A stretch of 44,577 bases of DNA. It comes from Erythrobacteraceae bacterium (GTDB taxonomy: Bacteria > Pseudomonadota > Alphaproteobacteria > Sphingomonadales > Sphingomonadaceae). The notes beneath the pieces were generated by a model that saw nothing but the letters and a program-made list of their open reading frames with translations, ran no database searches and was not told the origin of the DNA. The position numbers were made by a program, and so were the translations under genes. This document shows positions 1-44,577 of the stretch, one piece after another (within the stretch, counting starts at the first letter, position 1; each line of letters starts with the position of its first letter). Location: the NCBI GenBank assembly GCA_027489095.1, contig JAIYAL010000126.1:1-44577 (forward strand), read 5' to 3'.

Positions 1-117
1 ACCCAAAACACGAAAGGCCAAATCACCCGCTTGACCCACCCCCCGCACCGGGGACACATATCCACCCGGGTCAAATCTCGATGGAAATCCCGGGTCACTT
101 CTCAGTGGCAATCAACA
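1..117. mobile_element. End of an IS21-family insertion sequence
   Basis: Two similar 22-bp direct repeats lie side by side at 68-89 (GGGTCAAATCTCGATGGAAA...) and 92-113 (GGGTCACTTCTCAGTGGCAA...), matching at 17 of 22 positions. Tandem GGGTCA...TGG-AATC repeats just inside a terminus are typical of IS21-family elements. Read on the minus strand, the end begins TGTTGATTGCC, and the IS21 family normally starts with TG. The outer junction is placed near 117, directly before relaxase-like coding sequence. No transposase gene is visible; istA/istB would lie to the left of the window. The exact last base of the element is uncertain by a few nucleotides. Confidence 0.7.
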
Positions 118-2558
118 CGCAGGGCAATGATGGCACCTGGAAAGCGCTGCGGAACGACCGGCTCTGGCAGCTCAACACGCTGCTCAATGCCATGACCATG
201 GCGCGCTTCAGGGTGGAGGTTGAGAAGCTCGGATACCGCGTGGGCGAGGTCGGCAAGCACGGCAACTTCGAGGCCCAAGGCATCGGTCGTGAGGCGGTCA
301 TGGCCTTCTCCACGCGGCGGCAGGAGGTGCTCGAAGCCCGACGTGGTAGCGGGCTTGAAGCAGGTGTGATCGCCACGCTGGCAACGCGGTCTGCAAAGGA
401 GAAAGACGTCGATCGCGATGCCCTTCTGACTCAATGGCAGGACCGGGCATGGGGGCTGGGTCTCGACCTGCAGGGCATGGTTCGTGATGCCCGACAGCGG
501 TCAACGGCGATCGCTATGGCTGAGCAGAAGCTTCACCGTGATCGCCCCTCCATCGCGCAGCGAGGCAAGGTCATAGCGCTCGAACTTGCCGAGCGACTGG
601 GGATCAAGGAAGGGGATCCTCTGGTCCCCGCGCGCATCCATCTTCGGCCTGCGCAGGAGATTGCAGCAGCCCATGCCGTTGCCTCGGCCGTGCGCCAATT
701 GTCGGAGCGCGAGGCGGCCTTCAAGGCGACCGATCTGGCCAAAGCAGCGCTGGACTTCGGCCTGCCCACAACCATGCCGCTGATCGAGAAACGCATCGAG
801 CAGCTGGCTGACCAGGGGGCGCTCAGCAAAGGGCGCGGCGTCATGCAAGGGTGGCTGACCACCACCGATGCCGCAGCTCTTGAAGCCCGCATGCTCGCCG
901 AAATAAACAAGGGCAAAGGCGCCTCTTCGCCGATCATGCCGGGCGAGGAGGCGGGGCCCTCGCTGCAAGCCTCGGCCAGCATCAACTTCAGCATGCGGCT
1001 CAATGCCGGCCAGGAAGCAGCGGGGCGGATGATCCTCTCGTCCTCCAACCGCATTGTTGCGGTGCAGGGTGTGGCTGGTGCCGGCAAATCCAGCCTGCTG
1101 CGCCCGACTACGCAGCTCCTCAGCGACAACGGCAAGCGGGTGATCGGGCTTGGTGTGCAGAACACGCTGGTGCGCATGCTGGAGCGCGAGACGGGTATCC
1201 CGTCGATGACCTTGCACCGGTTCCTCGGACAGCACCGGAGCCTGCTCGACGGGAAAGTAAGCAAGCAAGAGCTGGCAGTAGCGAAAGCTTCGTATCGCGA
1301 CACTGTGTTGGTGCTGGACGAAGCCTCGATGGTCTCGACCCGCGATCAGGACCGCCTGGTCCGGCTCGCCAACATGCTCAAGGTTGATCGCCTCGTTCTG
1401 ATGGGCGATCCGAAGCAGCTTGGTGCGGTCGAGGCGGGCAAGCCTTTTGCGCTGGCGCTGACCACTGGCACTGAGACAGCGCGCATGGATACCAATCTGC
1501 GGGCACGGTCAGAAACGCTAAAGCTTGCTCAGGCGGCTGCCCAGCAAGGGCGCACTAGCGATGCGCTCGATCATCTCAAGGATCATATCGTCGAGGTCAG
1601 CGAGAACAGTGCCGTCATGGCCGCCGAGCGGTGGCTCTCGCTCCCGCGTGCCGAGCGTGAGCGCACCGGGATCTATGTCTCAGGCCGCAAGCTGCGCGAC
1701 GAGGTGAACGTGGCCGTGCAGACTGGTCTTGCGGCCAATGGCGAGATCGGGCCCGGCAAGATCGACCTAACCGTGCTCTCCCGCGTCAACGCCACGCGCG
1801 AGGAACTGCGGCATGTGCGCACCTACGCGCCGGGCATGGTGCTGGAGCTGGCCAGCCGGCAAGCGCGACAACAGCTTGCCAAAGGGCGATACGACATCGT
1901 CAGGGTCGACATTGGCCGAGGCGTCGTCGAGCTTCGGGATGCCAGCGGCAGGCAGCACACGTTCGTCCCGTCCCGCATCGGAGCCAAGGGAGATGGGCAG
2001 GCGGTCCAGCTGCATGAACGCAAGCCGCTGACGCTCTACACCGGAGACACGATCCGCTGGACCGCGAACGACCACCAGCGCGGGCTCATCAATGCTGACC
2101 GTGCGACGATCACCGCCATCAAGCCGGGCAGCGTTACTGTGCGGACATCGACGGAGATGGAGCACGCACTCAAGCCCGATGATCCGATGCTGGCGCGGAT
2201 TGATTTGGCCTACGCGCTCAACGCCCACATGGCGCAGGGACTAACCTCCGACAAAGGCATCGCGGTGATGGACAGTCAGACCCGCAAGCTGCTCTCGGCC
2301 CGGAACTTCCTCGTGACCATTACCCGGCTGCGCGATGAGCTGACACTCATCGTCGACAGTCGCGACAAGGTCGCGATGGGCATCGACCGCAATCCTGGTG
2401 ACAAGACTTCGGCGCTTGAGGTGACCGAAAGGCTTGGTGCCGCCGCCGCTAAAGGGCAGGCGGGCGGGAAAGCGCCAGCACCCGAGCAGATGGGAAAAGA
2501 GCCGCCCGAGCTAGAGCGCACGATCACAAAGGTGGTGCCGTTCGAGATGGGGATTTGA
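118..2558 (+). pseudogene. MobF/TraA-type conjugative relaxase-helicase, N-terminus removed by IS
   Basis: The remaining ~813 residues match the rear of a TraA/MobF relaxase: the end of the TrwC relaxase domain (motif LWQLNTLLNAMTMARFRVEV), then a RecD-like helicase. Walker A is GVAGAGKSS (about residues 330-338 counted from 81), Walker B is VLVLDEAS near residue 412, and a UvrD-C-like segment NAHMAQGLTSDKG lies near 714. Full-length relatives are about 950-1000 residues and carry the catalytic tyrosines and the metal-binding histidines in the first ~200 residues; those are absent here. The reading frame stays open to base 1 through the IS end, so the ATG at 81 lies inside the IS and is probably not a native start. 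The helicase part is intact, but DNA nicking at oriT should be lost. It converges on the integrase gene, with only 13 bp between stop codons. Confidence 0.85.
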
Positions 2559-2571
2559 TGCAGTGCTTACC

Positions 2572-3858
2572 CTACCGGCTTGGCCAACCGAGCATCTTCG
2601 CTGGTTCAGGAAAGATCCCGAGTAGCAATACGCCCCATGCACTCGCGATCTCACGGCGCCGTTTGAGGTATGCTGCCCGGTTGTAAACCCCTTCCGAGCT
2701 GGAAACGCTTTCAGGGATATGTGCCAGCATCAAATCGATGACATGACGATCTCCCGGCGTGCCGCCGCGCTCGGCCCACTCGTTCATAATGGTCGAAAAT
2801 GATGCTCGCCACCCATGCGGCACATGCCTGCCCTGATAGCCGCAACGGTTGTAGAAATAGCTCAGCGTGTTCTCGCTCATCGGCACCCGTGCATTGCGGT
2901 TGCTGGGGAATATCAGCGGTCCTCGACCCGTCAGCACATGAACTGTGCGCAGCACCGCAACCGCCTCGGCTGACAGCGGCACCAGATGTTCAAACCCATC
3001 GTCGTGCTTGAGCTCAAGCATTAGTTTCATCCGTGCGGCGGGCACGCGCCACAGCGCATCGGGGCAAGGCTCCTCGTTGCTCCAATCCACGTTCTCGATC
3101 TCTGTCCATGGCAGGGCCCGAATCATGCCGGGGCGCTGAGCGGTTAATGCCAGAAAGCGGGAGGCAAGCTTTGTGACGGGAGAGGCGGGCTCGGCTTCCG
3201 TCTTCCGGATCATGTCGTGTAGGGCATCGATCGAGACAAGTGCTGGACGTTTGCGGGCGCGCGGCACCGGCTTCAGCGCCTTGGTGACCACGCCTGCCGG
3301 ATCACGTGCTGCCGCCCCCTCTGCGATCGCATGGACGAATACCGCCGACATCCGCTGGCGCACGCGGTGCGCGGTCTCGATTGCGCCTCGCCTTTCGATC
3401 TTTCGCAATACCGAAAGTACCAGAGGCTCATCAATCTCGCGAATGGGGAGTTTGCCGATCCAAGGGAACACCTCTTTCTCGAGGCTGCCGATGACATCGC
3501 TTGCATGGATCGGCGTCCAGCGGCTCTTCTGCAGGTCATACCAGCCCCGCGCTAACGTCTCGAAGGTGTTGCCGGCTGCCACCGCGCGCTCGACCTTGAC
3601 CTTCTGCGCCTCAAGCCCGGGGTCGCGGCCGTCGGCCAGCATTTTGCGCGCGGCAATTTTCCGGTCGCGCGCCGCCTTCAGGGGCAGATCAGGGTAGCTG
3701 CCCAGAACGAGTCGCCGTTCCTTGCCGGCAAACCGGTACTTCAGCCGCCAGCTGCGATGGCCGGACTTGGTCACATAAAGGTACAAGCCCTCGAAGTCGG
3801 CGAGCTTGTAATCCTTGTCCTTTGCCTTGGCATTTTTGACGACGATTTCTGTGAGCAT
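2572..3858 (-). CDS. Tyrosine recombinase / integrase (DUF4102, P4 type)
   Basis: 428-aa site-specific recombinase. The N-terminus (LTEIVVKNAKAKDKDYKLADFEGLYLYV) is the DUF4102 arm-binding domain of P4-type integrases. The catalytic domain shows Arg in TAQRPGMIRAL, His-x-x-Arg in PHGWRASF, and the tyrosine in VYNRAAYLKRRREI. The ATG at 3858 is chosen over an upstream ATG at 3969 because DUF4102 integrases start close to this motif and the 37 extra residues look non-coding. The promoter-side DNA holds G-rich repeats, CCACACTTT repeats, an AT-rich stretch and a tRNA-3'-end-like sequence. The orientation (tRNA tail, then codirectional int) is the classic P4 arrangement, so the element it mobilises probably extends leftward out of the window. 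Confidence 0.9.
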   Translation of the reverse strand: MLTEIVVKNAKAKDKDYKLADFEGLYLYVTKSGHRSWRLKYRFAGKERRLVLGSYPDLPLKAARDRKIAARKMLADGRDPGLEAQKVKVERAVAAGNTFETLARGWYDLQKSRWTPIHASDVIGSLEKEVFPWIGKLPIREIDEPLVLSVLRKIERRGAIETAHRVRQRMSAVFVHAIAEGAAARDPAGVVTKALKPVPRARKRPALVSIDALHDMIRKTEAEPASPVTKLASRFLALTAQRPGMIRALPWTEIENVDWSNEEPCPDALWRVPAARMKLMLELKHDDGFEHLVPLSAEAVAVLRTVHVLTGRGPLIFPSNRNARVPMSENTLSYFYNRCGYQGRHVPHGWRASFSTIMNEWAERGGTPGDRHVIDLMLAHIPESVSSSEGVYNRAAYLKRRREIASAWGVLLLGIFPEPAKMLGWPSR

Positions 3859-3862
3859 GGAT

Positions 3863-3906
3863 GCCCCCGGATCTGTGATTGAGTGCCCCCGCAAACGCCC
3901 CCGGAT
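3863..3906. repeat. G-rich repeats just upstream of the integrase start
   Basis: GCCCCCGGAT occurs at 3863-3872 and again at 3897-3906, with a third GCCCCC-like copy at 3884-3890. On the integrase strand they read GGGGGC blocks directly before the ATG. They may be recombinase arm-type sites or a leader structure. The role is inferred from position only. Confidence 0.45.
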
Positions 3907-4096
3907 GGGCTCGGCTGCATCGGGATCAATCGAAACAAACAGGGAACAATATTGGCCACAAAACGGCAAAAATGCAATAGAAATGGGACTTTAGGGGAGC
4001 CTCGCAGATCGCAAAGTGGCGGAGACGGAGGAAGCCAATAAAATTGAATAAATATCTGAATATATAGCAAAATTTATAAACAAGATTTTTAACAGA

Positions 4097-4117
4097 CCAC
4101 ACTTTATCCCACACTTT
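4097..4117. repeat. Tandem CCACACTTT repeats, candidate integrase arm sites
   Basis: Two identical 9-bp copies lie at 4097-4105 and 4109-4117, a period of 12 bp. They border an AT-rich stretch (about 4036-4096) upstream of int. Short direct repeats of this kind flank att cores of tyrosine integrases as arm-binding or Xis sites. The stretch 3907-4246 contains no convincing gene; its short ORFs are unsupported. Confidence 0.4.
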
Positions 4118-4246
4118 TCGGCAGTCCCGGATTACGGGCGGTTTGGCCGAATTTGCACCTCAGGGTTGCTGTTTTTTGGTCGGGGAACCCGACTGAGCCG
4201 GCCGAGCCTGACGAAGAGCTTTGGGCCCGTCTCTTCCATCGGCGTT

Positions 4247-4277
4247 TGGCGGAGGCCGAAGAATTCGAACTCTCGGG
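4247..4277 (-). other. tRNA 3'-end-like sequence, candidate att site
   Basis: On the minus strand this reads GAGAGTTCGAATTCTT, then CGGCCTCCGCCA. That is a T-arm-like TTCGAAT loop followed by a 7-nt acceptor strand, a discriminator base and CCA, as in tRNA-Ser genes. The five T-stem positions include one mismatch and two wobbles, and no matching 5' acceptor strand is found upstream, so this is a tail or relic rather than a complete tRNA. It lies ~390 bp upstream of and codirectional with the integrase, and begins only three bases past the stop codon of the lytic transglycosylase gene. It could be an attL/attR scar or a tRNA-mimic integration site. Confidence 0.4.
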
Positions 4278-4279
4278 AA

Positions 4280-4942
4280 TCAGCGCATGGATTGTCGCCA
4301 TGCCTTCAGTGTTTTCTGGACGTATTTTGGCGTTTCCGCGTTGCTTGGAATGCCTCTGGCCGCTTGTACCGCACCAGGTCCAGCATTGTACGCGGCAACG
4401 GCTAAGTGGATCGCTCCGAACTGCTGGATCATTTGGCTGAGATAGCGAGCAGCACCCCAAACACTTGCCTTCGGGTCATAGCGATTGGCGACCCCGACTG
4501 CCTGCGCTGTGCCTGGCATGAGCTGCCCCAGGCCCACAGCGCCGGCCTTGCTGCGAGCCCATGGGTTGTAGCGTGACTCAGTCCAGATCAGAGCGTCGAG
4601 CAGTCCGGGAGGCAGCGCGTACTGTCGTTCCGCTGCGGCTACATGAGGGAGGTAGATAGCCCGTCTGAAATTCCCAGGCCTATCGCCACCCGCCACCGCA
4701 CGAAGAGGGCGAACGGCCACTGGGAGTGATGGACTGCGACGCGGATTCAGTTCTTGATTTGGCCAAGCACCGAACGTCACAAGCGCAAACCCGCCTTGGC
4801 CAGTTTGAGTCGTTACGCCTGCAGCAGGATTGGAAGCTTGTGCGGGCATCGCGAGTGGAGTTTCGGCGGCCGATGCATTGCTTGTCGAGGCTAGTGCCAG
4901 TGCCAGTGCCAAAGGCAAAACACACCCTGATCGTCTGGTCAT
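4280..4942 (-). CDS. Secreted lytic transglycosylase (SLT/VirB1-like)
   Basis: 220 aa. The N-terminus MTRRSGCVLPLALALALAST is a Sec signal peptide ending near SNASA, so the enzyme acts in the periplasm. The SLT domain starts around YALPPGLLDALIWTESRYNP, with the catalytic Glu in the ESRYNP motif, then GAVGLGQLMPGTAQAVG and AVAAYNAGPGAV. These are the conserved blocks of goose-lysozyme-like transglycosylases that open peptidoglycan for secretion or conjugation channels. The start at 4942 is supported by a GAGGA site 9 nt upstream; an in-frame ATG at 5068 would place 42 residues before the signal peptide. The gene diverges from the Toprim gene across a LexA box. The protein ends directly before the tRNA-tail-like sequence, so its C-terminus may have been reshaped by recombination. 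Confidence 0.88.
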   Translation of the reverse strand: MTRRSGCVLPLALALALASTSNASAAETPLAMPAQASNPAAGVTTQTGQGGFALVTFGAWPNQELNPRRSPSLPVAVRPLRAVAGGDRPGNFRRAIYLPHVAAAERQYALPPGLLDALIWTESRYNPWARSKAGAVGLGQLMPGTAQAVGVANRYDPKASVWGAARYLSQMIQQFGAIHLAVAAYNAGPGAVQAARGIPSNAETPKYVQKTLKAWRQSMR

Positions 4943-4972
4943 CTCGAACGTTCCTCTAGCCGACTCGCGTGA

Positions 4973-4987
4973 GAACATATATAGAAC
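4973..4987. promoter_or_regulatory. LexA (SOS) box, GAAC-N7-GAAC
   Basis: A perfect direct repeat GAAC(ATATATA)GAAC sits in the 125-bp gap between the divergent lytic transglycosylase (start 4942) and Toprim gene (start 5068). GAAC-N7-GAAC (GTTC-N7-GTTC on the other strand) is the established LexA operator of Alphaproteobacteria. It lies 31 bp from one start and 81 bp from the other, so it could control either gene or both. Confidence 0.65.
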
Positions 4988-5067
4988 AAAGCGCGTGATA
5001 AAGCGCGTTTCGAATGGGCGCAGAGCGGAGGCTGCGTGGGCGGTGGCATCCTTGATGGAGATGCCCA

Positions 5068-5964
5068 ATGCTCAATGCCCTTCTTACCGATCGCCTTGAA
5101 GTGCGTGCCCGCCAGATCGTTGCCGACCTTGGCGGCACCTGGTCGCGTTCGCGCGGCATGTGCCGATGTCCGGCCCATGAAGACCGCACCCCGTCGCTCA
5201 GCGTGGCGCTGGGTTCGCGGGCCATCCTGTTCCACTGCTTTGCCGGATGTCCGAATGACGCTGTGCTCGCTGCGCTGGCCCAGCGCGGCGTGAAGCCTTC
5301 GTCCCTGTTCGATGGACGGGCCGCGCCCGTTCGAACCGCTCTGCCGGAAACCGTGCCGAACGAGAGCATTCAGCGGCTTTGGCGGGAAGCAACGTGCCTC
5401 GTGGACAGTCCCGCAGAGCGATATCTTGCAGGTCGAGGTATCTCGGTGGGATCTCCCGATCTGCGGTATCACCCACGCACACCGCTCGGACCCAAGGGCG
5501 CGGTGAGGTTCTTGCCCGCGCTGCTCGCGGCCGTGCGCACCGACCTCGGGGTCATTGCGCTGCATCGCACCTTTCTCGAGTTCAAGACCTTCACGGTTGC
5601 CCGGTTTGAGGGTCCGAAGCGCGCGCTTGGGGCTCTTGGCCGGGGTGCGGTGCGGCTTCACGGTCCCCGCGGCGGCAAGCTCGGCCTGGCCGAGGGAATC
5701 GAGACGGCCCTCTCCGCAAGGGAGCTTTTCGGCATCCCCTGCTGGGCGACGCTGGGCACTGAGCGCTATGGGCTGGTCTCGATCCCGGAGAGCGTGAGCG
5801 AGCTCCACCTCTTCATCGATCACGACGCTGCCGGCGAACAGGCTGAACGCCGCGCCCGGGCCGCCTACGAGCGGGAAGGACGTGTGATCGTGACGCACTG
5901 TCCCGAGCAGCCGGGCGCCGACTTCAACGATGTTCTTCGGGTCCGGCAGCCCGTTACAGCCTGA
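5068..5964 (+). CDS. Zinc-finger/Toprim primase-like protein (DUF7146 type)
   Basis: 298 aa. A CHC2-like zinc motif lies at the start (C32, C34, H37 in MCRCPAHEDRTPSLSV; C57 and C61 in HCFAGC). The C-terminal half is a Toprim domain, with Glu in GLAEGIETALSARE and the paired acids in LHLFIDHDAAGEQAE. This is the architecture of primase/helicase-associated proteins carried by plasmids and phage-like elements in sphingomonads; it probably acts in replication priming or ssDNA handling. GGAG lies 7 nt before the ATG. It is 72 bp upstream of the helicase gene and likely cotranscribed with it. LexA control is suggested by the upstream box. The zinc and Toprim residues are all present. Confidence 0.85.
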   Translation: MLNALLTDRLEVRARQIVADLGGTWSRSRGMCRCPAHEDRTPSLSVALGSRAILFHCFAGCPNDAVLAALAQRGVKPSSLFDGRAAPVRTALPETVPNESIQRLWREATCLVDSPAERYLAGRGISVGSPDLRYHPRTPLGPKGAVRFLPALLAAVRTDLGVIALHRTFLEFKTFTVARFEGPKRALGALGRGAVRLHGPRGGKLGLAEGIETALSARELFGIPCWATLGTERYGLVSIPESVSELHLFIDHDAAGEQAERRARAAYEREGRVIVTHCPEQPGADFNDVLRVRQPVTA

Positions 5965-5968
5965 TCCT

Positions 5969-6036
5969 CAGGAGAGGGGAGGGGGCGTGGAGCCTTTCGA
6001 GACCCGCATGGCGCGGGTGTCATCAGGAGGTTTTCC
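5969..6036 (+). promoter_or_regulatory. Structured G-rich leader of the helicase gene (copy A)
   Basis: It begins with GGAGAGGGGAGGGGGCG, continues with a small GGC/GCC hairpin, then a stem ACCCGC (6002-6007)/GCGGGT (6013-6018) with a 5-nt loop, and ends CATCAGGAGG before the ATG at 6037. The same order (purine-rich AGGGGG block, two hairpins, CAGGAG Shine-Dalgarno) recurs before parB and ardC in this window. The radC RNA motif, known from leaders of DNA-methylase, anti-restriction and integrase genes, is the closest described candidate. Confidence 0.5.
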
Positions 6037-9000
6037 ATGTCCACTCTCCCCACGTTTGCCTTGCCGCTGTCCTGTGAGCCTGTGGTGCTCTTGGTTGCGC
6101 GGGCACTTGCCGCCCGGCTCGACCGGTCAGAGCCGATCTCGCGGTTGATCCTCAATGCTGAATTGACCGCCCAGTTTGGCGGCAGCGATGCTGCCGGGCG
6201 CTGGTCGGTCCGTGACGCTCACGCCGCGCTCGAACTGGCGCAGGTCATCTGGCTGCAGCGAAGGGCGACGATTGCGCTCAGCTCCAGTCCAGCGCTTGCG
6301 GCATTGCAGTTCGACGAGCTCGACACCCTCGTGCCGCGCCAGACCGTTCGCAGCGAGGAGCAGATCGAACTTCAGCAGTTCGCCACTCCGCCGCGTCTCG
6401 CATGGTTGGCGGCGCGCGCCTCTTCGCCAGCGAGCGGCGACCTTGCCCTCGAGCCCTCAGCAGGGACGGGCATGCTCGCGGTCTGGGCAGCGAAAGCCGC
6501 GTGCGGCCTCGCGCTGAACGAGATCTCTGCGCTCCGCCGGGAGTGTCTCGGGCACCTGTTCCCCGATGCAGCGATAACCAGTCACGACGGGGAACTCATC
6601 GATGAGCTTCTCCCCGCATCCGTACGGCCCAGCGTCGTCCTCATGAACCCGCCCTATTCCGGGAGCGCCGAGCGCGGCCGCGATGGCAAGACTGCCCTGC
6701 GCCACCTCCGCTCGGCGTGGGACCGGCTCGTGGCTGGCGGACGGCTTACGGCAATCCTGCCGGAGTGGTTCGACCTCCCCAGATTTCTTTGTCGAACTGC
6801 AGGTCCGGCAACCCTGCGCCTTGATCTCACGATCGAGCGCGGGTTTGTCGCGCACGGAACGTCGATCACGACGCGGCTGTTGGTGATCGACAAGGTCCAC
6901 TGCGGAGGTGAGGCTCTCACTGGCCAGACATCGGACTTCGGCGAACAATGCGCGCTCGTCGACGCACTGCCGCCGCGCGCCGCCATCGCAACCGGATCAT
7001 CCGCACCGCGGCGACCGATCAACGTCCTCCCGCACCTGCGCCCGTCAGCACGACCTGTCCCTGTGCCATTGCCCCGGACGGTATCGTCTGCCGGAGCGGC
7101 GCCGGTCGCATTTTCCGCACTCGACGTACCTGCTGCCACGCCTGAGCAGGTCGGCCACTATCTCCCTTATCGTCCGAGCCGGATTGCCATAGCTGGCGCA
7201 GCTGAGCACCCAACACCGCTCGTGGAATCCGTCGCGATGGGCGCGATCACCGCGCCGGTGCCAACTGCAGTGCCGAAGCTTCCAGGTCACGTGATCGCTA
7301 AAGGCCTGCTCTCAGCTGCCCAGATCGAAACCCTGATCTATGCGGTGAATGCCCATGCCCGAGACCTGCCCGGCCGGTTCGAGCCCGACGACAAAGGCTG
7401 CGTTCTGAAGCCCAGCGCAGAGGGCAAAGCGTATTGCATGGGCTACTTCCTCGGTGATGGCACTGGGGCCGGCAAGGGCCGCCAGGTTGCGAGCGTCATT
7501 CTCGATCGCTGGGTTCAGGGCTTTCGCCGGCACATCTGGATCTCGAAGAACGAAGCGCTGCTCGAGGATGCGCGGCGGGATTGGTCCGCGCTCGGCGGGT
7601 TACCCATCGACATCCAGCCACTCGCGACCTGGAAGCTCGGCAGCCCTGTCACGATGCAGGAAGGCATCCTCTTCGTGACCTATCCGACCCTGCGCTCGGG
7701 AAGGGCCGATGCAACCCGGCTCGATCAGATCCTCGCCTGGGCAGGGGAGGACTTCGACGGCGTGATCGTCTTCGACGAAGCCCATGCCATGGCCAACGCT
7801 GCCGGCGGCGAAGGTTCGCGCGGCAAGGTCAAAGGCTCCGAGCAAGGCGTGGCCGGCGTGCGCCTGCAAAACCTGCTGCCGCGCGCCCGTGTCCTCTATG
7901 CCTCTGCGACCGGCGCCTCGGACGTCAACAATCTGGCCTATGCAACGAGGCTTGGCCTCTGGGGTCCCGAGACGGCTTTTGCGACACGCGAGGAGTTCGT
8001 GACCGATATTCGCGCGGGAGGTATCGCGGCGATGGAACTTGTGGCCCGCGATCTGAAGGCACTCGGGCTCTATACTGCGCGGGCCCTGTCCTTCGCCGGG
8101 GTCGAGTACGAGATCCTCGAACATGCCCTGAGTGCGGATCAAATTGCGGTCTACGATGCCTATGCCGAAGCCTGGGCGATCATCCATGCAAACTTGCGCG
8201 AGGCCCTCGAAGCCACCCGTATCGTCGATGGGGAAACCGGAGGCACGCTCAACAGCGGCGCGAAGTCCGCAGCACTGTCGGTCTTCGAAGGCACGAAGCA
8301 GCGCTTCTTCGCCCAGCTCCTCCTTTCGATGAAGCTGCCGAGCCTGCTCCCCGCCATCGATACCGCCATCGCTGAAGGCAATGCCGTCGTGGTCCAGCTT
8401 GTCTCGACGGCCGAGGCCATGCTGGACCGCCGTCTCGCCGACCTCACTGACGAAGAACGTGAGGCGCTCGAAATCGATCTGAGCCCGCGCGAGTATGTGG
8501 TCGACTACCTGATGAAGAGCTTTCCCGTCCGGCTGATGGCGGTCTTCACCGACGAGAACGGCAATCCTCGGTCTGAACCGATGAGCGACGAACAAGGCTG
8601 TCCGGTCTTCTGCCAGGCCGCGCTCGCTGCGCGCGACCGGATGGTCGAGCAGCTTTGCGCACTACCGCCGATCGCAACCGCGCTCGATGCGATCATCGAA
8701 CGGTTCGGCACCGACAGGGTCGCCGAAGTCACCGGGCGCACGCGTCGGCTCATCGTCGGGTACGACGGACGGCAGAAGCTTCAGTCGCGCACGCCGCGCG
8801 CGAACCTGGCCGAGACGCAGGCCTTCATGAACGGCGACAAGCGCATCCTTGTCTTCTCGGATGCCGGCGGCACAGGCCGCAGCTATCACGCCGACCTTTC
8901 CGCCAGGAACCAGGCACGGCGTGTCCACTTCCTGCTCGAGCCGGGCTGGCGCGCCGATGCAGCTATCCAGGGGCTCGGCCGCACCAATCGCACCAATCAG

Positions 9001-10281
9001 GCCTCAGCGCCGCTGTTCCGCCCCGTGACCACCGACGTGCGCGGCGAGCGCCGCTTCATCTCGACGATCGCCCGTCGGCTCGACAGCCTTGGCGCACTCA
9101 CACGCGGCCAGCGCCAGACTGGCGGGCAGAACCTGTTCGACCCCGCCGACAATCTCGAAAGCACTTACGCCAAGGATGCGCTCAACCGCTGGTTCGGCCT
9201 GCTGTTTCAGGGCAAACTCGAGGCAGTTGGGCTCGCTCGTTTCCAGGACCTTACTGGTCTCAGGATCGATGGGCCTGATGGCGGCATGGTCGACGACCTT
9301 CCCACGATCCAGCGCTGGCTCAATCGCATTCTCGCTCTGCCTATCGGTCTGCAGAACGGGATTTTTGATGAGTTTCTCGGCCTTGTCGAAGCGCGGATCG
9401 ACGCGGCCCGGGCCGCCGGCACGCTCGATCTCGGGCTTGAGACCATCGCGGTCGAGAGCTTCGAAATCCTGTCGGACACTCTCCTCAGGACCGACAGTGT
9501 GTCAGGGGCCACCACCCACCTGCTCGAAATCGAGATCGCCCGCGCGCTTAAACCGCTGACGCTAGAGCGGCTTGATCAGCTGGAAGCAGCATCGGACCAT
9601 CGCCATCGGTTCCTGCGCAACACGCGCTCGGGCCGGGCGGCTATGCAGGTCCCGGCGCGCAGCCTGCTGGCAGACGACGGAAGCCGGATCGTACGGTACG
9701 AACTGGTGCGTCCCCTGAAGCGAAGCTACCTCACCGCCGACCAGCTTGCCGAAAGTAGCTGGGAGGCCGTCGACGAACCGACCTTCCGCGCCGCCTGGCA
9801 GACCGAAGTCGACGAGGCGCTATCCTCGCTCAAGCGGGAGCGGCTTCATTTAGCCACCGGCCTGCTCCTTCCCGTCTGGGACAAGCTGCCAGCCGACCAC
9901 GTTCGGGTGAGCCGGATCTCTGCGCGAGACGGCCGCTCGCTGCTGGGGCGCGAGGTTCCGCTCCATGCTGTCGGAGAGATCTGCAGCGCTCTGGGACTCG
10001 ATGCGCGTCCTGACATTGCACCGGAGAGCCTCGTCGCGGCGGTCCTCGCGAGCGGGCGTGCCATGCCGGTCAAGGCGCGTGAGCCGCTCATGTTGAAACG
10101 CAGTCTTGTCAACAGCGCGCAGCGACTTGAGCTCACGGGCTGGTCGGCCGCCCGGCTCGATTGGTACAAGGCCCAGGGCTGCTTCACCGAGATCATCCGG
10201 TTCCAGACCCGGCTATTTGTCCCGCTGGAGGGGGCTCATGTCGTTCTAGGCCGGTTGTCGGAAGGGACGGCCGGTGTTTGA
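6037..10281 (+). CDS. DNA-methylase / strawberry-notch helicase fusion
   Basis: 1414 aa. The N-terminal part is an N6-adenine methylase-like domain: SAM motif EPSAGTG at 139-145 and catalytic motif NPPY at 204-207. After a proline/alanine-rich linker (about 320-415) comes a strawberry-notch type superfamily-2 helicase: Walker A GDGTGAGKGR at 473-482, DEAH at 580-583, a motif VI-like segment GLGRTNRTNQ near 980, and the SBNO C-terminal region after it. Such giant proteins are carried by plasmids and phage-like elements; roles in element DNA modification, remodelling or anti-defence are suspected but not established. The start is fixed by AGGAGG 7 nt upstream. Its stop abuts the stop of the convergent PIN toxin gene. 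The methylase target and helicase substrate cannot be read from sequence. Confidence 0.88.
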   Translation: MSTLPTFALPLSCEPVVLLVARALAARLDRSEPISRLILNAELTAQFGGSDAAGRWSVRDAHAALELAQVIWLQRRATIALSSSPALAALQFDELDTLVPRQTVRSEEQIELQQFATPPRLAWLAARASSPASGDLALEPSAGTGMLAVWAAKAACGLALNEISALRRECLGHLFPDAAITSHDGELIDELLPASVRPSVVLMNPPYSGSAERGRDGKTALRHLRSAWDRLVAGGRLTAILPEWFDLPRFLCRTAGPATLRLDLTIERGFVAHGTSITTRLLVIDKVHCGGEALTGQTSDFGEQCALVDALPPRAAIATGSSAPRRPINVLPHLRPSARPVPVPLPRTVSSAGAAPVAFSALDVPAATPEQVGHYLPYRPSRIAIAGAAEHPTPLVESVAMGAITAPVPTAVPKLPGHVIAKGLLSAAQIETLIYAVNAHARDLPGRFEPDDKGCVLKPSAEGKAYCMGYFLGDGTGAGKGRQVASVILDRWVQGFRRHIWISKNEALLEDARRDWSALGGLPIDIQPLATWKLGSPVTMQEGILFVTYPTLRSGRADATRLDQILAWAGEDFDGVIVFDEAHAMANAAGGEGSRGKVKGSEQGVAGVRLQNLLPRARVLYASATGASDVNNLAYATRLGLWGPETAFATREEFVTDIRAGGIAAMELVARDLKALGLYTARALSFAGVEYEILEHALSADQIAVYDAYAEAWAIIHANLREALEATRIVDGETGGTLNSGAKSAALSVFEGTKQRFFAQLLLSMKLPSLLPAIDTAIAEGNAVVVQLVSTAEAMLDRRLADLTDEEREALEIDLSPREYVVDYLMKSFPVRLMAVFTDENGNPRSEPMSDEQGCPVFCQAALAARDRMVEQLCALPPIATALDAIIERFGTDRVAEVTGRTRRLIVGYDGRQKLQSRTPRANLAETQAFMNGDKRILVFSDAGGTGRSYHADLSARNQARRVHFLLEPGWRADAAIQGLGRTNRTNQASAPLFRPVTTDVRGERRFISTIARRLDSLGALTRGQRQTGGQNLFDPADNLESTYAKDALNRWFGLLFQGKLEAVGLARFQDLTGLRIDGPDGGMVDDLPTIQRWLNRILALPIGLQNGIFDEFLGLVEARIDAARAAGTLDLGLETIAVESFEILSDTLLRTDSVSGATTHLLEIEIARALKPLTLERLDQLEAASDHRHRFLRNTRSGRAAMQVPARSLLADDGSRIVRYELVRPLKRSYLTADQLAESSWEAVDEPTFRAAWQTEVDEALSSLKRERLHLATGLLLPVWDKLPADHVRVSRISARDGRSLLGREVPLHAVGEICSALGLDARPDIAPESLVAAVLASGRAMPVKAREPLMLKRSLVNSAQRLELTGWSAARLDWYKAQGCFTEIIRFQTRLFVPLEGAHVVLGRLSEGTAGV

Positions 10282-10872
10282 TCACAGTACGCCGATATGC
10301 GGCGCCAGTATCGAAGCGGTCTCCAGCAGCCCGTGTGCTTCGAGCGATCGCAACATGTCGCCGGGTTGCATTTCCGGGCGCTGCAGGCGCTGACGCATTG
10401 CGCGGATCGCTGAAATCGCAAGACCTTCTTCCAGCGCAATGGTGTCGGCAATGAACTCGTCAGCGCTGCGCGCCTCGAGGTTCAGCGAGCCGAGAACATT
10501 CGCTGGAAAGTCCGACAGGTTCTCCGTCACGATGGCTTGAGCCTGGGTCTTGAGTGCGGCAGCGACAACATGTTCGTCGCCAGAATCCGGCAGGCCCACA
10601 GCCGAACCAAGCAGACGGTCGAAGTCTTCAACAAGCGCTTCGGGAAAGGCGCGCTTCATGCTGGCAATCGCGCGGGCCGCCCGAGCGGTCGCATCGGGAT
10701 AGCCGCGATCCGCCTGAAGCCGTGCGAGTGTCCGCTCGGTTTCTGCGAGGATCTGATGCGACCAACGGACGCGGAAGAACTCCGCCTCGGCAAGGCTCAA
10801 GAGCAGATTCCGGCGCCAGACGCTGACCAGCGAGCAGGCATCGATCAGCGCGGTGTACCTGTTGGCGAACAT
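10282..10872 (-). CDS. PIN-domain toxin (VapC-like ribonuclease)
   Basis: 196 aa. PIN-fold acidic residues are visible: Asp in LIDACSL (residue 11), a Glu in ILAETERTL, and the acidic LPDSGDEHVVAAAL segment, followed by VTENLSDFP. Such proteins are Mg-dependent RNases that act as toxins when unpaired. At 196 aa it is longer than classical VapC (about 130 aa), because of an added C-terminal helical region seen in the larger PIN family paired with excisionase-like antitoxins. It starts 6 bp after the antitoxin stop, which indicates one operon. Its stop codon touches that of the convergent helicase gene. Confidence 0.8.
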   Translation of the reverse strand: MFANRYTALIDACSLVSVWRRNLLLSLAEAEFFRVRWSHQILAETERTLARLQADRGYPDATARAARAIASMKRAFPEALVEDFDRLLGSAVGLPDSGDEHVVAAALKTQAQAIVTENLSDFPANVLGSLNLEARSADEFIADTIALEEGLAISAIRAMRQRLQRPEMQPGDMLRSLEAHGLLETASILAPHIGVL

Positions 10873-10878
10873 CGGCTT

Positions 10879-11337
10879 TCAGATCAGATCCGAATCGCCA
10901 GCCATCAGTGCATCGAGGGCTTCAGTCCGTTCGAGGTCACGCTGTGCCTTGTAGTCGAAAACATCCTGCGCCTTGATCCGCCTGTGCCGCCCAACAAACG
11001 AATAGGGCATTGCCCCTTGCTCCAGCAGCTTGATCAGATGCGGACGTGATACATTCAGCAGATCTGCCGCCTGCTGGGTTGTCAGCAATTCCTGAATCGG
11101 CACGAGCGTGACAGCATGGCCGCTACCGACATGACGCAGCAACTCGAGGAACAGATCAGACATTGCCGGCGTCAAGGTCACTTCCACAGGGCTAGGATCG
11201 CCGGGCGCCCTGACGCGCAAGGTTGCTTCACCTGCCTTTTGCGCAGCCAGAATCTGCCGAAGCTGGTTGGCCATGTGACGATCGTCGGCCGAAGGCATAC
11301 GGCCGCCGAAAGGCTCAGCGTGTGCGGGCAATGTCAT
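10879..11337 (-). CDS. Excisionase-type HTH antitoxin
   Basis: 152 aa. The C-terminal half carries a MerR/Xis-like helix-turn-helix (LLTTQQAADLLNVSRPHLIK, then MPYSFVGRHRRIKAQDVFDY), as in the HTH_17 family that pairs with PIN toxins. The N-terminal half is probably dimerising or toxin-binding. An in-frame ATG at 11550 exists, but the start at 11337 is preferred because it has GAGGA just upstream (GAGGATGCC-ATG) and excludes 71 residues of low plausibility. It is expected to repress its own promoter and neutralise the downstream PIN protein. Direct repeats 40-55 bp upstream are a candidate operator. Confidence 0.78.
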   Translation of the reverse strand: MTLPAHAEPFGGRMPSADDRHMANQLRQILAAQKAGEATLRVRAPGDPSPVEVTLTPAMSDLFLELLRHVGSGHAVTLVPIQELLTTQQAADLLNVSRPHLIKLLEQGAMPYSFVGRHRRIKAQDVFDYKAQRDLERTEALDALMAGDSDLI

Positions 11338-11376
11338 GGCATCCTCGGGAAGATTGGCGGCTAAGCCTGATTGCAT

Positions 11377-11392
11377 ATATTCGAAATATTCG
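11377..11392 (-). promoter_or_regulatory. Candidate operator of the toxin-antitoxin operon
   Basis: The 7-bp sequence ATATTCG occurs at 11377-11383 and 11386-11392 (CGAATAT on the gene strand), a period of 9 bp. This AT-rich patch lies 40-55 bp upstream of the antitoxin start, where autoregulation normally occurs. The remaining gap up to 11781 holds no gene or repeat that I recognise. Confidence 0.35.
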
Positions 11393-11781
11393 CAACGAAT
11401 TTTCGGCCCACGTAGGGGTTCTGCTGCGCCGTTCAAGAGGCGGAAGCCGCGTATGTCCATCATGCGTTGGTACTTGGACGCAGGGCAGCGGCCCTCCGTA
11501 TCGCGAACTGAGAACTCTGGCGCCGAGTCGGCTGAAGTGCGAGAGTTCAACGGCTTCGGCGGGGCCCGACCAGAGCCGGCCGTTCAGATCAGCTACCGCG
11601 GGTGTCCGCATCTCGCAGAACCTGCCGCAGTGCTCTTTCAAGTGAATTGTCAGATATGCGCAGCAATCGCGGTCATTGAGGCGCATGCAAAAGTTTCTCG
11701 GAAACACACGTTAATCTGTTGGCGCTTGAGTGGCTGGAATTCTCTGAATGCTGCTACCTGCGGCTGCTACTTCCCGTTGAC

Positions 11782-11820
11782 ATAATCCGCCGTCATCCGC
11801 CGCATAAATGAAAACGATTT
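11782..11820 (+). promoter_or_regulatory. Regulon motif, site 1 (before first SDR)
   Basis: ATAATC at 11782, then 15 nt, CATAAA at 11803, 3 nt, AAAC at 11812, 1 nt, ATTT at 11817. It ends 61 bp before the SDR start at 11882. The same elements at the same spacing occur at 14159 and 26203. It is the most divergent of the three copies (ATAATC in place of ATAACC; CCC after ATTT). Confidence 0.6.
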
Positions 11821-11881
11821 CCCGAGTTTCAGGTGCCTATCTAGAGTCCGGCTCGTCAGAACAGAAACAGGGGAGATAGCC

Positions 11882-12649
11882 ATGAGGCCGGCGCTGGAAG
11901 GAAAGGTCGTCCTAGTAACTGGGGGTGCCGGAGGTATCGGCGCGGCGGCCTGCTCGGTGCTCGCAGAGGCAGGTGCGCGACTGGTCATCAGCGATATCGC
12001 GATCGAGGCTGGTCAGGCCATTGCGGATGGGCTGTGCGCGAAGGGCCACGACGCCATTTTCGCGCCTGCCGACCTGTCGTCGGAAGCGGCAATCGAAGGC
12101 CTGGTTGCGGCGACGGTGGCCCACTATGGCCGCCTCGACGGAGCGTTCAACAACGCCGGAATGGAGCAGCACAACACACCGCTCGACGAACTTACGCTGA
12201 CGCAATGGAACAGCGTCATTCAGATCGATCTGACGGCCGTGTTCCTTTGCATCAAATACCAGGTGCCGGCGATGCTGAAGACCGGCGGCGGCTCGATCGT
12301 CAACACGGCTTCCGGCCTTGGCCAGATCGCCATACCCAATGCGGTGGAATATATCGCGGCCAAGCACGGGGTCATCGGCATAACGCGCGCCGCCGCAGCG
12401 GATTATGGAGCGAAGGGAATCCGGGTAAATGCCATCCTGCCCGGCATTGTCCGTACGCCGATGATCGAACGCTTGAGCAGCGAACCCAGCTTCAGCCAGC
12501 ACGTCGAAAAGCTCAAGATGCGCCATCTGATGCAGCGCTTTGCCGAGCCACATGAGATTGGCGAGGCGGCCAAATGGCTGCTGTCGGAAGGGGCTTCGTT
12601 CGTGAACGGCATTGCCCTGGCCGTCGACGGCGGCGCGCTGGCAAACTGA
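11882..12649 (+). CDS. Short-chain dehydrogenase/reductase (SDR), classical
   Basis: 255 aa. Cofactor motif GGAGGIG near residues 14-20, NNAG in FNNAGMEQ, active-site Ser in NTASG, and canonical YIAAK in NAVEYIAAKHG. Asp in the VISDI segment at the end of the second strand suggests NAD(H) preference. It probably oxidises an alcohol, dihydrodiol or hydroxy intermediate to a ketone. It is the first gene of the catabolic cargo, preceded by regulon motif site 1 and GGGGAGA just upstream of the ATG. The NTF2-like gene follows after 34 bp, so the two likely form an operon. Unlike two other SDRs in the cluster, its catalytic tyrosine is intact. The substrate is unknown. Confidence 0.85.
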   Translation: MRPALEGKVVLVTGGAGGIGAAACSVLAEAGARLVISDIAIEAGQAIADGLCAKGHDAIFAPADLSSEAAIEGLVAATVAHYGRLDGAFNNAGMEQHNTPLDELTLTQWNSVIQIDLTAVFLCIKYQVPAMLKTGGGSIVNTASGLGQIAIPNAVEYIAAKHGVIGITRAAAADYGAKGIRVNAILPGIVRTPMIERLSSEPSFSQHVEKLKMRHLMQRFAEPHEIGEAAKWLLSEGASFVNGIALAVDGGALAN

Positions 12650-12683
12650 CCCCGGCGACGCCATCAAACGCGAGGAAAACCAC

Positions 12684-13049
12684 ATGCAATGGTGGACCGA
12701 CTACTTCAACGACGTGGACACCATGGATACCGAACGCTTCGGGGCATGGTTCGCCGATGACATGGAATTGCAGTTCAACAACGCCCCTCTGATCCAAGGG
12801 AAGGCGGCTGTTCTGGGGTTCCTGCGCGAATTCACCAGAAATTTCAGCTCGCTGAAGCACAGCCACGGCCAACTTGTCGGCGATGAGACCAGCGCAGCGG
12901 GTGAAGCCATGATCGTTTTTGTTCGGCCGGATGATGCCAAGTACACGGTGCGCGGGGTGACCATGGTGACTCGCGACGAAACCGGCTTTCGCCGCATGGC
13001 GATCTACGCCGATTTCTCCGAAATCTATGCAGCGGTGCAAGGAGCTTAG
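12684..13049 (+). CDS. NTF2-like / SnoaL-like small protein
   Basis: 121 aa with an NTF2-fold pattern: helical start QWWTDYFNDVDTMDTERFGAWFADDMELQFN, then NAPLIQGKAAVLGFLREF, typical of SnoaL-like proteins. Members range from isomerases and dehydratases to non-catalytic ring-hydroxylase small subunits. The start at 12684 is chosen because GAGGA lies 7 nt upstream; an upstream in-frame ATG at 12612 falls inside the SDR gene. It is probably cotranscribed with the SDR and could act on the same intermediate. No specific reaction can be assigned. Confidence 0.75.
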   Translation: MQWWTDYFNDVDTMDTERFGAWFADDMELQFNNAPLIQGKAAVLGFLREFTRNFSSLKHSHGQLVGDETSAAGEAMIVFVRPDDAKYTVRGVTMVTRDETGFRRMAIYADFSEIYAAVQGA

Positions 13050-13197
13050 GGTCAGGTCTCGCGCCGGCTGGGCCCGTCGCCTCCCGTCTCGCTTTCAAAT
13101 CCTCACCGGCGTATCGTATTAGAAATGCGCGAGATCACCGCGTACGCGAGGGGGTGGACAGTGTCAGCATACAGGGGCCGAACCGGCGAAGACCGTC

Positions 13198-14139
13198 ATG
13201 CATTTTGACGGGCTTGATCTTAATCTGCTTGTGGCGCTCGATGCGCTGCTCAGCGAACAGAGCGTAACCCGCGCGGCTTCGCGGCTATGTGTGACGCAGC
13301 CCGCAGTCAGCGTCGCGCTGCAGAAGCTGCGCGTGCAGTTTTCCGACCAGTTGCTGGAGCGCGTTGGCCGCCGGATGGAGCTGACACCCTTCGCGCAGGA
13401 TCTGGCGCAGCCGGTGAAGGAACTTCTGCACCAGGTCCGCACGCTCGTGGAGAGCAGGTCGGGCTTCGATCCTGCGGTCGACAGCCGAAGCTTCCGCGTC
13501 CTGATGTCGAGTTCGATCGCGCAGATCTTCGGGGTGCCGGCGCTGCGCGAAATGCGTCGCAAGGCCCCGGGCGTTCATTGCCAAATCGACGTGTTCGTCG
13601 CGCCCGATCTGCTGCGCCGGCTACAGGATGGCGAGATCGACCTGTGCATCCAGCTGTTTCAGCCCGGGGTCTGGGACCCGGGCGGTGACCTGCTGTCGTT
13701 CTCGCACGAAAGCCTGTTTTCCGACCACTATGTGCTGATCGGTGACAAGTCGAACCCCTTGCTTTTTGAAGGCATGAGCTTCGATGATTTCTGCCGGATC
13801 GATCATGTCGAGACTCGGTTCGGGGGCAATCTCGTGAGCATTCCGGAACGCAGCCTCAGCGCCATGTCCAAGCGGCCGAACACGCCCATCGTTGTGCCCA
13901 CCTACAATCTCGCAATCGAGGCCGTGATCGACAGCGCAATGACAGCCATCGTACCGCACAGAGTCGTCAGGAATGCGGGGCTGGACGACCGGCTGACGAT
14001 CCTCGAACCGCCCTTCGCGATCGGCCCGCTCGAACAGAGCATGATCTGGCACAAGCGGTTTGACAACGATCCGGGCCATATCTGGTTTCGCAACCACCTG
14101 GCTGCATATGCCCGCACCCACCTGCTGCATGCTGACTAG
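13198..14139 (+). CDS. LysR-type regulator, NodD/NahR-like
   Basis: 313 aa. The N-terminus FDGLDLNLLVALDALLSEQSVTRAAS..TQPAVSVALQKLR is a LysR winged HTH with the DLNLL signature of the NodD/NahR/LinR branch, whose members bind aromatic or flavonoid-like inducers. A substrate-binding domain follows. It sits between the first SDR unit and the large catabolic operon, in the same orientation. Motif copies lie upstream of the preceding operon, directly downstream of this gene, and before the TonB receptor, so it is the best candidate regulator for all three. The 148-bp gap before it shows no motif copy, so its own control may differ. Confidence 0.88.
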   Translation: MHFDGLDLNLLVALDALLSEQSVTRAASRLCVTQPAVSVALQKLRVQFSDQLLERVGRRMELTPFAQDLAQPVKELLHQVRTLVESRSGFDPAVDSRSFRVLMSSSIAQIFGVPALREMRRKAPGVHCQIDVFVAPDLLRRLQDGEIDLCIQLFQPGVWDPGGDLLSFSHESLFSDHYVLIGDKSNPLLFEGMSFDDFCRIDHVETRFGGNLVSIPERSLSAMSKRPNTPIVVPTYNLAIEAVIDSAMTAIVPHRVVRNAGLDDRLTILEPPFAIGPLEQSMIWHKRFDNDPGHIWFRNHLAAYARTHLLHAD

Positions 14140-14158
14140 AGGTCAGCCCGGCTGACGA

Positions 14159-14197
14159 ATAACCTCCAAAAATATTGGCCATAAAAACAAACCATTT
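14159..14197 (+). promoter_or_regulatory. Regulon motif, site 2 (before the main catabolic operon)
   Basis: ATAACC at 14159, 15 nt, CATAAA at 14180, 3 nt, AAAC at 14189, 1 nt, ATTT at 14194, followed by TTC. It lies 20 bp after the LysR stop and 113 bp before the GlcG-like gene. Spacing is identical to the sites at 11782 and 26203. Confidence 0.65.
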
Positions 14198-14310
14198 TTC
14201 ACCACCATGGGGCGCTCCTAGCATTTCCTCATCAGTGAACCTGCGCCCCCGGGCAGCAGGTCGGACATGCCGACCGGCACAGCCGGATCCGGAAAACAGA
14301 GGATGATGAA

Positions 14311-14745
14311 ATGAGCGCAGATCTCGCGATTGCCGCCCCCTATTCCAGTCTGACGCTCGAGGCGGCAAACGCGGCGCTTGCCGCCGGGGTGAACGCGGCG
14401 CAGGCAATGGGCATTCCCATGTCGCTGATCGCAGTGGACCGCGCTGGGCAGATCGTCGCCACCGCAAGGATGAACGGCGCGAGCGCGATGACGCTCGATA
14501 TCGCGTTCAGGAAAGCCTGGACCTCGGCCATGGCCTCGGCCCCCACCGCCTACATCAAGGACTTCGTGACGAGCGATCAGGGCTCGACCATGTCGATGCC
14601 GCATCTGACCAACTTCTCGGTGATCGCCGGCGGCATCCCGGTCATGGTCGACGGTGCCTGCGTCGGGGGGGTTGGTGTCAGCGGGGCCAGTGCCGATCTC
14701 GATCTCAAGGTTGCAGAAGCCGCGGTTGCCGCGCTGCAGGCCTGA
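14311..14745 (+). CDS. GlcG/HbpS-like protein (DUF336)
   Basis: 144 aa and full length for the family. Typical pattern: LTLEAANAALAAGVNAAQAMGIPMSLIAVDRAGQIVATARMNGAS, then FRKAWTSAMASAPT, and the glycine-rich end GGIPVMVDGACVGGVGVSGASADLDLKVAEAAV. Relatives include HbpS (heme-binding) and GlcG of the glycolate locus; small DUF336 proteins are common in aromatic and oxidative catabolic operons, where their biochemical role is often unclear. It is the first gene after motif site 2 and is followed after 5 bp by the CocE hydrolase, so it likely heads the operon. Whether this copy binds heme cannot be told from sequence. Confidence 0.8.
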   Translation: MSADLAIAAPYSSLTLEAANAALAAGVNAAQAMGIPMSLIAVDRAGQIVATARMNGASAMTLDIAFRKAWTSAMASAPTAYIKDFVTSDQGSTMSMPHLTNFSVIAGGIPVMVDGACVGGVGVSGASADLDLKVAEAAVAALQA

Positions 14746-14750
14746 GTTCG

Positions 14751-16517
14751 ATGTTCTCGACAAGCTGGCAGGTCTCGCCGCGGGTCCACGCGGTTCGGTC
14801 GGACTTCAATGTCATGATCCCGATGTCCGATGGCATCGCGGTGGCTGCGCAGATTTTCCGGCCAGACGCGCCGGGGCGTTTTCCCGCGCTGATCGGCGTG
14901 CATGCCTATGACGCGGCGATGCAGTACAGCCCCTCGCGCCCGCAGGCGGTGCAGGGCCGCAATGCCCAGGCCGAGGCGGGCGACCCGCAGTTCTATGTTC
15001 GGCGCGGCTATGCCCATGTCATCGTCAATGCGCGCGGCACCGGCCAATCCGGCGGCGAATATGGCCACTATAGCCCGCGCGAGGTGCAGGACGTGGTCGA
15101 GGTCATCGCCTGGATCGCGGCGCAGGACTGGTGCGACGGGAATGTCGGCATGTTCGGCGTGTCCTATTTCGCGGTCTGCGCCAAGCAGGTCGCGGCGCAG
15201 AACCCGCCCGCGCTGAAAGCGGTTTTCGCGCCCTATGGGTACACCGATTTCTACCGCGACAAGTTCTATCACGGTGGCATCCTGGCCCACAGCTTCCTGA
15301 CCAACTGGTCGAAGCACCTTGCCGGCGTGCGCGTTCGTGGCTGGTCGCTGGAGGGCCTTGGCGAGGAGGAGTACAATCGGCGCCTTGCCGCGCTGCGCCG
15401 CAATCGCGACATTTTGGCGGTTCCCGAACTCGCGGCGGCGATCGCCGCGCCCGACAAGGGCGCAAATCCGCTGATCCTCGACGTGTTGCTCAATCCCGAG
15501 GACGGGCCCTACTGGCAAGAGCGCAACCCCTGCCTCGAGGATATCCGTGTGCCGATGCTGATCGGCTCATCGTGGGACATGTATTTCCTGCACCTCCCCG
15601 GCGAATTCCGTGCCTGGGAGAAGATCACCGCACCCAAGAAGCTGATCGTCGGCCCGCCGATCTACCTCGACAGGCCGCTCTACCAGTACGCGTTTGAATC
15701 GCTGCGCTGGTTCGATCACTGGCTCAAGGGCATCGATACCGGCTACATGGACGAGCCCGATATCCGTGTGTTCGTCACTGGCGGCGACGGTCGGTGGAAG
15801 ACAAGTACCGCATGGCCGCTGCCCGAGACAGTTTGGCACCCCTTCTATCTCCACGGCGGCGGATTGCTCAGCGAGCATGAGCATTGGCCGCACGAAGGCG
15901 GGACGAGCTACGAAGACAACAATTACAACGCGCGCGGCGGCGCGGCGTTTGCCACCCCGCCGATGGTCGAGCGGACCGAAGTGATCGGCCCGCTCACGGC
16001 GACGGTCTATGTCTCGACCAACCAGCCTGAAGTGCTGGTCTTTGCCTCGCTTTGGGATATCGCGCCGGACGGTTCAAGCCGCCTGCTCACGCGCGGCTGG
16101 CTTAAGGGATCGCTCGCAAGGACCAATCCCGAGACATCGCGGCCCTGGCTCTGGCAGTACGATTTCACCGATCCGCAGCCCGTCGACACCGGCGCGCCGC
16201 AGAGGTTCGACATCAATCTGGTGCCGACTGCGAACGTGTTTCAAAAGGGTCACCGGATCGGTCTGCGGATCAGTTCGTCTGATCAGGATCCGGCAGATAC
16301 GCTGTTCGATATGCTTGGACAGGGACACCTGTTGCAGCAGCAGCCTTCGTGGGTCACTGTCCACCATGATGCAGAGCACCCTTCGGTGCTGCATGTCCCG
16401 ATCACGGATGGAAACCGGATCGGCACCTACATGTCGGGCGGCATCGGCGCGAACCGCAAGCCGGGTGCAGCCACGCCGCAGACAGCCAACAGCACTTCCT
16501 GGGATGAATGGCGATGA
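14751..16517 (+). CDS. CocE/NonD family hydrolase (Xaa-Pro-peptidase/cocaine-esterase type)
   Basis: 588 aa. The N-terminal alpha/beta-hydrolase domain has RPDAPGRFPALIGVHAYD and the nucleophile Ser138 in MFGVSYFA. The C-terminal half is the X-Pro-DPP jelly-roll domain (GPLTATVYVSTNQPEVLVFASLWDI.. to ..RIGLRISSSD). The family hydrolyses esters (cocaine esterase, glutaryl acylases) or X-Pro peptides. No signal peptide is seen, so it should be cytoplasmic. It begins 5 bp after the DUF336 gene and overlaps the next gene by ATGA. A Baeyer-Villiger monooxygenase lies two genes downstream, so an attractive role is cleavage of the ester that enzyme makes. This is inference from context. Confidence 0.85.
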   Translation: MFSTSWQVSPRVHAVRSDFNVMIPMSDGIAVAAQIFRPDAPGRFPALIGVHAYDAAMQYSPSRPQAVQGRNAQAEAGDPQFYVRRGYAHVIVNARGTGQSGGEYGHYSPREVQDVVEVIAWIAAQDWCDGNVGMFGVSYFAVCAKQVAAQNPPALKAVFAPYGYTDFYRDKFYHGGILAHSFLTNWSKHLAGVRVRGWSLEGLGEEEYNRRLAALRRNRDILAVPELAAAIAAPDKGANPLILDVLLNPEDGPYWQERNPCLEDIRVPMLIGSSWDMYFLHLPGEFRAWEKITAPKKLIVGPPIYLDRPLYQYAFESLRWFDHWLKGIDTGYMDEPDIRVFVTGGDGRWKTSTAWPLPETVWHPFYLHGGGLLSEHEHWPHEGGTSYEDNNYNARGGAAFATPPMVERTEVIGPLTATVYVSTNQPEVLVFASLWDIAPDGSSRLLTRGWLKGSLARTNPETSRPWLWQYDFTDPQPVDTGAPQRFDINLVPTANVFQKGHRIGLRISSSDQDPADTLFDMLGQGHLLQQQPSWVTVHHDAEHPSVLHVPITDGNRIGTYMSGGIGANRKPGAATPQTANSTSWDEWR

Positions 16518-17674
16518 GCAATCCATATGCCGAGCGCGCGCGCGAACTGCGCGACCTGATCGAGACCGAGGCGGCCAAGCCAGAGAACGCGAACACGATG
16601 TCGCCAGTGGCGGCAGAAGCGCTGCGCGAGCAAGGGCTGTTCTGGCTGCTCGTGCCCGAAGCGCTGGGCGGCAGCGACGTCTCGGCGGTCACGTTCATCG
16701 AGATGGTCGAGGAACTGGCGGGATCGGACGCGCCCACCGCGTGGTCGCTGATGGCCAATTCGGTAGCGACAATGGTCGCGGCGACCTACAGCTCCGATGC
16801 GCATGTGGCGCGCATGTTCGGCGGTGAACGACTGCCGATCATGTCCTCGACTTATGCGCCAACGGGCAAGGCGACATTCGCGAGCGGCGTCTACCGCGCT
16901 GCGGGCACGCACAATTGGGGCACCGGCATTGGACATGCCGACTGGGTTTCGGGCGCCAATGTCGTATTCGACGATGGCGCACCGGTCATGCAGGCGGACG
17001 GCAAGCCCAAAGTGGTCGGCGCGTTCCTGCGCAAGGATCAGATCCAGTTGGCCGGCAACTGGGATGTTGTGGGGCTTCAGGCCACGGGCAGCGTTGATTA
17101 TGTCGTGCCCGAGCAGGACATTCCCGAGGACTGGACCTTCAACCAGTACTGGACCGAGCCGCAGCGCGCTTCGCGTTCGGCAAACCTCGGCACGCTGGTG
17201 GTGGTCTGCGCGGGGCATACGGCCGTCATGCTCGGCATCGCCCGGCGCGCGCTGCACGAGGCAGCCATGGCGGCTTCGAAGAAGAAGCGGCTCTATTCGG
17301 CGGATTGCATCGCCAACACACCTGTCTTCCAGAATGATTTCCTGAAGCATGAGGCGCTGTTCCAGGCGGCCCGCGCGCGCACCATCGACATCTTTGCCGA
17401 GGCCGACCGACTGGCCGAGGCGGGGCAAGGCCTGTCCGATCTCCAGATCCAGCGGGTACGTCAGGTCACGACCTGGACCCATCAGGTCTGCAAGGACGTG
17501 GTCAATTACGCATTCGGTTCGGTCTCGTCGGCGCTGCGCAATCCCAGCCCGCTGGGCAAGTGCCTGACCGATATCGCGGTGGCCGCGCATCACATCATTG
17601 CCGGGCCGATGTCGCTGATCGACGCTGCCCCGCCGATCATCGCGGGTTGGGCGCAGGACCGCCACCCAAGCTGA
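16514..17674 (+). CDS. Acyl-CoA-dehydrogenase-fold flavin monooxygenase
   Basis: 386 aa. The fold is that of acyl-CoA dehydrogenases: VAAEALREQGLFWLLVPEALGGSDVS, then DAPTAWSLMAN, and a C-terminal helical domain ending in VVNYAFGSVSSALRNPSPLGKCLTDIAVAAHHIIA. The sequence style resembles group D two-component monooxygenases (HsaA, DszC or TdsC type) more than true CoA dehydrogenases, because the usual catalytic Glu region is replaced by the NPSPLGKCLTDIAVAAHH pattern. These enzymes hydroxylate aromatic rings using FMNH2/FADH2 from a separate reductase. No flavin reductase gene is visible in the window. The ATG at 16514 overlaps the upstream TGA; an in-frame ATG at 16508 is also possible. Confidence 0.78.
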   Translation: MSNPYAERARELRDLIETEAAKPENANTMSPVAAEALREQGLFWLLVPEALGGSDVSAVTFIEMVEELAGSDAPTAWSLMANSVATMVAATYSSDAHVARMFGGERLPIMSSTYAPTGKATFASGVYRAAGTHNWGTGIGHADWVSGANVVFDDGAPVMQADGKPKVVGAFLRKDQIQLAGNWDVVGLQATGSVDYVVPEQDIPEDWTFNQYWTEPQRASRSANLGTLVVVCAGHTAVMLGIARRALHEAAMAASKKKRLYSADCIANTPVFQNDFLKHEALFQAARARTIDIFAEADRLAEAGQGLSDLQIQRVRQVTTWTHQVCKDVVNYAFGSVSSALRNPSPLGKCLTDIAVAAHHIIAGPMSLIDAAPPIIAGWAQDRHPS

Positions 17675-17701
17675 ACCAGAGTACCACAAGGAACCAAGTG
17701 C

Positions 17702-19204
17702 ATGACCGGGCCGAACACAGCCGAACCAGCGCGGAAGGGAGTGAGCCTTGCCATCATCGGTGCCGGAATGGGCGGCGTGCTGATGGCGATCAAGCTCAAG
17801 GAAGCGGGCTTCACCGATTTCGTGATTCTCGAAAAAGGCGACCGCGTCGGCGGGACCTGGCGAGAAAACACCTACCCCGGCCTGCACTGCGACTTTCCCT
17901 CGCACTTCTACAGCTACTCGTTCTTCCAGAACCCCAATTGGTCGCGCCGGTTTTCCCCGGGGCCGGAGATCCGGGCCTATCTCGAAAGCGCGGCGCATGT
18001 CTTCGGCGTGCATGATGCCATCCGCTTCAACAGCAAGGTGGTCGACGGGCGGTGGGAGAACGATGCCTGGACGATCACGCTCGAAAGCGGCGAGACCTTG
18101 GTCAGCGATATCCTGATCACCGCCACAGGCTATCTCCACGTTCCCAATTTCCCCGACATTACGGGGCTCGACAGCTTCGCGGGTGCCAAGTTCCACACCG
18201 CGCAATGGGACCATTCGGTCACGCTCGCCGACAAGCGCATCGGGATCATCGGCACGGGCTCGACCTCAACCCAGCTGGTCGCGGAACTGGCTGGCAAGGT
18301 CGCCAAGCTCACCGTGTTTCAGCGCACACCCCAATGGGTCGCGCAGCAGGACAACCCCGCCTACACCGATGCCGAGAAGGCCGCCTTTGCCGCCGATCCC
18401 TCTCTGCTTGCCAAGATGTACGAGGACGAGAAGGCCGAAATGGTCACGCTCGCCGATGGCGCCATTCTCGGCGGCAATCCCGATGCGCGGGCGTTTCTGG
18501 AATCGAACGTGCGCGACAATCTCGCCAGGGTGAAGGATCCTGTGCTGCGCGCCAAGCTGACGCCCGACTACGCGCCGGGCTGCAAGCGCATCGTGATCTC
18601 GCCCCGCTTCTACGAGGCGATCCAGGACCCCGGCTGCGAACTCGTGACCGAGCGCATTGCCTGTGTCGAAGCGGGCGGCGTGCGCACCGACGACAGCGTG
18701 CTGCATGAACTCGATGTCCTCGTCATCGCCACCGGCTATGACACGCAGGCCTATTTCCGGCCGCTGCGACTGACGGGCGCCGATGGCCACAAGATCGAGG
18801 ATATCTGGCGCGAGCGGCCGGTGGCGTTCCGCACCATGACGGTGCCCCACATGCCCAATTTCTTCATGGTCGAAGGCCCGTTCAGCCCGATCGGCAATGT
18901 CTGCGCGTTTCTGACGGCGGAACTGCAGGTCGCGCATATCATCAAGCTGATCAGCATCGCCGCCGATCAGGGCGTGGCGCTGGCCCCGCGTGAGGATGCG
19001 ACCGCGGCATTGCTGGCAACTTACCGGGACGCGGCACGCAAGACGATCTGGGCGACCGGCGGGTGCGTCAGCTGGTATCAGGATTCCGAAGGCGTTCCGA
19101 CGCTGTACCCGTTCCCGAACCAGACCTTCGAGGCGGAAATGACCGCCGATCCGGATCTGGCCGAATATGTCGTCGCGCCGCGCCATGCGCAAGTTTCGGC
19201 ATGA
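17702..19204 (+). CDS. Type I Baeyer-Villiger monooxygenase (BVMO)
   Basis: 500 aa. FAD site GAGMGG at residues 20-25, NADPH site GTGSTS, and between them the Baeyer-Villiger fingerprint FAGAKFHTAQWD (159-170), which fits FxGxxxHxxxW(P/D). KGDRVGGTWRENTYPGLHCD is also typical. The enzyme inserts an oxygen atom next to a ketone to give an ester or lactone, using NADPH and O2. AAGGA lies ~8 nt before the ATG. It sits 27 bp after the flavin monooxygenase gene and overlaps the next SDR by ATGA. With the CocE hydrolase two genes upstream, a ketone-to-ester-to-acid plus alcohol sequence is likely. Substrate is unknown: an aryl ketone, cyclic ketone or side-chain ketone would all fit. Confidence 0.88.
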   Translation: MTGPNTAEPARKGVSLAIIGAGMGGVLMAIKLKEAGFTDFVILEKGDRVGGTWRENTYPGLHCDFPSHFYSYSFFQNPNWSRRFSPGPEIRAYLESAAHVFGVHDAIRFNSKVVDGRWENDAWTITLESGETLVSDILITATGYLHVPNFPDITGLDSFAGAKFHTAQWDHSVTLADKRIGIIGTGSTSTQLVAELAGKVAKLTVFQRTPQWVAQQDNPAYTDAEKAAFAADPSLLAKMYEDEKAEMVTLADGAILGGNPDARAFLESNVRDNLARVKDPVLRAKLTPDYAPGCKRIVISPRFYEAIQDPGCELVTERIACVEAGGVRTDDSVLHELDVLVIATGYDTQAYFRPLRLTGADGHKIEDIWRERPVAFRTMTVPHMPNFFMVEGPFSPIGNVCAFLTAELQVAHIIKLISIAADQGVALAPREDATAALLATYRDAARKTIWATGGCVSWYQDSEGVPTLYPFPNQTFEAEMTADPDLAEYVVAPRHAQVSA

Positions 19205-19962
19205 GCGGGCGTCTTGCCGGCAAGGTCTGCGTGATCACCGGCACCGGTGGCGGCATGGGGGGTGCCGCTGCCGGGATTTTCGCGCGCGAAGGGGCCAAGG
19301 TCGTCGGCTGCGATGTCAATGCGGAGGCCGCGCGCGCCTGTGTCGAGCGGGTTCATGCAGCGGGCGGTGCGATGGTCTCGCTCGAACCCTGCGACTTGCG
19401 CGATGTGGCCGCCTGCGACGCGCTCGTCGCGCTGGCCCTGGAAAGTTATGGCAAGATCGATGTCCTGTTCAACAATGCCGCCGACGCCCATTTCGGCTGG
19501 TTCGAGGACCTGACCCACGCGGACTTCGCCGCAACGCTCGATGCGGAAGTCCAGATCGTCTTCAACCTGACCAAGGCCGCCTGGCCCGCGCTGAAAGAGC
19601 GCGGCGGGTCGATCGTCAACATGGCCTCGGTCTCGGGCTGGATCACCTACAAGGCGCTCCCGGGCCTTGCGCATTCGGCCGGCAAGGGCGCGGTCCTTTC
19701 GATGACCCGTCACCTCGCACTCGAAGGCCGCCATCACGGCATCCGCGTCAATTCGCTGTCCCCGGGTCTGATCGAAACGGGGGCGACCCGCGCGCTGCTG
19801 CAGATGCCCGAGTTTTCCGAAGTGATGCTCGACAAGATCATGCTCGGCCGCGCCGGGCAGCCCGAGGAAGTCGCCGCTGCCGCGCTGTTTCTCGCCTCCG
19901 ACGAGAGCAGCTTCATGACCGCGGCGGACATCCGCATCGATGGCGGCACGACGGCGTGGTGA
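19201..19962 (+). CDS. SDR with catalytic Tyr replaced by His
   Basis: 253 aa. Cofactor motif GTGGGMG (14-20), FNNAAD at 90-95 in place of NNAG, Ser in NMASVSG, and C-terminal IDGGTTAW, so a classical SDR fold. The usual YxxxK reads H158-SAG-K162 (LAHSAGKGAV), and the Ser-to-His segment is about two residues longer than normal. The codon is CAT, one base from TAT. Activity may be altered, or the protein may be a non-classical or structural member. Start at 19201 by ATGA overlap with the BVMO stop. The extradiol dioxygenase gene follows after 21 bp. It could handle the alcohol or ketone on either side of the BVMO step. Confidence 0.82.
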   Translation: MSGRLAGKVCVITGTGGGMGGAAAGIFAREGAKVVGCDVNAEAARACVERVHAAGGAMVSLEPCDLRDVAACDALVALALESYGKIDVLFNNAADAHFGWFEDLTHADFAATLDAEVQIVFNLTKAAWPALKERGGSIVNMASVSGWITYKALPGLAHSAGKGAVLSMTRHLALEGRHHGIRVNSLSPGLIETGATRALLQMPEFSEVMLDKIMLGRAGQPEEVAAAALFLASDESSFMTAADIRIDGGTTAW

Positions 19963-19983
19963 ACCTTAGGCGGGAGAGCTGAC

Positions 19984-20913
19984 ATGGCGGTTTTGGGTGT
20001 TGCCGGATTTACGCTCGAAGTCCCGGACATGGACGCCGGGCTCGCGTTCTACCGCGCCGCAGGGCTGGTCGCCGATGTTTCGGAGGACAGGGCGACACTT
20101 GTCTGCCCCGGTGGCGAGACGCCCTGCGTCACGCTGATCCGCTCGTCCTCACGGATGCGTCTGCACCATGTGACACTGCGCGCCGACGCGCTCGACGAGA
20201 TGGCCGTGCGCGTCCCCGCGCATGGCGGCAAGGTGGTAGAAGCCCCCGCCGGGTTCGGCGCGGACGGCCTTTGGGTCAGCGATCCGCATGGAGTTCTGTT
20301 CCATCTGGTCGAGCTCGCCCCCGAGCCGGCACCGCCTGCCGGTCCATCCTTTGCGATCAATGCGCCCGGGGCAATCGTCCGGGTGCGGCAATCGGCCATG
20401 GCGCCTTCGGGCAACTACCCTCCGGCACGGCCGCGCAAACTGGGCCATGTCGCTCTGTTCACGCCTGACGTGCTCGCCAGCGTGGACTTCGTGACCGATG
20501 CCTTCGGCATGGCCCTCGCCGACCGGGCGCAGGATGTGGTCGCGTTCTGCTGCGCGCGGCGCAGCAGCGACCATCACGTGCTTGCGTTTGCCAAGTCTCC
20601 GGGCACCGGGCTCCACCACGCCAGCTTCCAGGTTGCCGATCCCGACGAGGTCGGCCGCGCGGGGCAAGCGCTGGCGAACGCGGCTGGCCGGGGACACTGG
20701 GGCTTCGGCCGTCACACCATCGGATCGAACTTCTTCCACTATATCCAGGATCCGTGGGGCTCGTGGTTCGAATACTATTCCGACATGGATTACATCGACG
20801 ACCACGCGCTGTGGCAGCCGACGGTCTACGGGATGGAAGACGCCATGGCCAACTGGGGCCCGCCCGTCCCTGCCGATTTCGTGCACAACTATCAGGTTGA
20901 GGCCGCGCAATGA
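19984..20913 (+). CDS. Two-domain VOC protein, extradiol dioxygenase type
   Basis: 309 aa with two vicinal-oxygen-chelate modules. The C-terminal one carries the usual 2-His-1-Glu metal set: His in LGHVALFTPDV (about 155), His in TGLHHASFQVAD (about 211), Glu in WGSWFEYYSDMDYI (about 261). This is the type I extradiol dioxygenase layout (BphC/catechol 2,3-dioxygenase), which opens a catechol ring next to its hydroxyls using Fe(II) and O2. The N-terminal domain is shorter and likely structural. It lies in a block with ring hydroxylases and an FAH-type hydrolase, so it is the likely ring-opening step. GGGAGAG lies just upstream of the ATG, and the stop overlaps the next gene by ATGA. Confidence 0.85.
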   Translation: MAVLGVAGFTLEVPDMDAGLAFYRAAGLVADVSEDRATLVCPGGETPCVTLIRSSSRMRLHHVTLRADALDEMAVRVPAHGGKVVEAPAGFGADGLWVSDPHGVLFHLVELAPEPAPPAGPSFAINAPGAIVRVRQSAMAPSGNYPPARPRKLGHVALFTPDVLASVDFVTDAFGMALADRAQDVVAFCCARRSSDHHVLAFAKSPGTGLHHASFQVADPDEVGRAGQALANAAGRGHWGFGRHTIGSNFFHYIQDPWGSWFEYYSDMDYIDDHALWQPTVYGMEDAMANWGPPVPADFVHNYQVEAAQ

Positions 20914-21626
20914 GCGACCCGGCAGGGAGCAGGCCCGTATGCGCCGTTGTCGGCGTGGGTCCCGGCAATGGTGCGGCGCTGGCCAGAACCTTTGCCAAGG
21001 CGGGCTATGCGCTCGCCTTGATTGCGCGCAGCGCCGAGTTTGCGACCGAGCTTGCTGCCACGTTTGCAGAGGCCCGCGCCTATGTCTGCGACATCGCCGA
21101 GGAAGCCGGGGTTGCCGAAACCTTTGGCCGCATCCGCGCTGAGCTGGGTGACGTGGACGTCCTCATCATGAACGCGGGCACCGGGGCGTGGGGCTCGATC
21201 GAGACGATCAGTCCCGGGCAGTTCGAAGCGGCATGGCGCACCAGCGCGCTCGGAACCCTTCTGGCCAGCCAGCAAGTCATCCCGGCAATGAAGCGCTGCG
21301 GCCAAGGCACGATCCTTGTCATCGGGGCCACCGCTTCGCTGCGGGGTGTGCCCAGTACCGCCGCGGTTGCTCCGGCCAAGGCGGCCCAGCGCATTCTGGC
21401 CGAATCCATGGCGCGTACCCTTGGACCGGCCGGGATTCACGTCTCGGTCCTGATCCTCGACGGCGTGGTCGATATGCCCGCCGCCCGAACGCATTTCGCT
21501 GACAAGCCCGAGGCCTTCTTCATCAAGCCTGACGCGGTGGCCGAGACCGCCCTCGCCCTCGTTCGGCAGGATCGCTCGGCATGGTCTTTCCTGACCGATG
21601 TGCGACCTTTCGGTGAAACGTGGTGA
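20910..21626 (+). CDS. SDR-like protein lacking the YxxxK tyrosine
   Basis: 238 aa. Nucleotide motif GVGPGNG (15-21), NAG in LIMNAGTGAWGS, and GATASLRG where the active-site Ser block lies. The expected YxxxK reads V153-APA-K157. A related SDR subfamily with GATASLRGG has Phe in this position, so loss of Tyr may be a family trait and not a recent mutation. Its catalytic mechanism and substrate are unclear. It overlaps the dioxygenase gene by ATGA and is followed by an 82-bp gap before the FAH gene. Confidence 0.78.
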   Translation: MSDPAGSRPVCAVVGVGPGNGAALARTFAKAGYALALIARSAEFATELAATFAEARAYVCDIAEEAGVAETFGRIRAELGDVDVLIMNAGTGAWGSIETISPGQFEAAWRTSALGTLLASQQVIPAMKRCGQGTILVIGATASLRGVPSTAAVAPAKAAQRILAESMARTLGPAGIHVSVLILDGVVDMPAARTHFADKPEAFFIKPDAVAETALALVRQDRSAWSFLTDVRPFGETW

Positions 21627-21708
21627 TCGCCGTGCTGCCGCTCCGCCTTCCGCATCCCCTCTCCCGGCCTCAGGGCCGCACAGGTTTCAGCGTTTTGGGA
21701 GTTCTGCC

Positions 21709-22554
21709 ATGAAAATTGCCTCGTTCGATGCGGGTGACGGCCCTGAAACGGGCGTTGTGATCGGCAACCGCATCCATTCGACCGGGATTGCCGGCTCCAT
21801 GATCGATCTCATCACCCAATGGGACAAGGTCAAGGATGCCGTTGCCGCCAATGCGGAGCGCGATCCCGGTCTGGCGCTGGATGATATCCGCCTGCTTGCG
21901 CCGGTGGCGCGGCCCGGCAAGATTTTCGCGATCGGCCTCAACTACGCCGACCACATTGCCGAAAGCGCAATGGGAACGCCCGAGAAACAGGTGTGGTTCA
22001 CCAAATCCGTCACGGCGATCAACGCGCCCGCCGATCCGGTATTGATCGCGGCGGGCACCTCTGCGGTCGATTACGAAGTCGAACTCGTCGCGGTTATCGG
22101 CAAGCGCGGCAAGCACATCGCCCGGGAAGACGCCGCGGCCCACGTGTTCGGCTACTGCGTGGGGAACGACGTCACCGAACGCGCCTGGCAGCATGCCACG
22201 GGGCAGTGGTCGCTGGGCAAGTCGTTCGATACCCATGCGCCGATCGGGCCGTGGATCACAACGACGGACGAAGTCGGCGATCCCCACGGCCTCGACCTCA
22301 GCTGCACCGTCAATGGCGAGCTTCGCCAGTCGTCGAACACGCGGCACCTCGTGTTCGATCTATGGGACCAGATCGCGCACCTGTCGCAGGCGATGACGCT
22401 CGAAGTGGGCGATCTGATCTTCACCGGCACGCCCGGCGGCGTGGGCGCGGCGATGAAACCGCCGCGCTTCCTCAAGGCCGGCGACGTGGTGCGCTGCGAA
22501 ATCGAGCATCTCGGCGCGATCGAGGCCGTCTTGCAGGATGAGGAGCCGGCCTGA
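21709..22554 (+). CDS. Fumarylacetoacetate hydrolase (FAH) family protein
   Basis: 281 aa. Metal-binding signature SAVDYEVELVAVIGKRGKHI, GYCVGNDVTERAWQ, and the end region VGDLIFTGTPGGVGAAMKPP, all hallmark FAH segments. These enzymes hydrolyse, hydrate or decarboxylate ring-opened acids (fumarylpyruvate, 2-hydroxypentadienoate, oxaloacetate) with Mg or Mn. Next to an extradiol dioxygenase it most likely acts on the ring-cleavage product. The start at 21709 is preferred over 21598 because the family begins MKIASF-like and GGGAG lies upstream. The stop overlaps the next ATG (TGATG). Confidence 0.87.
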   Translation: MKIASFDAGDGPETGVVIGNRIHSTGIAGSMIDLITQWDKVKDAVAANAERDPGLALDDIRLLAPVARPGKIFAIGLNYADHIAESAMGTPEKQVWFTKSVTAINAPADPVLIAAGTSAVDYEVELVAVIGKRGKHIAREDAAAHVFGYCVGNDVTERAWQHATGQWSLGKSFDTHAPIGPWITTTDEVGDPHGLDLSCTVNGELRQSSNTRHLVFDLWDQIAHLSQAMTLEVGDLIFTGTPGGVGAAMKPPRFLKAGDVVRCEIEHLGAIEAVLQDEEPA

Positions 22555-24026
22555 TGGCGGTCCGTGAATGCGATGTCCTGATCGTTGGTGGCGGTCCGTC
22601 CGGGGTTACCCTCGGCCTGTTCCTCGCCGCTGCCGGCGTGTCGACGATCATAGCCGAGAAGGAGCAAGCCATCTATCCGCTGCCGCGCGGCGCGCATATC
22701 GATCACGAGATAGTACGCATCCTCCAGAATGTCGGGGTCGCCGAAGACGTCATGGCGACCAGCCGGACAGGCGGGCGCTATGAATTCCTGACGGCCGACC
22801 GCCAGATCCTGCTCAGCTTTGACTGGACCGCGCCGGGGGCCTCGGGCTGGCCTTATTCGAACATGATACATCAGCCCTCGCTCGAGGCGGCGCTGCGGAG
22901 CAGGCTGGCGGGCTGCCCCGATGCCGTCTTGCAGGCAGAGTGGACCTTCGTCTCGATGGAGACTGCCTCACAGGGCGTGAGCGCGCATTTTGCAACGCCT
23001 GCCGGTCCGGAAACCGTGCGAGCGCGCTTTATCGTCGGGGCCGACGGCGCGCGTAGTCCGGTGCGCGAGGCGGCGGGGATCGCGATCGACGATCTCGGCT
23101 TCGACGAACCCTGGCTGGTGGTCGACACGATCGTCCACGATCCCGCCCGGCTGCCCGACCGCAACCTGCAGGTCTGCGATCCCGCCCGTCCGACAACCTG
23201 CGTGATGATGGGCAATGGCCGCCATCGCTGGGAATTCATGATCAGGCCGGGCGAGCGGAGCGAGGATGTGCTCGATGATGCGTTCATCGCCGATTTGCTC
23301 AGGCCCTGGGATGTCGAGGGCGCCGTCACGCTGGAGCGCAAGGCGGTCTACCGTTTCCACGCTCGGCTCGCCAAGCAGTGGCGCTTGGGTCCGGTCCTGC
23401 TCGCTGGCGATGCCGCGCACCAGATGCCGCCGTTCGCGGGGCAAGGCATGTGTTCGGGCATGCGCGATGCGGCCAACCTCTGGTGGAAGCTCGTTGAAGT
23501 GATCCAAAGCGGCGCGGACGACCGCCTGCTTGACGCCTATCAGGCCGAGCGCGAGCCCAATGTGCGCGGCATTGTCGACATGGCGATCCTGATGGGGCGC
23601 ACCGTCTGCGTCACAGACCCTGAAGCCGCTGCTGCGCGCGATTCCGCGATGCTCGCCGATCGCGCAGCCGGGCGCAGCCCCGATGCCCAGGCTGGTTATC
23701 CCCCGATCAGCGCAGGCCGGATTCTTGGCGGAAGCGCTGGGGCGGGAGGTTACTTTCCGCAGCCGTGGTCGAACGATCAGCCCGCCCTCCGGCTGGACGA
23801 CGTGACCGGCCCTGGCCCGATGCTGTTCAGCCGCAGCGGCACCGTGCCCGCAGGCAACAGCGGCTTGCGGGTCATGGAACTCGCCGATCCGTCCATCACC
23901 TTTGCGAAGTCAGCCCTCGAAGACTGGCTCGTCCGCCATGATGCCGATGCCGTGCTGGTCCGGCCCGATCACTACGTCTTCGGCAGTGGCGATCCGGCCC
24001 GGCTGATCGCGGCATGGCAACCCTGA
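22554..24026 (+). CDS. FAD-dependent aromatic hydroxylase (MhpA/PheA-like)
   Basis: 490 aa. Rossmann motif GGGPSG (11-16), the GADGARSPVRE segment (DG motif), and GDAAHQMPPFAGQGMCSGMRDAANLWWKL near 285 (GD motif). A C-terminal thioredoxin-like domain follows, as in 3-(3-hydroxyphenyl)propionate hydroxylase and phenol hydroxylase. These enzymes add an ortho hydroxyl to a phenolic ring with NAD(P)H and O2, producing a catechol-type substrate for an extradiol dioxygenase, which is present three genes upstream. Start coupled to the FAH stop. The 46-bp gap after it leads into the NmrA-like gene. Confidence 0.87.
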   Translation: MAVRECDVLIVGGGPSGVTLGLFLAAAGVSTIIAEKEQAIYPLPRGAHIDHEIVRILQNVGVAEDVMATSRTGGRYEFLTADRQILLSFDWTAPGASGWPYSNMIHQPSLEAALRSRLAGCPDAVLQAEWTFVSMETASQGVSAHFATPAGPETVRARFIVGADGARSPVREAAGIAIDDLGFDEPWLVVDTIVHDPARLPDRNLQVCDPARPTTCVMMGNGRHRWEFMIRPGERSEDVLDDAFIADLLRPWDVEGAVTLERKAVYRFHARLAKQWRLGPVLLAGDAAHQMPPFAGQGMCSGMRDAANLWWKLVEVIQSGADDRLLDAYQAEREPNVRGIVDMAILMGRTVCVTDPEAAAARDSAMLADRAAGRSPDAQAGYPPISAGRILGGSAGAGGYFPQPWSNDQPALRLDDVTGPGPMLFSRSGTVPAGNSGLRVMELADPSITFAKSALEDWLVRHDADAVLVRPDHYVFGSGDPARLIAAWQP

Positions 24027-24072
24027 GCGGCGTTCCGCCGCCACCCCAAGAACACCCCTGAGAGGAACACCC

Positions 24073-24993
24073 ATGGAAAATTCACCGTCCGGCCAGACCG
24101 TACCTCCAAGGCGGGTGCTGATCGTGGGGGCTACCGGGTTCCTCGGCGCCAAGATCGTCGCAAACCTGCTGCGCGATCCAACGGTCACAGTCCGCGCGAT
24201 GTCACGCAAGGGCGCGCCTGCGGATGCGGCACCCGGCGCCGAATGGGTTCAAGGCGACATGATGGACCCCGCCTCGCTCGACCGCGCACTCGAAGGGGTG
24301 GACGTGGTTGTCAGTTCGGCCAACGGCTACATGAAGGAAAGCATCGAAATCGACTTTGCCGGCAACCGCAACCTCGTCGAGGCGGCGGCACGGGCCAAGG
24401 TGCGGCGCTTCGTGTTCCTCAGCATCGTCGCCTGCGAGCATGCGGCGGATGTCCCGCATTTCCATGCCAAGAAGGTGGCCGAGGACCTGATCAGGGCAGC
24501 CAATGTGCCCTTTGTCTTCGTGCGCGCCCCTGCCTTCCTCGACCAGAGCGCGGACTACATCGCGAATGCCGTGAAGGGGGGCAAGTTTTATGCGGTCGGG
24601 GACAAGAGCACGCGCTGGTCCTATGTCCTGACCGACGACCTTGCCGCCAATCTGGCAGCCGCAGCGGCCTGGCCCGGCGATGAGATCACCGGCCAGACGA
24701 TCGATATCGGGTGGCGCGACGGCCCGAAAAGCCAGCAGGAAATCGCCGACACCATCGGGAAGCTAGTCGGCAAGCGACTCAAGATCTGGACCGTGCCATG
24801 GGCTGTGTTCAGCGTCCTGGTGCGGCCGATCAGGCTGATCTCGGAACTGGGCTTTGATCTCATGCGCATGTTCCTGTTCTTCCGGCGCGGCGTCTTCGTG
24901 TCCGACATCGCACTGCAGGAACGCTTCTTCGGCCCTGCCCCCACCTCCCGCGATGCCCTGTCGCGCTGGGCGAAGGCCAATGGCCTCGTTTGA
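24073..24993 (+). CDS. NmrA-like NAD(P)-binding protein (atypical SDR)
   Basis: 306 aa. N-terminal GATGFLG (19-25) and a Rossmann fold with DVVVSSANGYMKESIEID, then RFVFLSIVA and the substrate-side FVFVRAPAFLDQSADYI. The C-terminus holds hydrophobic and basic stretches (IWTVPWAVFSVLVRP, FLFFRRGVF) that might associate with a membrane. The family includes redox sensors and NAD(P)-dependent reductases; no YxxxK motif is evident, so the reaction is unknown. AGAGGAAC lies before the ATG. It is followed by the Rieske gene after 56 bp. Confidence 0.75.
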   Translation: MENSPSGQTVPPRRVLIVGATGFLGAKIVANLLRDPTVTVRAMSRKGAPADAAPGAEWVQGDMMDPASLDRALEGVDVVVSSANGYMKESIEIDFAGNRNLVEAAARAKVRRFVFLSIVACEHAADVPHFHAKKVAEDLIRAANVPFVFVRAPAFLDQSADYIANAVKGGKFYAVGDKSTRWSYVLTDDLAANLAAAAAWPGDEITGQTIDIGWRDGPKSQQEIADTIGKLVGKRLKIWTVPWAVFSVLVRPIRLISELGFDLMRMFLFFRRGVFVSDIALQERFFGPAPTSRDALSRWAKANGLV

Positions 24994-25049
24994 CCCGCAT
25001 TTCTGGCCAGACGGCGGCACCGATCTGCCAATTGCAAGGAGAGCTGTCG

Positions 25050-26114
25050 ATGTATCCGCTTGAAGACGGCAGTTTTGCCCCGCGCAATCAATGGTATGTT
25101 GCCGCATGGTCGCAGGAGATAACCCGCGCGCCGCTCGAGCGGGTCATTCTGGACAATCCGGTCGTGTTCTATCGCACGACGGACGGCAATGTCGCCGCGC
25201 TCGCCGCATTGTGCCCGCATCGCGGCTTTCCGCTCGCCAAGGGCGACGTGATCGCTGACGACATCGAATGCCCCTATCACGGACTGCGCTTCGGTCCTGA
25301 CGGCGCCTGCACGCTCATTCCTTCGCAGGATATCGTACCCGCCGTGTGCCGCCTCAGGGCCTACCCTGTCGCCGAACGCTGGCAATGGGTCTGGATCTGG
25401 GTGGGTGATCCTGAGCTTGCCGACGAAGCGCTGATCCCCGATCATCTCGCGGCGAGGCTGACCGATCCCGCCTACCGCAATGCCGGGGGCAACTACTTTG
25501 CGGTGCCGGGCCGCTATGTCCTGCTGCACGACAACCTGCTCGATCTCAACCATGTGCCCTATCTCCACAAGGCGACTTTCGGCGGCGACGGCGGCGGGGC
25601 GGTCCAGGTCCCGGAAGTGATCGCGGCCGAGACCACCATTTCCTGCGTCTTCACGCAGCCGGAGATCGATTGCCCGCCCTTCCTTGCCGCGTTGTTCGGC
25701 TATTCCGGGCCGGTCTCGCGCAAGTATGTCAGCTATTTCTACGCGCCTTGCCTGCACGTGATCGTCGATTCCATCAGCCGGCTCGATCCGGCGACGGGGG
25801 CGACCGAGCCGCTTGGCGATCTGCTCCACATTCATGCCGTCACCCCGGCAACCGCAACCACCGCGCACTACTTCCAGGGTGAGGGGCAGAATTTCTCGCA
25901 TACCGAACCTTGCCTCTCGGAAGCGTTCCGTTCGAGCGAGATGGTGCGGGCAGCGCTTGAGGAGGATGTCTCTGCAACGCGTCTGATCGAGCGGAGCATC
26001 GCCATGAACCGCGGTCAGCTGTCCGAGATTCTGCTCAAGGCCGACAAGGCCGCAGTGTTGGGGCGCCGCCTGCTTCAGGCGATGATCGATGCCGAGGCGC
26101 CGGCTGTGATCTGA
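25050..26114 (+). CDS. Rieske non-heme iron oxygenase (O-demethylase/hydroxylase type)
   Basis: 354 aa. Rieske cluster ligands C55-P-H57 and C74-P-Y-H77 (ALCPHRG..ECPYHGLRF), and mononuclear iron ligands in the HDNLLDLNHVPYLH segment (about 158-171). The single-component alpha subunit, its length and the PRNQWYVAAWSQEI start resemble vanillate O-demethylase/dicamba demethylase and phthalate-oxygenase groups. It would need an external reductase (ferredoxin reductase type), and none is seen nearby. Start 25050 is chosen for AAGGAGA ~8 nt upstream; an upstream TTG at 24990 overlapping the NmrA-like stop is less likely. Likely role: demethylation or hydroxylation of a methoxy-aromatic or similar ring. 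Confidence 0.85.
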   Translation: MYPLEDGSFAPRNQWYVAAWSQEITRAPLERVILDNPVVFYRTTDGNVAALAALCPHRGFPLAKGDVIADDIECPYHGLRFGPDGACTLIPSQDIVPAVCRLRAYPVAERWQWVWIWVGDPELADEALIPDHLAARLTDPAYRNAGGNYFAVPGRYVLLHDNLLDLNHVPYLHKATFGGDGGGAVQVPEVIAAETTISCVFTQPEIDCPPFLAALFGYSGPVSRKYVSYFYAPCLHVIVDSISRLDPATGATEPLGDLLHIHAVTPATATTAHYFQGEGQNFSHTEPCLSEAFRSSEMVRAALEEDVSATRLIERSIAMNRGQLSEILLKADKAAVLGRRLLQAMIDAEAPAVI

Positions 26115-26202
26115 CGGAGGCGTCTCGCGGGCCGCACAAACCCGGGGGCACTTCCGGGCGAAGCCGCGCGCCGCAATGGTTCAGACCACAATGGCTCTAA
26201 CG

Positions 26203-26241
26203 ATAACCGAGCAGCATTATCGGCATAAATATAAACAATTT
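26203..26241 (+). promoter_or_regulatory. Regulon motif, site 3 (before TonB receptor)
   Basis: ATAACC at 26203, 15 nt, CATAAA at 26224, 3 nt, AAAC at 26233, 1 nt, ATTT at 26238, then TTG. It lies in the 206-bp gap after the Rieske gene, 79 bp before the TonB receptor ATG. Elements and spacing match the copies at 11782 and 14159, so the receptor likely shares their regulator. Confidence 0.65.
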
Positions 26242-26320
26242 TTGCAACGCCAAGCCACTGCCTAAGCCGGTTCCATCAAGGAAGCCAAAGCTTCCGGACA
26301 CGGTCGGTGGAGGGCCTGAA

Positions 26321-28498
26321 ATGAGCATACGTTTACCTGCGGGCGCATGTCTTGCGACGATCGCCTTCTGCCTCGCGGCACCCGTGCAGGCCCAGTCCGC
26401 CGCCGCATCCGAGACTGCCAACGCCGAAACCGCCAGCGCCGAGACAACCGGCGTCGCCGATATCGTCGTGACCGCGCAGAAGCGCTCGGAGCGCATGCAG
26501 AGCGTGCCGGTCGCGGTCTCGGCTTTTTCGGGCGATACGCTCGCCGCCAAGGGGGTAAGGTCGATCACCGATCTCGGCGCGATCACGCCGGGGCTGGTGA
26601 TCCCGACCGCGGGCATCGGCGGCTCGCCGCGCATCCGCGGCGTCGGCACCCAGATCTCGCAAGGCGGCAACGAAAACTCGGTCGCGATCTATGTCGATGG
26701 CGTCTACTATTCCTCGCCCGGCTCGGACGTCATGTCCTTCAACAACATCGCACAGGTCGCAGTGCTCAAGGGGCCACAAGGCACCCTGTTCGGGCGCAAT
26801 GCGACCGGCGGCCTGCTCCAGATCACCACGCGTGATCCGGGCAAGTCTTTCGAAGGCAGCGCGCAGGTCGGCTACGGCAACCTCAACACCATCATCGGCA
26901 GTGCCTATCTCTCCGGACCGCTGAGCAGCGGCCTCTCCGCCGACATCTCGGTGGACTACAAGAACCGGCAGGACGGCTTCGGCAAGAACCTGTTCAACGG
27001 CCTTGACGTGGGCACGATGGAATCGCTCTCCGTGCGCAGCAAGTGGAAGGCCGAGCTTGGCGAGGCGACCAGCGCCACGCTGATTTTCGATTACAGCAAG
27101 CTCAAGGGCACCTTCCCGGCCTATCGCCCTGTTCCGGATGAGTTGCCGCTTACTGGGCAACCCTTTGCCGGCCGCAAGTTTGACGTGAATTCCGACGTTC
27201 AGCCCTTGGCCGACAATGAGGACTACGGCGTCAGCCTCAATCTCACCCACGAGTTTGCCGGGGCGAAGCTCGTCAGCATCTCGGCCTATCGCCACGGCGA
27301 TTGGAAGTTCGCGTTCGATTCCGAATCACTGCCGCTGCCGATCCTGAGCGCCAATGGCGGGGTGCCGAACAAGGCGTTCAGCCAGGAACTGCAGCTGATC
27401 TCGAACGGGTCAGGCCCGCTGAGTTGGGCACTCGGTCTCTATTACTTCAATCGCAAGAGCGGCTTCATTCCCGCGCACCTCGTCGCCCCGGCGCTCGGCT
27501 TCCTGCAGGACTTTTCTACCTACCAGGACACGGAATCGTTCGCCGGCTATGGCCAGGCGACCTACAAGGTCAGCGAAGCAACCGCGCTGACGCTCGGCCT
27601 GCGGCTGACTAGCGAGACCAAGTCTTACTTTGCCGAGGGCGTGTTCCGCAATCTCTCGCCCGCGTTCAATGTCCCGCTGGGGCCAACGTCGGACAGCAAG
27701 AAGGTGACCAAGCTCACCTGGCGGGCAGCGCTCGACCATCATTTCACCAAGGATGTCATGGTCTATGCCTCGTACAACCGCGGCTTCAAGAGCGGCGGCT
27801 ACGATCCGACCAGTGTCGCCGTAGCGTCCTATATCCGCCCCGAAGTGCTCGATGCCTTCGAAGTCGGCCTGAAGAGTGATCTGCTGGACCGCCATCTGCG
27901 CATCAACGCGGCGGGATATTACTACAGTTTCAAGGACATCCAGCTCAACACCTACCTGAATGGCCTGCCTGCGGTCTACAATGGCAAGTCCGCCAAGATC
28001 ACCGGTTTTGATCTCGATGTGACTGCCATTCCCGTGACCGGTCTCACTCTGACCGCCGGGCTCGGCTATGTGCACGACCGGTTCGACGACTTCTCCATCG
28101 CCCGGACAGCGCTTGTGCCGACCGGCGGCATCACCCAGCTCGCCAACATCAGCGCCAAGGGCAAGCGCCTGCCCAATACGCCAGACTGGACGGTCAATCT
28201 CGGCGCGGAATACAAGGTGCCGATCGGCTCGGCCAATTTCGCTTTGGCGGCGGACTATTTCCACTCGACCAAGTGGTTCAGCGATCCGGAAAACCGCCTT
28301 GCGCAGCAGGCCTACTCGCTGGTCAACGCGTCCGCCACGCTGTCATTCGCACAGGATCGCTACAGCGTGAAGGCGTGGGGCCGCAATCTGGGCAACATCG
28401 CCTATGCAAGCCAGCTCTTCCCGCAGGTCCCTGTCGCCGACGTCGTGGCCTACGCAGAAGGCCGGACGTTTGGTGTAACGCTGGGCGCCAAGTTCTGA
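26321..28498 (+). CDS. TonB-dependent outer-membrane receptor (module 1)
   Basis: 725 aa. Signal peptide MSIRLPAGACLATIAFCLAA, ending near VQA. The TonB-box-like start is DIVVTAQKRSERMQSVPVAV, then the plug domain (ATGGLLQITTRDPGKS) and a beta-barrel ending in ...FGVTLGAKF with a terminal Phe. It imports bulky or scarce compounds across the outer membrane with TonB energy. GAGGG lies 7 nt before the ATG. Its own motif-bearing promoter puts it in the same regulon as the catabolic enzymes, and it is followed after 31 bp by the CoA transferase. The ligand is likely the pathway substrate but cannot be read from sequence. Confidence 0.9.
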   Translation: MSIRLPAGACLATIAFCLAAPVQAQSAAASETANAETASAETTGVADIVVTAQKRSERMQSVPVAVSAFSGDTLAAKGVRSITDLGAITPGLVIPTAGIGGSPRIRGVGTQISQGGNENSVAIYVDGVYYSSPGSDVMSFNNIAQVAVLKGPQGTLFGRNATGGLLQITTRDPGKSFEGSAQVGYGNLNTIIGSAYLSGPLSSGLSADISVDYKNRQDGFGKNLFNGLDVGTMESLSVRSKWKAELGEATSATLIFDYSKLKGTFPAYRPVPDELPLTGQPFAGRKFDVNSDVQPLADNEDYGVSLNLTHEFAGAKLVSISAYRHGDWKFAFDSESLPLPILSANGGVPNKAFSQELQLISNGSGPLSWALGLYYFNRKSGFIPAHLVAPALGFLQDFSTYQDTESFAGYGQATYKVSEATALTLGLRLTSETKSYFAEGVFRNLSPAFNVPLGPTSDSKKVTKLTWRAALDHHFTKDVMVYASYNRGFKSGGYDPTSVAVASYIRPEVLDAFEVGLKSDLLDRHLRINAAGYYYSFKDIQLNTYLNGLPAVYNGKSAKITGFDLDVTAIPVTGLTLTAGLGYVHDRFDDFSIARTALVPTGGITQLANISAKGKRLPNTPDWTVNLGAEYKVPIGSANFALAADYFHSTKWFSDPENRLAQQAYSLVNASATLSFAQDRYSVKAWGRNLGNIAYASQLFPQVPVADVVAYAEGRTFGVTLGAKF

Positions 28499-28529
28499 TC
28501 GGCACAAATGCGCTGCTGAGAGGCACTCG

Positions 28530-29237
28530 ATGAGCAAGGTCTTCCCCGATGCGGCCTCGGCGCTTGAGGGGCTGCTGCGAAACGACATGCTTATCGCAGC
28601 GGGCGGGTTCGGCCTTTGCGGGGTGCCGGAGCGGCTGATCGATGTGGTGCACGACAGCGGTGTTTCCGGCCTGACGATTGCCAGCAACAATGCCGGCCTT
28701 ATCGGGCAGGGTCTCGGCAAACTGCTTGGCAGCCGGCAGATCCGCAAGATGATCGCGAGCTATGTCGGCGATAACAAAGAGTTCGAGCGCCAGTACCTCG
28801 CCGGTGAACTGGAGATCGAATTTGCGCCGCAAGGAACGCTCGCTGAGCGCATGCGCAGCGGCGGCGCGGGTATCCCAGGGTTCTATACCAGAACCGGCGT
28901 GGGAACCCTGGTGGCCGAGGGCAAGCCCACAATGGTGTTCGATGGCGAGGAATATCTGCTCGAACGCGGCATTGTTGCCGATCTGGCGCTGGTCAAGGGC
29001 TGGAAGGCGGATACCGCCGGCAACATGATCTTCCGCAAGACGGCGCGCAATTTTAACGTGCCCGCCGCACAATGCGGTCGGATCTGCGTTGCCGAAGTGG
29101 AGGAGATCGTCGAACCCGGCGCGCTGGGCGCGGACGCCGTTCACCTGCCTGGCATCTATGTGCACCGCCTTATCTGCGGGGCGCCATATGATAAGCTGAT
29201 CGAATTTCGAACCACGCGCACACGGGATGCGGCGTGA
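28530..29237 (+). CDS. 3-oxoacid CoA-transferase, subunit A
   Basis: 235 aa. Family I CoA-transferase alpha subunit: [25 protein letters not shown], and [54 protein letters not shown]. With subunit B it moves CoA from succinyl-CoA or another donor to an acid, such as 3-oxoadipate in the PcaIJ case. The catalytic Glu is in subunit B. GAGG lies before the ATG. It follows the TonB receptor and overlaps subunit B by one base. Family resemblance is split between PcaI/CatI and ScoA, so no gene symbol is assigned. It would hand the ring-cleavage acid product to central metabolism. Confidence 0.9.
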
Positions 29238-29908
29238 TGGCCTGGACACGCGATCAGATGGCAGCCCGCGCCGCAAGGGAACTCCGCGACGGCGACTTCG
29301 TCAATCTTGGCATCGGCATCCCGACCCTCGTGGCCAATCATGTGCCGGAGGGAATGACGGTGACGCTGCAAAGCGAGAACGGCATGCTGGGCATCGGACC
29401 GTTCCCGTTCGAGGGCGACGAGGATGCGGACCTCATCAACGCGGGAAAGCAGACGATCAGCGAGCTACCACAATCGACCTACTTCGATTCCGCGCAGAGC
29501 TTCGCGATGATCCGCGGCGGCAAGATCGATGTTGCCGTTCTAGGGGCGATGGAAGTCTCGGAAGGCGGCGACATCGCCAACTGGATGGTTCCCGGCAAGA
29601 TGATCAAGGGCATGGGTGGCGCGATGGACCTCGTCGCGGGAGTGAAGAAGATCATCGTCGTCATGGAGCACTGCGCCCGTGACCGCAGTCCCAAGTTCCT
29701 GCCCACCTGCACCCTGCCACTGACCGGACGCAATGTAGTGGACATGATCATCACCGATCTTGCCGTCTTCACGCGGCGCGATCGTCAAGCTCCTTTTCAG
29801 CTTGTTGAGACGGCACCAGATGTCACTGACGAAGACGTCGCCGCTCGCACGGCAGCGTCCTTTCTGCCACTTCCTAGTACTCGGCAGGTTCGCCTGAAAA
29901 GAGCGTAA
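29237..29908 (+). CDS. 3-oxoacid CoA-transferase, subunit B
   Basis: 223 aa beta subunit with the catalytic Glu47 in [10 protein letters not shown], the covalent CoA-thioester site of this family. [17 protein letters not shown] and [36 protein letters not shown] are also typical. The ATG at 29237 overlaps the subunit A TGA (TGATG); a GTG at 29234 is an alternative start. It is the last gene of module 1. After it come ~600 bp without a functional gene. Confidence 0.9.
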
Positions 29909-30159
29909 GGCGCTTCACCTGAGCCTGATAGTGCGGGCGCATCCCCTGAAGCTATGCCTACGCAGCGTGCGGGTTAAATCTGCCAGCCTTTTGGCGACAG
30001 ATCTGCCATCCGGCGTATTATTCCGGCGCGGCAACTTTGTCCCAATGGCCGAGACTGGTCCCGACCAATGTCGGTCAGTCACAACTGCCCCAATGACCGA
30101 CTGATTCTCCTGTTAGCCGCCATTCCACTTAGAGATATTGCATCGATCGAGCACATAGC

Positions 30160-30481
30160 TGAGTAGCCCCTTGAATTCTGGACGCCTTCGATCCTAATTT
30201 TGAGGACAGGAGGCGACCAACCTTGAGCACTCGATGATCCGATGCGGCAATTGCCACGACAGCCCCGTGGTGCAGTGATTATTCTCCTCGCGCAAGCGCG
30301 AGAGCATCCGGCGCCGGACTTACAAAAACCGCGAGGAAGCCCGGCTGGACGTGTTCGATTACGGCGAGATGTTTAAAACCCGGTGCGCAAGCAGGTCTGG
30401 AACGGGATGCTGTCGTCCGTCGCGTTCGAACGGCAGCAGATTTTGAAAGCGTAAGGCATCTAGAAAACTAGGGGCTACTCA
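30160..30481. mobile_element. 322-bp IS3-family remnant with both inverted ends
   Basis: The left end TGAGTAGCCCCT (30160-30171) is perfectly inverted at the right end, AGGGGCTACTCA (30470-30481); 17 of the first 21 positions match. Between them is only the last part of a transposase gene, so most of the element has been deleted. No clear 3-bp target duplication is seen. It separates module 1 from module 2. The adjacent stretch 29909-30159 shows no gene that I recognise. Confidence 0.7.
30224..30454 (+). pseudogene. IS3-family transposase OrfB, C-terminal fragment
   Basis: The translation recalls the end of the DDE OrfB: GNCHDSPVVQ-stop-LFSSRKRESIRRRTYK, NREEARLDVFDYGEMF, then after a small deletion near 30372 the other frame gives NPVRKQVWNGMLSSVAFERQ and QILKA-stop. 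Intact relatives read GNCYDNAVVESFFSSLKRE and EMFYNP. At least one stop codon and one frameshift make it non-functional, and the 5' portion is missing. Confidence 0.7.
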
Positions 30482-30512
30482 CGGACAAGCACTCCCGCAA
30501 GCTGCTCCGTCA

Positions 30513-31748
30513 CTAGGGTGACGCGTGGAGTTGACCGCAGATTATAAGTTGCGCGTAGTTGCGGGCAACCGACGCAGGGTCCGCTCGTGGCAGCCAGCGC
30601 CTTAACTCGGCGGCCGCGCTGATCGCTGCGTGGACCACTTCGGCGGTCAGTGCGGGATCGAGCGCGCGCACCGATCCGTCAATCAACCCCCCGACAAGGA
30701 TGCTGCCGATCCGCGTATCGAGTTGCTGGCGGGTGCGGCTGATGTGCGCGCGGTTCTGCTGGTCGGGAAGTACGCTGAACGCCGAGCCTTGCAGCAGCGG
30801 GCCACGGTCTGAAAGCTGGAAGCACACCAGCGCCCTGATGAGCGCGGCAAAGCGCTGCGCCCCGCGCACGTCCAAGGCCTCTGCCTGGTCGAGAAAGTGC
30901 CGCTGCAAATCGAAACTGCGTTCGAAACACGCGGTGATCAGCTCGTTCTTCGCATCGTTGTAATGATAGAACTTGCCCTTGGTGGCATCGAGCACGGCAG
31001 CAATTTTCTCGACTGATGCCCCCCGGTATCCTTGATCGTTGACGAGTTGCGTGGCGGCCCGCAGAAATGCCTCTGCAGTTGGATCAGATGCCGGCGGCGG
31101 CGCAGGAAGGACGGGGTCGGCACCGAGAACAATGTCAGCCCCACGGGTCACGCCATTTAGAACCACATCCGCGACAAGATGCGCTACGCGGGGATAATCG
31201 CTGGCTTCGAACCGGTGGGTCCAATCGCGATGGGCATTGAGCAGCGACAGCACCAGATGCGCGCGCAAAACCATCACCGAATGTTCCTGCGCTTTGGCAG
31301 CCGGGTCTGCAAGCAAGGCACGGATGCTGCGAAACATATCGATGTACGCGGCAAGCACCGGTGCCAGCTGGGGTTCGCCCAGCGCGAGAATGTCACTGAA
31401 CCCGATCAGTGGCCGGGCCTCGCCGTTGGCCATTGCTGCCAGTTCGCCAAGGTGCAGCGCAAACAGCCGCGCAACCCGTGCGGCGACATCGGGCTCGGCA
31501 CTGGCAGTCAGTGCGTGCACCTTGGTCACGGCGATCGCGCGCAGGAAGCATGCCGCCGCAAGATCGTCTTTCTTTCGGTAATAATAGGCAATGCCGCTCG
31601 TCACCATGCCGACATTGGCCGCAATTTCGCCCAACTGAGCGCCCTTGACACCGAGCGCGTTGAACTGCCGCGCCGCAGCATCGAGGATCGCATCCTGTTT
31701 GGCCTGCGCGGATTTGGTCCGGGCTTTTTCAGGCTTTGAATACGTCAC
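30513..31748 (-). CDS. Tandem-domain TetR regulator
   Basis: About 411 aa containing two TetR units. The first HTH is at AILDAAARQFNALGVKGAQLGEIAANVGMVTSGIAYYYRKKDDL, and the second begins after a proline-rich linker (PVLPAPPPASDP) at FLRAATQLVNDQGYRGASVEKIAAVLDATKGKFYHYNDAKNEL. Single TetR proteins are about 200 aa, so this is a fused duplication with two ligand domains. The start is uncertain: GTG at 31748 (GGTGG 7 nt upstream) puts the first HTH at a normal distance; ATG at 31856 adds 36 unlikely residues. It diverges from the module 2 operon across an inverted repeat and is likely its repressor. Confidence 0.85.
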   Translation of the reverse strand: MTYSKPEKARTKSAQAKQDAILDAAARQFNALGVKGAQLGEIAANVGMVTSGIAYYYRKKDDLAAACFLRAIAVTKVHALTASAEPDVAARVARLFALHLGELAAMANGEARPLIGFSDILALGEPQLAPVLAAYIDMFRSIRALLADPAAKAQEHSVMVLRAHLVLSLLNAHRDWTHRFEASDYPRVAHLVADVVLNGVTRGADIVLGADPVLPAPPPASDPTAEAFLRAATQLVNDQGYRGASVEKIAAVLDATKGKFYHYNDAKNELITACFERSFDLQRHFLDQAEALDVRGAQRFAALIRALVCFQLSDRGPLLQGSAFSVLPDQQNRAHISRTRQQLDTRIGSILVGGLIDGSVRALDPALTAEVVHAAISAAAELRRWLPRADPASVARNYAQLIICGQLHASP

Positions 31749-31901
31749 AAAGGGTCCACCGCCATTGGAAGCGTGCTGCGCGGTGTCATAGCCTGCAGAT
31801 ATATCTCGTAAATGGTAGGCAACAGCAAAATTTCTTTGGCGGAAGGCAAGCGGCATAAGCGCCGCTGCTTTATTGAAATGTGGGTACCCTATCTTACGCG
31901 C

Positions 31902-31944
31902 ATTTTCAAAGACAAATTGATTGATAATCCCAAAATTTGAAAAT
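31902..31944. promoter_or_regulatory. Inverted-repeat operator, TetR/TonB intergenic region
   Basis: ATTTTCAAA at 31902-31910 is perfectly repeated in inverse as TTTGAAAAT at 31936-31944, with 25 bp between the arms. It sits in the AT-rich gap between the divergent tandem TetR gene and the TonB receptor operon. The wide arm spacing would suit a regulator with two DNA-binding units. Binding is inferred. Confidence 0.5.
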
Positions 31945-32038
31945 ACGGTTTGCCTTGACGGTGGGTGGCTGGTATCCCTCCGCTGGCTGGATCGAACCAG
32001 CTCGAAGCCCGCAATGGGCACGGGGAACGGGGGGAATT

Positions 32039-34306
32039 ATGCCGACATTTAAGCAGCCTGCTGGCACAACCGGATTGCTATCTGCTGCAGCACGCCCGGC
32101 TCTGGCAGCCGCGCTGCTCGCAGCGGCAGCGCCCGCGTTGGCGGCTGCTCCCGCATTTGAAACTCGCGCACCTGAAATTCCCGCAACTGAGGCTGGCGCG
32201 CCGGATGCCACAGACATCATCGTCACCGCGCAAAAGCGCAGCGAGCGCAGCCTTGAGGTGCCGATTTCGCTGACCGTGCTCAACGACAAGGATCTGGCAG
32301 CGGTTCAGGCCTATCGATACGAGGATTATCTGGCCAAAGTCCCGGGCCTGTCGCTGATCGGTGTCGGCGGGTTTGGTTCGCAGTTGGTGGTGCGGGGCGT
32401 GACGACAGGGACGTATGCGATCAACAGTTCGGTCGCGACGTATGTCGATGAAACACCCTTCTCGTCGAACGGCAGCTCAGGCTTGTCTGCGTTTATCGCA
32501 CCGAATTTCGATCCTTATGACATGAAGCGAATCGAAGTGCTGCGCGGGCCGCAGGGCACACTGTATGGGGCAAACTCGCTTGGCGGCCTGTTCAAATACG
32601 TGACCAACGCGCCAGATCCAGCGCGGATTGCAGCTTCGGCGGATGTCGATGTCAACGCGGTCGACCACGGCGCTGCCGGCATCAACCTGCACGGCATGGT
32701 CAATGCTCCGCTGTCAGGCAAAGCCGCGTTGCGCGTGGTCGGCTTTTACGATGAGAGCCCCGGCTACGTCGATGATCCGTCGCGCGGCCTCAAGGATATC
32801 AACACATCGACCATGGTCGGCGGTCGCGCTTCGCTGCTGTTCAAGCTGGCCGATACCCTGTCTATCCGCCTCAACGCCACCTATCAGCACAGGAAATGGA
32901 GCGACAATTCAAGCATCGATGTCCTGCCAGTAACCTTCCAGCCGATCTACGGAGGGATGATCTCGGAAACACTCGTTGGCAACCCGGGCGCGGCGACCAA
33001 CCAAGTTTACAATGCCACGGTTGATTGGGATATCGGCTTTGCCACTCTGCTCTCAAGCAGCAGTTACATCGAATATGCCAGCCAGGCGCAATTCGATGTC
33101 AGCGGCACGTACGGCGCATTTCTGTCCCCGATTCTGGGTTCGCCATATGGCGCGATCATCGATCAAAAATCGGGGATGCATGCCTATACGCAGGAATTTC
33201 GTCTGACTTCGCCCACAGGCCCGAAGCTGCAATGGCAGGCAGGCGCCTATTACATGAAACAAAGCGGATTCGTGAACCAGGACACCTATCCCGTCGATAT
33301 CGCGAGCAAGACGATCGTGCGCGATTTCCCCTTCCAGCTCGGAGGTTTCTACAACGACCAGACCTATAAGGAGATCTCGGGTTTCGGCACGCTCGGCTAT
33401 AACTTTACACCAGCCTTTGATGTCAGTGTCGGGGGGCGCTATAGCCACAACAACCAGACTTTCACCGAAAACGGCTTCGGCCTGCTCGGCGGCGGCATCC
33501 TGCTCTCCGCGCCGTCATCCGAGGATGTGTTCACCTATTCGGCCGATGCGCGGTGGCGCGTAACCCCGCAAGTCATGCTTTATGGCCGCTTTGCGACCGG
33601 CTATGTCCCCGGCGGCGGCAACAACGTCCCCATCACCGCGCCCGCTACCTTGCCGCGCAGCTACAAGTCTTCGAAAACGACAAACTACGAGCTTGGCGCG
33701 AAGGGATCGCTGTTTGATAACAAGCTCACCTTCGAAGTTGCGGCCTACCAGATCGATTGGGCCAATATCCAGCTTGCGGCCTCGTATGGCGGTGTGTTGA
33801 CAACGCTCAACGCGGGCGGCGCCAAAAGCACCGGCTTTGAATGGAGCTTCGGGTTCGTGCCGGTCAAGGGGCTAACGCTAGGGTTCAACGGCTCCCACAC
33901 CAAGGCCCGGCTGAAAGAAGCCGCGCCTGCCACCGTCGGCGGCGCAGCAGGCGAACGCCTGCCCGGTTCACCCGAATGGAGCACCTCGGCAAGTGTGCAA
34001 TACGACTATCCGCTGGCTGCCCATTTCGATGGGTTCGTGGCGGCAGATTGGCAGCATAGCAGCAACCGCCTATCGGATTTCAGCGCCATCGGGGCCCGGC
34101 AAACCTTCCCCAGCTACAACATGGTCAACCTCCGCCTCGGCCTGAAATCAGCCCGCTGGACCGCCACCGCCTATGTGCGCAATCTCACCAACACGTTCGC
34201 GATTAGCAACATCAGCGCCACCACCTTGGCAGACAACTTCGGCCCGCTGGCGGCAAATATTTATCAGCCCCGCACATTCGGAATTGCGATCGGCGTGAGA
34301 TACTGA
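32039..34306 (+). CDS. TonB-dependent outer-membrane receptor (module 2)
   Basis: 755 aa. Alanine-rich signal peptide ending near PALAAA. The TonB-box-like start DIIVTAQKRSERSLEVPISL is followed by the plug (RIEVLRGPQGTLYGANSLGGLFKYV) and a barrel that ends ...RTFGIAIGVRY. The ATG at 32039 has GGGGGA upstream and places the signal peptide at the start; the ATG at 31937 would fall inside the operator. It heads a tightly packed operon with the GTG of the transporter one base after its stop. With the inner-membrane transporter it forms a two-membrane uptake route. Confidence 0.9.
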   Translation: MPTFKQPAGTTGLLSAAARPALAAALLAAAAPALAAAPAFETRAPEIPATEAGAPDATDIIVTAQKRSERSLEVPISLTVLNDKDLAAVQAYRYEDYLAKVPGLSLIGVGGFGSQLVVRGVTTGTYAINSSVATYVDETPFSSNGSSGLSAFIAPNFDPYDMKRIEVLRGPQGTLYGANSLGGLFKYVTNAPDPARIAASADVDVNAVDHGAAGINLHGMVNAPLSGKAALRVVGFYDESPGYVDDPSRGLKDINTSTMVGGRASLLFKLADTLSIRLNATYQHRKWSDNSSIDVLPVTFQPIYGGMISETLVGNPGAATNQVYNATVDWDIGFATLLSSSSYIEYASQAQFDVSGTYGAFLSPILGSPYGAIIDQKSGMHAYTQEFRLTSPTGPKLQWQAGAYYMKQSGFVNQDTYPVDIASKTIVRDFPFQLGGFYNDQTYKEISGFGTLGYNFTPAFDVSVGGRYSHNNQTFTENGFGLLGGGILLSAPSSEDVFTYSADARWRVTPQVMLYGRFATGYVPGGGNNVPITAPATLPRSYKSSKTTNYELGAKGSLFDNKLTFEVAAYQIDWANIQLAASYGGVLTTLNAGGAKSTGFEWSFGFVPVKGLTLGFNGSHTKARLKEAAPATVGGAAGERLPGSPEWSTSASVQYDYPLAAHFDGFVAADWQHSSNRLSDFSAIGARQTFPSYNMVNLRLGLKSARWTATAYVRNLTNTFAISNISATTLADNFGPLAANIYQPRTFGIAIGVRY

Positions 34307-34307
34307 A

Positions 34308-35789
34308 GTGACAGACGCTGCCGATAACACCGACATGACGGCAAGCTCGGCAACCCTGCGGCCGCGATTGTCCCTGGCGAGCAAACTTGCCTATTCGGTC
34401 GGCTCGGTTGCCTTCGGGCTGAAAGCGGTCGCGATCGGCATGGTCATGCTGTTCTACAATCAGGTTATGGGGCTTGGCGCGGGGCAAGTCTCGATCGCGA
34501 TCGGCATTGCCCTGATCGTCGATGCGTTCGCCAGCCCGGTTATCGGGCAGATGTCGGATGCGTGGCGGTCGCCTTGGGGGCGGCGCCACCCGTTCATGTA
34601 TGCCGCTGCGATCCCGGCGGCAGTTTCAGTCTGGGCGCTTCTCAATCCGCCGCACGACTGGGGACCAGACGCACTGTTTGCCTATATGACAGCATGCATT
34701 ATCGCCGCCCGGGTCGCGATTGCGATGTTTGAAATTCCCAACTCTTCGCTGCTGCCCGAATTGGTGCCTGATTATGACCAACGCACCGTGCTCGCGAGCT
34801 ATCGCTATCTGTTCGGCATTGTCGTCCCGGTCGCGGTTGTGATCTTGGCCTACACCATGCTGCTAAAGCCGTTCGTCAATGCCGAAGGGCAACAGTTGCC
34901 GGGGCAGCTCAACCCGGCCGGCTACGCCAATCTGGGCGCGTTGCTTGCGGCGTTGATCTTTGCTGCAATCGTGATTTCGGCGGCAGGTACCCACCGTGAG
35001 ATCCGCTATATGGCCGAGCCTGAGCGCCATGCTTCGTTGGCCGATCTGCTGGCGACGATGCGTACCACGCTGCTTAATCGCAACTTGGTGGTTGTCATGC
35101 TGTCGGGCGTCATTTCCGGGATCGGCACCGGGCTCGTCGGCGGGCTGGGCGATTATTTCAACACCTACTTCTGGGAACTCAGCGCCAATCAGATTTCGTT
35201 CGTAGCGGGTGCCGCTGGTCTTGCCCCGTTTGCCGCTGTTGCCGTTGGCCCTTGGCTGGCGCGCCGCTCCGGCAAGAAGACCGCAATCCTGCTGACGTTT
35301 TTCCTATCGGTGTTTTTCGGCATTCTGCCGATGAGCTTGCGCCTGCTAGGCTGGCTGCCAGCGAACGGCCATCCGCTGATCTTACCGATGCTGGCCATCG
35401 ATTCTTTCTTCGCGGTGGTGTTCGCAGTCATCGGCATCATCATCGCCACCTCGATGATGGCCGATATCGTCGAACACGTGCAGGTAGAAACCGGACGGCG
35501 CTCGGAAGGGTTGATCTTTGCGGCCGATACAATGCTCAAGCAGATCGTCACTGGGGTCGGATCGATGGGCACAGGCTTCATTCTGCAGGCGGTGCGGTTT
35601 CCGCAGCAAGCCGTGCCCGGGCAGGTGCCAACAAGAGTGCTCAACCACCTGGCGTTGATCTACCTGCCGATCAATGCGCTCACGAGCTTTGCCGCGATTG
35701 CGGCAATTTCCTTTTACGCGATCAGCCGCACCGATCACTTGCGCAATCTCGCCGCCGTTGCTGCGCGCGCCAAAGGAACGGCCCCATGA
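34308..35789 (+). CDS. MFS transporter of the GPH (sugar:cation symporter) type
   Basis: 493 aa with about 12 membrane helices (for example AVAIGMVMLFYNQVMGLGAG, VVVMLSGVISGIGTGLVGGL). The loop DAFASPVIGQMSDAWRSPWGRRHPFMY is the GPH/MFS_2 signature. Such permeases cotransport sugars or related solutes with cations; distant members in sphingomonads accompany catabolic clusters. The gene begins at GTG, one base after the TonB stop (ATG at 34335 is an alternative), so it is translationally coupled. It overlaps the next gene by ATGA. It likely brings the imported compound into the cytoplasm. Confidence 0.85.
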   Translation: MTDAADNTDMTASSATLRPRLSLASKLAYSVGSVAFGLKAVAIGMVMLFYNQVMGLGAGQVSIAIGIALIVDAFASPVIGQMSDAWRSPWGRRHPFMYAAAIPAAVSVWALLNPPHDWGPDALFAYMTACIIAARVAIAMFEIPNSSLLPELVPDYDQRTVLASYRYLFGIVVPVAVVILAYTMLLKPFVNAEGQQLPGQLNPAGYANLGALLAALIFAAIVISAAGTHREIRYMAEPERHASLADLLATMRTTLLNRNLVVVMLSGVISGIGTGLVGGLGDYFNTYFWELSANQISFVAGAAGLAPFAAVAVGPWLARRSGKKTAILLTFFLSVFFGILPMSLRLLGWLPANGHPLILPMLAIDSFFAVVFAVIGIIIATSMMADIVEHVQVETGRRSEGLIFAADTMLKQIVTGVGSMGTGFILQAVRFPQQAVPGQVPTRVLNHLALIYLPINALTSFAAIAAISFYAISRTDHLRNLAAVAARAKGTAP

Positions 35790-36682
35790 TCCACCCAGCC
35801 TTGCAGGATGCCCAGACTGTCGCCGTGCCCGGCGCGCAGACTTATACTTTCCAATCGGCGGTGACGGGACGCGCCTATCGCATCTTTGTCGCCGTGCCCG
35901 ATGCGCCCGCGCCGGAAGGCGGGTTTCCGGTCCTGTATCTGCTCGATGGCGATCTGCATTTCCCTCCGGCCGCACACTATGCGCGGTTCGGTGCGCTGGG
36001 CGGGGAATTGCGCGCCGCCGTGATCGTCGGCATCGGCTATACGGGCGAACCTGCCGAGGCAATGCTGGCACGGTTTACCGAGCTTTCGCTACCCGCATCC
36101 GCGGCCTGGATCGCAGGACTGGCGTTCACGATCCCCGGCCTCGTCGCCGAGAATACCGGCGGCATCGATGGCTTTCTGGCGATGATCGAAACCGAGCTCA
36201 AGCCCGCGATTGCCACGTTGGGTAGCATCGATGCAGCCAACCAAAGCCTGTTCGGCCATTCACTCGGCGGGCTGGCGGTACTGCGCGCGCTGTTCACCGC
36301 GCCTGCCGCCTATCGCACCTTCATCGCCTCAAGCCCCTCGATCTGGTGGGCAGACCGCGCAATTCTTGCCGGGGAAGCCGGGTTGGCCGCGGCGCTCTCA
36401 GGCAGCAACGCGCGGCCGCGTGTGCTGATAACCGCAGGGGCTAACGAAGCCGCGCCAGAACCGTCCGCGCTGCGCTTTTTCAAAACCCGCGCCGAAGCCG
36501 AAGCCTCTACGGCGCGTTCACGGATGGTCGCCAATGCTACGGAACTCGGTGATCGTTTGCAGGCGCTCGGCCTGGCCGATGTGCACACTACGGTGTTTGC
36601 GGATGAAGGCCATGGCTCGGTAACCCCGGCCGTGCTTGGCCGCGCGCTCACTCTTGCGCTGGCGGTGGACACTTGCGCATGA
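35786..36682 (+). CDS. Esterase D/IroE-type serine hydrolase
   Basis: 298 aa alpha/beta hydrolase of the PF00756 esterase type: VLYLLDGDLHFPPAAHYARF, the nucleophile Ser159 in LFGHSLGGLAVLRALF, and a His in FADEGHGSVTPAVL. Relatives hydrolyse trilactone siderophores (Fes/IroE) or acyl esters. No signal peptide, so probably cytoplasmic. The start at 35786 is fixed by the ATGA overlap with the transporter gene. It is the first of three serine hydrolases in this operon, which suggests stepwise removal of ester groups from an imported compound. Confidence 0.82.
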   Translation: MIHPALQDAQTVAVPGAQTYTFQSAVTGRAYRIFVAVPDAPAPEGGFPVLYLLDGDLHFPPAAHYARFGALGGELRAAVIVGIGYTGEPAEAMLARFTELSLPASAAWIAGLAFTIPGLVAENTGGIDGFLAMIETELKPAIATLGSIDAANQSLFGHSLGGLAVLRALFTAPAAYRTFIASSPSIWWADRAILAGEAGLAAALSGSNARPRVLITAGANEAAPEPSALRFFKTRAEAEASTARSRMVANATELGDRLQALGLADVHTTVFADEGHGSVTPAVLGRALTLALAVDTCA

Positions 36683-37767
36683 CCGGCCAGAGCTGTTTCG
36701 CCGCAGACTATGCGCAGGCGCGCGATATGTTTTGCGCCGCTGCCCGCGCTGCCGATGCCGCAATCGAATCCATTCCCCATCCTGATCCCGGGCCCAGTGG
36801 CGGCGTTTTGTCATGCGACACCGCCTGGCTCGGCCCGAAAACCGCGCCGCATGTGCTGGTAACGATCTCGGGCACGCACGGGGTTGAGGGATTCGCCGGT
36901 TCGGGCGCGCAAGTCGATGCACTTCGCCGGATCGCCGGCAGCAGCTTGCCCGCCGATGTCGCGGTGCTGATGGTCCATGCCATCAATCCGCATGGCTTTG
37001 CATGGGCAAGGCGCGTGACCGAGGACAATATCGATCTTAATCGCAACTGGATCGATTTCACCGCGCCGCTGCCTCTAAACAAGGGGCATGATGCGCTCGC
37101 GCCTGCGCTCTACCCCACCGAATGGAACGATGCGGCGCAGGCCGCGCTACTGGCCGGGATCACCGATTATGCTGCGCAGCACGGCGCAGCGGCGATGCAG
37201 GCAGCAATCAGCGGCGGCCAGTATTGCCACCCTCGAGGCATTTTTTATGGCGGCGCAAAGCCGGGCTGGTCGCGGCGCACCCAAACCGCGTTGCTGACAG
37301 GAATGCTGGGTCACGCCGAGCAGGTCGTGATCATCGATTTCCACACCGGTCTCGGGCCGCGCGGCATCGGCGAACAGATCGTCACAGTGCCGCGGTCCAG
37401 TCCGCAGTTCGCGCGGGCATCCGCATTCTTCGGCGCAGCGATCACCTCCACGCATGATGGCAGTTCCAGCTCTGCAGTCCTTGTCGGCGATGGGCTGAGC
37501 GCGGCCCCGGCCCTGCTGCCCCATGCCAAAGTCACGGCAATGGCGCTCGAATTCGGCACCGTGCCGGAGGATCAGGTTGTCGCCGCGCTGGCTGCCGATG
37601 CCTGGCTCCACGCGCACGGCGATCCGCTTTCGCCGCAGGGCCGCGCGATCAGCGCAAATGTGCGCCGCGCCTTTTACGATGATAGTACCGATTGGCAGGG
37701 CATGGTTGTCTGCCAAGCCTTGCTAGCCTGTCGGCAAGCCATCGCCGCACTACACCGTAAGGCCTGA
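36679..37767 (+). CDS. DUF2817 (M14-like) zinc hydrolase
   Basis: 362 aa. M14/aspartoacylase-like metal motif SGTHGVEGFAGSGAQ (His and Glu ligands near 66-69), DNIDLNRNW (Arg-binding region), IIDFHTGLGPRG (third ligand His, near 221), and LEFGT near the end (candidate catalytic Glu). The family is related to carboxypeptidases and N-acyl amino acid deacylases, so an amide- or peptide-cleaving role is plausible. No signal peptide. The ATG at 36679 overlaps the esterase stop (ATGA); a TTG at 36673 is also in frame. Its place among esterases suggests the substrate carries an amide as well as ester bonds. Confidence 0.82.
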   Translation: MTGQSCFAADYAQARDMFCAAARAADAAIESIPHPDPGPSGGVLSCDTAWLGPKTAPHVLVTISGTHGVEGFAGSGAQVDALRRIAGSSLPADVAVLMVHAINPHGFAWARRVTEDNIDLNRNWIDFTAPLPLNKGHDALAPALYPTEWNDAAQAALLAGITDYAAQHGAAAMQAAISGGQYCHPRGIFYGGAKPGWSRRTQTALLTGMLGHAEQVVIIDFHTGLGPRGIGEQIVTVPRSSPQFARASAFFGAAITSTHDGSSSSAVLVGDGLSAAPALLPHAKVTAMALEFGTVPEDQVVAALAADAWLHAHGDPLSPQGRAISANVRRAFYDDSTDWQGMVVCQALLACRQAIAALHRKA

Positions 37768-37771
37768 AGGG

Positions 37772-38701
37772 ATGATCCTCGCGCATCTCTTCGCGCTTCT
37801 AGGCGGCGCAACCGTTCTGGTAACCGGCATCCGGTTTGCGGCCTGGCGGGCGGACATTCATCGCCGCCTCCTGCGCGGTAGCACTGTCATCCAAACTGCA
37901 CGCGGCGCGGCCGAATATGCCGAGCTTGGCAGCGGCCCCGTCGTGCTCTTGCTGCACGGCACGCCCGGCGGCTATGATCAAACGTTGCGCATGATCGAGG
38001 CCAGCGGGGCGATGGACGGCAAGGCCCGCTTCCTGTGTCCGTCGCGCCCCGGCTATCTGCGCACGCCGCTTGCTTCGGGCCGGAGCCCGGCAGCGCAGGC
38101 CGATCTGTGCGCTGCGCTGCTCGATGTGCTCGACATAGACCGCGCCTTTGTTGTCGGGGCATCGGGCGGTGGACCGGCGGCTGTGCAATTCGCCCTGCGG
38201 TTTCCGGGCCGCTGCAACGGGCTCATACTTGAAGCTGCGGTGACGCAGTCGATCGCGGTTCGAAAATTCCCCATCCCGACGATCCTTGCCGATCTACTGG
38301 TGTATCTGTTCCGCAATTTTGCCATCGCCAAAGCAAGGGCAAGCGCGCCAGATGATCCAGTCCTGGCGCAAATCGCGCGTGGCGTTCTGGAAACCGTAGT
38401 CCCTGTCGGGCCGCGCATGGCGGGGTTTGATAACGACCGTGCTGCGTTTTCGCAGCTGGATGGCTGGCCGTTGGAGCAGATCACGTGCCCGGCGCTCATT
38501 GTTTATGGCACCGCCGACACCGATGTCCCCGCGGCCCATGCGCTCCATGCCCATGCGGCAATCGCGGGTTCACGGCTCGTTGCCATCGCAGGGGCCGATC
38601 ATAACCTATTTGTAACCGAACACGCGCGGCTCAACCACGCTATTGCCGAATTCATGGCAGGCGTCCTTCCAGCCCATCCACCAGAGGCATCGCATACATG
38701 A
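37772..38701 (+). CDS. Alpha/beta hydrolase with N-terminal hydrophobic anchor
   Basis: 309 aa. The start ILAHLFALLGGATVLVTGIRFAAW is a likely membrane anchor or uncleaved signal, followed by a hydrolase core: LLHGTPGGYDQTL (oxyanion region), CPSRPGYLRTP, the nucleophile Ser in VVGASGGGPAAVQF (about 129), Asp in YGTADTDVP, His in AGADHNLF. These are typical of ester, lactone or C-C bond hydrolases. It begins 4 bp after the DUF2817 stop and overlaps the next gene by ATGA. The anchor suggests action at the inner membrane near the transporter. Confidence 0.83.
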   Translation: MILAHLFALLGGATVLVTGIRFAAWRADIHRRLLRGSTVIQTARGAAEYAELGSGPVVLLLHGTPGGYDQTLRMIEASGAMDGKARFLCPSRPGYLRTPLASGRSPAAQADLCAALLDVLDIDRAFVVGASGGGPAAVQFALRFPGRCNGLILEAAVTQSIAVRKFPIPTILADLLVYLFRNFAIAKARASAPDDPVLAQIARGVLETVVPVGPRMAGFDNDRAAFSQLDGWPLEQITCPALIVYGTADTDVPAAHALHAHAAIAGSRLVAIAGADHNLFVTEHARLNHAIAEFMAGVLPAHPPEASHT

Positions 38702-39678
38702 CCAGCAGCCGCCACCTTGTTGATCCCGAACTGCACGCCCTTCTGGATAGCTTCCCGGAATTCGAGCTGTCCGATGCGATCCTGCCCCTTATGCGGGCTG
38801 CCCCGCCGTTCACGCTCGATGCCGATCAGGACGGCTTCGCGGTGGTATCAAGCCAGCGCGTGATCCCTGGCCCCGATGGCGCACCAAACGTTGAAGTCTT
38901 GCTCCATGTGCCAGCCGAAACAGGCGCACTGCGCGGCGCGCTCCTGCACATCCACGGCGGCGGTTACATTGCGGGGTCGGCTGAAATGGGCGTGCCGGCG
39001 CATCGCTTGCTTGCCAATTCGCTCGGGGCGGTTGTGGTCTCGGTCCAGTATCGCCTTGCGCCGGAAACTCGGTTTCCCGGCGCGATTGAAGATTGCTATG
39101 CAGCCTTGGCGTGGCTCACCCGGTCTTGCGCCGAATTCGCGATCGATCCCGCGCGGATCGGGGTCATGGGGGAAAGCGCGGGCGGCGGACTAGCTGCGTC
39201 CCTTGCGCTGATGGCCCGTGATCGCGGTGAATATGCACTGGCATTTCAGCACTTGATCTACCCGATGATTGATGATCGGACCTGTCTCGATCCAGACCCC
39301 CATCCGTTTGCGGGCGAGTTTATATGGACCCCGCACAGCAACGTGTTTGGCTGGGGCGCACTATTAGGTGTTGCTCCCGGCTCGCCGGACGTTTCGCCCT
39401 ACGCCGCCGCCGCGCGGGCTGCCGATCTATCGCGATTGCCGCCCACGTACTTGGCGGTTGGCGCGCTCGATCTGTTTTTGGAAGAGAACTTTGAATATGC
39501 ACGGCGGCTGACAAGGCACGGGGTTTGCGTCGAACTGCATGTCTATCCCGGCGCATTTCACGCCTTCAACATTTCTCCCGATGCGCAAATTTCTTTACAG
39601 GCACAGCGCGACAGCCTGAAAGCACTGAGCCGCGCGCTTGGTCAGGAAAATGGCTCCGGCGGGTCTGAACCGCTATGA
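38698..39678 (+). CDS. Hormone-sensitive-lipase family esterase
   Basis: 326 aa. HSL family signature HIHGGGYIAGS (HGGG near 87), nucleophile motif GESAGGG (near 158), and C-terminal catalytic His in PGAFHAFN. These enzymes hydrolyse short-chain or aryl esters in the cytoplasm. GESAG and HGGG together place it in bacterial family IV. Start by ATGA overlap with the previous hydrolase, and the stop overlaps the ligase start the same way. It is the last hydrolase before CoA activation, so it could release the free acid used by the ligase. Confidence 0.87.
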   Translation: MTSSRHLVDPELHALLDSFPEFELSDAILPLMRAAPPFTLDADQDGFAVVSSQRVIPGPDGAPNVEVLLHVPAETGALRGALLHIHGGGYIAGSAEMGVPAHRLLANSLGAVVVSVQYRLAPETRFPGAIEDCYAALAWLTRSCAEFAIDPARIGVMGESAGGGLAASLALMARDRGEYALAFQHLIYPMIDDRTCLDPDPHPFAGEFIWTPHSNVFGWGALLGVAPGSPDVSPYAAAARAADLSRLPPTYLAVGALDLFLEENFEYARRLTRHGVCVELHVYPGAFHAFNISPDAQISLQAQRDSLKALSRALGQENGSGGSEPL

Positions 39679-41210
39679 CCATAAAGGACTATGTCGCGCT
39701 TGAAAGCGGGACGGTTGAGGGTCTTTTCACCCTTCAGGCTGCAGCCCATGCCGAAAAGACGGCGATCATTTGCGAAGGCGAACAGGTCAGCTATGCCGAG
39801 CTTGACCGCGTGGCAGACCGGGTGGCCACGGCGCTGCAGCGCGACGGCGTTCAACCCAAAGGGGTCGTAGCCATCTGCGCGGGCAGTTCGATTGCGTATA
39901 TAGCCACAATCCTCGGCATCTTGCGCGCTGGTGCCGTGGTGGCCCCCCTCCCTGCAGCAGCTACGGCTGCACAACTTTCGGCGATGGTCGCTGATTGCGG
40001 CGCCTCGCACCTATTTCAGGATAGCGACGTATCATTTAGGGTTGATGTGTCGGTGCGAAACATCGCCTTCGACAACACAGGGAGGGGCGATCCGTTCGCG
40101 GCATGGCTTGCACCTGAAGGTGCACGACCCGCGAAGGTCGGGATCGATCCTGATCAGCCGTTTAACATCATCTATTCATCGGGTACGACCGGAACGCCCA
40201 AAGGCATTGTCCAATCCCAACGCATGCGTTGGTTCATTGCGCTGCGCACCGATCCGCCCGGTTATACGCCAGAAGCAATAACGATCCTTTCGACACCGCT
40301 CTATTCGAACACCACTCTGACCAGCCTGATCCCGACGCTGGCGGGCGGCGGAACAATTGTGCTCATGCCCAAATTCGATGCGCGCCGCTTTCTGCAATTG
40401 TGTGAGGAGCACCGGGTCAATGTCGCGATGCTCGTTCCGGTGCAATACCGCCGGATCCTCGATGTGCCAGATTTCGACGCTTTCGATCTGACCGCGTTTC
40501 ATACGAAGTTTGCAACATCCGCGCCGTTCTCAGCCGAGTTGAAGGCAGAGGTTTTGCGGAGATGGCCCGGCGGGTTGATCGAATACTATGGCATGACCGA
40601 AGGTGGTGGCAGCTGCATGCTGGCGGCGCACGAACATCCCGACAAGTTGCACACCGTCGGCAAACCCATTTTCGGCAATGACATGAAAGTGATCGATGAA
40701 GCAGGCCGCATCCTGCCGCCAGGTTCGCACGGGGAGATCGTTGGCCGGTCGGTTACTATGATGAGCGGGTATCACAATCTGCCTGAAAAAACGCAGGAGG
40801 CGCTTTGGGTCAGCCCCGAAGGGTTGTCCTACGTTCGGACGGGCGATCTGGGGATGGTTGATGCTGATGGGTTCTTCACCCTCGTTGGGCGCAAAAAGGA
40901 CATGATCATTTCTGGCGGCATGAATATCTACCCGATCGATCTGGAGCGCGCCTTGCTATCGAACCCGGCGGTTGAAGAGGCGGCTGTCGTCGGGGCACCG
41001 TCACCTGAATGGGGCGAAACGCCTGTCGCATTTGTAACGATCAAGCACCAGGCATCTGCCAATGCCGCAGAGATCAAAAGCCTTGCCAATGCAGGTCTGG
41101 GCAAGATGCAACGGATCACCGAGGTCAGGATCATCGACGCTCTGCCGCGCAGCGCCATCGGCAAGGTCCTGAAACGCGAATTGCTGGCAATGCTAGCGGC
41201 CAAGGCGTGA
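39675..41210 (+). CDS. Acyl-CoA ligase (AMP-binding, ANL superfamily)
   Basis: 511 aa and full length. P-loop IIYSSGTTGTPKGIVQSQ (about 166-183), YYGMTEGGG (A5), TGDLGMVDADGFFTLVGRKKDMIISGG (A7-A8), and the C-terminal Lys in PRSAIGKVLKREL (A10). It activates a carboxylic acid to its CoA thioester with ATP. It is the end of the module 2 operon and is coupled to the HSL gene by ATGA. An acid released by the hydrolases is the likely substrate; 4-hydroxybenzoate-, cinnamate- or medium-chain-type ligases cannot be told apart here. Confidence 0.88.
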   Translation: MTIKDYVALESGTVEGLFTLQAAAHAEKTAIICEGEQVSYAELDRVADRVATALQRDGVQPKGVVAICAGSSIAYIATILGILRAGAVVAPLPAAATAAQLSAMVADCGASHLFQDSDVSFRVDVSVRNIAFDNTGRGDPFAAWLAPEGARPAKVGIDPDQPFNIIYSSGTTGTPKGIVQSQRMRWFIALRTDPPGYTPEAITILSTPLYSNTTLTSLIPTLAGGGTIVLMPKFDARRFLQLCEEHRVNVAMLVPVQYRRILDVPDFDAFDLTAFHTKFATSAPFSAELKAEVLRRWPGGLIEYYGMTEGGGSCMLAAHEHPDKLHTVGKPIFGNDMKVIDEAGRILPPGSHGEIVGRSVTMMSGYHNLPEKTQEALWVSPEGLSYVRTGDLGMVDADGFFTLVGRKKDMIISGGMNIYPIDLERALLSNPAVEEAAVVGAPSPEWGETPVAFVTIKHQASANAAEIKSLANAGLGKMQRITEVRIIDALPRSAIGKVLKRELLAMLAAKA

Positions 41211-41352
41211 GGGCTGCGCCCCCATAAGAACGGCACCCTTCATCGCGCCCCGATTAAACCAAATGCACCCCGGCGACATTCCACGAGGCTCAGCAGGAGA
41301 TCGCTGCCCGGAACTGCACACAAAGGTCTCCACGATCGCACCAAGGCCACCC

Positions 41353-41637
41353 CTATCCCGCTAACAGATCCGCAAATTGCTTGCGCAGCACGGCATTGAG
41401 CACTTCGTCCATGGCATTGCGCGGGAATTCGACGACAATATGGATGGCCGTGGGCCGCTTGAACAGGGCCGGCTTTTCCATCGCTGCCGCGTGAATCGCT
41501 GCGGTGACCAAATCCGGGCGGTTCGGGGGTATGATGGCCACCACCGCCTCCCCAAAATCGGGATGCGGAACGCCGATGATCGCCACGTCGGTCACGCCGT
41601 CCACCTGGGCAAGGACCATTTCGAGTTCAACCGGGTA
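41353..41637 (-). pseudogene. C-terminal fragment of a second acyl-CoA ligase
   Basis: About 94 residues starting YPVELEMVLAQVDGVTDVAIIGVPHPDFGEAVVAIIPP and ending VEFPRNAMDEVLNAVLRKQFADLLAG, which is the ANL C-terminal lid domain. The A10 lysine position (usually PRNAMGKV or similar) reads PRNAMDEV. The upstream 400 residues are missing; the reading frame continues to 41694 with unrelated sequence. It lies on the opposite strand to the intact ligase and marks a rearrangement between cargo and backbone. The 142 bp before it (41211-41352) hold nothing I recognise, and neither do 41695-41930. Confidence 0.72.
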
Positions 41638-41931
41638 CGGTCGCAGAAATCCTGCGGGCTCTGGAAAATGAGGCAGCGGACACCGGTCTCCCAAACGCGA
41701 AATTGCCGCGCGACAGGTTTTACAAGAAGCAATTCGCGAGATCCGCTTGCTGTCGGAGGCTCCCTAGCGACCATCGCTGCTTGTGCTCCGCGTTCACCAC
41801 AGAGCCTGGTAGGTCCGCTTTCTCCGGAAAGCAGTCGATTGCCGAAGCCGCCGGGAACGGCAGCTAAGTCCCAGGGTCGGCCAAAGCTGGTCCGAAGCGG
41901 TGATCGCAGCCGTACTTCCATAGACCAAGAG

Positions 41932-42013
41932 GGGAGGGGGCTTTGCCCTGATTGAGCCAGTCAGGCGCCGATGGTCGGCGTGAGTGACGGGCTCGTCATC
42001 AGGAGTGAAGACG
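41932..42013 (+). promoter_or_regulatory. Structured G-rich leader of the parB gene (copy B)
   Basis: AGAGGGGAGGGGGC, then a small GGGC-TTT-GCCC hairpin and a stem CGCCGA (41966-41971)/TCGGCG (41975-41980), then CATCAGGAG and the ATG at 42014. Order and the CATCAGGAG end match copy A at 5969, although the intervening bases differ. It lies just beyond the catabolic cargo, so parB appears to keep its native leader. Confidence 0.5.
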
Positions 42014-44029
42014 ATGTTTCAGACAATCCCCTTGAACAAGCTTGTATCCTCGCCGCGCAATGTCCGCCGTCATGGCGATCCGACCGCCGATGCCGAGCTC
42101 AAGGCCAGTATCGCCGCCCATGGCCTCCTGCAGAACCTCGTGGTTCGTGCCGGGGCCAAGGGCAAGTTCGAGGTCGAGGCCGGTGAGCGTCGCCGCCGGG
42201 CCATGCTCGCCCTTGCCGACGACAAGGTCTTGCCGCGCGATCACCAGGTGACCTGCCTCGTGCTTGATGCCGACAGCGATACGGCCCCCGAGGCAAGCCT
42301 TGCCGAGAACTTCCACCGCCTCGCCATGAACCCCGCCGATGAGGCGCAGGCCTTCGCTGCGCTGATCGAGGGCGGTGCGAGCACCGAGCAGGTTGCGCGG
42401 CGCTTCGGTCTCACGGTCCGCTTCGTCGAGGGCCGGCTTCGGCTCGCGACGCTGGCCCCGGTGGTGTTCGAGGCGCTGGCCGCCGGCGAGATCACGCTCG
42501 ATATGGCCAAGGCCTATGGCGCGACATCGGACCAGCAGATCCAGGCGCGCGTCTTCGCCGAGATCTCCGGGGCCTACTACACGCCGACCCCGGACAGCAT
42601 CCGCCGCATGGTGCTCACCGGCACTGTCCGCGGCAGCGACCCGCGCGCGAAGCTCGTGGGGCGCGATGCCTATCTCGCAGCAGGCGGCAGGATCGAGCGC
42701 GAACTCTTCGACAACGCCGACACCGAGAGCTGGGTCGATGTGACGCTGCTGGAGTCGCTCGCTGCGGCGAAGATGGAGGAGGAAGCCCGAGCGCTTGCCG
42801 CGCAGAACGGGCTCGCCTGGGTCAAGCCCACGCTCGATCCCTATGCGAGCCACGATCTGGTCGAAGGACTGGTCCGACTGCCGGCCGAGCCTGCACCGCT
42901 CAGCGAAGCCGAGGTGGCGAGACTCGAAGCGCTTGATGCCTCGTGGGATGAGCACGCAGCCGTCCTCGAAGATGAGGACAGCGCGCCCGAGGCCATCGAA
43001 GCCGCCGAAGCGGCCATCGCGGCCATCGAGCGGGAAACGCAGGACATCCGCAATCGGCCGCCGGTTCTGCCAGAGGATAGCAAGGGCACAGCCGGCATGA
43101 TCCTCACGCTGTCGCGCGAAGGCAAGTCGGTGCTCCAGCCGGTCTTTTATGGCGAGCGGGCAGAAGCTGCTTCGAGCGATGACGGCGGCATCGAAGTCGT
43201 CAGTGCCGATGACGAGGCTGGCGGTCGGCGTTCGACGCTCTCGCGCCGTCTCGTCGACGAGCTTGCGATGCAGCGCCGTGATGTTCTCGCGCTGCACCTC
43301 GCTTCCGATCCGGGCCTTGCGCTCGATGTCATGGTCTTCACGCTCGCCGATGCCGACAGCCACGACTGGCAGGCGCGCAGCGCCTCGACCATCCGTGGCG
43401 GCGTGCCCAGCGGCCCGATCGTCGGCTTCGAACCCGGCGATGCCGTAGCGACCCGCGCGCTCGCCGAGCTCCGCTCCGGGCTCGACGAGAGCTGGCGCGC
43501 CGGGCGCGACCAGTGCGAGCGCTTCGTCCGGTTCCGGGCGCTCTCCGACGAAGCCCGTGCGGCCTGGCTGGGGCATGTCGTCGCCCGCTCGCTCGAGGCG
43601 AGCCTCAACATGAGCGGCGAGCGCCGGATCCCGTTCCAGGATCATCTCGGCACGCTGATCGGCATCGATATCGCGCAGTGGTGGCGGCCGACCGCCGCAA
43701 ACTTCTTTGACCGCGTGCCCAAGCAGGTCATCCTCGAAGCTCTGGGCGAAGTGGGCGGCGCGGAACTGGCCGCCCGCTATGCCTCAGTCAAGAAGGCGGA
43801 TCTGGCGGCGAGCGCCGAACGCATCTTTGCCGGTACCACGATCGCGGAAGTCGCCGAACGCGAGCGTGCACTGGCCTGGGTGCCGGACGTCATGCGGTTT
43901 GGCGCTGCTCACGCCGATGATGGGGCTGTACTCGATGCCGAGCCAGCGGACGGCGAGCAGGTCGACTGCGCTGGCGACGCCGATGATGGCACGCAAGTCG
44001 ATGCCTCCCCCCGCGATCTGGCAGCCTGA
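42014..44029 (+). CDS. Long ParB/KorB-like nucleoid-type protein
   Basis: 671 aa. The ParB N-terminal domain begins LNKLVSSPRNVRRHG, with SIAAHGLLQNLVV, the CTP-binding motif GERRRRAML and ENFHRLAMNPADEAQAF, then an HTH region (STEQVARRFGLTVRFVEGRLRLATL). Typical chromosomal ParB is about 300 aa; this one has a long acidic/alanine-rich C-terminal extension (DSAPEAIEAAEAAIAAIERE). Such ParB-like proteins sit beside ardC in sphingomonad mobile elements; partition is possible but no parA is seen here. The ATG at 42014 has AGGAG 8 nt upstream, which favours it over the ATG at 41984. Confidence 0.87.
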   Translation: MFQTIPLNKLVSSPRNVRRHGDPTADAELKASIAAHGLLQNLVVRAGAKGKFEVEAGERRRRAMLALADDKVLPRDHQVTCLVLDADSDTAPEASLAENFHRLAMNPADEAQAFAALIEGGASTEQVARRFGLTVRFVEGRLRLATLAPVVFEALAAGEITLDMAKAYGATSDQQIQARVFAEISGAYYTPTPDSIRRMVLTGTVRGSDPRAKLVGRDAYLAAGGRIERELFDNADTESWVDVTLLESLAAAKMEEEARALAAQNGLAWVKPTLDPYASHDLVEGLVRLPAEPAPLSEAEVARLEALDASWDEHAAVLEDEDSAPEAIEAAEAAIAAIERETQDIRNRPPVLPEDSKGTAGMILTLSREGKSVLQPVFYGERAEAASSDDGGIEVVSADDEAGGRRSTLSRRLVDELAMQRRDVLALHLASDPGLALDVMVFTLADADSHDWQARSASTIRGGVPSGPIVGFEPGDAVATRALAELRSGLDESWRAGRDQCERFVRFRALSDEARAAWLGHVVARSLEASLNMSGERRIPFQDHLGTLIGIDIAQWWRPTAANFFDRVPKQVILEALGEVGGAELAARYASVKKADLAASAERIFAGTTIAEVAERERALAWVPDVMRFGAAHADDGAVLDAEPADGEQVDCAGDADDGTQVDASPRDLAA

Positions 44030-44064
44030 CCTCCTCCTGACAGGCTGACAGTCGCGGACCCTTG

Positions 44065-44099
44065 AAGCGGTCCCTCGGGCACTCCCCGAGGGGCCGCTT
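44065..44099 (+). terminator. Strong hairpin after parB
   Basis: AAGCGGTCCCTCGGG pairs with the inverse CCCGAGGGGCCGCTT as a 15-bp stem (one G-U pair) around a 5-nt loop. It lies 35 bp after the parB stop and ahead of the ardC leader. The following bases are only weakly T-rich (CTTGCGTTCT), so it may be a terminator, an attenuator or an mRNA-stabilising hairpin. Confidence 0.5.
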
Positions 44100-44110
44100 C
44101 TTGCGTTCTA

Positions 44111-44188
44111 GAGAGAGGAGAGGGGGCGCCCTTGGGGCGGATCCGTGGGCAAGAGCGCCCACGGGGATACCGCTCAGGAGAAGCTCCA
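44111..44188 (+). promoter_or_regulatory. Structured G-rich leader of the ardC gene (copy C)
   Basis: GAGAGAGGAGAGGGGGCG, then hairpin CGCCC-TTG-GGGCG (44127-44139) and an 8-bp stem CCGTGGGC (44143-44150)/GCCCACGG (44157-44164), then CTCAGGAG before the ATG at 44189. Same layout as copies A and B. An anti-restriction gene downstream is a textbook radC-motif context. Confidence 0.5.
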
Positions 44189-44577
44189 ATGACCAAGTAC
44201 CGTCCCCGCGAAGGCAGCGCCATTTCGCCCGCAGCCCGCATAACCCAGGAAATCATCGCCCGGCTCGAGACCGGCACCAAGCCTTGGGTCCAGCCCTGGC
44301 GCGGCGTTCCCGTCTCGCGGCCCTTGCGGGCCTGCGGCATCCCCTATCGCGGCATGAACGTGTTCTGGCTCTGGATGGTCGCCGACATGTGCGGCTACGC
44401 GTCGCCCTTCTGGATGACTTATCGTCAGGCGCAGGAGCTTGGCGGACAGGTTCGCAAGGGCGCCAAGGCGACCATCGCGATCTTCTACAAGAGCTACACC
44501 AAGGAGGTCGAGGCACCGGATACCGGCGAGAAGACCGACGAGGCCCGCCGGGTGCTCAAGGCCTATCCGGTCTTCAA
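44189..44577 (+). CDS. ArdC-like anti-restriction protein (cut by window end)
   Basis: The first 129 codons are present; the gene runs off the right edge. The translation starts MTKYRPREGSAISPAARITQ and contains IIARLETGTKPWVQPWRG, RPLRACGIPYRGMNVFWLW and MTYRQAQELGGQVRKGAKAT, the N-terminal ssDNA-binding (DUF1738) domain of ArdC. A zincin metalloprotease domain normally follows outside the window. ArdC protects incoming plasmid DNA from host restriction during conjugation. CAGGAG lies ~10 nt upstream of the ATG. Confidence 0.88.
   Translation, partial: MTKYRPREGSAISPAARITQEIIARLETGTKPWVQPWRGVPVSRPLRACGIPYRGMNVFWLWMVADMCGYASPFWMTYRQAQELGGQVRKGAKATIAIFYKSYTKEVEAPDTGEKTDEARRVLKAYPVF

Follow-up and report, generated by a model that had tools for sequence, protein, structure and literature searches.

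Here we describe three sites in a 44,577-nucleotide stretch of sphingomonad DNA (the window) that are very probably the operators of one regulon, bound by the LysR-type regulator (LTTR) encoded among them at 13198-14139. Judged from its sequence, this would be a catabolic LTTR regulon with nod-box-like operators: the regulon is new, its kind is known. No account of it was found in the literature searched, most subscription journals being outside that search. It offers a testable regulon consisting of one regulator, three operators whose geometry is fixed, and genes for taking up and breaking down an aromatic compound.

The sequence-only reading had proposed three motif copies of identical spacing, each lying 61-113 bp before the start codon of a separate unit. 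A pattern search of the window confirms this: ATAAYC-N15-CATAAA-N3-AAAC-N-ATTT matches exactly at 11782-11820 (P1), 14159-14197 (P2) and 26203-26241 (P3), all three on the + strand, with gaps of 61, 113 and 79 bp respectively between the motif end and the start codon. Scattered copies were looked for genome-wide; with up to 3 mismatches allowed, the same three sites alone are found in the 3,317,900 bases (223 contigs) of the source genome. A relaxed consensus at the same tolerance returns these three and no others, and the pattern read backwards gives 0 matches in the source genome with up to 3 mismatches. One hundred dinucleotide shuffles of the window likewise gave 0 matches to the pattern, a count that is by itself post hoc; because the pattern was derived from the three sites themselves, the independent evidence for the motif is its footprint in other genomes and a separately trained matrix. 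This scoring matrix, trained on nine sites from other genomes with those of the window and of locus L013 left out, ranks the three sites at the top of the window with 49.0, 45.4 and 40.9 bits; the position that follows them scores 8.2 bits. An order-level scan revealed one 2-mismatch match in each of six genomes (G095, G041, G021, G066, G038 and G071) besides G000, G311 and G342, and no island gene is listed beside these six at 35% identity or more. We attribute them to chance, the backwards-read control having given 5 matches in the same 396 genomes. Between 11500 and 30400, the 20 listed of at least 60 direct-repeat families and the 25 listed of 172 inverted-repeat pairs likewise resemble fortuitous matches within coding sequence.

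Although first described as a promoter motif, each copy is better understood as an operator in which two dyads stand in tandem ahead of a putative -10 box. Each site consists of two AT-N11-AT dyads whose centres are 22 bp apart, followed by TA at positions 61-62. The dyads occupy 11782-11796 and 11804-11818 in P1, 14159-14173 and 14181-14195 in P2, and 26203-26217 and 26225-26239 in P3, the second dyad being followed by TT in every case. Across 16 aligned sites, which are not independent, the loci of G311 and L015 being near copies, AT, AT, AT and ATTT at positions 1-2, 14-15, 23-24 and 36-39 are invariant, and all 16 carry the T-N11-A dyads about 22 bp apart that characterize two-dyad LTTR operators. 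The TA is retained in 15 of the 16. On the + strand of the window it lies at 11842-11843 (P1), 14219-14220 (P2) and 26263-26264 (P3), and it fits the start of a putative -10 box, for which this conserved TA is the one line of evidence; a sigma-70 consensus scan of 11600-14400, covering P1 and P2 and not P3, found no promoter-like site on the + strand. With the TA as -10, the dyad centres would fall near -65 and -43, which would put the dyads upstream of the -35 region and adjoining it, a placement deduced from the conserved TA. Near -65 and near -43 are the usual places of LTTR operators. Aligned with one another, P1, P2 and P3 are alike solely in the motif and the TA, with differing spacers and flanks.

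The gene assignments of the three units hold, all genes being on the + strand. P1 precedes genes for a short-chain dehydrogenase (SDR, 11882-12649) and a SnoaL/NTF2-like protein (12684-13049, the start being read from the sequence within ORF 12612-13049), both assigned by Pfam. P2 precedes an operon that begins with an HbpS-like (DUF336) protein (14311-14745) and a CocE/NonD-family S15 hydrolase (14751-16517), followed by an HsaA-like monooxygenase of the acyl-CoA-dehydrogenase fold (16508-17674) and a flavin monooxygenase like Baeyer-Villiger enzymes (17702-19204), which carries FAGAKFHTAQWD, a segment that we take to be the Baeyer-Villiger-type monooxygenase fingerprint. Next come a short-chain dehydrogenase (19063-19962), whose true start should lie further downstream because its domain begins at about residue 54 of the ORF, an extradiol-dioxygenase-like protein of the glyoxalase fold (19984-20913), another short-chain dehydrogenase (20910-21626), a fumarylacetoacetate-hydrolase (FAH) family protein (21598-22554), an MhpA-like FAD_binding_3 aromatic hydroxylase (22554-24026), an NmrA-like NAD(P)-binding protein (24073-24993) and a Rieske oxygenase (24990-26114) whose best solved match is the dicamba O-demethylase DdmC. 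P3 precedes a TonB-dependent outer-membrane receptor (26321-28498) and CoA-transferase subunits A (28530-29237) and B (29234-29908). The island genes would fit the breakdown of aryl ketones or methoxylated aromatics; G311 yielded no match with at least 33% identity to the products of 17702-19204 or 22554-24026. The same contig encodes a double TetR-like protein (30513-32021), and it looks mobile, with relaxase, integrase and ParB genes.

The regulator at 13198-14139 (+ strand) combines an N-terminal HTH_1 with a C-terminal LysR_substrate domain, both above Pfam cut-offs, as is characteristic of LysR-type proteins. It is 33% identical to NodD and 30% to NahR, and a tree places it outside the group holding NodD; we judge that it is not NodD. 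Its best solved-structure matches are 1uth, 5ae4 and 2uye, presumably all DntR. Directly upstream of the lysR gene there is no site of the operator geometry, and lysR is therefore perhaps transcribed by read-through from P1.

The sites accompany this regulator in other genomes. Seven loci carry a LysR orthologue at 60-100% identity, namely the window, L013, G311 (= L014), L015, L016, G342 and G179, and the P2 site stands before the DUF336/HbpS operon in all seven. The P1 site stands before the SDR gene in six, outside the window in L013, G311, L015, L016 and G342; in G179, where the SDR gene is retained together with the LysR (60%), the matrix did not find a P1 site. The P3 site precedes the TonB gene at each of the three loci where that gene was found (window, G311 and G342). 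In blastn comparisons of the window with G342, L014 and L016, no aligned segment spans a site. Relatives of the hydrolase (14751-16517) at E 1e-150 or better occur in 2 of 397 family genomes, both of which have the LysR and the site. With the site beside the LysR orthologue in 7/7 loci and with the anatomy of an LTTR operator, the best-supported reading is the one originally proposed, in which three promoters would form a regulon under the adjacent LysR.

The bare geometry, AT-N11-AT-N7-AT-N11-ATTT, reaches further. It is matched near 9 of 20 related sphingomonad LysRs (32-46% identical), some of the matches being near-copies (L046/L047, L048/L035); those of L046 and L047 are separated from the LysR gene by about 900 bp, and two at L035 by about 5 kb. 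For the remaining 11 LysRs, the DNA examined around them has no exact match. A middle spacer of 7 occurs at 11 places by related LysRs and each of 13 other spacers at 0, while an inner length altered to 8 or 9 gives 1 place each in related loci. In the Rhizobium nod region L060 (R. leguminosarum WSM1325) the geometry is present at three nod boxes, before the genes for NodA, an acyl carrier protein and glmS. It was not found in the plasmid stretches L061 and L062, which hold three NodD-like LysRs. As for background, 2 places were found elsewhere in 40 kb of G179 (L031), 3 in the Vibrio locus L017, and 2 overlapping matches in pDTG1, far from nah.

Binding by a different regulator, candidates including the double TetR-like protein and a second LysR encoded at another locus of the genome, is improbable. 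The TetR-like gene does share the contig, and a TetR match of 38% lies near the island of G311; however, G342 keeps all three sites, yet no TetR match is listed at 33% identity or more in its 40 kb stretch. Of the 14 HTH_1 matches in the source genome, one (L074) falls in the wider tree group that includes NodD, and a second binder is therefore possible. Against this, the geometry is of the LTTR operator type, has 0 places near the 13 other HTH_1 matches of the genome, and accompanies the orthologue of the 13198-14139 LysR at every locus that has one. Still less credible is the reading of the motif as a core promoter that a special sigma factor recognizes, with no operator: the fixed distance from motif to conserved TA and the three units downstream would suit it, but a pair of dyads spaced 22 bp apart, both ahead of the -10 position, is unlike -35/-10 elements, the genome has 3 copies only, and the geometry follows a LysR group. 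That the copies are functionless leftovers of duplicated DNA or of a dispersed repeat, as the clustering of all three in one mobile-looking contig might suggest, is hardly believable when the similarity of P1, P2 and P3 ends at the motif and TA and other genomes retain each copy at its corresponding promoter although the surrounding DNA no longer aligns.

Under a regulon controlled by the adjacent LysR, a tetramer of the protein would occupy each operator, with one dimer at the upstream dyad as recognition site (centre near -65) and a second at the downstream dyad as activation site (centre near -43), adjoining the -35 region. The inducer is probably an aromatic compound that enters the pathway as substrate or arises in it as intermediate, and inducer-bound LysR would activate RNA polymerase at P1, P2 and P3. 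The predicted output of P1 is the SDR, the SnoaL protein and perhaps LysR itself; that of P2 runs from HbpS to the Rieske protein and includes the ester hydrolase, monooxygenases, extradiol-like dioxygenase and FAH hydrolase; that of P3 is the TonB receptor and the CoA-transferase. Joint activation would thus switch on uptake, ring breakdown and CoA activation together.

The shared geometry ties rhizobial nod boxes to sphingomonad regulators and provides a search pattern for operators of uncharacterised relatives. We suggest, tentatively and with more doubt than conviction, that the nod-box layout is older than nodulation and served ancestrally as the operator of an LTTR branch with NodD and several sphingomonad regulators, including the present one; if so, NodD would have retained the operator layout of such ancestors.

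Among known systems, the NodD regulon of rhizobia is alike in having a related LTTR and several units per regulator. The sequence-only reading had seen a nod-box likeness in AAAC-N-ATTT. The likeness holds for the spacing AT-N11-AT-N7-AT-N11-ATTT, by our own reading of the L060 boxes, and fails for AAAC-N-ATTT, which is out of register: AAAC occupies positions 31-34 in the present sites and 27-30 in the nodA box, and the other two L060 boxes lack it. Nod boxes are described as ATC-N9-GAT palindromes (PMC5596368); these are absent here, where the dyads read ATA-N9-(C/A)AT and ATA-N9-(G/C/A)AT. Moreover, nod boxes precede nodulation genes and answer NodD, whereas the present sites precede catabolic genes, and the annotated set includes no nodulation gene. 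NahR and the solved LTTRs like it are related proteins of aromatic catabolism, but neither the nah nor the sal promoter of pDTG1 has a match to the geometry, and in this respect the present sites are not of the NahR type. LigR of Novosphingobium aromaticivorans is likewise a sphingomonad LTTR tied to aromatic catabolism, described as an activator with a protected region from -51 to -85 and a conserved sequence TT-N-GC-N6-TTAT (PMC12710314), which is unlike the present sites. OxyR, with repeats at -66 and -44 (PMC5002191), shares the pair of T-N11-A dyads with its separation of 22 bp, and for GalR recognition and activation sites have been inferred by alignment (PMC9942251); these classical operators differ in sequence letters and target genes, and in the present case a single regulator is predicted to act on three distinct promoters that point the same way. 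The present regulator resembles FdeR of Herbaspirillum seropedicae, an LTTR that activates the fde operon for flavonoid (naringenin) degradation through T-N11-A boxes over the -35 (PMC10799723), in its LTTR class, its T-N11-A boxes and its degradation operon.

The sequence-only reading had proposed a promoter motif, ATAAYC-N15-CATAAA-N3-AAAC-N-ATTT, at three places, and the pattern indeed matches the window exactly at 11782, 14159 and 26203 (P1, P2 and P3), all on the forward strand, with no match in 100 shuffles. The distances to the start codon, put at 61-113 bp, are 61, 113 and 79 bp, and a position matrix trained on nine sites from other genomes scores the three at 49.0, 45.4 and 40.9 bits, with the next place in the window at 8.2. 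With up to three mismatches allowed, a search of the whole genome assembly (223 contigs totalling 3,317,900 bases; completeness 91.45 %) gave P1-P3 and no other site.

P1 is followed by an SDR and a SnoaL-like gene, with the LysR gene (13198-14139) next on the same strand; P2 starts 20 bases beyond the last base of that gene (14139 to 14159). The P2 operon encodes, in order, HbpS-like, CocE/NonD hydrolase, HsaA-like monooxygenase, Baeyer-Villiger-like monooxygenase, SDR, extradiol-like dioxygenase, SDR, FAH hydrolase, FAD hydroxylase, NmrA-like and Rieske oxygenase proteins. Its opening HbpS-like (DUF336) gene (14311-14745) stands behind the site in all seven loci compared. P3 lies upstream of the genes for a TonB receptor and for the two subunits of a CoA-transferase. 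Adjoining a TonB receptor and a GPH-type transporter is a 502-codon reading frame (30513-32021, reverse strand) with two TetR-type DNA-binding domains, a fused or double TetR regulator.

This catabolic island is within a plasmid-like or integrative element, the contig also carrying relaxase-like, integrase-like and ParB genes. Positions 81-11550 and 41984-44029 hold relaxase/helicase TraI-like, integrase-like, DUF7146/Toprim, strawberry-notch-type helicase, PIN and ParB genes. LysR matches with an E value of at most 1e-50 turned up in 1 of 114 genomes of the window's own genus, namely the one that holds the window, versus 8 of 195 in the genus of genomes G311 and G342; the island therefore looks horizontally acquired, unless the contig is mis-binned. 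The CocE-like hydrolase, at an E value no higher than 1e-150, is found in 2 of 397 genomes of the family, the window's own and G179, and both also carry the LysR gene and site.

Orthologues of the window LysR are 96 % (locus L013), 83 % (L014, from G311), 84 % (L015), 72 % (L016), 76 % (G342) and 60 % (G179) identical to it. Among these seven loci, window included, P2 is kept in all and P1 in six, G179 being without it; the count leaves out G544 (LysR 96 %) and G549 (73 %), probably the same genomes as L013 and L016. The TonB gene was located in three loci (window, G311 and G342), and P3 is kept in each. Blastn alignments of the window with G342, L014 or L016 stop before each site and restart beyond it, and the alignment with L013 spans P1 and P2 at 89 %. 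That alignment (L013 6042-9032, window 11781-14771, 89 % identical) starts one base 5′ of P1; upstream of it, the L013 FAH/FAD-hydroxylase pair is 57 % identical to that of the window. In L016, by our own reading of the translation, a 452-codon frame resembling PLP-dependent Cys/Met enzymes (2781-4139) separates lysR from P2, and the site has stayed with HbpS. Directly 5′ of this frame, at 2746, is a degenerate operator-like stretch with a matrix score of 1.4. Scanning 396 genomes of the order at up to two mismatches gave matches in nine, three of them (the own genome, G311 and G342) with the island; the other six had one match each, with no island gene among the matches listed, and a control pattern read backwards gave five matches.

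On a 53-row LysR tree, from which NahR is absent, the window LysR groups with its own orthologues. NodD falls in a separate supported group (100/100) together with four LysRs of the bacterial family to which the window belongs; L074, among these four, comes from the own genome, several of whose LysRs have very long branches and unsure placement. Possession of the box required 5 changes on the tree versus a shuffled mean of 10.3, with 0 of 500 shuffles as low, although near-copies favour a low count; the box is thus clustered, yet either it arose or disappeared repeatedly or some sites were overlooked. That a different regulator binds P1-P3 is unlikely beside the window LysR, with whose orthologues the sites recur.

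Aligning 16 sites from the seven loci, counted from the first motif base, leaves ATA 1-3, AT 14-15, ATAA 23-26, AA 32-33 and ATTT 36-39 invariant in all. Each site consists of two AT-N11-AT dyads (T-N11-A boxes), whose centres, positions 8 and 30, are separated by 22 bp. A TA at 61-62 in 15 of the 16 sites, one base earlier in G179, may open a -10 hexamer; if so, transcription would start near position 73, with the dyad centres near -65 and -43. It is unlikely that the sites themselves are a sigma-factor promoter or a dead repeat. On the likeliest reading, an LTTR tetramer would sit on recognition and activation dyads and switch on the three promoters in response to an aromatic inducer, and lysR itself may be transcribed from P1; LysR binding, the inducer and the transcription starts are what we infer.

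Reduced to its geometry, AT-N11-AT-N7-AT-N11-ATTT with all other letters open, the pattern matches exactly P1-P3 in the window. Beside all 20 non-orthologous LysR rows of the test set (32-46 % identical; 21 stretches, 143,616 bases), it occurs at 11 places by nine of the LysRs, a count that includes the near-copies L046/L047 and L048/L035 and four places away from the LysR gene (one each in L046 and L047 at a distance of some 900 bp, and two in L035 at some 5 kb). Middle spacers of 2-6 or 8-15 gave no place in these stretches, and inner lengths of 6-10 and 12-15 gave one at 8, one at 9 and otherwise none; with the final TT dropped, spacer 7 gave 28 places versus 0-6 for the others. The L035 pair, whose distant LysR is 36 % identical, lies back to back in opposite directions (16161, reverse; 16180, forward) and is perhaps a divergent promoter pair. 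Around a further 13 HTH_1 matches in the own genome (39,833 bases; one below the cut-off, two within a single reading frame) the geometry is absent; with the final TT dropped there is a single palindrome, which was counted on each strand and in two overlapping loci. Background elsewhere amounts to two places in locus L031 and three in the Vibrio locus L017.

While our literature search found no published account of this regulon, the kind of system is already well known. OxyR repeats are reported to have their centres at -66 and -44 (PMC5002191). Neither the nah nor the sal promoters of pDTG1 contain the geometry, two overlapping places near 6.6 kb being far from nah; L061 and L062, two other plasmid stretches that carry NodD-like LysRs, have none. 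The nod region of R. leguminosarum WSM1325 has it at three places in 8,876 bases, preceding a NodA-family gene, an acyl carrier protein gene and glmS, the latter two presumably nodF and nodM; we take these places as the nod boxes of nodA, nodF and nodM. The likeness of AAAC to the nod box suggested by the sequence-only reading is four bases out of register, AAAC occupying 31-34 in the window sites versus 27-30 in the nodA box, so that spacing is what carries the link. More surprising is that sphingomonad regulators share this spacing, which may be ancestral, with the nod box.
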